Below, piece by piece: positions 1 through 64,000 of a stretch of DNA of 64,000 nt. Position 1 is the stretch's first letter. Each line of letters starts with the position of its first letter. The stretch comes from Candidatus Nitrotoga sp. SPKER (GTDB taxonomy: Bacteria > Pseudomonadota > Gammaproteobacteria > Burkholderiales > Gallionellaceae): the NCBI GenBank assembly GCA_003402285.1, contig QFXG01000031.1:104713-168712 (forward strand). Reading direction: 5' to 3'. Under the pieces are notes generated by a model. It saw only the letters and a program-made list of their open reading frames with translations. It was not told where the DNA came from and ran no database searches. A program made the position numbers and the translations under genes.

Positions 1-11
1 CTGACCGGTTC

Positions 12-1373
12 ATGGACATCGCCAATCTGGTCGGCCATACCTTGCTGGTTGGAACGACGCGGGTTGGTAAAACCAGAATGATGGAACTGTTGATTGGTCA
101 GGCGATCATTCGCAACGAAACCGTCATCATCATTGACCCGAAAGGGGATCATGCCTTGGCGGAAAACGCCAAACGGATATGTGCGGCGATGGGGCACCCG
201 GAGCGCTTCGTGTACTTTCATCCCGCCCACCCGGAGAAGTCCACGCCCATCGATCCGATGCGCAACTGGAATCGTCGAACCGAACTCGCCAGTCGGGTCG
301 CCGCTCTGATTCCATCCGAAACCGGCGCAGACCCGTTTGCGGCCTTTGGCTGGAAAGTGCTGAACGATATTGTGAATGGTTTGGTGGCAACGGGTGTGAG
401 CCCCAATCTGGTTCACATGAAGCGTTATATCGAGGGTGGCGCGGACAATTTGCTGCTGAACACGTTGCGCCATCACTTTATCGACACCGTGCCGGAATGG
501 GAGACGCGCTCCAGCAGTTTTGTGAAAAAACATCGTGACCGAATACTGGAAGCCTTTATCGGTTTCTACAGGCAGGTCGCCATCCACGAAGCGCAGTCGT
601 CGGACCTGGATGGCCTGATTTCCACCTTTGAGCATAATCGCGACCACTTCCAAAAGATGGTCGCATCGCTCATCCCGATTCTGTCCATGCTGACCTCCGA
701 GCCGCTGGCGGAGCTTCTGTCGCCGGAATTCAAAACAGGGGATCAAAAACACGCGACCGACATGGCGAAGATCATCAACAACAACCAGGTGCTTTATCTC
801 GGTCTTGATAGCCTGGCTGATGGCACGGTCGGGAGTGCCATAGGCTCAATCATGCTGGCCGATCTGACCGCAGTGGCCGGTGACCGTTATAACTACGGGA
901 TCGCCTCAAACAAGCCGGTCAATCTCTTCATCGATGAAGCGGCAGAGGTCATCAACCAGCCCACCATCCAGCTCATGAACAAGGGCGGCGGCGCGCTCTT
1001 CAGGGTGACGATTGCGGCGCAGACGTTCGCGGATTTTCCTGCGCGGCTCGGCGATGAGAACAAGGCTCGCCAGGTGCTCGCCAACATCAACAATCAGATT
1101 GTGCTGCGTGTGATTGACGCGGAGACGCAACAATACATCGCCGACAGCATGCCCAAGATCAAAGCCCAATCGCTGAGCATCAGGTACGGCCATGGCGTTG
1201 ATGCAAAAATCCAGGACGAATATCAGTCGTCCTATCAGGAATCCATGTTGGCGGAAGAAGTGGAACTGTTTCCCGCTGCAATGCTTGGCAACCTGCCTCC
1301 GCTGCACTTCCTGGCCAGGATGTCAGGCGGGCGGGTCATCAAAGGCAGATTGCCCATCTTGAAGGCCGAGTGA
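12..1373 (+). CDS. traD: TraD-type conjugative coupling protein (VirD4/TraG-like ATPase), probably truncated at the window's left edge
   Basis: Walker A-like GTTRVGKTRMMELLIGQA, Walker B region VIIIDPKGD, motif LFIDEAAEVINQPTIQLMNKGGGALFRVTIAAQTFADF; next to a DUF4400-like ORF as in SXT/R391-type ICEs. Confidence 0.85.
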   Translation: MDIANLVGHTLLVGTTRVGKTRMMELLIGQAIIRNETVIIIDPKGDHALAENAKRICAAMGHPERFVYFHPAHPEKSTPIDPMRNWNRRTELASRVAALIPSETGADPFAAFGWKVLNDIVNGLVATGVSPNLVHMKRYIEGGADNLLLNTLRHHFIDTVPEWETRSSSFVKKHRDRILEAFIGFYRQVAIHEAQSSDLDGLISTFEHNRDHFQKMVASLIPILSMLTSEPLAELLSPEFKTGDQKHATDMAKIINNNQVLYLGLDSLADGTVGSAIGSIMLADLTAVAGDRYNYGIASNKPVNLFIDEAAEVINQPTIQLMNKGGGALFRVTIAAQTFADFPARLGDENKARQVLANINNQIVLRVIDAETQQYIADSMPKIKAQSLSIRYGHGVDAKIQDEYQSSYQESMLAEEVELFPAAMLGNLPPLHFLARMSGGRVIKGRLPILKAE

Positions 1374-1374
1374 C

Positions 1375-1977
1375 ATGGCAAAAGACCAGAAAGAGCAAGG
1401 GAGCTTTACTGCCCTATGGATGGTTCTTGCCTTGATCGTGGCAATCGGCACATGGATGTTCATTACCCCGGAACACCTGCTGAAATCACTTGCAGGTGAA
1501 CGCGCGTTTGTAACCGAACTGTCTGGGCAGCAAGCCGATCAGTGGATATTTGGCAAAATGATTTCGGTAAGCGCGGGTCAAATCCAGGGTATGTCGGATG
1601 CAATCAAAGATACACAAGACACGCCGGGCGCATTCAAAGAGTGGATTCAGAACCGGATTGTTGTAACGTGGTTGTGGGGTTCGTTGATCGTGTACCGCGT
1701 CAATCTGCTTATGCTGTTCTGGTTCATCCTGATGCCATTCACCATTGCGGTGGCGATAGACGGATATTCAACAAGGATGATACGCACCTTTCAGTTTTCT
1801 TCGCAGTCGCCCATTCGTCACCGGATAGGCGTGCTCATCTCCACGGTCGTGATGTTTGGCGTAGCAATCTGGCTGGTGCTACCGATACCATTGCCTTCAA
1901 TGGTTGCTCCTCTGGCGATTGTATCCATCGGCTGGGCGACTTGGATGTGGGTCAGCAATTTGCAGAAACGGATTTAG
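1375..1977 (+). CDS. DUF4400-like integrating-element membrane protein
   Basis: 200 aa with several hydrophobic segments, directly downstream of traD; matches the usual position and character of DUF4400 proteins. Confidence 0.6.
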   Translation: MAKDQKEQGSFTALWMVLALIVAIGTWMFITPEHLLKSLAGERAFVTELSGQQADQWIFGKMISVSAGQIQGMSDAIKDTQDTPGAFKEWIQNRIVVTWLWGSLIVYRVNLLMLFWFILMPFTIAVAIDGYSTRMIRTFQFSSQSPIRHRIGVLISTVVMFGVAIWLVLPIPLPSMVAPLAIVSIGWATWMWVSNLQKRI

Positions 1978-1979
1978 GG

Positions 1980-2483
1980 ATGCTGGCATTCACCCATATT
2001 GCAGCGGGTTGTGCATCGTCGTTACTTGTCTCAGGCGCGCTCAACGCGTCGTCCTCGCAGACGATACTTATGCTCGGTGGCGGAATCCTTGGCAGCATGA
2101 TGCCGGACATCGATCACCCGCAAAGCGCATTTGGCAAACGTGTTCTGCCGCTCTCGATACCGATTGCAACAGTGTTCGGGCATCGCGGTATCACCCACAG
2201 CCTGCTGGCCGTTGTCGGCATGTCTGGATTGATCTGGTGGGCGTTCAATTCTGCGCACTGGCAGCAAGGATATGCCGTGCCGATGGTGATTGGAATTGCA
2301 ACCGGCTACCTGTCTCACCTTGCTGGCGACTGGCTCACCAACTCGGGTGTACCGCTGTTGTGGCCAATCAAAAGGCGGTTCGTTTCGCCGCTCAGGTTAT
2401 GCACAGGTGATCTGCGCGAGTATCTGTTGGCATTCGGGATGTATGGCTGGTCATTGGTGGAATGTTTAAGAATGCTGAAGTGA
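1980..2483 (+). CDS. Membrane-bound metal-dependent hydrolase (YdjM/DUF457-like)
   Basis: MLAFTHIAAGCASSLL...GSMMPDIDHPQS...FGHRGITHSLL...SHLAGDWLTNSGVPLLWP; DIDHP and HRGITHS motifs. Confidence 0.75.
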   Translation: MLAFTHIAAGCASSLLVSGALNASSSQTILMLGGGILGSMMPDIDHPQSAFGKRVLPLSIPIATVFGHRGITHSLLAVVGMSGLIWWAFNSAHWQQGYAVPMVIGIATGYLSHLAGDWLTNSGVPLLWPIKRRFVSPLRLCTGDLREYLLAFGMYGWSLVECLRMLK

Positions 2484-2578
2484 ATAATCCAGACGGTGCG
2501 CTGTGGGCGCTTCTTGCAGTAAATGCGTTCCGATATATTGACATATATTGACAACTACCGATGTTATGGAACAATATG

Positions 2579-3184
2579 ACGGTTATGAACAAGCTTGCCG
2601 AAAATCTGCTCGACCTGGCTCGAAACAAAGGACTGATACGTCCGTGTGATCTGGCACCGCTGGGTATTCCGCGTGTTTCGCTGACGCGCGCTGTCCGTCG
2701 CGGGCAGCTAGAGCGTGTCGGGCGCGGTCTTTATGGGTTGCCTGGGCGCGTAGTGTCAACCCAAGGATCGCTGTCGGAAGTGTCACGCAAGGTTCCCAAA
2801 GGGGTTGTCTGCTTGCTCTCTGCCCTCCGTTTTCACAACCTGTCTACCCAAGCGCCTTTTGAGGTGTGGCTGGCGGTTGAAAACAAGGCCGTCAAACCGA
2901 AGCTCGATTACCCGCCGCTGCGTATTGTGCGTTTCTCTGGTGCGGCGTTTACCGAGGGGGTCGAGGAACACGTCGTGGATGGCGTGACTGTCCGCGTCAC
3001 CGGTGTTGCAAAGACTGTTGCCGACTGTTTCAAATACCGCAACAAGATCGGCCTCGATGTCGCACTTGAAGCACTGCGAGAGGCTTGGCATGCAAAACGA
3101 ATGACGAGTGATGATATTTGGTACTACGCCAAGGTCTGCCGCGTGGCCAACGTGATGCGCCCGTATCTGGAGAGCCTGGCATGA
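2579..3184 (+). CDS. abiEi: AbiEi-family type IV antitoxin / transcriptional regulator
   Basis: N-terminal winged-helix region (GIPRVSLTRAVRRGQLERVGRGLYGLPG), followed by an overlapping nucleotidyltransferase gene. Confidence 0.8.
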   Translation, partial: TVMNKLAENLLDLARNKGLIRPCDLAPLGIPRVSLTRAVRRGQLERVGRGLYGLPGRVVSTQGSLSEVSRKVPKGVVCLLSALRFHNLSTQAPFEVWLAVENKAVKPKLDYPPLRIVRFSGAAFTEGVEEHVVDGVTVRVTGVAKTVADCFKYRNKIGLDVALEALREAWHAKRMTSDDIWYYAKVCRVANVMRPYLESLA

Positions 3185-4092
3185 GCGTTCAGAATATGGG
3201 CGCATCCATTCGCAACCGGCTGCTCGATAAGGCGCGTACAGAAAAGCTGGACTTCAACCTATTGCTGACGCGTTATGCACTGGAGCGCATGCTGTATCGT
3301 TTAAGCATCTCGGCACAGTACGATCAATTCCTGCTCAAGGGGGCGTTGCTGTTCGATTTGTGGTTCGATGTGCCGCATCGTCCGACCCATGATGCTGATT
3401 TGCTCGGTTTTGGTTCACCTGAAATTCCTCATCTGGAAGAGGTTTTTCGTAATATCAGCCGCATTAAAGTCGAGGATGGCATCGTGTTCCAGCCTGATTC
3501 CGTGAAAGGTATCGAAATTCGCAAGGAGGCCAACTACGCGGGCGTTCGGATCACGCTGACGGGCTTGCTGGATAGTGCCCGCTGCCCAATACAGGTGGAT
3601 GTCGGGTTCGGTGATGCCGTTGTGCCCGGTCCTGAAGATGTGAGGTATCCGATCATTTTGACCGGTTTGCCAGAGCCGCAACTGCGGGCCTATCCTCGAT
3701 ACACGGTTGTTGCGGAAAAGCTGGAGGCGTTGACATCGCTTGGCATATTAAACAGTCGAATGAAAGATTTTTTCGATCTCTGGGTGCTGGCGAAATATTC
3801 TGATTTCGATGGTGAGTTACTGTCACGGGCAATCGCGGCTACCTTCGAACGTCGGCGCACAGGGTTTCCAGAAGGAATATCTATTGGGCTGAGCGACGAA
3901 TTCATTAACGATAATCAGAAGAACAAGCAGTGGCAGGCCTTCCTGCGCAAGAACGCACTGGATCCGATGCCGCTGGCGACGGTAATCAGTGATCTTCGAG
4001 AATTTTTGCTGCCGGTGTTGGTGGCCGCAGCAAAGAGCAGCAGGCACGACATGGTCTGGCGGGCAGGGCTGGGTTGGCGAAAGAATGGGTAA
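3181..4092 (+). CDS. abiEii: AbiEii/AbiGii-family nucleotidyltransferase toxin
   Basis: FLLKGALLFDLWFDVPHRPTHDADLLGFG, typical AbiEii nucleotidyltransferase motif; ATGA overlap with the antitoxin. Confidence 0.85.
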   Translation: MSVQNMGASIRNRLLDKARTEKLDFNLLLTRYALERMLYRLSISAQYDQFLLKGALLFDLWFDVPHRPTHDADLLGFGSPEIPHLEEVFRNISRIKVEDGIVFQPDSVKGIEIRKEANYAGVRITLTGLLDSARCPIQVDVGFGDAVVPGPEDVRYPIILTGLPEPQLRAYPRYTVVAEKLEALTSLGILNSRMKDFFDLWVLAKYSDFDGELLSRAIAATFERRRTGFPEGISIGLSDEFINDNQKNKQWQAFLRKNALDPMPLATVISDLREFLLPVLVAAAKSSRHDMVWRAGLGWRKNG

Positions 4093-4355
4093 GGCCAAAC
4101 TGGGAATTTGGCCATCTACAAAACACTAGGAACAAACCGTCAATAGAATCGCTTCGACCATCCATTTCTCGGCCTCAGCAGCCGCTTAAAGTTTGTCAGA
4201 TTCAGCTAGTCGCGTGTGTCTGTTATTGAGCACATCGAACAGGGGGTTTTAAGCCGAAGAAAATGATAGCGACATTATTTTATGCATGGGTGATGTAGCG
4301 CGATTGTTCAAAATGAAACATTGAACCGCCCTCAGTTAACTTGTGGGGTCTAGTG

Positions 4356-7300
4356 CTACTGAGTCGTTGGTGCCGTGCAATCGATAGCAAAGACAATTAA
4401 TTCCTGAATGCCTGGAAAATCAGCTTTGATGAGGCGGGCTTGTTCCTGCAAGTAGGTCACGAGAGCTGAGATCGGTTGCTTTTTCAAACCATCTGGGATG
4501 TCCCAAGTTTTCTCATCGAGACGGCATAGGACCAAGATGCCATGACTGCTGTTATAGCCCTTCAGGTATTGGTCAACGATTTGCGTTTTTAGCGTTTTGG
4601 CGAGTGAGTTCGCGGAATAGCTTCTCCCCGCATTCACCGGCTTAATCTCAATGCAGACATTACCTAGTGGGCAGCCAAGTTGAATATCTGTCTTTTTGTC
4701 ATCGTCCACCTCCTCCTCCCGGTGAACACTAAACCGTCGGTTGGGTGTGTCTCGGAATCGCGCGGCCAGCCAGCGTTGTATGTGCTTTTCTGGCATGCTC
4801 AGACTGAAAAGGTCTCGTTCGCTGAAGGGCCCTTCCTCAATGCCCTTTTTAATTTCCTCCAGCCGCGCCATAACTTGCTGGAAGAGCTGAACTTCGCTTC
4901 TTGGCTCAGTGAGGAATGGCGAGCTAATTGCTCTAAGGTCGCTTGGATCAATCTGTGCAGTTAGATTTGCCTCCAGAGTTGCGTGCTCATATATTCGGGC
5001 ACCTAACCAGCTCTTCCTATGCTGGTTAACTTCTGTGGTAGCAAGCTCGGTCAAAGCTCGGTGAGCAATAATGCCTCGAATTTGCACCAGCACTCCCGGA
5101 ATGGCCTCTCGAAACTGCGCAATCGGGTGCCCTCCGAATATTCCAGCATCCTCATCCGCAACGGGCGTTCCTGGTGGCGGGGAGTGTTTCATCAGTAAAG
5201 TATCCATCCGCAACAGAACTTCGACGGATGTGCTGCACAACTGCTTCCTCTCCCAATTACAGTCGCACATCGCCTTGGCGAAGTCCTTGACCTGCGTTTC
5301 TGCGGTGGTGCCAAGCCCAGTAACAAACACCTCAAACCAAGTCCACGCACTATGTGCATCTTCTTCCAGCCATATGCTAAGCCAGCGCATCTCCCCAATC
5401 AAGCCGTCGCTGCCAATCGACTTAAGCAGCATAGAGCGGCACAGATCCGCAATTGCATTCGGGGTAATGAGAGCATCCTCTCGAAGAGCGTCAACAACGG
5501 CCCTGACCGTTTCCGAGCGAGTTATACGGCCCTCCGTAACCATTGCCGCGAGCGGTCGAATCAATATCGAACGCACTCCTGTCGAGCAACGCAAGACCAT
5601 TTCAAGAGTACTACGTAAGCGATAAACATCTGTCACAGACAGAGCACCATTACAAATCCACGGGTGAAGGGCATCGCAAACGGCAGAGCCATGGGTAGAC
5701 GTCAAACTCTCAAACCAACTTGGTGGACCATTTAGTTCCCAAACAGAGAGTCGCGCAGCCCGGGCAGCGTCTTTCTCTGTTAGCGCTGCGATGTCCAAGC
5801 TCTCTGCAAGTAGTGTATGCAGCCCAGCTAATGCTGAGATGGCCTTCCAAGGCACCGAGCCGTTTAGATAGTCTGCCGGGTTTGGCGTTTCGGCACTCGC
5901 CCATACCACCTTGAGTCCATCAGCTAGGGCATCGGCGACGTCCTGACCAAAGGCTTTTGCGATCACTTCGTAGTCAACACAAGTAAGGCTCTTAAGGGCT
6001 GAATGATTATAAGAGTAATGGATAAGCCAATGGAGTGTATCTGGGTACGTCGCGTCTCGAATATGTTGAATACCATCGCGGATTTTGGACTTGTTGGCTT
6101 TATTCGTAGCAAGTTTCGCGCGCTTACGTTGTCGCTGTTCTGCCTTAAATGAGCGCATCTGTTGCACACCCTTGATGCACCCCGCACGCTGTTGCGCGAT
6201 GTCTATGCATCGCGCTCCGCCTTCAGGGCCTGCTTCAAGAGATGTGAGAGATATTTTGCGTGCTGAACCTCGCAAGTTTCGGAATACAATTTCTTTTGCT
6301 ACGGCAAACCATACGGTGCGTTCGTCTAAGTTAGAGCATATATCGTTTGCTCGCCTAATCAGTTCAGGCAGGTCCGTGCCACAAAAACTGACAATACAAT
6401 TGGTACCCCATGTCAACCTGCTTGTTGAGAGCATGATGTCTTTTGATTGCGCAATCGAGAACCCCAGTTGCCAGCGCAACATCGGATGTTTGGCAATCAG
6501 GCCGTGAATTCGATTTAATTCCTGAGGGTTAGTAAAGCCTGTGTCTCGGTGTATCTCTATGAGTTCCGAAGCATTCAGGCAAACCACCGGATATTCATCG
6601 AGTGTCGTCGGCAAAATGTTCAATAGCCGTTCAATACAGTCAGGCAGCACATCCAATAGCCATGCACGCTCAGGCTGATTTGAATCAGGATACTTTGCAA
6701 ATCGCTGACCTTCTTCTGGTGTGGGCAATGCGGCAACAACAGCCTCAAGAATCAAAACTGCTGAGTCTGCAGATGCGGTTGGGAGCATGTCAGTCTTTAT
6801 GGCTAGTGACATAGGTCCATAGCTCTCTTCAGAGGTGCTATTGGCGAATACCTTGCTAAGTTCGTCAGCCGTGAGCTTCTCCCAGTCGACAATTGTAATC
6901 ACTGATGCGATAAGCTCGTTCGAAGTCAGTGTGCCGGCCAACAGGTCAGCCAAAAAGGCTTGGCGCTGATCGTGTGTCGCAATCGTCTGCAGGGCATCAA
7001 TCGCATACCGGCACTCTCGCGGGGGCGCAGACGCATTCTTGTAGATGCCAAACACAGTTTCAGCACAATCAGTCAGTCGGGCGTGCTTAATTATGGGCAT
7101 GAGGGCAATTCTGACTTGGGAAGGAAGTTCCGTGTCAGCGAGCAGTGCGGCGACTCGTCCAGAGGGCAAGCATTTGCCAACACGCCTGAACTCGCTCGCA
7201 TTGTTGTACCAGTCTGTTTTTAATCCGCTTTTGAGCCGTTGCACATACCCCAAAAATGCCTGATCCACAGTTAAAACATCCCATGCCTCGGGGTCACCAT

Positions 7301-8615
7301 CAAAGAGAATCATTTCTGGGAAGTGGTACGTAACCCACTCGCGGATTCTTACATTAAAGGCTGCAAGCCAGCACAGCGTCCAACGATGGGGACTGATCAG
7401 AACCATCTCTTCAAAGGGCGACGCAGCAAATAAAAATAGCACTCGATGGAACGGCATTCCAGTTGCGATTTGTCGGTTTACCCAACAAGCGGCAAGATAT
7501 TCGCGCACAGAGCGGTGGTGAAATTTGACCCGACCAAAGGTCGCCTCGTCGAAAATTGCTGACGCGAGTAATCGAGTGACTTCAACCGTAGTCCAATCAG
7601 TTAATATTTCCCGTGGCATGAACTCATCTGGGCGAAGAGTCGATGTCGACCCCGCTTCGACAAACGCGCGCCCAGAAAATACGGATGCGGCAGCCAACTC
7701 TTCTGCACCCCTACGAAGTTGATCCAGTGAAAGGACAGCGCCAGTAGTTTGGTAACTCGGGTTCATTTCAGTTAGCCGATTGGCGACGTTGGCTTCGATA
7801 AGTTCGAGATAAGTGCCAAGGCTACCTTTCTGATTCCACAGGCTCACCATCCATCGCAAGTCCAGTGGTCTTGTCGCCATATAGTCGTATTGCCCGTCAT
7901 CAATAGCGGCCCAAAATGCCGGTGTGTTCTCCACACTCAAAGCCTCAGCGAGTTTGAATGCCTCCGGTCTTGAGAGTGGGTCGAGAGAAACAACAAATGC
8001 TTCCGGTTGTATATCGCTGGTAGGCTGATCAACATTAACGGTTGGCATCTCCTCACTGAATTCGCTTTCCGGTACCACACTTGCTGCGCGACGAGCTGCT
8101 TCAATTGGGAAAACGAGATATTCATCTACCGTGGCTCGCACTTCGACGATGGACCAGTCAGTCCATCGGCTGGAAATGGCGATTCGCACACAGCCGAAAT
8201 GTAGACGCAGGCTCGCTTGAACGACCGTAAGTGCTTTCTTGAATGCGGCGTGGCTGGTTAGACGCGCTTCGTCAACAGCGTCCAGAAAGAAGTAGCCATC
8301 TTTTGATGATGCCTGCCACTTCGCGTAGGCGGATGCTGATTGCCCCAGAGCTAAACCCCAGGACTCGAGATCGGCCAGTTGATTGAGTTCGATGAAGAAC
8401 GCAGCTTTACCTTCTGTTTGTAGTCTTTTAACCTCGTTCTTGAATTCGATTGTTTTGCCGATACCGGCCTCGCCCACGACAACCGTCACGTGTTTATCGT
8501 GAAGTATTTTCCAAGTGAGTTTGCCGCTGCCTTGATCAAGGTAATGTCCCCAGTCGAAGTTATCCTCGGCCTGATCCTTGGGAATAGAGAAGGTGCGCTG
8601 AAGATCTACTTGCAT
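4356..8615 (-). CDS. Large STAND/NACHT-like P-loop NTPase with C-terminal PD-(D/E)XK-like nuclease motif; putative defence protein
   Basis: Walker A GEAGIGKT, Walker B GYFFLDAVDEAR, long helical central region, C-terminal TDIQLGCPLGNVCIEIK followed by LKTQIVDQYL. Confidence 0.65.
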   Translation of the reverse strand: MQVDLQRTFSIPKDQAEDNFDWGHYLDQGSGKLTWKILHDKHVTVVVGEAGIGKTIEFKNEVKRLQTEGKAAFFIELNQLADLESWGLALGQSASAYAKWQASSKDGYFFLDAVDEARLTSHAAFKKALTVVQASLRLHFGCVRIAISSRWTDWSIVEVRATVDEYLVFPIEAARRAASVVPESEFSEEMPTVNVDQPTSDIQPEAFVVSLDPLSRPEAFKLAEALSVENTPAFWAAIDDGQYDYMATRPLDLRWMVSLWNQKGSLGTYLELIEANVANRLTEMNPSYQTTGAVLSLDQLRRGAEELAAASVFSGRAFVEAGSTSTLRPDEFMPREILTDWTTVEVTRLLASAIFDEATFGRVKFHHRSVREYLAACWVNRQIATGMPFHRVLFLFAASPFEEMVLISPHRWTLCWLAAFNVRIREWVTYHFPEMILFDGDPEAWDVLTVDQAFLGYVQRLKSGLKTDWYNNASEFRRVGKCLPSGRVAALLADTELPSQVRIALMPIIKHARLTDCAETVFGIYKNASAPPRECRYAIDALQTIATHDQRQAFLADLLAGTLTSNELIASVITIVDWEKLTADELSKVFANSTSEESYGPMSLAIKTDMLPTASADSAVLILEAVVAALPTPEEGQRFAKYPDSNQPERAWLLDVLPDCIERLLNILPTTLDEYPVVCLNASELIEIHRDTGFTNPQELNRIHGLIAKHPMLRWQLGFSIAQSKDIMLSTSRLTWGTNCIVSFCGTDLPELIRRANDICSNLDERTVWFAVAKEIVFRNLRGSARKISLTSLEAGPEGGARCIDIAQQRAGCIKGVQQMRSFKAEQRQRKRAKLATNKANKSKIRDGIQHIRDATYPDTLHWLIHYSYNHSALKSLTCVDYEVIAKAFGQDVADALADGLKVVWASAETPNPADYLNGSVPWKAISALAGLHTLLAESLDIAALTEKDAARAARLSVWELNGPPSWFESLTSTHGSAVCDALHPWICNGALSVTDVYRLRSTLEMVLRCSTGVRSILIRPLAAMVTEGRITRSETVRAVVDALREDALITPNAIADLCRSMLLKSIGSDGLIGEMRWLSIWLEEDAHSAWTWFEVFVTGLGTTAETQVKDFAKAMCDCNWERKQLCSTSVEVLLRMDTLLMKHSPPPGTPVADEDAGIFGGHPIAQFREAIPGVLVQIRGIIAHRALTELATTEVNQHRKSWLGARIYEHATLEANLTAQIDPSDLRAISSPFLTEPRSEVQLFQQVMARLEEIKKGIEEGPFSERDLFSLSMPEKHIQRWLAARFRDTPNRRFSVHREEEVDDDKKTDIQLGCPLGNVCIEIKPVNAGRSYSANSLAKTLKTQIVDQYLKGYNSSHGILVLCRLDEKTWDIPDGLKKQPISALVTYLQEQARLIKADFPGIQELIVFAIDCTAPTTQ

Positions 8616-9037
8616 GGCTCTTAATGTTGTGGCGTCAGAATATTAGGGTAGAGAGTATGCCAAGAATTACAGATGCATACCAATTGATGGGTTCCGAGAG
8701 ACAAAATAAATGGTACTGAATTGCATAGGTTTGTGTTGGCCAGAAATCCTGAATTTGAACTAGAAAACAGCAGTACGCACCATACCACTTATGCATGTGT
8801 TGCATCGCACAGTTGAACTTACACCGAAGAGTAGCCGCTCGCCGCAAACGAGATGAGACCGTGTTCAAAGTTGTTACTTGACCGCCACTTCATGTTGAAA
8901 CCAATGACCGCTTTATATCCATAAACTGCTCCCACAAATCCTCGAAAATCCAGTGGCGCTTTTGAACCATTTTAGGTGACCGATTTTGCATCGTTATAGG
9001 TGGTAGGTTTGTGATTGTAATGAGTGTCACTGCCGTG

Positions 9038-9054
9038 TTGGATACGTTATCCAA
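9038..9054. promoter_or_regulatory. Inverted repeat TTGGATA-CGT-TATCCAA upstream of traF, possible operator
   Basis: 7-bp perfect arms with 3-bp spacer in the intergenic region before the transfer operon. Confidence 0.3.
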
Positions 9055-9158
9055 AATAATCACCGTTCACACCACCCCATAAATTGCAACACAGATTCTG
9101 CGCATAATTGCTCAGAACCCACCTGATTTTTTTATGCTTCCCGCGCAACAATTGTTGC

Positions 9159-9689
9159 ATGGAAGACATTCAATCCCTCAAGGCGTTATTCTGGTTTTCA
9201 GGCAAGATGGATGTGCTGTACGAGCATCTATGCCGCCAGTACAAAGCCTACATCTTGCTGCTGCTTACCTATCTCGCTTTCTCGTTGCGCTTTGAGTTTG
9301 CCGTCAACGTAAGCCGAAGTCTGCCGGGTACGCTGTACCTCATAGAGAAGGGAGAGCTTCCCAAACGAGGGGAGTATGTCGCCTTCAACTACCAGAGCAA
9401 TTTTCTGTACCCACAAGGCACACGATTCTTGAAGCGCGTCATGGGTACAGCGGGCGATTCTGTTGAATCTCGCGACCACAAATACTATGTCAATGGGACG
9501 TTCGTGGGTGAGGCAAAATCAACGACCAGCACCGGGCGACCGATTCGGGAGCTGGGTTTCAATGGCGTCATCCCCGCTGCTCACTACTATGTAATGGCCG
9601 ATCACCTGCTGAGTCTTGATTCCCGGTATGAAGCGGTCGGATTGGTGTCAGCCAGCCACGTCATTGGCAAGGCGTTCAAGCTGTTCTGA
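9159..9689 (+). CDS. traF: Conjugative transfer S26-family signal peptidase (TraF/TrhF-like)
   Basis: N-terminal TM segment, SRSLPGTLYLI, GTRFLKRVMGTAGDSV, YYVMADHLLSLDSRY; directly upstream of traI/traW. Confidence 0.75.
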   Translation: MEDIQSLKALFWFSGKMDVLYEHLCRQYKAYILLLLTYLAFSLRFEFAVNVSRSLPGTLYLIEKGELPKRGEYVAFNYQSNFLYPQGTRFLKRVMGTAGDSVESRDHKYYVNGTFVGEAKSTTSTGRPIRELGFNGVIPAAHYYVMADHLLSLDSRYEAVGLVSASHVIGKAFKLF

Positions 9690-9692
9690 TTC

Positions 9693-11792
9693 ATGGATAC
9701 TTTAACCGACCGACTGTTACGCAAATTCCGCTTTCTGCCGAGCGTGCATGAGGCTGTGCAAATCAACCAGATGGCGTTTGCCAAGCGGATTGAAGACCTG
9801 CAAAGGATACCGCGCTATCCGCCATTCATGGAGGGATTGCCTGTGTATGCCCCCGCCGAACTGCTCGCCACGCAACACGAACTCACGGGCGGAATTCGCC
9901 AGCTGATTGCTGACGCGGAGCTGCTGGCAACTCACTACAACCCGGCGATGTTGCGCCTTGCCGCTTTTGTCCATCTCTTGCCGGCCTCGCAAGCGCATCA
10001 TCATCGCGGTGCGGGCGGCATGTTGCGCCACTCTCTCGAAGTCGGATTATGGGCACTGCAACAAACCGAGGGCAAACTGATACGCGGTGTGACCACGCCA
10101 CAGCAACGACGCGTGATAGAGCCGCGCTGGCGACTGGCCGTGTTCCTGGCTGGCATCTGCCACGACCTCGGCAAGGTGGTGACCGACTTGACTGTCACCG
10201 ACCGCGCGAACGCGCAAAGGTGGCGACCTTACCACCAAGGTGTTTATGACTGGGCACTGTCGCACGACATTGAGAATTATTTTTTGCACTGGCAAGAGGG
10301 GCGGGGAAGACGTCACACCAATGTATCCAGCACACTGATCGATGCGGTGATCGTCAAAGAGTCGTTCGACTGGATCAGTGACGGCAGCACGGATGTGGTG
10401 ATCTGGCTGACGGAATCGCTCAACAGCAATCCTGGACAAACCAACCAGATACATGACTATGTGGTCAGAGCCGACCAGTTAAGCGTCGAGCGTGACCTGA
10501 AAACCATGGGCGTGGCGATGGCAGGCTACGAGATCGGTGTGCCAGTCGAGCGCTATCTGACCGACATCATGCGTCGTCTGGTGCGCGAGGGCGTGTGGCG
10601 AATCAACGAACCATCAGCCAGAGTATGGAATATCGACGGCATGACCTACCTTGTCTGGCCGATGGCGGGTGAGGAGATTGCCCGGCGCACCAACGATGAA
10701 GATATTCCCGGCTTGCCCAAAACCCCGGATGGCATCCTCGACATGATGGTTGAAAGAGGGATTGCCTGTATGCGCGAAGGCGATGGTGATCCGTATTTCT
10801 ACATTGCGCCCGATGTACTCACTGAAAAAATACCCACCCTGAAACTGAAGTCCATACGGCTTCGCGATCAGGCGCTCATCAGCACGATGCCGATTGCGCC
10901 TGTCGCCGGTTGCGTGATCGGCAGCAACGAAGCTGTTGGCAGCACCAAAACCCATGTTGACGCAGAAAACCCAGAACGTCCCCAGCACCTCTCCAGCACG
11001 TCTGAGCAAGTGATCAGCGCCGGCACAGAAAACCCAGTACACCTACAGCACGTCTTCAGTACAGCTGAGTCTGAAACCCTTGGGCCAGCAACGCCTGCCA
11101 CCGCCGAGCAGCTCACCGGCAGCGTGGGCGAAATGCTCAAGGTGCTGATCGATGATTTTCAGACAGGCAAGAAAGTATTGAACGACCTTGCCGTGTGTCT
11201 CGAAGACGGCTGCCTGCGTCTCAAGTGGCCACAGGCCTTTGCCGGTTACGGGTTCACGCCCAAGCAGATTCTGGACGGTCTTACCGAGCGCGGCTGGATG
11301 GAAGCGGACAGTGAGGTTGCCAAGGTGGGTGAAGCCGAGTTCGCCAGCGGTATCGCCAAGGCCATCAGGCTTAGCCGATCGATCAGCAATCTTTTTCCAC
11401 AGCGCGCAACAACCGCGCCGCAATGCGCACCTGCCAATACGGATTCCGCAATCGAAGCGCGGCAGGAAACAAAGACGGTTCGCCAACTTGCCACGAGCGA
11501 TGTGCCTGAGCGGCAGAACATCGTCACACCACCCAATAAGCCCAAGAAGCGCCCTGCGCCAAAGCCAGGCGCTACTCATGTTGCCGAAGTCAAAGAGCAA
11601 TCGCTACCACCGGTTGATCCGCCAAGCCAAATTGCCAGGCTGAATGAATTGTTGCAAGCGGCCAAGAGGGATGGCAAAGAACTCATCAGGCGCGACATCA
11701 ATTTGCTGGTGCAGCAGAAAGTTGGCGTCATGGCAGCAGCGCGCCTCATGCGGGGCATCGCGCTTTCAGACATCCCGGAATTGAAAACATGA
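9693..11792 (+). CDS. traI: MobH-type relaxase TraI (TraI_2 domain with HD motif)
   Basis: HHHRGAGGMLRHSLEVGLWALQ and GICHDLGKVVTDL motifs, C-terminal TraI_2_C-like region. Confidence 0.85.
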   Translation: MDTLTDRLLRKFRFLPSVHEAVQINQMAFAKRIEDLQRIPRYPPFMEGLPVYAPAELLATQHELTGGIRQLIADAELLATHYNPAMLRLAAFVHLLPASQAHHHRGAGGMLRHSLEVGLWALQQTEGKLIRGVTTPQQRRVIEPRWRLAVFLAGICHDLGKVVTDLTVTDRANAQRWRPYHQGVYDWALSHDIENYFLHWQEGRGRRHTNVSSTLIDAVIVKESFDWISDGSTDVVIWLTESLNSNPGQTNQIHDYVVRADQLSVERDLKTMGVAMAGYEIGVPVERYLTDIMRRLVREGVWRINEPSARVWNIDGMTYLVWPMAGEEIARRTNDEDIPGLPKTPDGILDMMVERGIACMREGDGDPYFYIAPDVLTEKIPTLKLKSIRLRDQALISTMPIAPVAGCVIGSNEAVGSTKTHVDAENPERPQHLSSTSEQVISAGTENPVHLQHVFSTAESETLGPATPATAEQLTGSVGEMLKVLIDDFQTGKKVLNDLAVCLEDGCLRLKWPQAFAGYGFTPKQILDGLTERGWMEADSEVAKVGEAEFASGIAKAIRLSRSISNLFPQRATTAPQCAPANTDSAIEARQETKTVRQLATSDVPERQNIVTPPNKPKKRPAPKPGATHVAEVKEQSLPPVDPPSQIARLNELLQAAKRDGKELIRRDINLLVQQKVGVMAAARLMRGIALSDIPELKT

Positions 11793-12013
11793 ACACTAAA
11801 CAGATCAACATTTTCATTGGACATGATCTGCTCGGGCAGTGGTTCGCGCTATCTCCAGACATCCCCTGGTTGGCCGCAGAAGGCGAATCGTTTGCGGCTG
11901 CCCGTGAAGCCTTGGCCGATATTGCGCCGGGACTGGCAAGCATGCACGGCATCGAGAAGCCGATTGAGATTGTCTGGCATTCGATACATTCAGTCTTGCA
12001 AAACGGACGGTGA
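11789..12013 (+). CDS. Small protein, possibly DUF1902/HicB-like
   Basis: 74 aa, ATGA overlap with traI, located within the transfer operon. Confidence 0.45.
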   Translation: MNTKQINIFIGHDLLGQWFALSPDIPWLAAEGESFAAAREALADIAPGLASMHGIEKPIEIVWHSIHSVLQNGR

Positions 12014-12014
12014 G

Positions 12015-12647
12015 ATGCGAAACAACTTTTATCTTGCTGCGCTTTACGCTGTGGTGATCGCAACTCAGGTCGGCTTGGCTCACGCAGAAGACCTCGGTGT
12101 TATCGGCAAGACATATGACATTGCCGAACGTGACCTCATTGAGCTCATCAAAGACAAATTGCGCCACATGGAGAAAACCGGCGAGCTGGCAAAACGACAG
12201 ACTGAATACAAAAACCGCGTGATGTCGGGCATTGAACATCCCAAGCCGATACCGGGCATGCAAGCCACAGAAACAGCCAATACACACTATTACGACCCTT
12301 CCATAGTCACTGACAAGGATGTCACTGACACAACCGGAAAAATCCTTTATCCCCGTGGGACGCGCGTTAATCCGCTCGATTACATCGGCTGGAATAAATA
12401 CTTGTTGTTCGTGGATGCGCGTGATGCAAAGCAGTTGGAATTCAGCAAAAAAATTACCGCAGCATCCGACAGGCCGGTCAAGTTAGTGCTGGTAGCAGGA
12501 GCCCCACTGGAGCTGATGCGGAAATGGAAAATGCCCGTTTATTTCGATCAAGGCGGCAGACTGACCAAACGTTTCGCCATCACCCAAGTGCCCGCCATCG
12601 TCAGACAAGAAGGGAAGAGGCTGCGTATTGATGAACTACGTTACTAA
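12015..12647 (+). CDS. traW: Type IV secretion protein TraW
   Basis: Signal peptide, AEDLGVIGKTYDIAERDLIELI, C-terminal thioredoxin-like ITQVPAIVRQEG; upstream of traU. Confidence 0.85.
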   Translation: MRNNFYLAALYAVVIATQVGLAHAEDLGVIGKTYDIAERDLIELIKDKLRHMEKTGELAKRQTEYKNRVMSGIEHPKPIPGMQATETANTHYYDPSIVTDKDVTDTTGKILYPRGTRVNPLDYIGWNKYLLFVDARDAKQLEFSKKITAASDRPVKLVLVAGAPLELMRKWKMPVYFDQGGRLTKRFAITQVPAIVRQEGKRLRIDELRY

Positions 12648-13638
12648 AACATTACTCTGTGCGTTCGGCCTGCTGATATGTGGACAGAATGCGATGGCAT
12701 CTCTTGAGTGCCAAGGGCGTTTCCCAAATCCGATTACTGACATCTGTTGGAGTTGTGTTTTCCCAATCACGTTCGGTGCGGGCGCACTGTCGCTACCCGT
12801 CGCGCTCGGGCAAGAGGACACACCGAATCCCGGTGGTGCGCCGATTTGCCTGTGCGGCGTCAATCCCGGCATCAAGATCAGCTTCTGGGAGCCGGTGCGT
12901 CACGTTGACGTGGTGCGAAAACCATTCTGCATGACATCGTTGGGCGGTATTGATATGAACCCCGGATTCGACGCACCACACGGCACACAAAGAAAAAAAG
13001 ACAACTCTGATACCAGCTCGTTCTATCAGGTGCATTGGTATGTTGATCCGATATTGATATTGCTCCAAGCCGTTGTAGATAGTCCGTGTCTCGAACAGCA
13101 GGTGTTCGATGTGGCCTATCTCACCGAACTCGATCCGCTTTGGAATGATGACGAAATGACCAGCATCCTCAATCCGGATTCATTCCTGTTTGGCAACCTG
13201 GTAGCCAGACTCGCCTGTGGCGCGGATTGCGTTGCGTCCTCCCTTGGATTTGGCAGCAACACGTTGTTCTGGTGTGCCGGTTGTCAGGGTTCGATGTATC
13301 CGTTGAACGGACATGTCGCCTCACATATTGGAGGCGTGCAGGCATCGAGCCTGCTGGTGTCGCGCATCATTGCCAAGATGCATCGCGAAGGGCTGATGTG
13401 GGCCGCATCAGGGAGTTCCGGGCTGTGTGGATACTACCCGCAACTGCTCATGGACAAGACTAACTACAAATACCAGATGCACTTTCCGGTAGCGCAAGAC
13501 AAAATCAATGGAAAGTGTTGCCAGCCACTAGGCCGCACAACTGTCATTTGGGGAGCTGGCAAAGAAATTCCGGCCGCTGGCGAAGACTTTGCCTACATGA
13601 TCTTCCGCAAGCGGAACTGTTGCCAGGGAGCTTTCTGA
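12628..13638 (+). CDS. traU: Conjugal transfer pilus assembly protein TraU
   Basis: CQGRFPNPITDICWSCVFPI, cysteine-rich, NPGIKISFWEPVRHVDVVRKPFC. Confidence 0.92.
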   Translation: MMNYVTKTLLCAFGLLICGQNAMASLECQGRFPNPITDICWSCVFPITFGAGALSLPVALGQEDTPNPGGAPICLCGVNPGIKISFWEPVRHVDVVRKPFCMTSLGGIDMNPGFDAPHGTQRKKDNSDTSSFYQVHWYVDPILILLQAVVDSPCLEQQVFDVAYLTELDPLWNDDEMTSILNPDSFLFGNLVARLACGADCVASSLGFGSNTLFWCAGCQGSMYPLNGHVASHIGGVQASSLLVSRIIAKMHREGLMWAASGSSGLCGYYPQLLMDKTNYKYQMHFPVAQDKINGKCCQPLGRTTVIWGAGKEIPAAGEDFAYMIFRKRNCCQGAF

Positions 13639-14294
13639 TGGTGAACGTCACGTCGCGTATCACATTGGCCTGTGTGCTTGTTTTACTGGTGCAGCAAGCC
13701 AGCGCGGAAACGGTACTGGAAAGATCAAACCGCATTCTCCAGGAGATCAACGAGCGCGTTGTTAATCAATACCGCGCGCCCGCACCTAATGTAACCGCAT
13801 TGCCTCAACCTGCGACCACCGCAAACCCGGAAGACGTGGCAAAGCAATTCCACCAGCAGCCCTTGCAAACAAAGCTAGCAACACCAGAGATGATGATCTT
13901 TGTGTCGTTCTCGATGCCGCGAGAGAGTTTGCTGCGCATTGTTGAACAGTCGGAAAAAACCGGTGCGCGACTGATTTTCCGTGGTTTCAAAGGCGACAAA
14001 ATGACCGACATGTCAAAGCGCATCAGCGCGCTGCTAGGCAATCATCTTGTTGAAGCAGTCATCCATCCGCCCGCGTTTACTCAGTTCAAAGTGAATCAAG
14101 TGCCTGCACTGGTGCTCGCCCAACCCGACGCTGGCGACAAACTGGACAGCGGCTGCGCTCAACCGGATCGGTACGTGAAGGTTACGGGCGACGTAAGCCA
14201 GGACTACGCACTTGAATACATCGAGCGCACTTCACCGCAATGGGCGGCGACTGCACGCTTTTTTGGCGACAAAGACAAAATGGGTAATCAATGA
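13638..14294 (+). CDS. trbC: Type F conjugative transfer pilus assembly protein TrbC
   Basis: MMIFVSFSMPRESLLRIVEQSEKTGARLIFRGF and VNQVPALVLA motifs; directly after traU. Confidence 0.85.
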   Translation: MVNVTSRITLACVLVLLVQQASAETVLERSNRILQEINERVVNQYRAPAPNVTALPQPATTANPEDVAKQFHQQPLQTKLATPEMMIFVSFSMPRESLLRIVEQSEKTGARLIFRGFKGDKMTDMSKRISALLGNHLVEAVIHPPAFTQFKVNQVPALVLAQPDAGDKLDSGCAQPDRYVKVTGDVSQDYALEYIERTSPQWAATARFFGDKDKMGNQ

Positions 14295-15034
14295 GAGTAG
14301 GGTGCAGAAAGTTTGCCATGGTCTTGTATCTGAGTGGCGCAATCCCGCTGCTGTCACACGCCGTTACACCCGTGGAGCAGGCGTTTATCGATGGTCAAGC
14401 GACCGCGCAAAGTGCCACACCCAGCGCATCGACAAACATCACCAACGGCACGATAGCGACTACGGTCAACAGCTTCAATTCGAGCTACTACAATTACAGC
14501 AGTACCGCGCCAGAGGCTGGCTATTTCATGGGGGGAAGCGGAGACACGATTACACAAGGGGCGGGGAAAGTGACCGCCTGTCAGGCCGGCCCGGTCAACC
14601 CAAACGCCTTCCTCCAGCAAAACTGCGAAGCCATCAATTACATGGCGCGCAATCCGACAACGCGACCGCAGTTCACCCTCCCCCCGGGCGATCCGAATGT
14701 CACAAGATCGAGAATCATAGAAGCCAATCCCGGAACACTGGCAGCAACATCATTGGGGTATGCCAGTCCATCCGCAATCGGGGCTTTTACCGGATGCACG
14801 ACTCAAACCATCACCAAGCCGCCAACCTATACCACCGAAGTTTGTAACGAGTATCTGAGCACAACCAGTCACATGTGTATTGTCGGGCGCACGATTGTGG
14901 TGGATGCCGATGCCAACTATCAATGCAGCCAGACAGCAAAAAGCTACGAATCCCTGAGTTGTCGGCGAGGTGCCTCGACGGTAAGCACCTGGACGTCCAA
15001 CGAGTGCGTCGTCTTGCAACAGCGAGCACAGTAA
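14291..15034 (+). CDS. traN: TraN-like mating-pair stabilization protein, N-terminal portion
   Basis: Signal peptide, PVEQAFIDGQATAQSATPSAS and cysteine-bearing C-terminal part; position after trbC. Confidence 0.55.
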   Translation: MRVGCRKFAMVLYLSGAIPLLSHAVTPVEQAFIDGQATAQSATPSASTNITNGTIATTVNSFNSSYYNYSSTAPEAGYFMGGSGDTITQGAGKVTACQAGPVNPNAFLQQNCEAINYMARNPTTRPQFTLPPGDPNVTRSRIIEANPGTLAATSLGYASPSAIGAFTGCTTQTITKPPTYTTEVCNEYLSTTSHMCIVGRTIVVDADANYQCSQTAKSYESLSCRRGASTVSTWTSNECVVLQQRAQ

Positions 15035-16776
15035 TGAAGTTGCTAGCGTTAGTGGTTCGGTCATTAAACAGATTGAAATCCGTATTGAAATCCGTTCGTG
15101 GTGAGCTTGTCCAACCACCTGTCTCTTCGACAACCTCGGGGTGCACGGCACACTATTTATTGGTCGGCTCTGTAGTGATCATTCTCGTTATGGTGCTCTG
15201 CGGTCGGGCAATTGCCGCTGATTGTCGGCTGGCAAGTTCCACTTGCGTCGATAGCACGGCCAGCAAAACGATTGCCGGTGTCACGGTGACGCTGGCCGAG
15301 GTTGGCGGTTGCTGGGAGTATCAGGACACCTATACCTGCATCAAACCCAACGCTGTCGATTATTGTTCAGCCTTCAGGCAAATTTCAGGGTGTTGGCAAA
15401 TCAGCTCAACGTGTGCGGTTACCGACACCACGTTTGGCACTGGTTGCATGCAATGGGATAACACATGGCGGTGTGGCAACCCGGCGTTATCCACGCCGCC
15501 GAACACACTAAGAGTAGCTGATAGCTATACCATTGTGACCGACACCCTCAATAACACCCAGTGCCAACCTTACGCAAACAGCCCGACCTGCGCGATTGCG
15601 TCGCACATCTGCGTTGAGCCAGCGGCAACACGCATAATTAACGGATTGCCGGTGTACAAAGACTGCTGGAGCTGGCAAGACAACTATTCGTGTCTGGGGA
15701 CGCCGCAAACGGACTGCGGCGCATTGCAGTCTAGAGGATGCGCGCTCAACACATCGCAATGCCTGACAACAGCACTCAACAACCAGTGCAGCCTTACCGA
15801 AAAAACCTATCGCTGCCTAAGCGCATCCGGATCGTCTTCCACCGTTGCAGATTGCGGTGGAAACACATACTGCACAGGCGGCAACTGTTTCAATACCGGT
15901 CATGTGCCGGACACGGACTTTGCTCAAACAGCCGCCATGATGGAAGTCACGCGACAAGCCGGAAATTACATGGATGCAGCGAGCCTGCGTATATTTGGAG
16001 GGCAGGGATCCAGTTGTAAAAAATCACTGTTTGGATTGGTTAACTGCTGCAAGCCGAGTGGAGGTGGTGCGGCGCTAAACAATGCTTCCGTCATGGGATA
16101 TGCCGTGAATGCCGGTGGGCAGACCCTGAAATATGGCAGTAGTTACATGTACGACACGTTGTTTGACAACTTTCATATTGTGAGAGGATTGGACTCGGTG
16201 CTTGCATCAACCCCGGTCGGATCACTCGCCGGTGGGTCGTCGATGCCATTCAGTCCGGCCTTTTCGCTTTACGGCTTTACCGCAACGTGGGGAGCAATGC
16301 CAGGGGCACTGGGTTCTTTCGGTGGGATCAGCTTTGCATTCGACCCCACCTCACTCGCGATCCAAGTAGGACTAATGATTCTTCAGGAACTTCTATCGTG
16401 CGACCAACCAGAAAAAATGCTCGCCATGAAAAAAGGGCAGAACCTTTGTCGTTACACAGGGAGCCATTGTTCAATAAAGATACCAATTATTGGCACATGT
16501 TTGCAGACAACGGAAAGTTATTGCTGTTTCAATTCCCGTTTGGCAAGAATTATCAATACATCAGGCGGCGTGCAAATTGGTAAACCTGTCACGGACTGCA
16601 CAGGCTTCACCCCAACCGAGTTTTCCAGTCTGGATTTTTCGAGAATTGATCTTACCGAATTCACCAACGAGATAATGGCGAACGTAAGAATGCCAAGCGC
16701 AACCATTATCAATACCGATAGCGCCGCCACCATGCAGCGCAAGCTGAATAACTACTACACGCGAGGTCGTCAATGA
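15034..16776 (+). CDS. traN: TraN-like mating-pair stabilization protein, cysteine-rich C-terminal portion with its own TM segment
   Basis: Many cysteines in TraN-like repeats (CRLASSTCVDSTASKTIAGVTVTLAEVGGCWEYQDTYTC); starts at a TAATG overlap with the previous ORF. Confidence 0.65.
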   Translation: MKLLALVVRSLNRLKSVLKSVRGELVQPPVSSTTSGCTAHYLLVGSVVIILVMVLCGRAIAADCRLASSTCVDSTASKTIAGVTVTLAEVGGCWEYQDTYTCIKPNAVDYCSAFRQISGCWQISSTCAVTDTTFGTGCMQWDNTWRCGNPALSTPPNTLRVADSYTIVTDTLNNTQCQPYANSPTCAIASHICVEPAATRIINGLPVYKDCWSWQDNYSCLGTPQTDCGALQSRGCALNTSQCLTTALNNQCSLTEKTYRCLSASGSSSTVADCGGNTYCTGGNCFNTGHVPDTDFAQTAAMMEVTRQAGNYMDAASLRIFGGQGSSCKKSLFGLVNCCKPSGGGAALNNASVMGYAVNAGGQTLKYGSSYMYDTLFDNFHIVRGLDSVLASTPVGSLAGGSSMPFSPAFSLYGFTATWGAMPGALGSFGGISFAFDPTSLAIQVGLMILQELLSCDQPEKMLAMKKGQNLCRYTGSHCSIKIPIIGTCLQTTESYCCFNSRLARIINTSGGVQIGKPVTDCTGFTPTEFSSLDFSRIDLTEFTNEIMANVRMPSATIINTDSAATMQRKLNNYYTRGRQ

Positions 16777-17171
16777 TCGTTACAAAATGCCTTATCACCA
16801 TTGCGACAATCACTCTGTTGGCAACTGCGGCAAACGCAGCGGAAAGCGTTAGCGTGAAGGTGTTGCTCATGCAGGCATTGAATGCGCCAAATGGCGCAGC
16901 CAAAGGGGTTGTAGAAGGCAAAGAAGCAGATGCAATTCACGCTGCAACCGGCGCGTCCGTTCCAATCAGAGCGGAGGTATCAACAATCAAGAAATTTAAC
17001 CAGGAAGGGTGTAGCCGCCTTGCGGTTAAATTAATTCAGCCTAACACGCCAACCAAAGAGGGCGGTAAAACGGACTTTGCGTTGAATTACGAACTGAATC
17101 TATGTCGAAACGGCACGCCGCCGAACGAGGGGATGGATTTGGGGAAGGCCGCAAAGATTCTGGGCAATTGA
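16773..17171 (+). CDS. Secreted/periplasmic hypothetical protein of the transfer operon
   Basis: Signal peptide ending ANAAES; ATGA overlap with the preceding gene. Confidence 0.55.
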   Translation: MIVTKCLITIATITLLATAANAAESVSVKVLLMQALNAPNGAAKGVVEGKEADAIHAATGASVPIRAEVSTIKKFNQEGCSRLAVKLIQPNTPTKEGGKTDFALNYELNLCRNGTPPNEGMDLGKAAKILGN

Positions 17172-17227
17172 CAATGACAATAGAGAAAGATATATTTAGT
17201 ATATCTTTACCGTTTTTCGAGAATATC

Positions 17228-17503
17228 ATGACGACTACAGCGAAACCAGATCAACTATTACTCCGTTTCCGGTCAACCGACACGCAGAACGGCATCAGCC
17301 GTTCAACCGTGGAAAAATTGGCTGAATATCTCGGTTTCACAGGGGAAACGCAAGTTATTCACTATGCGTTGCGCAAGCTGGCGAAGGAAGTGCTGCCAGC
17401 CTATGAAGCCGACGATGGCGAACTAACGCCGACACAGTTGGCCGCAATTCGCAAAGCGGTACCCCAAGGCCGCGCAAAATCGGTCAAATCGAGCTTGTTC
17501 TGA
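17228..17503 (+). CDS. Probable antitoxin partnered with the PemK/MazF-like toxin
   Basis: Short protein immediately upstream of a MazF/PemK-like ORF; an alternative start lies at 17174. Confidence 0.5.
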   Translation: MTTTAKPDQLLLRFRSTDTQNGISRSTVEKLAEYLGFTGETQVIHYALRKLAKEVLPAYEADDGELTPTQLAAIRKAVPQGRAKSVKSSLF

Positions 17504-17506
17504 GGT

Positions 17507-17923
17507 ATGGGGAAACATTGGTGGCCGGCTCCGGAAGCAGGCGAAATTGTATGGTGTCACTTCCCGGAAAATAAGGGAATCAAGCCGGGGCCGAAGCCTC
17601 GGCCTGCTTTAATCATCAAGGTATTTGACGACCAAGCGCCCCATTTCATTGTATTGGTGGCCTATGGCACCAGTCAGAAAACTGACCAACTCCGCTCAGG
17701 AGAATTTCTTATCGCTGATCGCGAGACGGCGGCGTACCAACTCGCAGGCTTAAGCTACTCGACAAAATTCAGTTTCCATAACACAGTTGAACTGCCATAC
17801 AGCAGCGAATGGTTCAAGGTGCCACCCGCTGCACCAAACGGTCAAACACCAAAGCTCGGTGTGCTTCATCCAAGTTTGATGCAGCGTGTACGTGCCGCTT
17901 GGGAAGCGGCTCAAACAGGTTGA
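17507..17923 (+). CDS. PemK/MazF-like endoribonuclease toxin
   Basis: GEIVWCHFPENKGIKPGPKPRPALII, MazF-like N-terminal motif. Confidence 0.65.
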   Translation: MGKHWWPAPEAGEIVWCHFPENKGIKPGPKPRPALIIKVFDDQAPHFIVLVAYGTSQKTDQLRSGEFLIADRETAAYQLAGLSYSTKFSFHNTVELPYSSEWFKVPPAAPNGQTPKLGVLHPSLMQRVRAAWEAAQTG

Positions 17924-17975
17924 TGCCAGGCAGAGTTTCCAATAGCGATGAGTCCTATTCCTATGGATTCGATGG

Positions 17976-18161
17976 TCATTTGCAATCCATTCTCTCCCTA
18001 AGTTCCTTTCCGGCCTTGAAGTGCGGCACATACTTGGCTGGTACTAACACTTTGCTGCCCGTCTTTGGATTGCGCCCTGTGCGTAATGGCCTGTAATTGA
18101 GAGCGAAGCTGCCGAAGCCACGAATCTCTATACGGTCTCCCTTTGATAGCGCATTGGACAA
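17976..18161 (-). pseudogene. ihfB: 5'-truncated ihfB-like (IHF beta) fragment
   Basis: [52 protein letters not shown] matches the IHF-beta C-terminal half; the N-terminal ~30 aa are missing, with an in-frame TAA shortly upstream. Confidence 0.75.
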
Positions 18162-18400
18162 GGTATCAAGAATTGGTTAAAGATCTACCAGATAAATCTG
18201 ATGTGGCGCAAGATTGAAATAGTGACCGATACTTGGCTGCCATCGCAACAGCAGCAATGAAGGAACCAGCCAACTAGCTATAAGGTGGCCATATCGATAG
18301 TTACATTTCCTCGAACGTGTTTCTCGAACGAGATGTTCGCGCCATGTACTTTCCAAGAATCGATGTGCTCAGTCATTGGTTTGTGCTGCCTGCTGATAAA

Positions 18401-19522
18401 CTAAGCTGATTTATCTATTAAATTCACATCCGTCGCCCATTGTGATTTGTATTTTATATTTTGCTGTATCTGTTTCATGGCATCGGTTATCTGATCTCTA
18501 ACGGATCGAGTGTCAGATATGGTAATCGTCCATGTGGCCAACCAGAAATCTTCCTGTTGTGTTTTGAGCACTTTTTCAACGCATTTGGTGACATCTTCCT
18601 CATTTGACAGATCGATTTCTTCTTCAGAATAATTTACGATGAATTCAATCGCATCAACAACAAATTGGTTCATACACGTCAAACCGACCTTGCTCAGCAG
18701 TTTGCAATCTTTCGAAAAAGCATTCCCCCAGTTCTTTTTTATTGCATTCCAGAGGGTCAGAAAAAAGTCTAATAACATATCTTCATCCTCAATGGCTCTC
18801 ATGTTCTTGGATTGAATATATGCGATGGATGATTCGATTGAAGCGGGTATTATCCATCGATTTTCTTCTGCAATATCAGGCAGTGATAACAGCCCCTTGA
18901 ATGGACTTCCTTCAACCTCATTTGCCCAGCCAACATAGCTAACTTGTCGACTCAGGCTTAATCGTGCTGAACGCAGCCGAGTTTCAAGCTCCTGATCAGA
19001 GCAGTTTATGGTGAGGGCTCGAATATGATCTGGAGAAACTTTGGATACTTTATTGTTAATGACAATGAACTGGAATGCTTTTTCGTCAGTGCTGGCCCCG
19101 AGTATTGCAACCACAGGAACGACAGTGTTGGGATTGTATGCATTCATTCCATATAATCGATGCTGCCCATCAATGACCAAAGCTTCAGCAGATTTGGATT
19201 CATCGATCTCTAAGGTATGAAGCCCAGTCACAACATCGTTAGATATCTTGAAAACATCATTGGATAACGCAATAACAATGGCTGTCGGAATAATGTTCCT
19301 TTCATCCTCCACCATAAATTTGGTGATTCCTCTAACTCGGAAATCATTTCTAGCTCGCTGTATTCCATCTTTCCTTTCAGGAGAAAGACTAGGGATAGTT
19401 ACCCAATTCAACAACTCGCCAACGGGCGCGCTAAAAATACACGTTTCAAGCGATTGTTCGCTGTTGCGTTGTTTAAATTTGATACAACAATAATTTTTCA
19501 TTGGAGAGCCTAAATTGTGCAA
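18401..19522 (-). CDS. DGQHR-domain protein (DndB/DpdB-like), second copy in the island
   Basis: EALVIDGQHRLYGM motif, FQFIVINNKVSKV; immediately downstream of the HNH gene. Likely start near 19501. Confidence 0.8.
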   Translation of the reverse strand: MHNLGSPMKNYCCIKFKQRNSEQSLETCIFSAPVGELLNWVTIPSLSPERKDGIQRARNDFRVRGITKFMVEDERNIIPTAIVIALSNDVFKISNDVVTGLHTLEIDESKSAEALVIDGQHRLYGMNAYNPNTVVPVVAILGASTDEKAFQFIVINNKVSKVSPDHIRALTINCSDQELETRLRSARLSLSRQVSYVGWANEVEGSPFKGLLSLPDIAEENRWIIPASIESSIAYIQSKNMRAIEDEDMLLDFFLTLWNAIKKNWGNAFSKDCKLLSKVGLTCMNQFVVDAIEFIVNYSEEEIDLSNEEDVTKCVEKVLKTQQEDFWLATWTITISDTRSVRDQITDAMKQIQQNIKYKSQWATDVNLIDKSA

Positions 19523-20346
19523 TTAAAAAAATCTACGGCGTCATCTGGATGCTTGTGTTTTATTGACTTCCCCATAGCCCCAACTTTGAGCGCAGCTTCT
19601 TTTAGAGTAATCTGATCATCGCAGGCCCTGCGAAAAATATTCCGTCTATGCATGGCAATCTTCATTTTATACTGAATCCCTTTATTCAAATCCTCAGCGG
19701 TCGGTGATGGACTCAATACAAAAGAATGAACGTGTGCATCTTGCCATAGAAGGGTAGATCCCTTTGCGTGGTTACAAAGAGCGCATGCGGGCAACAGGTT
19801 CTCTGCAGTGCTGTCCCCTCCGAAATTTCTGGGCCAGATATGCTCGTACTGAACCTGGGTGGTTATATCTTCGGTTAACAGCTCAAGCTTACGGTCGCAA
19901 ATATAACAATAAATGGGTTTGTATTTGGGAGTCACTAATAGTTTTGTGCTCGGATTGACCTGCTTCCTGGTGCTTAATGCCGCTGAGAGAGATAGAGAAA
20001 TCAGTTTGTTGATAGCCTCTTTATTCTGACGATCAATGGCAATTTCCATTTGAGTTTGAAGATACCGTTTCATTTTTGGTTGTTGTTGTTCTTGATTGAG
20101 GGAGTAGTCCTCAATTAGATGAACGGCTTTTTTGATAAGACGCGCCATAAGATTAAAACAGTACACACCAATGTAGTATTCGGCCAAATCATCTTGGCGG
20201 TTGCCTATTTGTAAGTGACTTAATTGGTAAACTTGACTCTTCGCTTCAGATGGAATGAACTGTTTCGCTATGTGCTGAAATAAAAATTCACCTTGTGTTG
20301 AGGGGTGAAATCCGAACAAATTTTCGTTAACCTTTATCTTAGGCAT
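19510..20346 (-). CDS. HNH endonuclease, co-operonic with dptH
   Basis: CYICDRKLELL...QYEHIWPRNFGGDSTAENLLPACALCNHAKGS; start codon overlaps the 3' end of dptH by 8 nt. Confidence 0.85.
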   Translation of the reverse strand: MPKIKVNENLFGFHPSTQGEFLFQHIAKQFIPSEAKSQVYQLSHLQIGNRQDDLAEYYIGVYCFNLMARLIKKAVHLIEDYSLNQEQQQPKMKRYLQTQMEIAIDRQNKEAINKLISLSLSAALSTRKQVNPSTKLLVTPKYKPIYCYICDRKLELLTEDITTQVQYEHIWPRNFGGDSTAENLLPACALCNHAKGSTLLWQDAHVHSFVLSPSPTAEDLNKGIQYKMKIAMHRRNIFRRACDDQITLKEAALKVGAMGKSIKHKHPDDAVDFFNCTI

Positions 20347-23300
20347 GACGTTCTTGTAATTCCCAGAATGCCAAGTCGCGAATCTTCTGGAACTTCTTAT
20401 TGCCATCGATGAAGATGCTGTAGTGTTTTTCCAGTTTGCGGACGCTCTCCATCAAGGTTTCCTGCTCGGACTTATCGTCCGTGTTGAATATGGATTTGAT
20501 GTCGGCGTTCTTTATTTCCGATACCCGATGTATGACCCAGGTCAGAACGTAGCTGGCGTAATTATTCTCGCCCGTTTTGAAGTGGGTGATGTCTTGGGTG
20601 GAAAGAATGATGCCGACACCGTATTCGCGTCCCTCTTTGAGTATCTTGCGCAACGATGAAAAATCCTGCGACATGAAGTTGTCAGCTTCGTCCACGAATA
20701 TCATTTTAGTGATCTGGCGAAAATCTCCCTGGACGGCCGGTTTCCCTTTCTTCTGCATTTGGGAGTAGAATAGATCTAGGGTCAGGGCAACGACGAGGTT
20801 CTGGATCTGGGGCGAGTATCCCGCCAACTCGATGACGGTCACCCTCTCGATGAGATCGTATAGGCTTGACACCTTCGATGGATCGCTCTCGAAAATCTGG
20901 TAACTGGTCAGGCTATCCAATGCCGCATAAAGCGAATCTTCTTCCACCTTCTCTTGGTTTACGAATAGCTCCCAGATGTCTTGGATCGTCGGCGCGGGTC
21001 TGCTCCAGGTCGAGGCGTCGGACCTGCTGATTCCGGCAAGTTCGTAGGCGTCGAGAATCATCTTGCGAAGACGCAACTGCTGCTTTTGCCCAAGATTGAA
21101 TGCGCGTGCCATGGTTTCCGCGAATCCGGTGGCGGTATGAACGGGCAGCATCGGCATGTCACCGTACAGGCTCAGCGGGTTGTAGGGCAATCCGTGCAGT
21201 CGATATTTCTTGGCTCCGGTGGCGTCGATGAAGGCATCATCGACGTAGTCCGACTTGTAATCGAATATGAGCATTCCGATCGGTAGCCCGCCCACGTTGC
21301 AGGATTGGTTGCGAACGAGTTGGGTGATTACCGATTTGGTGAACTGGGTTTTCCCCGTTCCCATCGTCCCGACGATGCCCGTATTGGTGTTCATGAACTT
21401 CGCAGTATTAGTAGGCTCCCAGTAGAGTGGGGTATTTTTTAGCACTTCATGGCCGAACAGCACTTTTAACGGAGTGACGGGTGTCTTTTGCTCGACAACT
21501 ACGGGCGCGACCTTTTCGGTCGTGATGACCTCTGCTGGAGTTGCCGGTTCGGTCTCGGCTTCAGGGGTTTTCGCTGGGATTGATGCGGCATGGGCCGGGC
21601 GCAGACGATGCTGGTCTGGGACGTGGAGGGTTGCCACCAGGGAATCCAGCTCTGTTGTCTTTTTTACGTTGATCAGTGAATCGAGCAATCCGAAGGGCAA
21701 CTCCACCTGCAAAATATTGGCATCGGTCAAGTGGTAATGGGGTTCGAAACAGCTGTCATTCTCGACGTGCGCCACGACGAATCCGGAGGCGTAATCATCA
21801 AGGTCGGCCAACCCGTATTGCCCCCTCAACCACCATTCGCGACGGGACATCAACTCGTTCAGATTGCTGTCGGATAGAACCTGGTAGAGACGCAACTTGT
21901 CGACTTGCATCAAAACTTGGCGGACGAACAGTCCCCGATAGAGTCGCGCCGCCAGCGTTTGGGGGCCAAGAACCTCTTCGGTTAAATAGCGCTTTAACTC
22001 GGTAGCCTGTTTCCCCGCGTAGTTGAAATCTGGCCTGACGCCCGTTTTCACTTCCAGTGGGAGCAGGTAGAGTCTTTCTCCCTTGAAGCCTACGAATAGC
22101 ACATCATCCGAGATGGCACCCCTACGATATCCATGGACGTTGCGCGAGAATTCGCTATCGCTCATTTTGAGACCGACGTTGCCGGAGACCCTGATCATCT
22201 CCGCCACCGACAATGGGATCCAGGTGATGTCGGAATCGCGCAGGATGGAGCTGACGAACTTGTAGGCCCCGATGATGCCGTTCTTCTCCTTGCGCTCTTT
22301 GGGGTTGGCAGTGAGCATTTTGAGCAGCCACTCTCCGTTGAACGCATTGAACTCGGAGAGCAGGTTGTCGCTGCGGAGCAGGCTCTTGAAAAGACCCACC
22401 TGCTTGGTGACGGTGATGGCGTCGTAGCCGGCGGCGCTGGTGTATTGGTCCGAGTAGTGGATAAGAACTACATCCTGTTGGTTGGCGAAAAAGTCGAGCG
22501 TTACCTTGGGGTCGATGATGGTCGTCCACAGCGCACTGTCGTAGGAGCGCTCCATCAGCTCCTTGAACTCGGTTCCGACGGCAAGTCCTATGCCCATCCC
22601 TAGATTGTGTGCGTTGCTCTGCCTTGCGGGTTGGAACAGGGTGCCGATGAGACGGGCCAGTCTCAGTGGCTGGTGCTGGTCGATCTGAACGCCGCGCAAG
22701 CCGAAGGCGGTGAAGTAGGAATTTCCTTTGGTCTCCGATGCTTCGCCAGCGATCAGACCGTCACACAGAACGCCGCTCGCGGCTTCTTCGATATTTACGA
22801 GGCGGCAATCGACGGGGGCATTGTTGGAAAAGAAGGCCAGATGGGCGTAGGCGAGTGGCTCGCCCACCTTCGGTGTCGTGAACTTGCTGTAGGTGAGCCT
22901 GCTGCGGACCAAGTCGATCAGCATGTCCGCATCCGCGCGGATATCTCCGGAGTTTAGTCCCAGCCAGGATTTGAGCTCGTCGTAGGATGCGGTTTCGGCA
23001 AAGCGGTCGAAATCATTGTAGAGCAAGGTGTCGTCGTAGAAATTGACGTGGATGGCGCTGGCCCGTTCCTTGTTCAACTTGAAATGGTCGACCAGACCCA
23101 AAAATAACTCAGCCGCATCTGCCTGATGGATGGCATTAACGATCAATGCGCTACGGGCCGCCGTTTTGAATAACCTGGCATAGGCTTGGGTGAACTCGGC
23201 CAGTTTATCTTTGACCAGGCGTTGGACGTAGCTGTGGCTGGCCTGCTTCTGGGGCACCAGCTCCAGCCAGAACGGGTTCTCCCGGACGGGAACTACATGG

Positions 23301-25393
23301 GAAAAATCGGTCTCGGTGCTGTAGACGAACGGCAATAACCCAGATGCGACCAGCCGCTCGCGGGTGACTACGGGCAGCTCTCCGAACGACCCCGACAGGT
23401 CCACCTCGATGTGGCGAACCAGATCGAGGTGATAGGCTAAAACGAGTGGATGCAACGGCGTGATGCGTTCTTTGCCTTCGAGAAAATATATGCCGATACG
23501 CAAGAGGCGCTTGTGGTCCTGGCTCAATACCTCGTGAAGCGGTATGGCCTGCAACGCAGCTTCGTATGCGTCAACCACGTTCTGGACCAGTCCCCGGTAG
23601 CCGTTGCCCCAAGCCACGAGGCTTGGCAGCGTTTTATGTTGAGTGAGGTAGTTGAATAGGGCCTGGTAGGCGAAGTGCAGGGGTTCGCAGAATACTTGGA
23701 GGTCTGCCAGCGTGATGCTGGTATTGGTCCCGACGAACAGGAGCTGCTCATCCACCAGCCTAGCCTCGGCGATGAGCATTTGCTGGCGGGATCCGACGAC
23801 GCTGATTTCCGAGTTGTCGATGACGATTTTGTTCTTGGCCCTATTGAACTCGGCGTTGTATTCGTCGCTGAAAAGTTTGCCGAAGCGATCCTGATCGAAC
23901 AGAAGCGGAATGGTCACACCTTCTTCGGCTGCCGGTCCCTCTACATTGAGGCAGAGGCTGTGTTGGCCCGATTGCAAAGAGAACTGGATCATTTCGGTCT
24001 GGTTGGCCAGCTGTTCGAAATCTACGAACCCGAATTGCGTGCAATCGACGTGTTCATCTCCTTCATCGAGATGGATGGTCTCGCCTCCATCCGCCTTGAT
24101 CTGAAGATGGTTTTCTTCCATCAACAGGGTCAACCATTCGTGGCGGGGGTCGACCCGGAACCGATTTTTGATTTCCTCCAGATGGAAATGCCCTTGCTCT
24201 ACCATAAGGCAGCGGAACTTGTAGTCTTCGGCCCTGTTATCGCGTTTGAGTTCGACGCTGAAGAAGGTCACCTGCCCATCGAATGGCAGTGTAACGGTTG
24301 CCCGACAACGCTTCCCTCCCGCCCGGCTCACATCGATCTGTGCCGACTTTTCCAGTGCCTTGTTGTGTGAGATCTTGATCTGGCTAGCCTCAAGGTCGCT
24401 GCCGGTAAAGATGAATTTGCTGGCCACCTGTAGTTGACCCACGGGAACCTCTATCAGCAGGCTCAGTTCTTTTTGGCCCGCTTTGGTTTGGCTTTTCGCC
24501 CGTTGATAGAAAGTGCATCCAGCAACATCCACCTCGTCGAGTTCCATCTTCTGTTCTTGGTTGGCACTGGCCTCAACAAGATAGGTTTGATACTCCAGGG
24601 TGCTCCAATCATTGAGTTCGATGAAGTGTTCTCTGATGAATTTTGCGCTGTAATCCTTAAGGACGTTTTCTAATTGATCTGAAAAATGCTCAACGTTAAC
24701 TTCGATTTTCCGTCGGAGGGCGCGGTTCTCCTCCAGGCGTTTCCGGATGGGGGCTACTTGGCCCTTCATATTGAGGATGAATGGATCGTTGAATAAACCC
24801 AGTTCGCCAAATTCTGGTACCCCATCAGTCAGGGTTTTATATAGTGGGGCGAAGCCGAAGACTGTGGCATCTTCTTCAGTGATGATGGCCAACTGGTCTT
24901 TGAGAAGGCAGATCGATAGTTCACGGCCCTCGATCCGCTGGTCTATCAGGATTTCCAGCTCTTTTTCGAGACGCTTCGGATGCCAAATTGCTCCCGCAGT
25001 ACCCACGTCCTTAGCGCTGTTGATCAGGGTATCCAGTAGGCTGTTGTGGATGATGAGCAGGGCGGCTTGAGAGAACTGTTGGCCGCGCCCGGCAACTTTG
25101 TCGCGAAGGAACGAGATGTAGTTCTCGGTGAATCCTTTTTCACCATGCAGGACGGGGATGAGATAGACCTCGTTGCAAAGCACGTAGGGCAGATGAACGC
25201 CGCCGATATCGATGGTTTGTCCATTGGCCAACGCTAGAAATGCCTGATGTAGATGGAGCGCGTTGTTCGCATCGGGCGATTTGAATTGATAGCGGAACCC
25301 CGAGCGAATGTCCGGAGTTACCCATTCGATGAAACGTCCGGCTAGGTAGTTCTCATACGGTCTTGCGGACATATACGGCATCTCCACTGTCAC
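20339..25393 (-). CDS. dptH: DptH (DndH), large P-loop ATPase of phosphorothioation-dependent restriction
   Basis: 1684 aa, Walker A GTMGTGKTQFTKSVI, Walker B MIFVDEADNFMSQDF; in a dptF-G-H array beside dndBCDE. Confidence 0.9.
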   Translation of the reverse strand: MTVEMPYMSARPYENYLAGRFIEWVTPDIRSGFRYQFKSPDANNALHLHQAFLALANGQTIDIGGVHLPYVLCNEVYLIPVLHGEKGFTENYISFLRDKVAGRGQQFSQAALLIIHNSLLDTLINSAKDVGTAGAIWHPKRLEKELEILIDQRIEGRELSICLLKDQLAIITEEDATVFGFAPLYKTLTDGVPEFGELGLFNDPFILNMKGQVAPIRKRLEENRALRRKIEVNVEHFSDQLENVLKDYSAKFIREHFIELNDWSTLEYQTYLVEASANQEQKMELDEVDVAGCTFYQRAKSQTKAGQKELSLLIEVPVGQLQVASKFIFTGSDLEASQIKISHNKALEKSAQIDVSRAGGKRCRATVTLPFDGQVTFFSVELKRDNRAEDYKFRCLMVEQGHFHLEEIKNRFRVDPRHEWLTLLMEENHLQIKADGGETIHLDEGDEHVDCTQFGFVDFEQLANQTEMIQFSLQSGQHSLCLNVEGPAAEEGVTIPLLFDQDRFGKLFSDEYNAEFNRAKNKIVIDNSEISVVGSRQQMLIAEARLVDEQLLFVGTNTSITLADLQVFCEPLHFAYQALFNYLTQHKTLPSLVAWGNGYRGLVQNVVDAYEAALQAIPLHEVLSQDHKRLLRIGIYFLEGKERITPLHPLVLAYHLDLVRHIEVDLSGSFGELPVVTRERLVASGLLPFVYSTETDFSHVVPVRENPFWLELVPQKQASHSYVQRLVKDKLAEFTQAYARLFKTAARSALIVNAIHQADAAELFLGLVDHFKLNKERASAIHVNFYDDTLLYNDFDRFAETASYDELKSWLGLNSGDIRADADMLIDLVRSRLTYSKFTTPKVGEPLAYAHLAFFSNNAPVDCRLVNIEEAASGVLCDGLIAGEASETKGNSYFTAFGLRGVQIDQHQPLRLARLIGTLFQPARQSNAHNLGMGIGLAVGTEFKELMERSYDSALWTTIIDPKVTLDFFANQQDVVLIHYSDQYTSAAGYDAITVTKQVGLFKSLLRSDNLLSEFNAFNGEWLLKMLTANPKERKEKNGIIGAYKFVSSILRDSDITWIPLSVAEMIRVSGNVGLKMSDSEFSRNVHGYRRGAISDDVLFVGFKGERLYLLPLEVKTGVRPDFNYAGKQATELKRYLTEEVLGPQTLAARLYRGLFVRQVLMQVDKLRLYQVLSDSNLNELMSRREWWLRGQYGLADLDDYASGFVVAHVENDSCFEPHYHLTDANILQVELPFGLLDSLINVKKTTELDSLVATLHVPDQHRLRPAHAASIPAKTPEAETEPATPAEVITTEKVAPVVVEQKTPVTPLKVLFGHEVLKNTPLYWEPTNTAKFMNTNTGIVGTMGTGKTQFTKSVITQLVRNQSCNVGGLPIGMLIFDYKSDYVDDAFIDATGAKKYRLHGLPYNPLSLYGDMPMLPVHTATGFAETMARAFNLGQKQQLRLRKMILDAYELAGISRSDASTWSRPAPTIQDIWELFVNQEKVEEDSLYAALDSLTSYQIFESDPSKVSSLYDLIERVTVIELAGYSPQIQNLVVALTLDLFYSQMQKKGKPAVQGDFRQITKMIFVDEADNFMSQDFSSLRKILKEGREYGVGIILSTQDITHFKTGENNYASYVLTWVIHRVSEIKNADIKSIFNTDDKSEQETLMESVRKLEKHYSIFIDGNKKFQKIRDLAFWELQERHA

Positions 25394-26663
25394 TCATTCT
25401 TTCAACGTTGCCCATGCGTTCGTAGAAGCCGACCAGAACCTGCTGGGTCTGGCCGTCCAAATAGAACCCTCTCCGGCGGAACTCGTCCATTAGTTCGTGA
25501 AGGCGTAGCTTTTCGTTCATACCTATAGCAAGATTGGTGAGAAGCAGAAGCTGGTCCTGGTTGAGCACCAGCACGCGTCCAGCCCTTCCACGGGTTTGAA
25601 TGAAGTCTCCGCAGATCTGCTTTTCGAGTTCCTTGGTGTATTTTTCGTTGATCTCGCTACGCGTCGTCTTGTTCACCTTGAACTGCTCGATGGCGAGACC
25701 GATCAACTGGTCGAATGCGGCCTCGACGGTTCCCGCCCCTCCGCGGCTTGGAAGCTCCCTGACTTTTGCGAAAGCGTCGAGATACCCGTTCAAGACCTTT
25801 AGGATGCCGTCCTGGTCGGGATGGTCGGCGCAGTCCTTGAATACCTGCCACAGTGGGCGTTTGAGTTCTTTGCGCTGTATGGCTTCCAGGGCGGAAAGCA
25901 TAGGAAACAACCATTCGCTGGTGTTGGCGAACAGCCTGTAACCGCGATGAACGTTGATGCGTTCGGTGCTGGCCTTCTCCACATCCAGAATGAAATATAG
26001 CGGTTTGCTGACGGGCTCCCCATCCTTCCATGCGGCGATATTCAAAGCCATTTGGGAGCAATAGCTGAATGCGTAGAGCCTGAGGGTGTTGGTCAGTTCC
26101 TGGAGTAGATACTTGGGATGTGCGGCCAGGAAGTTGATGTCATCCTGGAATGCTTTGGCAATATACGGAAGATACGGCTTTTCGCTCGCGTCGTGACCGG
26201 TGTCGTCGGTCAGTTTTTGTTGCAGGACGTGGAGCATCTGCCGTTCGACGAAATTGAGCTGATCGTTCACGTCGTTGAGCGGGTCAGCATTCCCCGTCAA
26301 GCCGAAGAACAGGTCCCCCATGCGCACGTTCGATGCCCCCAATTCGGCCTTGCCCGAGCCCTTGCGTTGAGCCTTGAACAGCAGAAAAATGGGGGATATG
26401 TTGAATACGGCCTTCGTTGAAAAATACATGCGGTCCAGCACGTCCCAGAAGGATGGCTGGTCCAGTCTGACGAGGAACTGTGTGCGGCAGTCCTCGCGGA
26501 ATTGGTCGAAGTCGTATTGCTTGATCTGCTTTTTCATCGCATGACCCAGCACCATCCCGGTGATGATGTCCCATTCGAAATCGTTTCCCTTGTTGCGGAT
26601 GGGAAGGTAGCTGGTGAGCTTGTTTTTGTCGGACGGGGCGAGGTCTTCGGGGATTGGGAACAT
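25353..26663 (-). CDS. dptG: DptG (DndG) restriction component
   Basis: 436 aa between dptF and dptH, overlapping the start of dptH. Confidence 0.85.
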   Translation of the reverse strand: MFPIPEDLAPSDKNKLTSYLPIRNKGNDFEWDIITGMVLGHAMKKQIKQYDFDQFREDCRTQFLVRLDQPSFWDVLDRMYFSTKAVFNISPIFLLFKAQRKGSGKAELGASNVRMGDLFFGLTGNADPLNDVNDQLNFVERQMLHVLQQKLTDDTGHDASEKPYLPYIAKAFQDDINFLAAHPKYLLQELTNTLRLYAFSYCSQMALNIAAWKDGEPVSKPLYFILDVEKASTERINVHRGYRLFANTSEWLFPMLSALEAIQRKELKRPLWQVFKDCADHPDQDGILKVLNGYLDAFAKVRELPSRGGAGTVEAAFDQLIGLAIEQFKVNKTTRSEINEKYTKELEKQICGDFIQTRGRAGRVLVLNQDQLLLLTNLAIGMNEKLRLHELMDEFRRRGFYLDGQTQQVLVGFYERMGNVERMSDSGDAVYVRKTV

Positions 26664-26664
26664 T

Positions 26665-28281
26665 CTAGGTCACCCCGCTGATTTCTATCATGTCATCATC
26701 CTGCTGGGCGGTGTAGCAATGGCCGTTTTCGTAGAACCGCAGGATGTTGCTCTGCTTTGCCACTTCCCTGACTTGCTCGATAATCTCGTCCAGCAGCACG
26801 ACGGCATTCTTGTCATATTTGTTGGGCCGATAGCCCCGGTTGAGCTTGGAGATGAGTTCGAAAAGATTCAGGTTGATGGCGATGGGCTCCAGAACTTTAT
26901 CTGATACTTTCAAGCTGGCCCAGAAACGGGAGACCGATGGGCTGGTCTTTTTCTGGATGGATGCGAAATCGGCCTTCACGTCGATCGGTGCTGCCAGTTG
27001 GAGCGTTCCGGATTTTCCGAGAAAAACCTCCCCCTTCTGTAACCAAGGCGCATTACGGTTCGCGTAACGATAGATGGCACTGATGAGTTCGTTACCGTAG
27101 AAGGAGCGCAATGCCAGCTTGGTTTCGTTGCTGTCATCGTAATGCGCATGGAGCAGCCAGACCTTGGCATATTCGTTGAGCAAGGTTTCCTCGAAGTCAC
27201 CTTGAAACTGGTGGTGAAAATCGTTGCCGATGGAGAGGTCGCGCAGCAGATAGAACAGCCTGACCAGGGTCGCGGCACTTCCATCTGTCACTTCTTTAAC
27301 CTCGCCGTAGAGTCCCTTTTCTTGAAGGCTCTCAATGAAGGCGGCAAGTTCGGGGTTGGGAAGTCCCAGCTCGTAGCGCAACACGAACTGGTCGAGGGCC
27401 TGGGTATGCAAAAGGGCGGGGTCGAAATCTCCCATCCGCTGTATCAGCTCGTTGTCGCTTCCGCCGAACAGGTTGTCGGGCAGGTAGCCATTTCCGAGCA
27501 ATAACTGGTAGATGAAATCCAGCAGGGCCCGCGCGGTGATGAACTGGTCTTTTATCAGGCGGACTTTAAACAGGTTGGTGATGATGGCATCCTGCACGCA
27601 GTCTAACCCTAACAGCTTGTAGTTCGCCAGCAGTGCGGGATCGCGTCGTTCGCCATCATCCTTCAGGCTTAATGCGTAGAACGGATTTTCGTTGCTGGGT
27701 TCGGTGAGGCGTTGGATAAGCTGTTTGGCAAACTTGGAATGGGTGGAGGTGGAATCGGTGTTGAACTGGAATTTTGGGTAATTCTCGAAATCGAAGAAGT
27801 GGTAATTCGACTTTGCCGCCCCACCGCTTAGAAACTTATCGATAGCGTCCTTGATTGGTGAATGCCGCGCTGCCCCTTCTTTGCCATAATTGGCCAGCAT
27901 TCCGATATTGATGCCGACGACCAATGCTCTGCTATCGGTTTGGCTGGCATCGAAAAGCTGGTCCAGCGCATCAATGGCCGATTGGTAGGGGGAGAAGCTG
28001 TGGGTGCCGTCGAGGTGGAACCGGATGCTGCTTCGGTATTGTTCCTGGCATCTGGCGAGGATTTCCGATTTTCCGTCACCGCTGCTTCCGCACAGAAAAA
28101 TGATGTTCCCGCAACCGATGGTGGATAGCGCATTTCGGAAGTCGCGCTCGATGTCTTGTTCGATGTAGAGCCATTCTTTGGCATCATCCAATGGTTCGTG
28201 CGGTTTTTCGCTCAAGGTCTTTACGGAGAACGGCGACGCCTTGGAAAGGACGGACAGCGCATCTCGTAAGGTTAGATCCAT
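26665..28281 (-). CDS. dptF: DptF (DndF) ATPase
   Basis: IIFLCGSSGDGKSEILARC Walker A; start set at MDLTLRDALSVL because the upstream extension lies in the divergent promoter region. Confidence 0.88.
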   Translation of the reverse strand: MDLTLRDALSVLSKASPFSVKTLSEKPHEPLDDAKEWLYIEQDIERDFRNALSTIGCGNIIFLCGSSGDGKSEILARCQEQYRSSIRFHLDGTHSFSPYQSAIDALDQLFDASQTDSRALVVGINIGMLANYGKEGAARHSPIKDAIDKFLSGGAAKSNYHFFDFENYPKFQFNTDSTSTHSKFAKQLIQRLTEPSNENPFYALSLKDDGERRDPALLANYKLLGLDCVQDAIITNLFKVRLIKDQFITARALLDFIYQLLLGNGYLPDNLFGGSDNELIQRMGDFDPALLHTQALDQFVLRYELGLPNPELAAFIESLQEKGLYGEVKEVTDGSAATLVRLFYLLRDLSIGNDFHHQFQGDFEETLLNEYAKVWLLHAHYDDSNETKLALRSFYGNELISAIYRYANRNAPWLQKGEVFLGKSGTLQLAAPIDVKADFASIQKKTSPSVSRFWASLKVSDKVLEPIAINLNLFELISKLNRGYRPNKYDKNAVVLLDEIIEQVREVAKQSNILRFYENGHCYTAQQDDDMIEISGVT

Positions 28282-28550
28282 TTGAATCCCATAGTTATCT
28301 GGCGAAACGGTTGTTTGTTGCGGAGGGAGCCGTCGAGTCGCAGGCGAAGCGCAAAATGGGAAAACCGTCAGGAACTGAAGGTGACCATGATTATCTCGCT
28401 CTACCGGCCCACGCAGAACTTGCTTTGCAAGAAGGACACCCATCCTTTTTCGTGCGCGTTTTTTCGACCAAAAAGTTGCCGAATACGCGAGTCTATCACG
28501 CTGCAACGCCAATAAAGACGGGATGCTTCCCATTTTTACGCCTATGGGAA

Positions 28551-28616
28551 AAATGCGGTCGATTACGTAAAATTATCCGCAAAGTATGTATTAAAATGCG
28601 GTCTGTACGTTATAAT
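28551..28616 (+). promoter_or_regulatory. dndB promoter region with a TATAAT box and direct repeats AAATGCGGTC
   Basis: AAATGCGGTC at 28551-28560 and 28594-28603, both followed within a few nt by TACGT; TATAAT at 28611-28616; dndB ATG at 28645 preceded by AGGTAGG. Confidence 0.5.
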
Positions 28617-28644
28617 GAGGCTCGTCACACATACAGGTAGGATT

Positions 28645-29745
28645 ATGGATCCCGCATTTGAATACATTTTTCCTGCCATCCGTGGCATTCAGGCTGGACG
28701 AGAGTATTTCGTCTCGATGTGCCCTCTACGAGTCATCCCAAGGATGTTCTTGTTCGACGAAGAAGAACTCATGCCGGAGTTTAGAGCGCAACGCATTCTA
28801 AATCGAGCACGAGTGCCTGAAATTGCACAATACGTGTTGAACAATCAAACGAGCTACGTTTTTTCAGCCATAACAGCCTCACTAGACGGCGGGGTACGTT
28901 TTAAAGCATTGGGGGAAAATGGTGAATCAAATCGATTGGGTGCCTTACATGTAGATATGTCCGCACGCTTCATCATCAACGATGGCCAGCATCGACGTGC
29001 GGCAATCGAACAGGCTTTGAACAACGCACCCGAACTCGGCGACGAAACTATAGCCGTCGTATTTTTCATCGATCGGGGGCTTGAGCGCAGCCAGCAGATG
29101 TTTTCGGATCTGAATAGGCATGCGGTCCGCCCCAGCCGCTCTCTGGGTCTTCTGTATGACCATCGAAACGATCTTTCGAAGATTGCGAAGTTGGTGGCAT
29201 TGAAATCTACGGCCTTCAAGGACTTGGTGGAGATGGAGCGCAGCACCTTATCTGGGCGCTCGCGCAAACTTTTCACACTCAGTGCCATCTATACGGGGTG
29301 TTCGGTCTTGCTCGACTCGGCTGAATATTCGAACGTCGAACATGCATCCAAAGTTTGTATCGAATTTTGGGATGAGATCGCGAAACACATACCAGAATGG
29401 GGATTGGTGCGGTCTTCTAGGATGACAGCAGGAGAGATAAGGAGAGACTTCCTCCACTCTCATGCCATTGCTTTGCAAGTCTTTGGAATAGTGGGGCGTG
29501 ATCTGGTGCAAAGTGATCGCACAAACTGGAAGACCCGCTTGGCTGAAATCGGAAAAATCGACTGGTCCAGATCTAGCGCGGACGTATGGGAAGGGCGTGC
29601 CCTCATCGGCGGGCGGGTCTCGAAGTCGTCCAACAACGTCACCCTGACGGCAAACCTTATCAAGAACAGGCTAGGCCTCAAGCTTGGCCCCGAAGAGAAA
29701 CGGGTCGAGCAGATGTTCGAGCGTGGTCGCAACAATTCGAAATAG
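28645..29745 (+). CDS. dndB: DndB, DGQHR-domain regulator of DNA phosphorothioation
   Basis: FIINDGQHRRAAIEQALNN; first gene of dndBCDE. Confidence 0.92.
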   Translation: MDPAFEYIFPAIRGIQAGREYFVSMCPLRVIPRMFLFDEEELMPEFRAQRILNRARVPEIAQYVLNNQTSYVFSAITASLDGGVRFKALGENGESNRLGALHVDMSARFIINDGQHRRAAIEQALNNAPELGDETIAVVFFIDRGLERSQQMFSDLNRHAVRPSRSLGLLYDHRNDLSKIAKLVALKSTAFKDLVEMERSTLSGRSRKLFTLSAIYTGCSVLLDSAEYSNVEHASKVCIEFWDEIAKHIPEWGLVRSSRMTAGEIRRDFLHSHAIALQVFGIVGRDLVQSDRTNWKTRLAEIGKIDWSRSSADVWEGRALIGGRVSKSSNNVTLTANLIKNRLGLKLGPEEKRVEQMFERGRNNSK

Positions 29746-29748
29746 AGC

Positions 29749-31494
29749 ATGAGCAAAGAAAATATAACGATGGAAGACCGCATCGAGACGGCGATACGCA
29801 ACACCCAAGACCTTTACCTGAGCGATACGCTACCCTGGGTTGTAGGATACAGCGGCGGCAAGGATTCGACCGCAACCTTACAACTTATTTGGAAGGCGAT
29901 AGCGGCACTTCCGGTAGATAAACGTTCCAAGCCGATACACGTCATCAGCACCGATACGCTGGTGGAAAACCCCGTTGTGGCCATTTGGGTGACGAACTCG
30001 CTAATAGCTATGCAGAAGGCGGCGACGGAACAGGAAATGCCCATCATCCCCCATCGTTTGACGCCGAAACTGGAGGACAGGTTTTGGGTCAACTTGATAG
30101 GCAGGGGATATCCCGCCCCGCGTCCCTTGTTTCGCTGGTGCACCAGCCGGTTGAAGATCAACGCATCGAACACATTCATTACCGAACTTGCAAACAATCA
30201 GGGGGAGGCGATCCTGGTTCTTGGGTCCCGCAAGGCAGAAAGCCAGGCTCGAGACAAAGTGCTGGCCCGCTACGAGAACAGCACTCGCGAGCTCTTGAGC
30301 AGAAACGCCGACGCGAATCTGGACCGTGTGTGGGTCTACACACCAGTATCGACATGGACCAGCGATGATGTGTGGGAGTATCTCATCGAGAATGAGAACC
30401 CGTGGAATTACGACAATATAGAGTTGTTCCATATCTATCGGGGGGCCACGCCGGATGCTGAGTGCCCGCTGGTCGTCGATAAAAGCACGCCGAGTTGTGG
30501 TGATAGCAGGTTCGGTTGCTTCGTTTGCACGATGGTGTCGGAAGATAAATCCATGCAGGCCATGATCCAGAACGACGAGGATAGGCGCTGGATGATGCCT
30601 TTGCTGAGTTTCCGGAATGAATACCTGAAGACGGAAGGCGACAGGGGGCTGCGCGAGTTCACCAAAATGGGTGGAAGCCTGCAGCTCCAGTTTCTGGGCG
30701 TGAAAAGCGGCGGACGCACAGCACCCTCACGTCCTGGAAAAGTCGTCAGCGAGAAGGTGGTGCGGAGGTTGACTTCGACGAGTGATGGCGAAGAAGGCTA
30801 TCCGATGCCGAATCGTAAGGTGCTCGTTCTGGAAACGCGCGTGGTTGAGGGTGATGGGGAAACGCGCGAAACGACATATAAGATAGAAAAAATCGCGACG
30901 TTGGTGCACGGACCCTACACGCAGAATTATCGGGAGGCCATGCTCGAAGCGCTTCTGCGGGCCCAGGAAACCATCCGCAACAATTTGCCCGAATCCATCT
31001 CCGAGTTTTCCATCATTACACCGGAAGAGCTGGAGGAGATTCGCCGGATATGGGTGATCCAGAAGCGAGAGTTCGAAGACTCCGTTCCCGATATTTTCTT
31101 GAGAGCCACAGGCAAAGCTTATCCGATACCCGAACTGGATGAAACAACGCCTTTCAGGCCGGAAGATATTCGCCTGCTCCGCGATGTTTGCATGGACATG
31201 GCGATCGATTCACCTCAGAGCGGCCCGCTGGATTCCAAACAGCTGTTATTTACCGTTTTGCGTAATCAGTTGGGGATACAGCATAGCTACCGTGGGGCGA
31301 TCAGGCGAGTGGGGCTGCACGGAGAATTGGAGGATATGCTGGAGACACGGTCATTTGATAATGAGGATGAGGCGCTGGATTTTGCGCTTCAACGAAAAGC
31401 AGGGGGCAACGAGCTGATGTACGAGATGCGTGATGCCTCCGATGTCTTCGCTTACATACCGGAAGAACAACCAGCACAGGAACTGGAAGTATGA
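29749..31494 (+). CDS. dndC: DndC, PAPS-reductase-like phosphorothioation protein
   Basis: WVVGYSGGKDSTATLQLIW (SGGKDS PP-loop), CTSRLKI, CPLVVDKSTPSCGDSRFGCFVC. Confidence 0.95.
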   Translation: MSKENITMEDRIETAIRNTQDLYLSDTLPWVVGYSGGKDSTATLQLIWKAIAALPVDKRSKPIHVISTDTLVENPVVAIWVTNSLIAMQKAATEQEMPIIPHRLTPKLEDRFWVNLIGRGYPAPRPLFRWCTSRLKINASNTFITELANNQGEAILVLGSRKAESQARDKVLARYENSTRELLSRNADANLDRVWVYTPVSTWTSDDVWEYLIENENPWNYDNIELFHIYRGATPDAECPLVVDKSTPSCGDSRFGCFVCTMVSEDKSMQAMIQNDEDRRWMMPLLSFRNEYLKTEGDRGLREFTKMGGSLQLQFLGVKSGGRTAPSRPGKVVSEKVVRRLTSTSDGEEGYPMPNRKVLVLETRVVEGDGETRETTYKIEKIATLVHGPYTQNYREAMLEALLRAQETIRNNLPESISEFSIITPEELEEIRRIWVIQKREFEDSVPDIFLRATGKAYPIPELDETTPFRPEDIRLLRDVCMDMAIDSPQSGPLDSKQLLFTVLRNQLGIQHSYRGAIRRVGLHGELEDMLETRSFDNEDEALDFALQRKAGGNELMYEMRDASDVFAYIPEEQPAQELEV

Positions 31495-33473
31495 TTTTTG
31501 AGCAGGTGGTTTTGCATAATTTTGGAGTCTATCGGGGGGAGCATAGAATCGATCTGGACGTTGCTCCCGAAAAGCCGGTAGTGCTTATCGGTGCGTTGAA
31601 CGGGTCGGGTAAGACGACCTTTCTGGATGCGATGCAGCTGGCCCTATATGGAAAAAGTGCGCGTTGTTCGGGACGTGATCGGGTCGGATATCCTGAATAT
31701 CTTGAGTCCATGATTAATCGCGATGCGCCACCACACCAAGGGGCTGGTGTCGAGTTTACCTTCCGTGCCCGCGCCAATGGACAGGATGCGCGTATTCGCG
31801 TATCCAGAACCTGGCAAAAACGTGGGGAAAGCATCAAAGAAAACCTGGAGGTATTCCGCGACGGGGAACATGACGCCGTGGCGTCGGAGCGGTGGGTGGA
31901 GTTCGTCGAAGACTTCATGCCGTCGCAGATTGCGGACCTGTTTTTTTTCGATGGCGAGAAAATCGAGGCCCTTGCCGATCCGCTACGATCCGCCGCCTTG
32001 CTCAGAGTTGGAATCCATTCGCTGCTCGGGATAGACCTGGTGGAAAGCCTGTTGCGCAGCCTCCAGCAAGTCGAGCGCAAACGTATGACCGATACGGCAT
32101 CGGAAAGCGACAAATCCATGCTGCAAGCCATCGAGGCACAACGCAACGAGATCCAGCATGCGCACGAAGCGAATATGTTGAAGCGTGCGTCCCTTCAAAA
32201 CGATGTCGACGGCATCGAGAAGAAGGAGGCTTCGGTCGCGGAAGAGTTCAGGCGTTTGGGCGGCGATCTCCTCGTCCAACGTGACCACCTGGTTTCGGAA
32301 CAAGCGTATTACCGGAAGAAGAAGGCCGAAATCGAAGATGAGCTGCGGGTGCTGGCTGCGGGTGCCCTTCCGCTGATGATTCCAGCGAAGACGCTCGAAA
32401 CTGCCTATTCGAGGGCGTTGTCGGCCCGACGCAATGGCAACGCCGACTTGCTAAAAGTAGAGGCCGAGTCGAGGGATGCCTCCATCGAAAAATTCGTTGG
32501 CACTCTTGGGTTGAGGCGTGATGTTTTGACCAAGTTGCGTTCCCATCTCAAGGCAGATAGGGCGCAGCGTTATAGGTCAAATGTTCCTACTGGCGCAATT
32601 TCCGAGGAAATCCTGAACCAGTTCAGCCACGAGGCAACCCAAGCCATGGGCCGTGTTGCCGCGCATACATTGAAATCCCTTTCTGATGTCGATGAACATC
32701 TGTCAGTCGTTGAGCGGAATCTCGCTGCGGTTCCGGCAAGCGCCGAAGTGTCGCGCATCCAGCAAGAAATGGACGCCTGCAGAACGGAGCGAGCCAGAAT
32801 CGAAGCAACGATTGGTTTGTTGGATGAAGAAGTTGCGGCCCAAAGAGTCAAAATGGAGCGACTCCAAGCACAGGCGGAGCGAGAAGCCGAAAAGCTGGGG
32901 GAGCGACTGACGCGCGACGAGGTATCGAAGCGTATGATCGATCATTCATCCAGGGGTCGCAAGGTGCTAGCGACCTTTCGGGAACGGCTTCTGGCAAACA
33001 ATCTGCATCGGTTGGAATTCTCGATTTTGAATTACTTCCAACGGCTCATCAGAAAGAAGACTCTGGTCCATGGTATTGCCATAGATGCGGAGTCCTTTCA
33101 GATATCTGTCACGAATCAGGCGGGTCAACTCGTTCCCGCACACCGTCTGTCCGCTGGAGAGCGTCAGCTCTTGGCCGTGGCAACCCTTTGGGCATTGGCC
33201 CACGCGTCTGGACGATATCTGCCTGCGGTCATCGATACTCCACTGAGCAGGCTCGACAGCAAGCATCGCGGCACTCTTGTTCAAAACTATTTCCCGACCG
33301 CAAGCCATCAGGTCATCCTTCTTTCGACCGATGAAGAGGTGGTCGGAACGTATCTGGATCGCTTACATCCGTCCGTTGGACGGTATTACCTGATCGAGCA
33401 CGACGAATCGGCAAACACGTCGAAGTTCGTCAACGGTTACTTCTCTCCCTCACATTCCGAGATGCGCGTATGA
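31491..33473 (+). CDS. dndD: DndD, SMC/RecN-like ATPase
   Basis: NGSGKTTFLDAMQLALYG Walker A, coiled-coil centre, LSAGERQLLAVATLWALA signature. Confidence 0.95.
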   Translation: MIFEQVVLHNFGVYRGEHRIDLDVAPEKPVVLIGALNGSGKTTFLDAMQLALYGKSARCSGRDRVGYPEYLESMINRDAPPHQGAGVEFTFRARANGQDARIRVSRTWQKRGESIKENLEVFRDGEHDAVASERWVEFVEDFMPSQIADLFFFDGEKIEALADPLRSAALLRVGIHSLLGIDLVESLLRSLQQVERKRMTDTASESDKSMLQAIEAQRNEIQHAHEANMLKRASLQNDVDGIEKKEASVAEEFRRLGGDLLVQRDHLVSEQAYYRKKKAEIEDELRVLAAGALPLMIPAKTLETAYSRALSARRNGNADLLKVEAESRDASIEKFVGTLGLRRDVLTKLRSHLKADRAQRYRSNVPTGAISEEILNQFSHEATQAMGRVAAHTLKSLSDVDEHLSVVERNLAAVPASAEVSRIQQEMDACRTERARIEATIGLLDEEVAAQRVKMERLQAQAEREAEKLGERLTRDEVSKRMIDHSSRGRKVLATFRERLLANNLHRLEFSILNYFQRLIRKKTLVHGIAIDAESFQISVTNQAGQLVPAHRLSAGERQLLAVATLWALAHASGRYLPAVIDTPLSRLDSKHRGTLVQNYFPTASHQVILLSTDEEVVGTYLDRLHPSVGRYYLIEHDESANTSKFVNGYFSPSHSEMRV

Positions 33474-33862
33474 CTCCCATTGAAACCGTCAGGCTTTCCG
33501 AGAAGGCCAAGATACAGTTGATAACGATGAAACGTCGCACCGGCATAGCCAATTGGAATGTTCTGTGCCGCTGGGCATTCTGCCTTTCTATCAACCAGCC
33601 GACCCGTCCACCAGAAGAAGTAATCCCTTCGGATAGTTCTGTCGAAATGACGTGGAAAACCTTTACGGGGGGTGCCGAAGAGGTGTATTGGGGTTTGTTG
33701 TTGATTCGTGCTGAGGAAAATGCCGTTCCGCAAAAAAAAGAAGCGCTCGCTCATTACTTTCGATTGCATCTCCATAGAGGTATTTCCTACCTCACAGGAG
33801 CCAATGGTCCCACTGATCTTCCTCAGTTTATTCACTTGGCACTTACAAAAAAACGGGGCTAA
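33470..33862 (+). CDS. dndE: DndE, DNA-binding phosphorothioation protein
   Basis: 130 aa, TPIETVRLSEKAKIQLITMKRRTGIANWNVLCRWAFCLS; last gene of dndBCDE. Confidence 0.92.
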   Translation: MTPIETVRLSEKAKIQLITMKRRTGIANWNVLCRWAFCLSINQPTRPPEEVIPSDSSVEMTWKTFTGGAEEVYWGLLLIRAEENAVPQKKEALAHYFRLHLHRGISYLTGANGPTDLPQFIHLALTKKRG

Positions 33863-33946
33863 CTTCATGCTGGCCTGGCAACTGTGAAGTGGCACATTAT
33901 TGTCGGCGGTGCCATCCACAGTAAAAACCCTGACTAACGATAACGT

Positions 33947-33962
33947 TGACTATCGATAGTCA
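33947..33962. repeat. 16-bp perfect palindrome TGACTATCGATAGTCA, preceded by the related TGACTAACGATA
   Basis: Read directly; related 12-mers TGACTA(A/T)CGATA at 33931 and 33947, 16 nt apart. Confidence 0.6.
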
Positions 33963-34230
33963 GCTTGGTGCGTTGATCCGTGGAAGGCCGCTGCGCGCAG
34001 CAGCGAGATACGGTAGTCGTGTCCCTGGATACTTCATCAAGGGATCGATCCATCGCACGGGGTCGGGGGCACAGCTAATCTGGTCTTCGGGACGCAGGAT
34101 AAGATAGAAGCCGTGGCGGTGATTCGCCACCCTACCAGCCGGTTAATGGCGGAAGCCAGAGCTTCCTGCTTCAGGTCTAGTACGATCAACGCCTCTTCGC
34201 GGGAGAAGTGGGCGCGACTATGGACATATC
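33963..34230 (-). pseudogene. Decayed AbiEi-family antitoxin remnant
   Basis: Reverse-strand pieces in different frames: HFSREEALIVLDLKQEALASAINRL / VANHRHGFYLILRPEDQISCAPDPVRWIDPLMKY / HDYRISLLRAAAFHGSTHQA. Confidence 0.6.
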
Positions 34231-34267
34231 GGTCACCGATGAATTATTCAAGGAATCCTATTCCTAG

Positions 34268-34313
34268 GTCATACGCAAAAAATCTTGGTTTCGTGTCGAT
34301 TTTTGCGTATGAC
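34268..34313. terminator. Bidirectional terminator-like inverted repeat GTCATACGCAAAAA...TTTTTGCGTATGAC
   Basis: 14-bp perfect arms with an 18-nt loop and A/T tracts, downstream of the - strand gene at 34340. Confidence 0.55.
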
Positions 34314-34339
34314 TTGGGGCAGAATTTGCTGGATCAGGA

Positions 34340-35131
34340 CTATAAAGTAGCTGCCATTAGGCCATCGTCTTTCGTCGCCTGTTCCGCCAGACAGGCATCC
34401 TCGCCCATCAATGGCGTGCTCGTTTCCGTGCTGTCAGGTGTCTTGGTTTTCGTCTTGCGCGACTTTTTCTTGGGTATTTCTACTACCTCGTCTGCGGGGA
34501 TTTCCGTTGCCGCATGGCCGGATTCTGCCTGAGCATCATGCTTGAGCTTCTGCGCGGCAGTGAACGCGCGCGCCAGGATCGCAGAAATTTCTGCCGAAAC
34601 CCCCAGCGTTTTCCTGCGCCATTGCCGCTCCAATGCGCCTTTCGCATCGTCGGCGATGAATCCGGCAAGCCATGTTGAATGCACCAATTCCATCAACCTG
34701 TCGAGTTCGCGGATCATTTGCAGATACTGGCCGGATTTGTTGCAGGTAATTTTGGCCTGATAAGTTGTGACGTTGGTGTAATTCACCCTGCCAATTTCAA
34801 TGCCGTTGTCCTCGGCGATTTTCTTGAGCCGCGCGCTTTCGTTGCGCAGATTCACAAACGCATTGTTGATCAGGTGATCGACCGCGCCATTGACGGTCAT
34901 TATTTCGTTATCGCTTTTGAGGACGGCTGGCAGAACAACGCTCAAGCTACGCAGTGCCGAATCGCATTTCTCGAAACCATTTTCAAAGACAGCCTGGGCA
35001 GGTGACGAATGTATCTTCACCTCCTGGGTCAGGAATGGATTGCTGAATTCATCAGCTTTTTTTCTGGGTGCGCCTTTTACTGCTTTACCGTTTTCCAAGA
35101 ATCTCTCCTTTGCGGTTGAGGAACAAAACAA
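34340..35131 (-). CDS. ICE/plasmid protein, DUF1845 (AcaB-like) candidate
   Basis: 263 aa with NPFLTQEVKIHSSPAQAVFENGF and lysine-rich C-terminus; resembles DUF1845-type element proteins. Family assignment is from memory. Confidence 0.4.
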   Translation of the reverse strand: MFCSSTAKERFLENGKAVKGAPRKKADEFSNPFLTQEVKIHSSPAQAVFENGFEKCDSALRSLSVVLPAVLKSDNEIMTVNGAVDHLINNAFVNLRNESARLKKIAEDNGIEIGRVNYTNVTTYQAKITCNKSGQYLQMIRELDRLMELVHSTWLAGFIADDAKGALERQWRRKTLGVSAEISAILARAFTAAQKLKHDAQAESGHAATEIPADEVVEIPKKKSRKTKTKTPDSTETSTPLMGEDACLAEQATKDDGLMAATL

Positions 35132-35273
35132 CAGCGCTAATACAAAGGCTGATAGTGAAACAGTGCTTCAGGAAAATCTGATCGAAAGTCGGCGATTTTG
35201 CGGATTATCCGCATGGAAGAAAGAATAAAACCGGTGTAGTGTCTGCCTCATCTTGCTTCATGTGCTTAATGCC

Positions 35274-35331
35274 TTGAGCTGATATTGGCGGCTGACCAAT
35301 CAAAACAAACAGAAGACGAGCAATCGTCATA
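35274..35331 (+). repeat. Dispersed conserved intergenic element, copy A (contains ATTGG-CGGCTGA-CCAAT)
   Basis: CCTTGAGCTGATATTGGCGGCTGACCAATCAAAACAAACAGAAGACGAGCAATCGTCATAAC, almost identical to 46439-46500. Confidence 0.7.
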
Positions 35332-35404
35332 ACCACCCAGCGGGGATATCGTTCCCCGCAAGGGTCATGGTGTCTCCGTTTTTTTTCATAAAAAGGAGAA
35401 CACC
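35332..35404 (+). promoter_or_regulatory. Two-hairpin leader, copy 1
   Basis: ACCCagCGGGG...CCCCGcaAGGGT then GGTGTCTCCgTTTTT...AAAAAGGAGaACACC directly before ATG. Confidence 0.75.
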
Positions 35405-35485
35405 ATGGAACTTGTCATTATCGCTTGCTGCATCAGTGGCTACACCCTCAGCCGTCCAATTGTCTGGATGCTGGGGTTGAACTAA
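35405..35485 (+). CDS. 26-aa small ORF (MELVIIACCISGYTLSRPIVWMLGLN) with its own leader
   Basis: ATG directly after leader hairpin 2 with a buried AAGGAG; the next leader starts right after its TAA. Confidence 0.5.
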   Translation: MELVIIACCISGYTLSRPIVWMLGLN

Positions 35486-35486
35486 A

Positions 35487-35554
35487 TCACCCACGCGGGG
35501 ACACCTCCCCGCCAAGGGTTTGTGTCCCCCTTTTTTTCAAAGAGGAGGCACAAA
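35487..35554 (+). promoter_or_regulatory. Two-hairpin leader, copy 2 (RecE-like gene)
   Basis: CCCacGCGGGG...CCCCGCcaaGGG; TTTGTGTCCCCC...GGAGGCACAAA before ATG. Confidence 0.75.
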
Positions 35555-36367
35555 ATGAAACGCATCGTCAGACATTTGCCTATACAGGTTTACCACTCCG
35601 GTGAGGCAATATCACACAGCGGGATTGTTCAGTTACTCAAGTCTCCCGAACATTACCTGCAATACAAAACGGGATCAGCCGAGCCAACGCCAGCAATGGA
35701 ATTCGGTTCGGCATTCCACAGCTTTATCCTGGAACCCGAGGCTTTTTCAAAAGGTTATGTGCTCGCGCCGAAGTTTGACCGACGCACCAAGGAAGGCAAG
35801 GAAACAGCCGCAAAGTGGGATGTTGAAAATGCGGGCAAGACACCCTTGACCGCAGAGCAGATGGACACACTTGTCGCAATGCGGGTAAGCGTTTTCAATC
35901 ATGCGGGCGCAGCCAGAATGCTTAACGATGGCGAAGCCGAGACATCCTTGTTCTGGACTGATGACTACACGGGATTGCCGTGCAGGATACGTCCAGACTG
36001 GATGTGCGAGTACGGCATGGCAGACCTTAAAAGCTGCTGCGGTGCGAGCAAAGACAGTTTCTCCAAAGCGATAGCCAATCTTGGCTATGACGTGCAGGCC
36101 GCTTTTTACACGGATGGCATGAAGGCGGTGACTGGAAAAACGGTCAGCTTTCACTTTATCGCAGTGGAAAAGAATGCACCATTTTCGACGGCCTGTTACA
36201 TCGCAAGTCAGGAAATGATCGAAGTCGGGCGTGCAAAGTATCGCGGCGCGCTTGAGTTGCTGAAATGGTGCCAGGAAAACAAACAGTTCCCCGGCTATCA
36301 ACCGAACGGCGAGATCGAGACGATTGATCTTCCGCGCTGGGCAGCAAACTTCGATATCGAAGCGTAA
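35555..36367 (+). CDS. RecE/exonuclease VIII-like PD-(D/E)XK nuclease
   Basis: YHSGEAISHSGIVQLLKSPEHYLQYK, MEFGSAFHSFILEPEAF, RIRPDWMCEYGMADLKSC, GYDVQAAFYTDGM; upstream of recT in the same region. Confidence 0.8.
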   Translation: MKRIVRHLPIQVYHSGEAISHSGIVQLLKSPEHYLQYKTGSAEPTPAMEFGSAFHSFILEPEAFSKGYVLAPKFDRRTKEGKETAAKWDVENAGKTPLTAEQMDTLVAMRVSVFNHAGAARMLNDGEAETSLFWTDDYTGLPCRIRPDWMCEYGMADLKSCCGASKDSFSKAIANLGYDVQAAFYTDGMKAVTGKTVSFHFIAVEKNAPFSTACYIASQEMIEVGRAKYRGALELLKWCQENKQFPGYQPNGEIETIDLPRWAANFDIEA

Positions 36368-36371
36368 CAAC

Positions 36372-36442
36372 AACCCTATCGGGGACACGTCCCCGACAAG
36401 GGCTCGTGTCCCCTTTTTTTTATTTCAAAAAGGAGACACAAA
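36372..36442 (+). promoter_or_regulatory. Two-hairpin leader, copy 3
   Basis: ACCCTatCGGGGacacgtCCCCGacaAGGG; TGTGTCCCC...AAAAAGGAGACACA before ATG. Confidence 0.75.
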
Positions 36443-36703
36443 ATGGGCATCTTGATCTTGTTTGGCATCGCATTGGCAGTTTATTGGGGCATTCGGGTCG
36501 TGGTGGCGTTTATCAATTCACGCGCCAGGGCAAAGCTTGCGGCCGAGATTAAATCGGCATCAATGCCGAACGAGCAAAACTGGGCAGGACTTGACACACC
36601 CACATTCATCCGGCGTGGGATAGCCATTCCCATTCTGGCTGAAAAGAAAAAGAAGCGCATCCGCAGAGCAAAAGCTGCGGACGCACCGGCTTGCGTTAAT
36701 TAG
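36443..36703 (+). CDS. Small membrane protein, hypothetical
   Basis: 86 aa with N-terminal TM; leader and SD upstream. Confidence 0.55.
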   Translation: MGILILFGIALAVYWGIRVVVAFINSRARAKLAAEIKSASMPNEQNWAGLDTPTFIRRGIAIPILAEKKKKRIRRAKAADAPACVN

Positions 36704-36705
36704 CC

Positions 36706-36776
36706 AACCACCCACGCGGGGATGTCATGCCCCGCAAGGGGCATGGTGTCTCTGCTCATCCGAGTATGGAGGCATC
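36706..36776 (+). promoter_or_regulatory. Two-hairpin leader, copy 4 (hairpin 2 held by wobble and compensatory pairs)
   Basis: CCCacGCGGGG...CCCCGCaaGGGG; GGTGTCTCT pairs with GGAGGCATC through G-U wobbles. Confidence 0.7.
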
Positions 36777-36986
36777 ATGCAACAAAAAATCAAACCCAAA
36801 GCTCTCAAGATCGCCCTGGATGCTTTTCGCGCAGACCCGTCACTAGGGGCGCGTCAGGCCAAATCACTTTTCTCGGAAATCATCACCCATTTGCAGGCGG
36901 GCATGTCCGATGAAGCTGTTTTGCAGGAAGTTCTCAAAAAGAATCGCCCGACAACATTGCCAACCGGCACGTTGACGCTGTTCTGA
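36777..36986 (+). CDS. Hypothetical 69-aa protein
   Basis: MQQKIKPKALKIALDAFRADPSLGARQAKSLFSEIITHLQAG; leader upstream. Confidence 0.55.
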   Translation: MQQKIKPKALKIALDAFRADPSLGARQAKSLFSEIITHLQAGMSDEAVLQEVLKKNRPTTLPTGTLTLF

Positions 36987-36990
36987 ATCC

Positions 36991-37059
36991 ACCAACCCGG
37001 GGACATCGTTCCCGCAAGGGGCATGGTGTCTCCGTGCTTATTAACAGCAAGGAGACACC
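36991..37059 (+). promoter_or_regulatory. Two-hairpin leader, copy 5
   Basis: CCCGGGGACATCGTTCCCGCAAGGGG; GGTGTCTCC...GGAGACACC, 9-bp perfect stem before ATG. Confidence 0.75.
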
Positions 37060-37698
37060 ATGAAAAAAATTTTTCATTTCTACGCCGACCCCGGTCACGG
37101 CTGGCTCGCCGTCAAGAAACACTACCTGCATAGTTTTGGCATAGCCTCTCAGATCACGCCATACAGCTACCAACGTGGCGATACGGCCTATCTGGAAGAG
37201 GATTGCGACTTGTCAGTTTTCCTGGCTGCACTCAAGGAAGCCGACATCAGGACGCATCACACTGATTGTCGATCCAGGATTCGCAGCTATGAATCGTATC
37301 GCTGCGAAGATTCCAGTCTGTGCAAGATCGAAAAAGTGTCCGAAGGCCGTTGGCTGGCACGAAACGCAGAAGGTGAACCTATCGGCGAGGTCTTCGGCAT
37401 TAAAGGAAAGTTTCAGGCGCAAACCATGAGAGGCGTTTTTGTTGCAAATGGCAGAACGTTGTACATGGCGGCTAACCTTTTATCTTCTGCTCACTACCAT
37501 GTGGTCGCCACAGTTCGTGATCCACGTACCAACGAGGGAATGAAGGGTGGCTCAACGCTGGGATATGACACCGAGTCGCGCGATATTGCCTTGCATCAGG
37601 CAAGGCAATGGGCGAGCGATGGCTACTGGGCATCGGTGTACGACAAGGTGTCCGGTGAAGTTCTCTATGACTTCTCTCCGAAAGGAGGTGTGCAATGA
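37060..37698 (+). CDS. Hypothetical protein
   Basis: 212-aa ORF with leader upstream. Confidence 0.6.
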   Translation: MKKIFHFYADPGHGWLAVKKHYLHSFGIASQITPYSYQRGDTAYLEEDCDLSVFLAALKEADIRTHHTDCRSRIRSYESYRCEDSSLCKIEKVSEGRWLARNAEGEPIGEVFGIKGKFQAQTMRGVFVANGRTLYMAANLLSSAHYHVVATVRDPRTNEGMKGGSTLGYDTESRDIALHQARQWASDGYWASVYDKVSGEVLYDFSPKGGVQ

Positions 37699-37991
37699 GG
37701 CATACACAAGGTACCTGGCATAACATCGCCAACACCGAAATCATGGCGCGTTTCCCAAACCAGAATGGCGATCACATCGCAACGGTCTGGGCGAATGGAG
37801 AATCAGAAACAGCAGCGAATGCAAGACTCATCGCTGCCGCACCTGATTTGCTCGAAGCGCTCATCATGGCCGAACTCTTTATGCTCGGTTTTGATGGGGA
37901 CGAAACGCAAGAAGGTATGTCCAGCAAGTTGGTTCAGATCCGTGCCGCCATCGCAAAGGCCACCAAGGGAGGCAGCAATGCCAACCCCTAA
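37695..37991 (+). CDS. Hypothetical protein (phage/plasmid-type)
   Basis: ATGA overlap with previous ORF; AETAANARLIAAAPDLLEAL-type motif common in phage-like small proteins. Confidence 0.6.
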   Translation: MRHTQGTWHNIANTEIMARFPNQNGDHIATVWANGESETAANARLIAAAPDLLEALIMAELFMLGFDGDETQEGMSSKLVQIRAAIAKATKGGSNANP

Positions 37992-38328
37992 AACCTTTGA
38001 TGGCTACAAGCGCATAACCTTCAGATTCAACGAAGGGTGGAAGGGCGACGATGAGCATGAGTACGTCGGTAAATTCCGAATTCTCAAAATCAGGCGCGTC
38101 GCCAACACTGACACAAGCAACGGAGAGGCGGAAGGTCGCATCTATACCGTAGCAGCACCAAGAGGCGCATCCGAAGCGGACGTTGCCAACGTTCTTCGAG
38201 GGGCTTTCACTTGGCATTGTCGGTGCGAGCATGACTGTTGCGGACATCTGCTGACAGGTATTTATTTGATCCGTCGAACAAAGCGCAGGGAATGGTTGGT
38301 TGAGGTCGTGCGCGGTAATAACGTGTAA
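37978..38328 (+). CDS. Hypothetical protein
   Basis: Overlaps the previous ORF; conserved-looking CxC/HDCCGH segment. Confidence 0.55.
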   Translation: MPTPKTFDGYKRITFRFNEGWKGDDEHEYVGKFRILKIRRVANTDTSNGEAEGRIYTVAAPRGASEADVANVLRGAFTWHCRCEHDCCGHLLTGIYLIRRTKRREWLVEVVRGNNV

Positions 38329-38342
38329 CAACACAGGAGCGA

Positions 38343-38370
38343 TGGGCATGAGTGATTTTTTTCATGCCCA
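38343..38370. other. Hairpin TGGGCATGA...TCATGCCCA after the preceding operon
   Basis: 9-bp perfect arms; T-rich loop but no 3' U-tract. Confidence 0.4.
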
Positions 38371-38393
38371 GAGCACTATCTAGTTTTTTCAAA

Positions 38394-38465
38394 AACCCTA
38401 CCGGGGACACAATCCCCGTTAGGGAAGTGTCCCCTTTTTTATTGCTGTCAAAAAAGGAGGCACAA
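38394..38465 (+). promoter_or_regulatory. Two-hairpin leader, copy 6 (methylase/helicase)
   Basis: CCCTacCGGGGacacaatCCCCGttAGGG; GTGTCCCC...GGAGGCAC before ATG. Confidence 0.75.
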
Positions 38466-41400
38466 ATGAAATTGAAAGCAATCGCTGCGGCAATCATGTG
38501 GTTGCCCGGTTTTGAGCCAGAAGACAACGCCCCGATTGTTTTGCAAGGGCCGGTTGTCACGCAACGCGAAGCCGAGATCATCCCGTTTTCCAAAGCGCTG
38601 GCTGCCGAAGTCGCAACAATCAAAGCAGTATGGCCGCGTCTCGATGCCGTCACGTTTTTCGGTTTATCCGGCAACGTCACCAAATTCGAGGCTAACATTG
38701 CCGCAATCGAATGCCTGCGCAAGCTGGAGTCCGAGAAGAGGCAAGCGACCACGGAAGATCGGGAAGTGCTCAACCGTTACACCGGTTGGGGCGGCATTCC
38801 GCAAACATTCAATGATGACCAGAAAGAACAATCGTGGGTTGCCCGCGCTGAACGCCTCAAGGCATTGCTGAGTGAAGATGAGTACCAATCTGCTGAAGCC
38901 AGCACACCAAACGCCCACTACACCGCCCTGGAAGTCATCGAGGCGACGTGGAGTATGGTGGAACGGTTGGGTTTCAAGGGTGGCCGCATTCTTGAGCCAT
39001 CAGCCGGTGCTGGTTATTTTCTTGGCGCGATGCCGCAGGAGATTGCCCAGCAAAGCACCGTCACAGCAATTGAACTCGATCAACTATCGGCGCGCATCCT
39101 GAAGGCTCTTTACGGGGATTTCGGGGTAAACGTCATACAGAGCGGGTTTGAGGCGGCAAAGCTGCCGGATGAGTTTTACGATCTGGCTATCTCGAATGTT
39201 CCGTTCGGGAATTACCAGGTGCCGGAACTGCGCAACGTTCCCTACGCCAACTTCCTGATCCACGATTACTTCTTTGCGAAAGCGATGGAAGTTGTCAGGC
39301 CGGGCGGGTTGGTTGTGTTCATCACGTCCTCCGGGACGCTGGACAAGTGTGACGACAAGGTGCGGCAATATCTTGGCAGCAAGGCTAATTTGGTGGCAGC
39401 AGTTCGCCTGCCCAATACCGCTTTCAAGAGAATCGCCAACACCGAAGTGACGACCGACATACTGGTGCTGCAAAAACCGCTGGAAGGGCGTAGCAGTAAA
39501 AAAGGCTGGATGGAAACACTCGTTCTGCCGGAAACATCCCCGATCTACGGGGAGAGCAGGGAATACTGGAGACATCAACAAATATCGTGCAACCAGTATT
39601 TTGCCGAGAACCCTCAATGGGTCATCGGCAAGCTTGCACTGACTGAAAACGGATACCAGAAATCGACTGGCTGCATATTCGAGGGCAACCTTGAAGCCGC
39701 ACTGGCCGAAAAGGTGTCCATGCTGCCGGAAGGTATCTACGCGGCGATTCGGGAAGTTGAAAAAACAAAAGCTGTTTTGCGTCTGGAGTACAACGCCCAG
39801 GGTCGCCCAGGTTTCAGGGTGATTGACGGCAAGGTGTATGAAACAAATGACGGGTTGGAAGCGTCGCAATTCATCGCGCCGCAAAAAACGCTGGAACGCA
39901 TCGCTGGCATGTGCGGTATCCGTGATGCGGCACGCAAGATTGTTCGGTCACAAGTTGAAACCGGGGATGAGGCGATTCTTGCCGCTTACCGGTTGACACT
40001 GAATATCGAATACGACCACTTCGTCGCAAAATGCGGGAGCATCCACACCAAGGCAAACAGGGCCGCTTTCAAAGGTGATCCCGATCTGCCGTTGCTGATG
40101 TCGCTGGAACGCTGGGATGGGGAAACTCAGACCGCCGAAAAGGCAGACATCTTTTTTCAGCGCACGGTGGGGATGTTCAAAAAGGTCGATCATTGCGAAA
40201 CCTCGGAAGAGGCGTTGCTGGTCAGCCTGACCGAGTGTGGCCACGTCGTAGAAAACCGGATTGGCCAATTGCTCGGGAAACCGGGCAGCGAAGCCATGAA
40301 GGAGCTCGAAGCGTTGGGCGCGGTATTCCTCGATCCGCAAACCGGCAATTGGGAAACCAAAGACAGTTATCTTGCCGGTAATGTCCGTAATAAATTATCT
40401 GCTGCCAGGGTGTCGGGTGAGCGTTTCAGCCGAAATGCGCAAGCATTGGAAGCCGTGATTCCCGATGATCTGACACCAGGCGAGATCGGTGCGCGCATCG
40501 GATCCACCTGGATACCGACAAGCGATTACGAAGCATTCCTTGATGAAACTCTGGAGTGCAACGGAAACACCGTGACGTTCAACCAGGCAGCAGGCGCGTG
40601 GAATATCGACACGCATTACAGTACCAAATCGTCGATAGCAGCTACGCAGACGTATGGAACCGAGCGGGTAAATGCAGCAACCCTGTTCGACCAGGCATTG
40701 AATCAAACCGTGCCGACCGTGCATGATCCTGATCCCGAGGATCGTGACAAGCGCGTGGTCAACCAGAAGGAGACCATCGCGGCACGCGAGAAGCAGCAGT
40801 CGCTCAAGGAGAAATTTCAGGAGTGGTTGTGGTCCGATCAGGAACGAGCACTAAGACTGGCAAGGCTTTACAACGATACGTTCAACAGCGTTGTGCCGCG
40901 CAGGTTTGATGGTCGGCATCTGGTGTTGCCGGGATATTCCCGGATAGTCAGCCTGCACGAGCATCAGCGGGATGCCATCTGGCGTATTGTTGCGAGTCAG
41001 CTAAACACCTTGCTTGCCCATGTTGTTGGGGCTGGCAAGACGCTGACTTGCATCTGTGCCGGCATGGAGCTTCGTCGCCTAGGCAAGGCAAGCAAACCGA
41101 TGTATGTGGTGCCAAACCACATGCTTCACCAGTTTGCAGCCGAGTTCCTGCGTGCGTATCCCGGCGCCAACATCCTGATTGCGTCGAAAGACGATCTTCA
41201 GGGGGACAAGCGCCGTCAGCTTCTTTCCCGTATTGCCACCGGCGATTGGGATGGTGTGCTGATTACGCATGCTTCGTTCGAGCGCATCAAGATGAGCGAT
41301 GGATTCATGGAGGAATATATCCAGAATGAAATCGATCTCATTGAAGATGCCATTCGCGCTGAAAAGCAGGATCGCGGTAACCGCATCATCAAGGAGCTGG

Positions 41401-43373
41401 CCCGTGCGAAAAAAGCATGGGAAGCAAAACTGGCAAAGCTGTCAGGTAAAAACAAGAAGGATGAAATTCTGTCCTTCGAGCAATTGGGCATCGACTGGAT
41501 GTTTGTCGATGAAGCGCATCTGTTCAAGAACTTGTGGAGGTTCAGCAAGATGACACGGGTTGCCGGATTGCCTAACAGCAATTCGGAGCGGGCATTCGAC
41601 ATGTTCGTCAAGACTCGCAGCGTCATGGCAAAACACAAGGGCAGAGCAGGCGTGGTGTTCGCGACTGGCACGCCGGTGTCCAACAGCATGGCCGAAATGT
41701 GGGTCATGCAGCGATACCTGCAACCGAAGACGATGGAAGCCTTTCAGGTGGGGATGTTTGACACCTGGGCAGGCAACTTCGGCGAGTCGGTAACGGCTCT
41801 GGAGCTGGCTCCGGATGGTAGAGGCTACCGGATGCATACCCGTTTCGCGAAGTTCGTCAATCTTCCAGAACTGATGTCCATGTTCGGTGAGGTGGCGGAT
41901 ATTCGCACTGCGGAGATGCTGAAATTGCCGGTGCCAGATGCGCACAAGGAAACTGTAACGATCAAGCCGACAGATGACTTGAAAGCACTCGTCCAAACCC
42001 TCGTGGAGCGGGCAGAAGCAATAAGGAACGGCAACGTCAGTCCCTCTGTGGACAACATGCTGGCCGTTACCAACGATGGCCGCAAGGCCGCGTTGGACAT
42101 GCGTCTGATCGATTTATTCGCCGAGGTCGAGAATGGCAAGGTGAACCATTGTGCCGAGAAAGTATTCGGTATCTGGGGGGAAACCATGCTGTTCCGTGGA
42201 ACACAAATTGTGTTCTGCGACCTGTCCACTCCGGTGGAAAACGGTCGGTTCAGCGTGTATCAGGCGTTGCGTCAAAATCTGGTAGAGAGAGGCGTTCCAA
42301 TCGAGGACATCGCCTTCATTCACGACTACGAGAGCGATGCAGCCAAGGAAGAGCTTTTCAAGGCCGCGCGTGATGGGCGTATCCGCATCCTTCTGGGCAG
42401 CACGCAGAAGATGGGGGTCGGGACAAACATCCAGACCCGGTTGGCGGCACTGCATCATCTGGATGCCCCATGGCGGCCATCTGATGTGGAGCAAAGGGAG
42501 GGGCGCATCATTCGCCAGGGCAACCTGAACGAGCGTGTGCGCATCTACCGTTATGTAACCGAAGGCTCGTTCGATGCCTACATCTGGCAAACGCTTGAGA
42601 CAAAGGCGAGATTCATCGCACAAGTCATGCAAGGGGATACCGGGATGCGTAGCGCAGAGGATGTTGAATTGGCCGCGTTGTCTTATGCGGAGGTGAAAGC
42701 CTTGGCGTCAGGCAATCCGCTGGTGCTGGAAAAAGCGGGGGTCGATACCGAACTTGCCAAGCTGTCGTTGCTCAGGTCTCAATGGGATCAGCAGCAATGG
42801 CGCAACAAGCAGGAACTGGCAACCTTGCCAGGTCGCATCGAGCGCGTCCAGGCCAGAATTACCGGCATTGAGTCCGACATGGCTTCCCGGCAAGACGTAT
42901 CTGGTAGCAAATTCCTGATGGAAGTAGAGGGGAAACGCTATACAGATCGCGCCGAAGCGGGAAAGGCACTTTTGTACGCTGTGTATGGAGTGAAGTCAGG
43001 CGGTGATCGGATAGTGGGTCAAATTGCCGGGTTCCGTGTTGCCGTGCAGTTGTCGGCATTACAGGAAATGGGCGGACAACTGGTTGTCCTGGGAGGTGTC
43101 GAGTATCGATGCGGCCAGGCGGAATCAGCGCAAGGTTTTGTGCGTGTACTCGAAAACTCACTCAACAGGATGGAACAGTGGCTCCTGGAAGAGCAGGAGA
43201 ATTTGGCCAGAACCGAGAAACGCATGGCCGACATTCAGGCCGAAGCCGCAAAGCCGTTTGACAAGGCTGCGCGGCTGGAGTGGTTAAAACAACGGCAACG
43301 AGAAATCGAAGCCGAGCTCGATTTGAGCAAGGGCGAAAACACCGCTGTTGATGAAACAGAGGAAATAGCCTGA
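38466..43373 (+). CDS. Giant N6-methylase-like/SNF2-DEAH helicase fusion (DarB-like)
   Basis: RYTGWGGIPQTF, ILEPSAGAGYFLGAMP, AISNVPFGNY, AHVVGAGKTLTCICAG, FVDEAHLFKN, DVEQREGRIIRQGN. Confidence 0.88.
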   Translation: MKLKAIAAAIMWLPGFEPEDNAPIVLQGPVVTQREAEIIPFSKALAAEVATIKAVWPRLDAVTFFGLSGNVTKFEANIAAIECLRKLESEKRQATTEDREVLNRYTGWGGIPQTFNDDQKEQSWVARAERLKALLSEDEYQSAEASTPNAHYTALEVIEATWSMVERLGFKGGRILEPSAGAGYFLGAMPQEIAQQSTVTAIELDQLSARILKALYGDFGVNVIQSGFEAAKLPDEFYDLAISNVPFGNYQVPELRNVPYANFLIHDYFFAKAMEVVRPGGLVVFITSSGTLDKCDDKVRQYLGSKANLVAAVRLPNTAFKRIANTEVTTDILVLQKPLEGRSSKKGWMETLVLPETSPIYGESREYWRHQQISCNQYFAENPQWVIGKLALTENGYQKSTGCIFEGNLEAALAEKVSMLPEGIYAAIREVEKTKAVLRLEYNAQGRPGFRVIDGKVYETNDGLEASQFIAPQKTLERIAGMCGIRDAARKIVRSQVETGDEAILAAYRLTLNIEYDHFVAKCGSIHTKANRAAFKGDPDLPLLMSLERWDGETQTAEKADIFFQRTVGMFKKVDHCETSEEALLVSLTECGHVVENRIGQLLGKPGSEAMKELEALGAVFLDPQTGNWETKDSYLAGNVRNKLSAARVSGERFSRNAQALEAVIPDDLTPGEIGARIGSTWIPTSDYEAFLDETLECNGNTVTFNQAAGAWNIDTHYSTKSSIAATQTYGTERVNAATLFDQALNQTVPTVHDPDPEDRDKRVVNQKETIAAREKQQSLKEKFQEWLWSDQERALRLARLYNDTFNSVVPRRFDGRHLVLPGYSRIVSLHEHQRDAIWRIVASQLNTLLAHVVGAGKTLTCICAGMELRRLGKASKPMYVVPNHMLHQFAAEFLRAYPGANILIASKDDLQGDKRRQLLSRIATGDWDGVLITHASFERIKMSDGFMEEYIQNEIDLIEDAIRAEKQDRGNRIIKELARAKKAWEAKLAKLSGKNKKDEILSFEQLGIDWMFVDEAHLFKNLWRFSKMTRVAGLPNSNSERAFDMFVKTRSVMAKHKGRAGVVFATGTPVSNSMAEMWVMQRYLQPKTMEAFQVGMFDTWAGNFGESVTALELAPDGRGYRMHTRFAKFVNLPELMSMFGEVADIRTAEMLKLPVPDAHKETVTIKPTDDLKALVQTLVERAEAIRNGNVSPSVDNMLAVTNDGRKAALDMRLIDLFAEVENGKVNHCAEKVFGIWGETMLFRGTQIVFCDLSTPVENGRFSVYQALRQNLVERGVPIEDIAFIHDYESDAAKEELFKAARDGRIRILLGSTQKMGVGTNIQTRLAALHHLDAPWRPSDVEQREGRIIRQGNLNERVRIYRYVTEGSFDAYIWQTLETKARFIAQVMQGDTGMRSAEDVELAALSYAEVKALASGNPLVLEKAGVDTELAKLSLLRSQWDQQQWRNKQELATLPGRIERVQARITGIESDMASRQDVSGSKFLMEVEGKRYTDRAEAGKALLYAVYGVKSGGDRIVGQIAGFRVAVQLSALQEMGGQLVVLGGVEYRCGQAESAQGFVRVLENSLNRMEQWLLEEQENLARTEKRMADIQAEAAKPFDKAARLEWLKQRQREIEAELDLSKGENTAVDETEEIA

Positions 43374-43480
43374 AGAAAATTCAAGTCGCTGCGTAATGCA
43401 GTGACGTGAAGAGGCCGCTGGCCTTGCCGGAAGGTAAAACAGCATCAAGCATCGTATCGGGCAACCGGTTCGATTCAAGC

Positions 43481-43557
43481 AACCCCACGGGGACATCCAT
43501 TGTCCCTCTGGGGCGTGGTGTCTCCGTTTTTTTGTTTTAACAAAAAGGAGAAACACC
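43481..43557 (+). promoter_or_regulatory. Two-hairpin leader, copy 7 (recT)
   Basis: CCCCacGGGGACA...TGTCCCtctGGGG; GGTGTCTCC...GGAGaaACACC. Confidence 0.75.
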
Positions 43558-44613
43558 ATGGCATTACAAGCACTCAAAAACATCAACCGTACCGCCGCAG
43601 CCAATAACGAGCAACCGCAGGGCTTCCCGGCAATGCTTGAACAGTTCAAGGGAGAAATCGCCCGCGCGCTGCCCAAGCACATCAATCCTGACCGCATGGC
43701 ACGCATTGCGCTCACGGCGTTTCGCATGACCCCGAAGCTGGGGGAGTGCGACCCGCGCAGTGTGTTTGCCGCCGTCATCCAGTCCTCGCAACTTGGACTG
43801 GAAGTGGGGCTGATGGGCGAAGCTCACCTTGTCCCGTTTGGCAACCAATGCCAGCTCATTCCGGGTTACACCGGATTGATGAAGCTGGCGCGTCAGAGTG
43901 GATTGGTGCAGGACATCTATGCACACGAGGTGCGCATGAACGACACGTTCGCGCTAAAACTCGGCATGGAACGAAGCCTGGAACACGAACCGCTGACTGC
44001 ACCGGGCGGCTTCCCCGCGTCTGATGAAGAACGCGGAGAAGTGGTTGGCTTCTATGCGGTAGGCGTCCTCAAGGATGGCAGCAGGACGTTTGTCGCAATG
44101 GGGCGCAAAGAAGTCGAAAGCATCCGTGATGGCAGTCGCGGCTACCAGGCAGCCAGAAAATACAAGAAGGAATCCGTCTGGGATACCGACTTTGTGGCGA
44201 TGGGGCTGAAAACGGTCATCCGGCGCATCTGCAAGTTCTTGCCTAAATCACCCGAGCTGGCAACAGCACTGGCGATGGATGAAAAAGCGCATGCAGGCCA
44301 AGGTCAAAACCTGAATCTGAACGACGTGATCGACGGCAGTTACGCGCCGGTTGATGTCGCTGAGGGGGCGGAAGAGATCAAGGACAAACCACCAGCCAAA
44401 GCCGAGAGCCAACCGCAATCGGCAAAGGCAGTGAGCAAACTCGAAAAGCTGGACAAGGTTGTCGCGGCTTTGAAATCAGCCAGCACTGTTGAGGCATTGG
44501 ATGAGATTTATATCCGTGCCGAAGTGGATCTGGAGGATGCAGAGCTTGATGTCGCGCTGCGCGAGTATCGTAAATGCAAAGACGCGATCACTGAACAAGG
44601 CAGCCTGGTTTAA
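43558..44613 (+). CDS. recT: RecT single-strand annealing protein
   Basis: [70 protein letters not shown]. Confidence 0.93.
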
Positions 44614-44687
44614 CCACCCTCACGGGGACATCGTTCCCCTCTGGGGAATGGTGTCTTCTTTTTATATTTTATCAAAGGAGAAATACC
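44612..44687 (+). promoter_or_regulatory. Two-hairpin leader, copy 8 (ssb)
   Basis: ACCCtcacGGGGA...TTCCCCtctGGGG; GGTGTcTTC...GGAGaaATACC with G-U compensation. Confidence 0.75.
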
Positions 44688-45113
44688 ATGTTGAACAAAG
44701 TGCAATTAATCGGCCGTCTTGGAAAAGACCCGGAAATTCGTTACACCCAGGGGAGCGAAGCAGTCGCAAATGTTTCCCTGGCAACTTCCGAGTCATGGAA
44801 AGACAAGAATGGTGAGAAACAGGAGAAAACAGAGTGGCACAACCTCGTGTTCTATCGCCGCCTGGCAGAAATGGTTGGTGAGCACCTCAAGAAGGGCGCG
44901 CTAATCTATGTCGAAGGCAAGATCACGACCGAGAAATATCAGAAAGATGGGGAGGATCGTTACGTCACAAAAATTGTTGTCTCCGAGATGAAAATGCTCG
45001 GCGGCAACAAGACGGATGATGAGTCCCACGTTGCAGCACCCGCACCCGCTGCCAACAAAGGCAAAACCACAAAGGCAGGCCAAAAGCCCAAATTGGACGA
45101 AGGCTCTTTCTAA
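44688..45113 (+). CDS. ssb: Single-stranded DNA-binding protein
   Basis: [61 protein letters not shown]. Confidence 0.95.
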
Positions 45114-45117
45114 AATC

Positions 45118-45256
45118 AACCACCCACCGGGGGAATCATCCCCCATGGGGTGCTTCTTTGCCGGTGGTTTTACAACCACCCGCCCACACGGGACACACCA
45201 ATACATCCCGCTGGGTGCTTTGGCGTGTCCCATGCGGGATAGACCAAGGAGGCATC
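45118..45256 (+). promoter_or_regulatory. Tandem or divergent leader, copy 9 (TOPRIM gene)
   Basis: CCCaccGGGGG...CCCCCatGGGG followed by a second C/G-stem unit and GGTGC...TTGG / CCAAGGAGGCATC before ATG. Confidence 0.55.
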
Positions 45257-46324
45257 ATGGAAGCGAAGGAATTGAAGTTGTTGGCCGCAGGACGCTGGGA
45301 AAGCATTGTTGCATCGCTTGCCCCGCAGCTTGGCCAGGCAGTAGAGCGCACGCCGAATCATGTACCGTGCCCCGTGCATGGCGGGACAGATGGATTCAGG
45401 CTGTTTCGGGATTTTGAAGATACGGGTGGCGGTGTGTGCAACACATGCGGCATCCATCACGATGGATATACGCTGCTCATGTGGGCGAACGGATGGGATT
45501 TTCTAACTACCCACCGCGCCATACACGACATGCTGTTGGGCAGCGGCGAGAAGTATTACGCGCCCTTGCCAGCCAAAAAAGTGTGTGTCAAAAAAGAGGA
45601 AAACAGGCAGGACATTCGCGATTCCCTGAATCATGTATGGAAAGTCAGTGTTCCTCTGACCTCACCCGAAGCGCGGGCAGCAAGGTTGTATTTTGCGAAC
45701 CGTGGAATCGGGCAGATCGACTATCGAAAAGTTGATGGCAGGATGATCCGTTTTGTCCCTTCGCTTGAGTATTACGAAGAGGGAAAGCCGGTCGGCACGT
45801 ACCCCGCCATTGTCGCGATGGTGTGCGATGCAAACGGTCGTCCTTCGACCGTGCATCGCTCATACATCACACACGATGGCGAGAAAGCCAAAGTCCCGTC
45901 CCCCAAGAAAATGATGCGGCACTGTGCCGATAATTTGTTTGGTGCGATGAGGATAGCGACACAAGGTGATAGCAGGGTATTGGCAATCACAGAAGGCATC
46001 GAAACAGCACTGGCCGTCATGGGTGCTTTTAACGTGCCTGTATGGGCTGCCGGCAACGCCTACTTGCTGGAAAACTTCGTGCCGCCAAAAGGTGCTGATG
46101 TGGTGATCTATGCCGACAAAGATCGGCCTTCCAGAATTCATCCGGAAGGTCACGGGTTGAGCTCGGCGAAGTCACTGGTAAAACGCCTGTGGAAAGAAGG
46201 CGTAAAGGCCAGCATCAAGTTGCCTGACACAGATATTCCGCGAGGGATGAAATCTGTTGACTGGCTGGATGTGGTCAATGGCGACGTGCATCAGGCATTC
46301 GCCAAAAAAACCGCCATACGGTAA
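45257..46324 (+). CDS. Primase-like zinc-binding/TOPRIM protein
   Basis: CPVHGGTDGFRLFRDFEDTGGGVCNTCG zinc motif, VLAITEGIETALAVMGAF and VVIYADKDR TOPRIM motifs. Confidence 0.85.
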   Translation: MEAKELKLLAAGRWESIVASLAPQLGQAVERTPNHVPCPVHGGTDGFRLFRDFEDTGGGVCNTCGIHHDGYTLLMWANGWDFLTTHRAIHDMLLGSGEKYYAPLPAKKVCVKKEENRQDIRDSLNHVWKVSVPLTSPEARAARLYFANRGIGQIDYRKVDGRMIRFVPSLEYYEEGKPVGTYPAIVAMVCDANGRPSTVHRSYITHDGEKAKVPSPKKMMRHCADNLFGAMRIATQGDSRVLAITEGIETALAVMGAFNVPVWAAGNAYLLENFVPPKGADVVIYADKDRPSRIHPEGHGLSSAKSLVKRLWKEGVKASIKLPDTDIPRGMKSVDWLDVVNGDVHQAFAKKTAIR

Positions 46325-46365
46325 GCAAGCCAGTTTCATGGGCATGCTTGTCCAGGGCTGTTTTA

Positions 46366-46385
46366 CCCCGCTTGCGGGGCTTTTT
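46366..46385 (+). terminator. Rho-independent terminator
   Basis: CCCCGcttgCGGGGcTTTTT. Confidence 0.8.
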
Positions 46386-46438
46386 ATGACGCATTCGATG
46401 AGTGCGCCATAAAAAGTGAATTCATCCTCAAGGCTATG

Positions 46439-46500
46439 CCTTGAGCTGATATTGGCGGCTGACCAATCAAAACAAACAGAAGGCGAGCAATCGTTATAAC
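46439..46500 (+). repeat. Dispersed conserved intergenic element, copy B
   Basis: CCTTGAGCTGATATTGGCGGCTGACCAATCAAAACAAACAGAAGGCGAGCAATCGTTATAAC; only a few substitutions from copy A. Confidence 0.7.
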
Positions 46501-46565
46501 TACCCTATCGGGGATACATCCCCGACAGGGCTTGTGTCCCCTTTTTTATTTCAAGGAGACACAAA
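46501..46565 (+). promoter_or_regulatory. Two-hairpin leader, copy 10 (radC)
   Basis: CCCTatCGGGG...CCCCGacAGGG; TTGTGTC...GGAGACACAA before ATG. Confidence 0.75.
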
Positions 46566-47165
46566 ATGAATATCCAACATTGCAGCACACCTGATTTATT
46601 GTCCGTCCTGGTAGGAAAAGGGATGGCTAAAAAGATATCACAAGTTCCACTTTCCGTTTTATTTGGAATGCGTGCAAATCGTCAGGAAATGATTTGCGAA
46701 AACGAAGCTCAGTATGTGCCCGCACCTATCATCTCCGCAGCCAAAGAGTTGTTTGCGCGGGCACTCAAAGAGGACATTAGCATCCATCCGATTTCATTTA
46801 ATTCACCCAATGTGGTCAAGGATTACTTGAGGCTGGTGTTGGGTGGACGGCAGCAGGAAGTATTCATGGTGCTGTTTCTCGATGCCCAGCATCGTCTTAT
46901 CGCTTCGGAAGAGCTGTTTCACGGGACGCTCACACAAACCAGCGTGTATCCACGCGAGGTTGTCAAACGCGCCCTGATACACAACGCGGCAGCGGTAATG
47001 CTGAGCCACAACCATCCTTCAGGGGTGGCAGAGCCAAGCAGCGCCGACCGCATGCTAACTGATGCACTGAAGCAAGCCCTTGGATTGGTAGATGTTCGAG
47101 TTCTCGATCACATTGTGATCGGCGAGCAAGAAGCATTGTCTTTTGCCGAACGAGGTTTGATATGA
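46566..47165 (+). CDS. radC: RadC-family JAB-domain protein
   Basis: [40 protein letters not shown]. Confidence 0.92.
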
Positions 47166-47392
47166 GTGTGCCTGAAAGAAAGACGTATCTGTACTTCATC
47201 AATCTTGACGAACGCGGCGAGTTTTATGCTGATGTTCGTGATGAAAGCAATAACACCATTTTCGAGATCAAGGGTTTTGATATTTTTGAAGATGGCTGGA
47301 TGCGGAACAAGAATGACCTTATGGGGCTGAGAAACCATTTGGTTGGTCTTGGAGTGATGAAGGATGACGATTATTTAACCAGAGAAGCTTGA
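47162..47392 (+). CDS. Hypothetical 76-aa protein
   Basis: ATGA overlap with radC. Confidence 0.6.
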
Positions 47393-47396
47393 ATTT

Positions 47397-47463
47397 AACC
47401 TACGCGGGGACACTTCCCCGCAAGGGGCATGGTGTCTCCGTTTTCCATATAAAGGAGCGCGCC
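47397..47463 (+). promoter_or_regulatory. Two-hairpin leader, copy 11
   Basis: CCtacGCGGGG...CCCCGCaaGGGG; GGTGTCTCC...GGAGcgcgCC (weaker closing stem). Confidence 0.65.
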
Positions 47464-48189
47464 ATGTTTTTTGAAAAGACGTTAGACAAGCGTAGCAAAA
47501 AAGTGATGATTGATTTTGTGACTGGCCATTACAGGTACAACACAATGAACAGTTGGAATCGCTCGACAAGCTATGCGCACAACATAAAGTTGCACAAACT
47601 GGGTCTGACTTCCGAGCAATTGAATGCAGCATACGACATGCTGCAAACGGATTTTTGGGACGAAATCGACCAGCCAATTGCAGACTTCACCTCAGAAATG
47701 AGTGGGAGATACACGATTGGAACCAATGGGCGATCCAGTGGCTACCTCGTCCTTTACAACAGCAAGTATGAGTTGACTGGACACAAGTCGCACTGTCGCA
47801 CCTGCGGCCAAAGAAATTACCGTTATGTTTATACGCCTGACGCTACGGCAGAAGGCGTGATAACGGCTGCGGTGATTGCCAGGGATTACACCATTGGCAA
47901 CAGGTGTGGCGCATGCGGCGCTGAAGGAGAATATGGCCGCGTCAATTACACGTTGCCACCAAAACGCTTGTCGGTGTATCCCGGAAAGAGCATCGACCAG
48001 AATGAGGAATTTTCTGAATGGTCGATGTCAGAACTTCGTAATCACGTTGAACTGGTTCGCCGGTTCGATCAGGCGTGTGACGAAATTCGGGATAATTTCA
48101 TTGAGCTGATTAGGAGTTGCAAGGTTGTCGAAGAGGTTGTAATGATTCCCAAGACCGTGAAGCGGATTGAATGCTGCCACGCATCTTGA
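47464..48189 (+). CDS. Hypothetical protein with two CxxC pairs
   Basis: CRTCGQRNY...CGACGAEGEYG zinc-ribbon-like. Confidence 0.6.
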   Translation: MFFEKTLDKRSKKVMIDFVTGHYRYNTMNSWNRSTSYAHNIKLHKLGLTSEQLNAAYDMLQTDFWDEIDQPIADFTSEMSGRYTIGTNGRSSGYLVLYNSKYELTGHKSHCRTCGQRNYRYVYTPDATAEGVITAAVIARDYTIGNRCGACGAEGEYGRVNYTLPPKRLSVYPGKSIDQNEEFSEWSMSELRNHVELVRRFDQACDEIRDNFIELIRSCKVVEEVVMIPKTVKRIECCHAS

Positions 48190-48228
48190 AATAAGTAATA
48201 AGCAATTCGTCGGTTAATACGGCGAATT

Positions 48229-48297
48229 TAACCCACGCGGGGACACTTCCCCGCAAGGGCATGGTGTCTCCGTTTTTTTCATAAAAAGGAGAACACC
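48229..48297 (+). promoter_or_regulatory. Two-hairpin leader, copy 12 (ardC)
   Basis: CCCacGCGGGG...CCCCGCaaGGG; GGTGTCTCCgTTTTT...AAAAAGGAGaACACC. Confidence 0.75.
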
Positions 48298-48889
48298 ATG
48301 CAAGAAAAATCAAATCGCGCCAACTGGGGCAAATTGTTTTCGGATGCCCTTTCCTGCCCTGGAAAGGTTTCTGAGGCGTACTCGGTATTTCACGATTACA
48401 GCCTTGGCAATGCCATCCTCGCCGCTCTGCAATTAACCGTTAAGGGGCTGCCACTGTCCCCAATCGCTTCCTTCAATAAATGGAAGAAATTGGGGCGGTG
48501 CGTGAAAAAAGGCGAGAAGGCAATTGCATTGGTCATGCCTGTTACCGTCAAAACCAAGTCCAGTGATGAGGTTGAAAACGGTGCTGGATTCAATGACAAC
48601 ACCAGGGAAGTCAGAAGTTCAGGACGCACGATGTTTGTGCTGAAAAATATCTGGTTTTCTTTGGATCAAACAGAGGGAGCGGACTACGCCAACGAGGTGA
48701 CGATTCCAGAGTGGAGCAAGGTGCAAGCCTTGTCCGGTCTGGGAATCACGGAACAACGTTTTGAGTTGCTGGATGGAAACACGCAAGGGTATTCCATTCC
48801 CAACAAGAAACAGCTTTCCGTGTCTCCCGTAGCGCTGATGCCGTGGAAGACGCTTTTCCATGAAATGGCTCACTGCCTGATGCACTCGA
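48298..48889 (+). CDS. ardC: ArdC-like anti-restriction protein, 5' exon (split by group II intron)
   Basis: GNAILAALQL...FNKWKKLGRCVKKGEKAIALVMP...FHEMAHCLMHS (HExxH); reads into intron stop SSAT* if unspliced. Confidence 0.85.
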
Positions 48890-51291
48890 GTGCGACGTGA
48901 TGTCGTGTAAATAATTGTTTATTTGGTGATAAACGCTAAATAAACCTGTCGTTTTCCCGACAGTAGTCTAGGAGGGCAGGCGTGGCTGGTAACGGCTGGG
49001 TCTGAAGCCCCTCTGACAATGTAGCCCACTCCGAAAGGATGAAGTCGAAGCTGCGAGGCGGAAACGGAACTGCGAGCATTACGTGGTGGGGAACTAGGCT
49101 TGGAAGTAAGGTGAATATATGTGAAGTGGTGATAAATTCCGTGAATCAGAAGCTGCCAAAAATGCTAACAGGCAGTAACCAAAAATGGTAAGTGAGCGGT
49201 CTTGATTTTTCGAGTTAATCAAGCGGAAACAAAGCCTCACCGGAAAATAGCCACCACCTAACCTTCCAGTGTTATTTGCATGGAACACGGTAAGCCCGTA
49301 TATCCGCCCACATAGGGCAAGCCGACCGCAAGGGAAGCCGATGGATGCGCGGGTAGAGGATGTCAGAAAAAGCGAACGCTGTCCTGTAAGGGGATGGATA
49401 GGGATTGAGGCGCAAGCCAACATTATCCTGTCCGAAAGGAAGCAGACTTCTGATTGGTCTCTCTTTGCAAGAGAGTATGTAGAACTTCAACAACGGAGGA
49501 AAAGCAAATGACGACTGCGGAAATTGTAGTTGGTGCGGCCTCTGGCTGTGAAGTGGATTGGCACAGTCTCGACTGGGCAAAAATTCACCAAACGGTAAAG
49601 AGGCTGCAAATGCGTATTGCAAAGGCAACTAGGGAAGGCAGATATAGCAAGGTGAAAGCCTTGCAGTGGCTGCTGACCCACTCGTTTAGCGGCAGAGCAA
49701 TAGCTGTTAAACGAGTTACGGAAAATCAAGGCAAAAAAACGCCGGGTGTGGACAAGGTTGTATGGGATACCCCGGAGTTGAAAGCTGAGGCTGTTATGTC
49801 GCTCAAGAGAAGGGGCTACCAGCCCCAACCTTTGAGAAGGGTATTTATACCCAAAGCAAACGGCAAGATGCGTCCGCTAGGGATACCGACGATGAAAGAC
49901 AGGGCGATGCAAGCGTTACACCTGCAAGCCTTGGAACCAGTCTCGGAAACCAAAGCAGACCCGAATTCTTATGGGTTCCGACCCATGAGAGCAAGCAGAG
50001 ATGCGGCAGAGCAATGTTTCAAGGCTCTGTCGAGAAAACACTTTGCGGAATGGGTCATGGACGCAGACATAACCGGTTGCTTCGACAACATCAATCACGA
50101 TTGGCTGTTGAACAATGTCCCTATGGACAAAGTGATACTAAAGAAGTGGTTGAAATCTGGTTTCAAATGGAATGGACAGTGGTTTGCGACGGAAGCAGGG
50201 ACACCGCAAGGCGGGATTATATCGCCGACGTTAGCGAACATGGCTTTGGATGGAATGGAAATTCTGCTGACAGAACGTTACGGCGTCAAAGGCAGTCATA
50301 AATCCCGTAAAAACAAGGTCAACCTGATTCGGTATGCGGATGACTTCGTAATAACTGGCACAACGAAAGAAGTGCTGGAAGAAGCGAGGGAATTGATAGT
50401 GGAATTTTTGAAAGGCAGAGGATTAACGCTGTCGGAAGAGAAAACCAAAATCGTGCATATTGAAGAAGGCTTTGATTTTCTCGGATGGAACGTGCGCAAA
50501 TACGATGGAAAGTTACTCATCAAACCTGCGAAAAAGAACGTGCAAACGTTCTTGCGGAAAGTCCGGGGAATAATCAAAGAGTCCAAGACGATGAAGCAAG
50601 AAAATCTGGTGAGAAAACTCAACCCGATTATCAGGGGTTGGGCAAACTACCATCAGAACCAAGTAGCGAAGGAGACCTTTTCCAAGGTATACAACGTTAT
50701 TTGGAAACAGCTTTGGCAGTGGGCTTGCAGAAGGCATCCGAATAAATCAGTCGCATGGGTGAAGTCGAAATACTTCATGCGTGATGGTTTGAGGAATGGG
50801 GTGTTCGGCACAAAGGTAGAGGATGATAAAGGTGAAAAAAAGGTTGTGAAGTTGGTGTTAGCCAGCGACACGTCGATTAAACGCCACGTCAAAATCAAAG
50901 GCGCAGCGAATCCTTACGACCCAGAGTTTGAGACGTACTTCGAAGAAAGACTTGGTCTGACAATGAAGGAAAGTTTCAGAGGGAAGAACAGGTTGCTGTT
51001 CCTGTGGTATGCACAGGATGGGTTATGTCCGAAATGCGGAGAGAAAATAACGAAGGAAACGGGGTGGAATCTTCACCACATCCTTCCAAAAGCTCAAGGC
51101 GGAGAAGACAAGATGACCAATCTTGAGTTGCTACATCCGAATTGCCATAGGCAGGTTCACAGCCGAGAAAAGAAGTTAGTTACCGGCTCTGGTCAAACAG
51201 GGCTTTGAAGAGGCTTGAGCCGGATGCGGGGAAACTCGCAAGTCCGGTTCTTAGGGGGGAGCGGCGCAGTAATGCGCTGTTCCTACCCGAC
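48890..51291 (+). mobile_element. Group II intron inserted in ardC
   Basis: 5' end GTGCGAC; encodes RT/maturase; domain V-like GAGCCGGATGCGGGGAAACTCGCAAGTCCGGTTC at about 51220-51250; 3' end ...CCTACCCGAC; removal restores the ardC frame. Confidence 0.9.
49508..51208 (+). CDS. ltrA: Group II intron reverse transcriptase/maturase with C-terminal HNH endonuclease (LtrA-like)
   Basis: [63 protein letters not shown]...[10 protein letters not shown]. Confidence 0.95.
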
Positions 51292-51551
51292 AAGAGACGC
51301 AGATGGCGGACGGCGATTTGATGCGGAAAGACATCAAGGAGGTCGAAGCTGAAGCGGTGGCCTATCTGTGTTGCGCAACACTTGGATTGCCAGGGCTTGA
51401 AGAAAGTCGTGACTACATTCAGGGTTGGCTGGGTTCAAAGGAGCAATCCGATGAATTCTCCCAAAAGAGCGCGTCACGGGTTTTTTCAGCAGCCGACAAA
51501 ATACTCAAAGCCGGCACCAAGTCTGCGAATGCGGATGAGGTGAGCAAATGA
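51292..51551 (+). CDS. ardC: ArdC-like anti-restriction protein, 3' exon
   Basis: Joined in frame after codon 197 of exon 1: ...HSKETQMADGDLMRKDIKEVEAEAVAYLCCATLGLPG, typical ArdC C-terminal region. Confidence 0.85.
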
Positions 51552-51625
51552 CCGATGAAAACTGGATTGACTTCACCAGGCCGGTCGGTGATGTTCATTC
51601 CAGGCTTTCCGCAAATAAAATGTAG
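51548..51625 (+). CDS. 25-aa small ORF overlapping the ardC stop (MTDENWIDFTRPVGDVHSRLSANKM)
   Basis: ATGA overlap; in-frame TAG; coding status uncertain. Confidence 0.25.
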   Translation: MTDENWIDFTRPVGDVHSRLSANKM

Positions 51626-51652
51626 TCAACTTTTTCCAATCACACTTTTTTC

Positions 51653-51731
51653 AATCACCCAAGGGGGATGCATCGAGCCCCCAAGGGGCTTGGTCTATCC
51701 CTCAAGGGCACTAACCAAAGAGGGATACAAA
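51653..51731 (+). promoter_or_regulatory. Two-hairpin leader, copy 13 (parB), sequence-divergent but structurally conserved
   Basis: CCCaaGGGGG...CCCCCaaGGG; TATCCCTC...GAGGGATA before ATG. Confidence 0.75.
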
Positions 51732-53426
51732 ATGGAACATCAAACAATCACCAACATCCGTGTTGGCAGCCTTCTGGCTGGAAACAATCCGCGTACCTAT
51801 TTCGATCCGGTAGAGATGGCGGAATTGGAAGCATCAATCCTGGCAGCAAAAGAAGTGATACAACCGATTCTGATTCGTCCGGTCGAAGGCGGATACGCAA
51901 TCGTAGCTGGTGAACGTCGCGCTCGCGCATCAAGAAAGGTATTTGGCGATGACTATGAAATTCCGGTCATCGCCAAAGCGATCTCTGCCGAAGAAGCCGA
52001 TGACATGGCGCTGATTGAGAACACCCAACGCGCCAACATGAGCCCCACCGAAGAAGCCGCAGCAGCCGCCAAGATTCTCGGTCGTTGTGAAGGCAACAGA
52101 GATGAGGCAGCAAAGCGTCTTGGTTGGTCACGCAGTACGCTGGATAAGCGTCTTGCGCTGATGAACTGTAGTCCGTCCGTGATGACTGCTCTCAATGAAC
52201 GCAAGATCCAATTGGGTCATGCTGAATTGCTGGCGGCGGCACCGAAGGGCAGGCAGGAAAAGGCGATTGTGAACCTGCTGGCTCAAACAACACTTCCAAG
52301 TGTTGCTGAATTCAAAGCAGGATTGGAGGAAATTTCACGGTCTATGGCATTGGCAATCTTCGATAAAGCAGACTGCACAAGCTGTCATCACAACAGTGGA
52401 AACCAGCAAGCATTGTTCGCCGAAGCCGTCTCTGGCGGGCATTGCACCAACAGCGAGTGTTTCAATAAGAAGACTGAGGATGTGTTGGAAGCCAAGAAAA
52501 AATCCTTGGAAGAGAACTATCCTCGCGTTGTCATCGTCCGACAGGGCGAAAACAACACGGTCATCAAGTTGATCGCAGAAGGTGCAACCGGCGTTGGTGA
52601 TGAGCAAGCAGCGGCATGTCGTAGTTGCAAGTCGTTCGGAGCGGCAATCAGCGCGATACCCGGTAAAGTGGGTAACGTGTATGAGTCACAATGCTTCGAT
52701 ACCTCATGCCACACAAAAAAAGTTGGTGAACGCTTGTTGGCGGAAAAGAAAGCGGCTGCAAAGCCTGCGACTGCTCCAACAGCGTCTAAATCTGCCAGTT
52801 CAACGCCTGTAGCCGAGAAGGGCGCGGAGAAATCCACTACCACTTCCAAGGCTATCGTGACATCTGTTCAAGATACGCAGCGTGTCGTGGACTATCGTAT
52901 CGGTGTTTGGCGCAAGGCGTTGAAGAAAGAACTGTTCGCAGATCCACATAAGAACCTGTGCATGCTCATCGGAATAATGATGACGCGCGGCGGAACGAAT
53001 GTGTCATCTATAAAACTGGCATCCGGTTTTGAAACGATGACATCGCAAAAGCCCCCAGTCAGTAATGTCGGTGAAGCTGCTGTGATGGTGGCGGAAGTTG
53101 ACGACAAGGTGCGCTCGCAGATGTTGTCCGGGATCGTAATTTCAATCACGGATAGTATCGAAAAGTCACATCTGCCGGAAATGCTCAAGTTCATGCAAGT
53201 GGATTTGGTAAAACACTGGAAGTTGAACGCAGAATTCCTTGATCTGCTCACCAAGAGCGAGATCGAGGTGATTGCGGAAGAGCTAGGTCTGAAAGCCGCG
53301 CTTGGCGAGAAATACGCCAAAGCGAAAAGCGGTAAGAAGGACGAGTTCATCAAAGCGCTGATGGAGATTGAAGGCTTCGTGTACGAAGGCAAAATTCCCA
53401 AGGTGCTGAAACATGCAGTAGATTGA
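51732..53426 (+). CDS. parB: PRTRC-system ParB-family protein
   Basis: VGSLLAGNNPRTYFDPVEMAELEASI...VAGERRARAS...LIENTQRANMSPTEEA; Cys-rich middle; start of PRTRC cluster. Confidence 0.9.
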   Translation: MEHQTITNIRVGSLLAGNNPRTYFDPVEMAELEASILAAKEVIQPILIRPVEGGYAIVAGERRARASRKVFGDDYEIPVIAKAISAEEADDMALIENTQRANMSPTEEAAAAAKILGRCEGNRDEAAKRLGWSRSTLDKRLALMNCSPSVMTALNERKIQLGHAELLAAAPKGRQEKAIVNLLAQTTLPSVAEFKAGLEEISRSMALAIFDKADCTSCHHNSGNQQALFAEAVSGGHCTNSECFNKKTEDVLEAKKKSLEENYPRVVIVRQGENNTVIKLIAEGATGVGDEQAAACRSCKSFGAAISAIPGKVGNVYESQCFDTSCHTKKVGERLLAEKKAAAKPATAPTASKSASSTPVAEKGAEKSTTTSKAIVTSVQDTQRVVDYRIGVWRKALKKELFADPHKNLCMLIGIMMTRGGTNVSSIKLASGFETMTSQKPPVSNVGEAAVMVAEVDDKVRSQMLSGIVISITDSIEKSHLPEMLKFMQVDLVKHWKLNAEFLDLLTKSEIEVIAEELGLKAALGEKYAKAKSGKKDEFIKALMEIEGFVYEGKIPKVLKHAVD

Positions 53427-53517
53427 ACTTCACCCGCCCCTTCTGGGGTGGGCTTTTCAAAGCACATCGGAAGGTGTGTTTTGCAAAGCTGATTCACACC
53501 CGGCGCTTATTGCGCCG

Positions 53518-53560
53518 AGTTGATATTGGTGGCTGGCCAATCCAAACAAACAGAAGATGC
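53518..53560 (+). repeat. Dispersed conserved intergenic element, copy C
   Basis: AGTTGATATTGGTGGCTGGCCAATCCAAACAAACAGAAG; ATTGG/CCAAT arms kept. Confidence 0.6.
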
Positions 53561-53591
53561 GAAAGCGTCAATGAAGCACCCAAAGCAGCGC

Positions 53592-53665
53592 TCACCCAAG
53601 CGGGGACATCGTTCCCCTTGGGGCATGGTGTCCCTTTTTTTGTTTCACCAAAAAGGAGATTCACC
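53592..53665 (+). promoter_or_regulatory. Two-hairpin leader, copy 14 (PRTRC E)
   Basis: CCCAAgCGGGGA...TTCCCCTTGGG; GGTG...TTTTT...AAAAAGGAG..CACC. Confidence 0.7.
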
Positions 53666-54139
53666 ATGTTCGCAGCACTTCAACCATTGCTGGCCAATTT
53701 GGCCAGCTTAACTATCGCGCTGGTCAACAATGCGGATGGCACCATCACGGTGACTGTTACACCGTATGGGGGCAAAGCGGGCAACGTTCTCGACACTCCA
53801 TTGTCTCTCACCGGCACTGCCGCTGAGTTCGATGATGGGTTCGTTGAGCATCTCAATAGCTATGTGCCCAAGCGTCAAACCTTGGCCGACCAACTGGCTG
53901 CTACAGAAGCGATTCTGGAAGCGGCACAGAAGGAAGCTACTGACAAAGCGAAGAAGTCGATCGCCAAGCCAGCAAAAACGGCATCTCCCACTACCACGGA
54001 CAACCCCGAAGGATCGGATGATGACAATGAAGGTGATGATGACACTGGCGCGTGCTGCACTGCACCGGATTCAACAGAACCGACATCAATAACTTCCGCA
54101 CCTGCGGCTTCGACAGAAGCCAAGGGTTTGTGGGAATAG
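53666..54139 (+). CDS. PRTRC system protein E
   Basis: MFAALQPLLANLASLTIALVNNADGTITVTVTPYG...TPLSLTGTAAEFDDGF; position in cluster. Confidence 0.8.
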   Translation: MFAALQPLLANLASLTIALVNNADGTITVTVTPYGGKAGNVLDTPLSLTGTAAEFDDGFVEHLNSYVPKRQTLADQLAATEAILEAAQKEATDKAKKSIAKPAKTASPTTTDNPEGSDDDNEGDDDTGACCTAPDSTEPTSITSAPAASTEAKGLWE

Positions 54140-54153
54140 GGGGGGATGACGAA

Positions 54154-54363
54154 ATGGCTATCCAAACCACAATACTGAATCGCACCTTTGCGTACAGCGG
54201 CTTGACCCTTCCTGATCCTGGGAAAGGTTTGTCGCTGGAAGAAGTTCGCGATGTCTATGCAGCCACCTACCCAGAACTGATCTCGGCCTCCATCGAGGGG
54301 CCGGAAAAGAAGGGGGACAACTTGGTCTACACGTTCAAAAAGGGCGTGGGGACGAAGGGCTGA
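54154..54363 (+). CDS. PRTRC system protein C (prokaryotic ubiquitin-like candidate)
   Basis: RTFAYSGLTLPDPGKGLSLEEVRDVYAATYPELISASIEGPEKKGDNLVYTFKKGVGTKG; small, ends in Gly. Confidence 0.85.
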   Translation: MAIQTTILNRTFAYSGLTLPDPGKGLSLEEVRDVYAATYPELISASIEGPEKKGDNLVYTFKKGVGTKG

Positions 54364-54379
54364 TCATGGGGTCATCACT

Positions 54380-54472
54380 GAAGGCAAGGCTTAAAGCCTT
54401 ATCCAAGGATGACTCCTCAACCAAGCAGACAGGGCTAGTGATAGCCCCGTTTGTTTCCAAAGAGGAGCAATC
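54380..54472 (+). promoter_or_regulatory. Divergent leader before PRTRC F, SD again pairable
   Basis: AAGGCttaaaGCCTT; GGGCTAgtgaTAGCCC; CTCCTC...GAGGAG containing the SD. Confidence 0.45.
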
Positions 54473-55543
54473 ATGCATCAAAGCATTGGTTCAACTCGTG
54501 CGCTCGTCAAAGAGCACGCAGAAGGAAGACCTGTTGCTACCTCCTTCGGGAGCGCTGCCACTGGTTTTCTGACGCTACCTTTCATTTCTCAGCACGTACC
54601 GGTTACTTCGGTGATTGATGAGGGTGATGGGAGATGGTTGCAGACGGCCAAGTTGTGTGCAGAGCTGGTTGAGGATGACGAACTCGTTATCCATGACAAG
54701 ACATCTGCGCGCGACATCATCGGTCAATCATTATCTGTGTGGGCTTCAAAACACTGCGCAGAGATACAAGTGCTGGATAAATTCGAGCTTGTCGCAAGTC
54801 TGGATCGAGATGCTTTCGGTCTGGATTACGAAGGTGAGCCAGAAAAGAAACTTCTGTACATCGGGTTTCAATCACAGCAAACAACGCCATACATCAACGT
54901 CAAGGCGAAAGTCGAGATGTTGGAGGCGGTGCATCCGGGTCTCGGTCGTACCGCAGTCAGTATCGCGGAATTGGCCGGTTATCGGACGTTCACGGTATTC
55001 ACACCGCAAGTGGCTCTTCATCACGCTTCATACCTGTACTGGTGTGGGACGGACAATGATGAAGATTTCAAAGAAGAGGTGGGTGTAATTGGTGATGAGG
55101 GCGAGCTTGACGAAGATACATTGTTGCCAAGCCAGTTCTTAGCATCATTTCCAAGCTACCTCGTCAGCGGCGAAGGGCTTGAACGTGATGTTATTCAACG
55201 TATCGCAACCAGCACGGAAACGGTGGGTGAAACGGCGCGGGTCATCTTGTCCGTCATGGACTTGATCGAACGGGATGCCAGATTGCCTTACCTGAATAAC
55301 TTTTATGGGGAGCCGGTCTTCTTTTCCTGCTACATGGGGACAGGTGACGACATGCTGGGTCGTGTGATTGATGACTTTTATCAAAGCACGAGCGACGGCG
55401 GTGAGTACACCGACATGTATGGAGTGGCGGAAGTCGCATTCAACAAGAGGGCTTTCCTGAAATGGAAGTCCGAAATGGAGAAAGGCTTCGCGCTCTACAC
55501 ACAACTTGATCGCCTGATGCGCTGCATCGGTGATGTTCAATAA
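54473..55543 (+). CDS. PRTRC system protein F
   Basis: 356 aa between PRTRC C and B; gene order and character match the PRTRC cassette. Confidence 0.8.
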   Translation: MHQSIGSTRALVKEHAEGRPVATSFGSAATGFLTLPFISQHVPVTSVIDEGDGRWLQTAKLCAELVEDDELVIHDKTSARDIIGQSLSVWASKHCAEIQVLDKFELVASLDRDAFGLDYEGEPEKKLLYIGFQSQQTTPYINVKAKVEMLEAVHPGLGRTAVSIAELAGYRTFTVFTPQVALHHASYLYWCGTDNDEDFKEEVGVIGDEGELDEDTLLPSQFLASFPSYLVSGEGLERDVIQRIATSTETVGETARVILSVMDLIERDARLPYLNNFYGEPVFFSCYMGTGDDMLGRVIDDFYQSTSDGGEYTDMYGVAEVAFNKRAFLKWKSEMEKGFALYTQLDRLMRCIGDVQ

Positions 55544-55553
55544 AGGAGGCATC

Positions 55554-56291
55554 ATGCAAATTCAAGCAGCATGCGTGTCTGGCGCACAGAAGTTGTACGG
55601 AATGTCACACGCGATCCTGTTGTATGGCGAACGCGGCGGGCAGACAGTATTCGCTTCAGTGCATGACATTCAAACAAGCAACGATGGCGTAGCAACCATC
55701 GCAGCGGGTACACCGGTCTCCAAGACCGGCCTCGTGAAGATGATGCAAACCCTCGTGCCGGAGGATTATGCGCCGGCAGAGTTGTTAGGGAATCACATCC
55801 TCGCCAAAGGGAGCGACTACCTTGGGTGGTACTGCAAACCCCAGAAGCGTCAGGTGTGGTTCAAGAACGATGAAGTTGGGCAAGATGTAAGCGCAAATAC
55901 CCATCAACCTGGGCTGGTGTTCATCACCGGCAAGGGACATTGGTATGTGTTCGCCGTCAAAGGCAGCAAGCGTCCAACATCAAGCACGCCACTGTATGTG
56001 GCTCCATACCTCAACGTTTGGAAAGGTGGCAGCATCTGTACTGGCAACATCGAAACGCCGAAGGGCAAATTGAAGTTCAATACGGAAGCATGGGAAGAGG
56101 CTTTTTTCCGAAGCTACTTCACCCATCCGAACGTCCACGAAAAAGATGCACTGACAAAATATCGCGGCGGCATCTTTGCGTTGTGGCGTGCGCTGATGAA
56201 AGGCCGGACATTCCCGACTGAATCATTGGTGCGCGCTGGTGAGACGCTTGGTCAGGCATTTGAAAGGACGGTGAAGCATGGACAGTCGTGA
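55554..56291 (+). CDS. PRTRC system protein B (Prok-E2-like family candidate)
   Basis: 245 aa, position in cassette, YVAPYLNVWKGGSICTGN. Confidence 0.8.
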   Translation: MQIQAACVSGAQKLYGMSHAILLYGERGGQTVFASVHDIQTSNDGVATIAAGTPVSKTGLVKMMQTLVPEDYAPAELLGNHILAKGSDYLGWYCKPQKRQVWFKNDEVGQDVSANTHQPGLVFITGKGHWYVFAVKGSKRPTSSTPLYVAPYLNVWKGGSICTGNIETPKGKLKFNTEAWEEAFFRSYFTHPNVHEKDALTKYRGGIFALWRALMKGRTFPTESLVRAGETLGQAFERTVKHGQS

Positions 56292-56901
56292 CGTTGCGCT
56301 GCAAAGCGTGATGCCCACGGTAATGATGCCACGCTACTCTGAACTGAAAGAACTGGCCACGGCAGGTGATCGCATTTTGATGGCCGCCAACGGTGTCTGG
56401 CTGGAAGTTTGCCGCGCATGGTTGTATGCGCGCGTGCTGGTCGCAAAGCCTTCAATCATCCCGGTTCCATACGGGCAAGTGAGTGAGGTAATGCGGTTCG
56501 GCTTTGGCAAGCTGCCAATGGCGATGGTCGCTCAATTTATCGAGCAGGCCAGAGCCAGATGCCCAAACGAGTGTGCTGCTTGGGTCGTCTGGAATCAACG
56601 GACGAACGAGTGGAGGCTGATGATGCTTGAAGAGACATCGGTCGGGCCTGGTCATGTCAACGTCAACCTGCCAACACTGGAGGAAGACGAACACATGGTC
56701 ATGGATTTGCATTCGCATGGGCTGACAGAGGCGTTCTTTTCCAGAACGGACAACAAAGATGATCGAGGTGCGACAAAAATAGCCGGAGTCATTGGAAATC
56801 TTGATAAGCCGGAGGTGACAGCATCATTTCGCCTCTGTGCGAACGGGATGTTTGTGTCACTTCCATTTGATAGTCCGCAAGGGCAGGAAGGAACCACATG
56901 A
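56278..56901 (+). CDS. PRTRC system protein A (JAB/JAMM metallopeptidase-like)
   Basis: HSHGLTEAFFSRTD fits the JAMM motif HxHx(7)SxxD. Confidence 0.85.
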   Translation: MDSRDVALQSVMPTVMMPRYSELKELATAGDRILMAANGVWLEVCRAWLYARVLVAKPSIIPVPYGQVSEVMRFGFGKLPMAMVAQFIEQARARCPNECAAWVVWNQRTNEWRLMMLEETSVGPGHVNVNLPTLEEDEHMVMDLHSHGLTEAFFSRTDNKDDRGATKIAGVIGNLDKPEVTASFRLCANGMFVSLPFDSPQGQEGTT

Positions 56902-57713
56902 TCCATAACATCGAATCACGCCTGCTCACGCGGGCGGTAAAGGTGGTGTTGGTTGGTGCTGGTGGCACCGGTTCTCACGTCTTACGACGGCTGTCCAACA
57001 TGCACCTGGCAATGGTCGAACTGGGGCATCCTGAAGGTTTGGATGTCTTGGTTTTAGATCCAGACACTGTGTCTAAAACCAACGTCGGTCGGCAGAATTT
57101 CTGGCCATCCGATGTTGGGCAGCCAAAGGCCGAAATTCTGGTCAACCGCTGCAATATGTTGATGCAAACGGGATGGCAGGCTGAAATTGCGAAAGTCACT
57201 GACGATTCGCGGTTCAACTCCCAGCCGGACATTGTGATCGGGTGCGTCGATAACAGGAAAGGCAGGGCAGCGATACTCAAAGCGCTCAAGCGCAGCGTGT
57301 ACCGCGCATCCTGCTACTACTTGGACATCGGCAATCGCGAACATGATGGTCAAGTGGTGCTGGGCGAGATCTTCGGTGAGAGCTTCAAACGGGAACATCG
57401 TTTGCCTCACATCGCCGATCTTTACCCTGACATCATCGACGGGTCGCTGGATGCTACAGACGATACGCCCAGTTGCAGCTTGGCTGAAGCGTTGGAGAAA
57501 CAATCGCTGTTCATCAACGACACGATGGCGAATGCGGCTTGCAACTTGTTGTGGGAGCTTTTTCGTTATGGACGGCTCACGCATCACGGCCAATTCGTCA
57601 ACATCAAGTCAGGGCGCGTAACGCCCTTGGCCATCGATCCCGAAGCGTGGAAGCGCTTTGGCTACGATGAGAATGCAAAACAAAAGCGGTGCAGTAAGGC
57701 CGCGAAGAAGTAG
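56898..57713 (+). CDS. PRTRC system ThiF-family (E1-like) protein
   Basis: VVLVGAGGTGSHVLRRL, LVLDPDTVSKTNVGRQNF, VIGCVDNRKGRAAI. Confidence 0.92.
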   Translation: MIHNIESRLLTRAVKVVLVGAGGTGSHVLRRLSNMHLAMVELGHPEGLDVLVLDPDTVSKTNVGRQNFWPSDVGQPKAEILVNRCNMLMQTGWQAEIAKVTDDSRFNSQPDIVIGCVDNRKGRAAILKALKRSVYRASCYYLDIGNREHDGQVVLGEIFGESFKREHRLPHIADLYPDIIDGSLDATDDTPSCSLAEALEKQSLFINDTMANAACNLLWELFRYGRLTHHGQFVNIKSGRVTPLAIDPEAWKRFGYDENAKQKRCSKAAKK

Positions 57714-57727
57714 GTAGTTAGCAACGA

Positions 57728-57867
57728 GTCCCATCCGCGACGTTTGCGGATAGGGACACGATGAACCCCCTTGTTGGAAATAGCCATCAGGGGGCTTCAC
57801 TAAGTCATTGCAGGCTTAGTGAAGCCCCTGTTTGGCTTCTTCACCAACAACACAAAGGAGATTCATC
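57728..57867 (+). promoter_or_regulatory. Structured leader with competing hairpins before a 51-aa ORF
   Basis: GTCCCATCCGC...GCGGATAGGGAC; CCCCC(57766-57770)/GGGGG; GGGGCTTCACTAAG...CTTAGTGAAGCCCC 14-bp perfect stem at 57791-57828. Confidence 0.5.
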
Positions 57868-58023
57868 ATGCCGTTATCTGCTGAAATGCGCGAATTTTTT
57901 GACAAGGTGGCCAAGAAGAACTTTTCCTTGGCTTGCGATGTGTACCATGCTCTTGCGACTGGGGAAGAAATAACACCCAGCCTGCGAGCCAAGGTACAAG
58001 AGGCATTGCGTCTTTCACGTTAA
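57868..58023 (+). CDS. Hypothetical 51-aa protein
   Basis: MPLSAEMREFFDKVAKKNFSLACDVYHALATGEEITPSLRAKVQEALRLSR; AAGGAG upstream. Confidence 0.55.
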   Translation: MPLSAEMREFFDKVAKKNFSLACDVYHALATGEEITPSLRAKVQEALRLSR

Positions 58024-58090
58024 TGTGGGGCGCAACGAAAAAGGAGAGCCAGCGCATTCGTGCGCTGGTTTTTTTTCGAATGTTTATCAA

Positions 58091-58318
58091 TCAGCTCTGC
58101 TCAATCAATCGAGCAATATCTCCACGGCAACCTGAACAAACGCCGACCAGCAACAAGTCTCCGGCTTTGACTACTCCAGAAAAATTGGTGATCGTGACTG
58201 CGTGGCCACATTTGCCGCACCAGACACTGGAGAGCAGTTTTTTGCGTGCGTCAGGTGGAATGGCTGCCCACAACTTGGCTGCGGGATCATTAAATTTGGG
58301 GATGGATTCGGTGGGCAT
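58091..58318 (-). CDS. Hypothetical zinc-ribbon-like protein
   Basis: 75 aa, CGKCGHAVTI...GVCSGCRGDI. Confidence 0.5.
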   Translation of the reverse strand: MPTESIPKFNDPAAKLWAAIPPDARKKLLSSVWCGKCGHAVTITNFSGVVKAGDLLLVGVCSGCRGDIARLIEQS

Positions 58319-58528
58319 GACAAATTATAAAGAAAATATTGGTCAGAGTGGTTGTCAATTCTAGGCATGGTGAATTAAGAATTCGCTATTCGCAAATTGC
58401 CAAAACTGTTGCGTGAGCAGCTGAGCTCGCTGAATCTGGTTTATATCTGATGGACAATGTCACTATCCTTTAATGCTAAACTTCAAATCACTGCATGGTG
58501 CAGTAGCCAACTACGGAGAATAAATCAC

Positions 58529-58813
58529 ATGAACCGCAAAGAACTGATCGACGCCCTGGCAACAAAGACAGGCAGCACCAAGGCTGACGCTGACCGCAAC
58601 ATTGCAGCACTGATTGACATCATCACCACCACACTCAAGAAGGGCGACAACATCGCACTGGTCGGTTTCGGTACATTCGAGGTACGCAAGCGCGCAGCGC
58701 GCAATGGTCGCAACCCAGCAACAGGCGCGGCACTGAAGATTAAGGCATCCAAGGCACCAGCATTCAAGGCCGGCGCTACTCTCAAGGCTGCTGTGAACGG
58801 CGGAAAGAAATAA
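58529..58813 (+). CDS. hup: HU-family DNA-binding protein
   Basis: MNRKELIDALATKTGSTKADADRNIAALIDIITTTLKKGDNIALVGFGTFEVRKRAARNGRNPATG. Confidence 0.95.
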   Translation: MNRKELIDALATKTGSTKADADRNIAALIDIITTTLKKGDNIALVGFGTFEVRKRAARNGRNPATGAALKIKASKAPAFKAGATLKAAVNGGKK

Positions 58814-58893
58814 ATACCCCACAAGCAACTGCTGGGGCATCTTGGTGGTTGCGTTTCTGAATGTCGGCTTCGGGGCTGTGTGGCAATGAAACC

Positions 58894-59148
58894 ATGAAGG
58901 AAATCCTACAGTACCTGATAAAACATGGGGAACGGCTGGACACGGACATCGCTGAAGCTACAGGTATCTCACTTGCCACCGTGCGTTTGCAGTTAGCAGA
59001 ACTTGTTGCCAAATGTGAAGTTGTGGCGTGCCATTCAATCAGGTTTAAGAATGACAAGAAAATCGAGGGAACAATTTACAGGGTAGCTGGATATACACCT
59101 CCAGCATCGCCGGGCAGGAAATCGAAAACACAGTTGAAGTTATCGTAG
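58894..59148 (+). CDS. Small winged-helix/HTH protein
   Basis: MKEILQYLIKHGERLDTDIAEATGISLATVRLQLAELVAKCEVVACHS. Confidence 0.6.
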   Translation: MKEILQYLIKHGERLDTDIAEATGISLATVRLQLAELVAKCEVVACHSIRFKNDKKIEGTIYRVAGYTPPASPGRKSKTQLKLS

Positions 59149-59173
59149 ATGAACCCCAATCCAACTTCATCCA

Positions 59174-59731
59174 TTAATGTAAAATTGTCGGCGGCTCGTC
59201 GTTTTCCTTCTTGGGCAGCAGGTGCATAAATCGGCCTTCAACTTCCTTGAAATAGCGGAACTCGACTACCCCAATTGTCCGTTTCTTTTTGGAAATCCCC
59301 TTGGGCTTGATCAGCGGTTGTGCGGCCCACACCCCACGCCTCGTTTCCAGCGTAAACGAGCACGTGTCTATCGCGTAGGGCGAGGCGCCTATGCTTCCGT
59401 ACTTGTCGAGGATCGCGTTCATCTGAGGTATTTTGTTTGGCCGAAGCGTCCATGCTTCCATAATCGCGAACACAAAATCAGCATCCAATGCCAACGCCGC
59501 TGACTTTATCATCCGCGCAGATTGATCTTTGTCCACGACGCTTTCAGGATGAATCATCACCGGGATAACTTCTTTGGTGGTCAGATTGCCAACGAAGGCG
59601 AATGCCTGAAGTTTTTCACCGGCCTCCAGAAAGCCTCGCGCCTTGTCGATCAGCGAACTGATGATGTCCATGTACGCTTGCGGTGGGGTGCTAATGGGTG
59701 CCTCAATCATTTTTTCCTCAATATTTGCCAC
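59174..59731 (-). CDS. Hypothetical protein
   Basis: 185-aa ORF with good coding character; no recognised motif. Confidence 0.5.
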   Translation of the reverse strand: MANIEEKMIEAPISTPPQAYMDIISSLIDKARGFLEAGEKLQAFAFVGNLTTKEVIPVMIHPESVVDKDQSARMIKSAALALDADFVFAIMEAWTLRPNKIPQMNAILDKYGSIGASPYAIDTCSFTLETRRGVWAAQPLIKPKGISKKKRTIGVVEFRYFKEVEGRFMHLLPKKENDEPPTILH

Positions 59732-60111
59732 CGGTCGTGCAAACCGGGGAACGTGCGGTGATGTTCGCTGAGTGCCAGCGTATAGGCGTTGAGGCGTTCG
59801 AAATCGGCGCTGAGCACATCGAAAAACTCCTTGGTCGCCGTGTTGCCGCCTTTCTCTTAGCCTTCGAGAATCATAACCTGTCCGGAGCGCATCGCGTGAG
59901 CGACCTGTTAGCCGAACGGCGTGTCGAGGTTCGGCCAGATCAGCACCACCATGTCGAAACTGCCTGGCAGCAGCGCAACAGCATCACCATGGTGATCAAG
60001 GCGAAACACGGATCGCATGGGATAACCGCGCTTCTAGTCGCGAGGTTGCTTATAGGTAAGCAATGGATTGGGCAGAGATGCGAAGTACATCATAGCCGAT
60101 CACGTTACCCA

Positions 60112-60157
60112 AAAAGTGTCATTCCTGATAACTCTTATTATCAGGAATGGCACTTTT
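60112..60157. terminator. Strong bidirectional terminator-like hairpin, 20-bp arms
   Basis: AAAAGTGTCATTCCTGATAA / TTATCAGGAATGGCACTTTT, one G-U, 6-nt loop. Confidence 0.7.
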
Positions 60158-60705
60158 CGCGACCAAGTCGGCAGCGCGCATTTACACTGACTACGAAGCC
60201 ATATAAAAATACACAGAAACATGCTGTGAACCAGCCAGATATTGCGATAGCATGGCGCACCAACCACGCAAGAAGAAAAAAATATGGACAAACTACTGGA
60301 GGGGCTGGAACGCCATGAGCGGATGGCAAACATCATCGCTCAACAACCCGAATACATCAGGGATGACATTGCAAGCCTTGTGAAGGATGAGCAGAAGCCA
60401 GGATCGTTTGGTGATCTGATCAAGCGTTCCGTTGAACTGGCAGGTGCTCACAATGAGTTTCAAGGCTCGAACGTGGTATCGATGATCGGCAGGTGCTCCA
60501 GAAATAATGACGGACGCGGTCATGCTACTTGTCCGAGTAACTGAGTTGCAGCGTTTATTTCCGCACCATGTCGACAGAGCACCCACAGTACGTCCCCAGA
60601 GCATTTGCCAATCGCTAACTGCGCCGATCTTGTTGGCCACAGCGCCTACAGTACGTCTTTGGGGGCGGGCTCTGGAAAGGGTGGCAGCAGAACGCCAGTC
60701 CCTAC

Positions 60706-60721
60706 GGTACGATATCGTACC
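60706..60721. repeat. 16-bp perfect palindrome GGTACGATATCGTACC
   Basis: Read directly; related GTACG-containing words near 60583 and 60646. Confidence 0.5.
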
Positions 60722-60983
60722 CAACAACAGTTTGATTGCAACTGCTTTGCGAATACAATTATGACCTACCAGCTAGGTTCAGGTGTTGGTAATCTGGGCC
60801 TTAAATAGCCATAGCAAAGTAGTATTTTCGAACATGGTACAAGCAATGGTATTATCAAGTTTCTAAAATAAAATTACCTGTAAAATCAATTTGATGAGTG
60901 TCTAGTTTACAATTGAGTGGGAATAATTTAGCCTGTTCGAAGGCTTATCGAGCGCTATCAAAAAAACAATAGGAATACATTGA

Positions 60984-62663
60984 TTAGATAAAACCCACAG
61001 CCTCAGCTGTAGGCGCATCCGAGACTACCACCTGATTGCGTCCGGCATGCTTGGCATTATAAAGAGCCTTGTCAGATGCCTCAATTAATTTGGTAACATC
61101 CCGAAACTGAGATATATCAGCGATCCCACAACTAAATGTAACGCTAAATTCTTTTCCATCCGCGAGATAACGCAAATTGGAGAAATTCTTACGTATCGTA
61201 TCCAAGACTTGTAGTGCCGCCGTTCTATCAACATTAACCAAGACTACCGCAAATTCTTCCCCTCCATATCGTCCGACCAAGTCACTCGCGCGCAATCGCT
61301 GTTTAAGCAACCGCGCAAGGCTTTTAATTATACGATCCCCAATAGGATGACCATAGGCATCATTAATCTGCTTGAAGTGATCAATGTCGATCATCGCAAA
61401 AGCCAAAGGTATCCCATGCCGTTTTGACCGAACAACTTCGCGATCCAACTCGTCCTTTATAGCAGTGTGATTAAACAATCCGGTCAAACTATCGCGCAAC
61501 ACGAGAGAACGTAGAATAAGGGAGCGTTGTATACGGCTATTTACCGAAGAAATCAGATGTTGTGGTTGTATTGGTTTGGCAAGAAAATCATCACCGCCTA
61601 AGCTCATAGCAACCAACTGCTTGTCGAGATCGATTTCGGCCGAAAGAAATACTATCGGAATGCTGACAAAGGCATCAAGTTGTCGAATAACCTTAGCTAA
61701 ATCCATTCCATTGTATTCCGGCATATACAGATCGATCAAGATCAAATCGGGAGCAAACTCAAGTAAAACTTTAATCAAATTAAGCGGGTTATGAACTACC
61801 ATTGGCACCATTCCAGCTTGTTCCAGTACCGTAGCATAGTAGGCGGCAAGTGATTCCGAATCATCAATGATCATGACACGGTATGGCACAGTTGTTAAAG
61901 TCGATGTCAAAGCATCGAGCTTATCGATCAGTTTGCCAATATTTATTGGTTTACTTAAATAGGCGATGCCACCCGCACGTGCGGCTTCAAGTCTTATCAC
62001 AAATTCATCGTGTACCGTGATAAAAATTACAGGGAATGGCGTATCTCGTCCTGCTTGAATTTCCTTTATGACCTCAACTCCACCCAAGCTATTATCGGGA
62101 AAAGAAATGTCAGTCAATATCACCGCGTCAGCAGTTCGCTGCATGGCAACCCGAAAATCGGCCAGCGTATAAAACACTGTAACTTCATAACCAAAATAGC
62201 CGAGTTGAACTTTCAGTTCCTCTGCCTGCTCGGGATCATCCTCCAATAAAAAAATGTGACGAGGACTGCGAGCATCATAGTTGGGTGGCGCAATTGCGAT
62301 CGAACCAGCTTGGTCATTAAACAAAGTTTCTCTGTAAATAGCCACTTGACGTAGCTCACGCATCAATTTCTGTATATGCTGATATTGCTCTTCACTCAAT
62401 GCTGTTTTTATCTGAATAACTTGCTTTAAATATTCTTCCAGATTACGTGCCGCATCACTGAGTAAAACAAACCCAAAGGTTTTTCCTGACCCGGTCAAGC
62501 TATGCACCATGCGATACAAGATTTGAAAACCCTCCCCATCCCAACTATTCTGAGACAACTGCTCCCACATCTCTTCGATATGTTTAAGTTTTTCAGGTAA
62601 TTGTACGGCGTAGGCATCGCATAGACGTTCTAATTTTGATTGTAATACGTTTGGATCAGTCAT
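60984..62663 (-). CDS. HPt-REC-REC-GGDEF protein (putative diguanylate cyclase response regulator)
   Basis: HSLTGSGKTFG HPt-like motif, two receiver domains (ILTDISFPDN; LILIDLYMPEYNG), RYGGEEFAVVL. Confidence 0.9.
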   Translation of the reverse strand: MTDPNVLQSKLERLCDAYAVQLPEKLKHIEEMWEQLSQNSWDGEGFQILYRMVHSLTGSGKTFGFVLLSDAARNLEEYLKQVIQIKTALSEEQYQHIQKLMRELRQVAIYRETLFNDQAGSIAIAPPNYDARSPRHIFLLEDDPEQAEELKVQLGYFGYEVTVFYTLADFRVAMQRTADAVILTDISFPDNSLGGVEVIKEIQAGRDTPFPVIFITVHDEFVIRLEAARAGGIAYLSKPINIGKLIDKLDALTSTLTTVPYRVMIIDDSESLAAYYATVLEQAGMVPMVVHNPLNLIKVLLEFAPDLILIDLYMPEYNGMDLAKVIRQLDAFVSIPIVFLSAEIDLDKQLVAMSLGGDDFLAKPIQPQHLISSVNSRIQRSLILRSLVLRDSLTGLFNHTAIKDELDREVVRSKRHGIPLAFAMIDIDHFKQINDAYGHPIGDRIIKSLARLLKQRLRASDLVGRYGGEEFAVVLVNVDRTAALQVLDTIRKNFSNLRYLADGKEFSVTFSCGIADISQFRDVTKLIEASDKALYNAKHAGRNQVVVSDAPTAEAVGFI

Positions 62664-63043
62664 GATCGCTCCCATATCTCCTGCACCCTGCTTGCCAGAA
62701 GCATCGGATCGAAAGGTTTGTGAATGACATCAATTACACCAAGTCCCTTGTAGCCTGCAACCTCACCAGGTTGAACTTTTGCGGTCATAAAAATTACCGG
62801 TGTATTGACAAATTGAGGCAGTGCACGCAACATTTTAAGCGTACTTGGCCCATCCATACCTGGCATCATCACGTCTAGCAAAAACAGCTGGGGTTGAAAC
62901 CCAGGTGCTCGCTGCAGAGCCTCATCACCCGAACTGCATATCTCCATGGTGTAGCCGCCCACTGCTTCCAAGGCAAGGCGCGCCACCATCTGGATATCCG
63001 GCTCATCTTCCACATACAAAATGCGCACTAACTTGTCTCCCAT
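62660..63043 (-). CDS. Single-domain response regulator (CheY-like)
   Basis: RILYVEDEPDIQMVARLAL...LFLLDVMMPGMDG...VIFMTAK...IHKPFDP. Confidence 0.92.
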   Translation of the reverse strand: MGDKLVRILYVEDEPDIQMVARLALEAVGGYTMEICSSGDEALQRAPGFQPQLFLLDVMMPGMDGPSTLKMLRALPQFVNTPVIFMTAKVQPGEVAGYKGLGVIDVIHKPFDPMLLASRVQEIWERS

Positions 63044-63230
63044 ACGACCCCTTTCTATTGAGACATATCGCTATTTTGTCCAACGCTTCAGATACTTTAT
63101 CCATTTGCATTCTGGCCGTTGGATGCTTCATCAATCACTGGATAATCCTCGCTACGCAAAATAATTCAATATCACACACCTGCTGTCATTATCCGCCACT
63201 ATTATCAGATATTTTGCTGATTTCACCATA

Positions 63231-64000
63231 CTATTCAACCCCGATCAATCGTTTTATAGTTGCCAGCAATTGTGCATCGCTGGTGCGTGATTTCACCATC
63301 AAGGACGCCACATTCCGGATTTCTTCTCGCCCAACTTCACGGGCTGAAAATACCATCACCGGAATCGGCGGCGTTGCGCCATTCAATATAGATAGTAGCT
63401 CTTGGCCCGAGCCGTCAGGCAAGGTGAGGTCAAGAATGACCAGGTCGTAACGGCATTGCTTAAGCAGGTGCCTGGCATCGGCAAGCATTCCGGCATGATC
63501 GAGGTCTGCCATATCACCTACGAGTCCATGCATCACTTTAAAGATATCCGGGTCGTCTTCGACATGCAATACCCGGGGACGGATGCCAGAAAACCGCCCC
63601 ACTGCACGTCTGATCGCCAACACCATTTGCTCTTTGTCGATCGGTTTAGTTATCCAGTCTATGATGCTGTACGCCTCGCCGTTCAATTCCAGACTACCCG
63701 CAATCGCCCTGGCCGAAACCACTACAATCGGTAATTTAACGGTTTTCTCTTCCATGCGTAGTTCTCGGATAAAGGCGATGCCGTCCTGACCAGGCAGTGA
63801 TAGATCCAAGGTCATGGCCGCATAATGATGCTGTGCCAGCATGTGTTTTGCCTGTACGGTATCGTAGGCGACATCGGCCACGAATCCATCCTGTTCCAGC
63901 ATAAAATGCAGCAATGCGGCAATAAGGCGATCATCCTCACAAATGAGTATCCGCTTGGTTTTTTCTTCTATTTTGTCAGAAGAAACGTCGGCTCTCTTTG
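63231..64000 (-). CDS. Double receiver-domain protein, probably the C-terminus of a larger sensor/regulator, cut by the window edge
   Basis: Frame continues past 63914 to the edge (KTKRILICEDDRLIAALLHFML); two REC domains (TLDLSLPGQDG; ILDLTLPDGSG). Confidence 0.8.
   Translation of the reverse strand, partial: KRADVSSDKIEEKTKRILICEDDRLIAALLHFMLEQDGFVADVAYDTVQAKHMLAQHHYAAMTLDLSLPGQDGIAFIRELRMEEKTVKLPIVVVSARAIAGSLELNGEAYSIIDWITKPIDKEQMVLAIRRAVGRFSGIRPRVLHVEDDPDIFKVMHGLVGDMADLDHAGMLADARHLLKQCRYDLVILDLTLPDGSGQELLSILNGATPPIPVMVFSAREVGREEIRNVASLMVKSRTSDAQLLATIKRLIGVE

Follow-up and report, generated by a model that had tools for sequence, protein, structure and literature searches.

The phosphorothioate locus of Candidatus Nitrotoga sp. 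SPKER contains, in addition to the modification genes dndBCDE and the restriction genes dptFGH, two genes that directly follow dptH and encode an HNH nuclease and a second DGQHR-domain protein. This arrangement raises the question whether the two proteins serve the DptFGH restriction arm or constitute a cutting arm of their own. We analysed the window, i.e. the whole 64,000-nucleotide stretch of DNA that carries the locus, together with related loci elsewhere. The pair probably serves DNA-marking defences as an exchangeable cutting arm rather than extending its host operon.

The locus and its surroundings

A preliminary description of the window had placed dptF, dptG, dptH, the HNH gene and the DGQHR gene in this order on the - strand, and matches to DndF, DndG, DndH, HNH and DGQHR models confirm this layout (Table 1). 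The three dpt products match their models over approximately the full length, and all reading frames of the locus are intact, including those of dndB-C-D-E, which run divergently from the dpt genes on the + strand (28615-33862). The ATG of the HNH gene at 20346 and the end of the dptH stop codon at 20339 produce an overlap of 8 nt. The HNH stop codon occupies 19512-19510 and the most plausible start of the DGQHR gene is the ATG at 19501, 8 nt past this stop; a start at TTG 19522 would create a 13-nt overlap. A simple scan of the - strand from dptH to the end of the DGQHR gene found no terminator-like site. Translational coupling is plausible in the window and would be specific to this locus. 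A second Nitrotoga assembly (HW29) contains the identical locus (99.98-100% over 34 kb), which shows that it is not an assembly error, and a scan of genome contigs for the pair returned only this near-identical Nitrotoga locus.

Genes for F-type conjugation (TraI_2, TraU, TraN) are located beside the defence locus, which is therefore probably carried as cargo by an F-type conjugative element. The DGQHR gene is closely followed by the remnant of an IHF/HU-type DNA-binding gene, comprising its C-terminal two thirds (Pfam E 1.6e-21), which is possibly an insertion scar. A PemK/MazF-like toxin gene is also found near the DGQHR gene, and a gene elsewhere in the window encodes a protein of 1673 aa that matches SNF2/ResIII helicase and N6-methylase models.

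Table 1. Coordinates of the features discussed, in the window unless a locus record (L number) is given.
Feature	Position	Strand	Remarks
F-type conjugation genes	9693-16776	+	TraI_2, TraU, TraN
PemK/MazF-like toxin gene	17507-17923	+	
IHF/HU-type gene remnant	17976-18170	-	
Second DGQHR-domain gene	18401..19501	-	366 aa; alternative start TTG 19522
HNH nuclease gene	19510..20346	-	278 aa; Pfam HNH_5 and HNH
dptH	20339..25393	-	ATPase (HerA/FtsK type) in the DptFGH restriction arm; its operon hosts the putatively captured pair
dptG	25353..26663	-	DndG model match
dptF	26665..28281	-	start from model alignment; open frame extends to 28533
dndB	28615..29745	+	first DGQHR protein, different clade from the second
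dndC	29749..31494	+	phosphorothioate sulfurtransferase
dndD	31491..33473	+	model match
dndE	33470..33862	+	model match
Helicase/N6-methylase gene	38352-43373	+	
IS5 transposase, A. vitis	L022 7128-7961		
Fused GmrSD-type gene, G1166	L079 16633-18444		DUF262 and DUF1524
Two-gene cargo behind dptH, Aliivibrio and Pseudoalteromonas	L132 11660-13563; L135 17348-19272		
DGQHR and ~300-aa protein pairs	L025 5923-7793; L023 8016-9945; L068, L069, L072, L073, L076, L088		

Recurrence of the pair

Six further HNH and DGQHR pairs were found, three on plasmids of Pseudomonas, Agrobacterium and Bradyrhizobium and three in genomes of Burkholderiales. Each of the seven pairs is located inside a DNA-modification locus, of which four are dnd (phosphorothioate) and three dpd (7-deazaguanine) loci. 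The six, which with the window make up the total underlying the association, were retrieved by searching with the pair itself, without selection for dnd or dpd. On the P. aeruginosa plasmid pPae01, both genes (43% and 50% identity) adjoin dndEDCB, and no dptFGH is annotated near them. The Burkholderiales genome G1166 shows the same convergent arrangement of pair and dnd genes as pPae01, while in G1190 the DGQHR gene precedes the HNH gene, at a distance of about 6.5 kb from dndEDC. The pairs of G989, Bradyrhizobium 41S5 and A. vitis are found in dpd loci. In A. vitis, an IS5 insertion, with its transposase gene at the 5' end of the DGQHR gene, interrupts this gene and probably breaks it. In all six insertion-free pairs the two genes are within about 15 nt of each other, and this close spacing is preserved in both gene orders. 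Each of the three pair-bearing dpd loci already encodes DpdB, and dndB is present in the window, in pPae01 and in G1166. In G1166, the pair and dndEDCB have a fused GmrSD-type gene immediately upstream.

The same searches returned 47 other DGQHR loci (33 and 14), some of them on stretches cut short at contig ends, and none has an adjacent HNH gene of this type or a dnd or dpd gene in the stretch that was read. The Fisher value for this contrast, 1.4e-4, understates it, because its 10-kb limit excluded dndC-E of the window and because it counted a phage HNH gene 2.2 kb off and two loci obtained via dptG. DGQHR relatives occur in viral contigs and phages, none of them paired with an HNH gene. 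A DNA search of E. coli genomes for the pair, of low sensitivity at this divergence, returned no match. Within its family, G1166 is the only genome with the pair. The pair is rare and scattered.

A different recurrent arrangement, a DGQHR protein of about 330 aa with a downstream protein of ~300 aa, occurs in viral contigs, plasmids and one genome. Such pairs, from Providencia, Leptospira and viral loci, were considered as the same kind and rejected: the two partners that were scanned are without a Pfam match and the others lack an HNH motif.

Phylogeny and composition of the pair

A tree of 41 proteins groups the seven HNH-linked DGQHR proteins in a single clade (support 100/99) that is separate from DndB, DpdB, TIGR04172-like proteins and 20 others, and every member found has an HNH partner. 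The preliminary description is supported in that the two proteins are a real pair, distinct from dndB. In profile scores, the window DGQHR protein does not match TIGR03233 (DndB equivalog, cut-off 328) and stays below the cut-offs of NF041060 (DpdB equivalog; 65.7 bits versus 300) and TIGR04172 (DGQHR_dnd_1; 28.1 bits versus 450). The clade consists of two branches. The first, with the order HNH-DGQHR, contains the window, P. aeruginosa and G1166 (dnd) as well as A. vitis (dpd); the second, with the order DGQHR-HNH, contains G1190 (dnd) as well as G989 and Bradyrhizobium (dpd). Several terminal branches are long, and it is unsure how the members of the second branch join. Since both branches span both marks, partners have been exchanged.

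The composition of the pair differs sharply from that of dptFGH: GC contents are 0.415 for the HNH and 0.404 for the DGQHR gene versus 0.53-0.54 for dptFGH, and GC3 values are 0.42 and 0.40 versus 0.68-0.71. In P. aeruginosa and G1166, GC of the pair is also below that of dndB and dndD. Because of its low GC relative to dptFGH, the pair looks like a captured cassette, and capture at the end of the dpt operon would be the simplest account of the present arrangement.

Motifs and domains

The window DGQHR protein scores 83.9 bits against TIGR03187 (DGQHR; cut-off 58.85) and contains the motifs QR (Q48R49), DGQHR (111-115) and FxxxN (F145-N149). The three motifs are conserved among the DGQHR proteins of the pairs, QR being present in all with a readable N-terminus; in Bradyrhizobium it appears after extending the gene start. 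The HNH protein of the window exceeds the curated Pfam cut-offs for HNH_5 and HNH (PF01844/PF14279) and has intact H-N-N residues and zinc cysteines. Across seven homologues C147, C150, H169, N183, C188, C191 and N192 are invariant and position 168 is E or D. Compared with DndI, SspE and GmrSD, the pair thus presents QR, DGQ(H/Q)R and FxxxN together with an E/D-H-N-N nuclease set. According to PMC4619093, the three motifs are common to DGQHR domains and to GmrS, a ParB/Srx-fold NTPase.

Family-level comparisons set the pair apart from these enzymes. The window DGQHR protein matches PF14072 and lacks a DUF262 (PF03235) N-terminal domain, and the nucleases of the pairs match other HNH families only, not DUF1524 (PF07510). 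No SBD/SRA-type mark-binding Pfam domain was found in the window HNH protein. The P. aeruginosa DGQHR homologue shows a weak, sub-threshold match to GmrSD_N (E 0.0058), and no match to the fused GmrSD protein emerged from a profile comparison. In a PDB profile search, the DGQHR alignment returned no ParB, GmrS or DndB structure and only peptidyl-prolyl isomerase noise; the HNH alignment returned generic HNH domains (Cas9-type and similar, McrA), which are uninformative on the partner. Single-sequence structure predictions of both window proteins were poor (pLDDT 33-36) and were excluded from fold searches.

Relation to the DptFGH arm

The preliminary description had suggested that both proteins could serve DptFGH, HNH as a nuclease effector and the DGQHR protein as a recogniser of modified DNA or a regulator of the restriction arm, separately from dndB. 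A nuclease with a recogniser of modified DNA is still the best reading of the pair, but its link to DptFGH was not borne out. None of the five other DptFGH loci that were read downstream of dptH carries the pair, and a reading specific to DptFGH therefore fails. Conversely, whole-genome or whole-record searches of the six other pair-bearing genomes or records, which comprised a plasmid record for P. aeruginosa and a draft for G1190 (87% complete, 6% contamination), gave only short ATPase-level matches and no DptH. What recurs with the pair are the modification genes and not DptFGH.

The position behind dptH is a variable slot with differing cargo. In E. coli YZMc3-1, a HARE-HTH/Mrr endonuclease gene overlaps dptH, while the cargo of Aliivibrio and Pseudoalteromonas is a TIGR04172-like DGQHR protein together with a small protein that apparently spans the membrane, with no HNH gene; both loci were reached through dptG and are outside the 47 controls. 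In Salmonella Cerro 87, dndI is cotranscribed with dndFGH (PMC11662687).

Proposed function of the pair and alternative explanations

The reading that we favour, with somewhat better than even confidence, is that HNH and DGQHR make up a portable restriction cassette of two genes, which combines with dnd or dpd marking as a split counterpart of GmrSD, SspE and DndI. From the motifs shared with GmrS, the HNH residue set, the precedent of SspE and DndI and the GmrSD-type gene next to the pair in G1166, we infer a split sensor-nuclease, i.e. a ParB fold, NTPase activity, sensing, cleavage and a physical complex of the two proteins. The DGQHR protein, as a putative branch of the ParB/Srx-fold NTPases, would contact DNA, sense the host mark and change its conformation upon NTP binding or hydrolysis. 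In this way it would keep the HNH partner off marked self-DNA, while the partner would nick or cut unmarked invading DNA. The Nitrotoga pair would then provide a second restriction arm beside DptFGH, both depending on dndBCDE. We see an even chance that the sensor of this module re-pairs with chemically unrelated marks, a backbone sulfur and a 7-deazaguanine base, in which case the clade either evolves to new marks or reads a shared feature.

Sensing is not the sole option for the DGQHR protein, because DpdB helps modification and DndB represses. A nuclease with its cognate inhibitor is a serious, albeit rather unlikely, rival: the DGQHR protein would hold HNH inactive or repress its gene, and infection or failure of modification would free a suicidal back-up nuclease. 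DndB has been reported as an ATP-dependent repressor of dnd, standalone nucleases in dnd neighbourhoods have been proposed as back-up suicide effectors (PMC10853773), and the close spacing in both gene orders would suit such a pair. Nevertheless, the DGQHR clade of the pair is separate from DndB, the constant location in dnd or dpd loci exceeds the need of a generic suicide pair, and there is no evidence for a separate promoter.

That the DGQHR protein is, like DpdB, part of the modification arm and alters target choice, with HNH as an unrelated rider, appears improbable. DpdB is indeed an ATPase of the dpd modification step that helps to insert the base (PMC12839542), but the loci concerned already possess DpdB or, in the window, pPae01 and G1166, dndB, and the consistent pairing with HNH argues against a rider. 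We are equally doubtful that the two proteins are accessory DptFGH subunits, HNH adding a nuclease to the complex and DGQHR regulating it. The 8-nt overlap with dptH and the scan for terminator-like sites fit one transcript; the pair is, however, absent past dptH in the five other loci, where E. coli (HARE-Mrr), Aliivibrio and Pseudoalteromonas carry other cargo, its composition is unlike that of dptFGH, and the six other pair-bearing genomes or records yielded no DptH.

Many dnd loci are without DndFGH (PMC10853773), and the proposed cassette offers a concrete candidate for restriction in such loci. If true, it would represent a naturally split SspE/DndI switch, whose two components, the sensor and the nuclease, would be open to separate purification and mutation. 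Furthermore, one clade beside both phosphorothioate and 7-deazaguanine systems would give access to how a restriction arm changes the mark that it reads.

Comparison with known systems

No description of the pair was found in the accessible parts of the open literature mentioning DGQHR, supplementary tables aside, where an unnamed listing is possible. PMC10853773 gives a general listing of HNH nucleases from dnd neighbourhoods, and SBD-SRA-HNH enzymes of the ScoMcrA type are nucleases of this kind (PMC10853773, PMC7461809), but they have mark-binding domains of their own and cleave DNA that is marked. DndB, DpdB and DGQHR_dnd_1 (TIGR04172) are likewise DGQHR proteins of dnd or dpd loci, yet they belong to separate clades without this HNH partner. 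For GmrSD, PMC4619093 describes a GmrS that shares QR, DGQ(H/Q)R and FxxxN, an HNH nuclease GmrD and the existence of a two-gene form. As a type IV restriction system, however, GmrSD targets modified phage DNA, uses another nuclease family and has no tie to host marking.

SspE of the SspABCD system couples a phosphorothioate-sensing ParB-like NTPase to an HNH nickase (PMC9646914, PMC13251355). It differs from the pair in being fused, in its protein families and in its partners, which are Ssp and not Dnd modification genes. A mode in which the mark arms the enzyme, as in SspE, has been contrasted with a DndI-like mode in which the mark releases it (PMC11662687). DndI of Salmonella Cerro 87 is the closest parallel in logic to the pair, as it likewise combines a ParB-like NTPase part with an HNH part. 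Its gene sits with dndFGH, defends with dndBCDE alone and also occurs without dndFGH (PMC11662687). Nonetheless, DndI is a single fused protein of DUF262 and DUF1524, whereas the pair consists of a DGQHR/PF14072 protein and an HNH_5-type nuclease.
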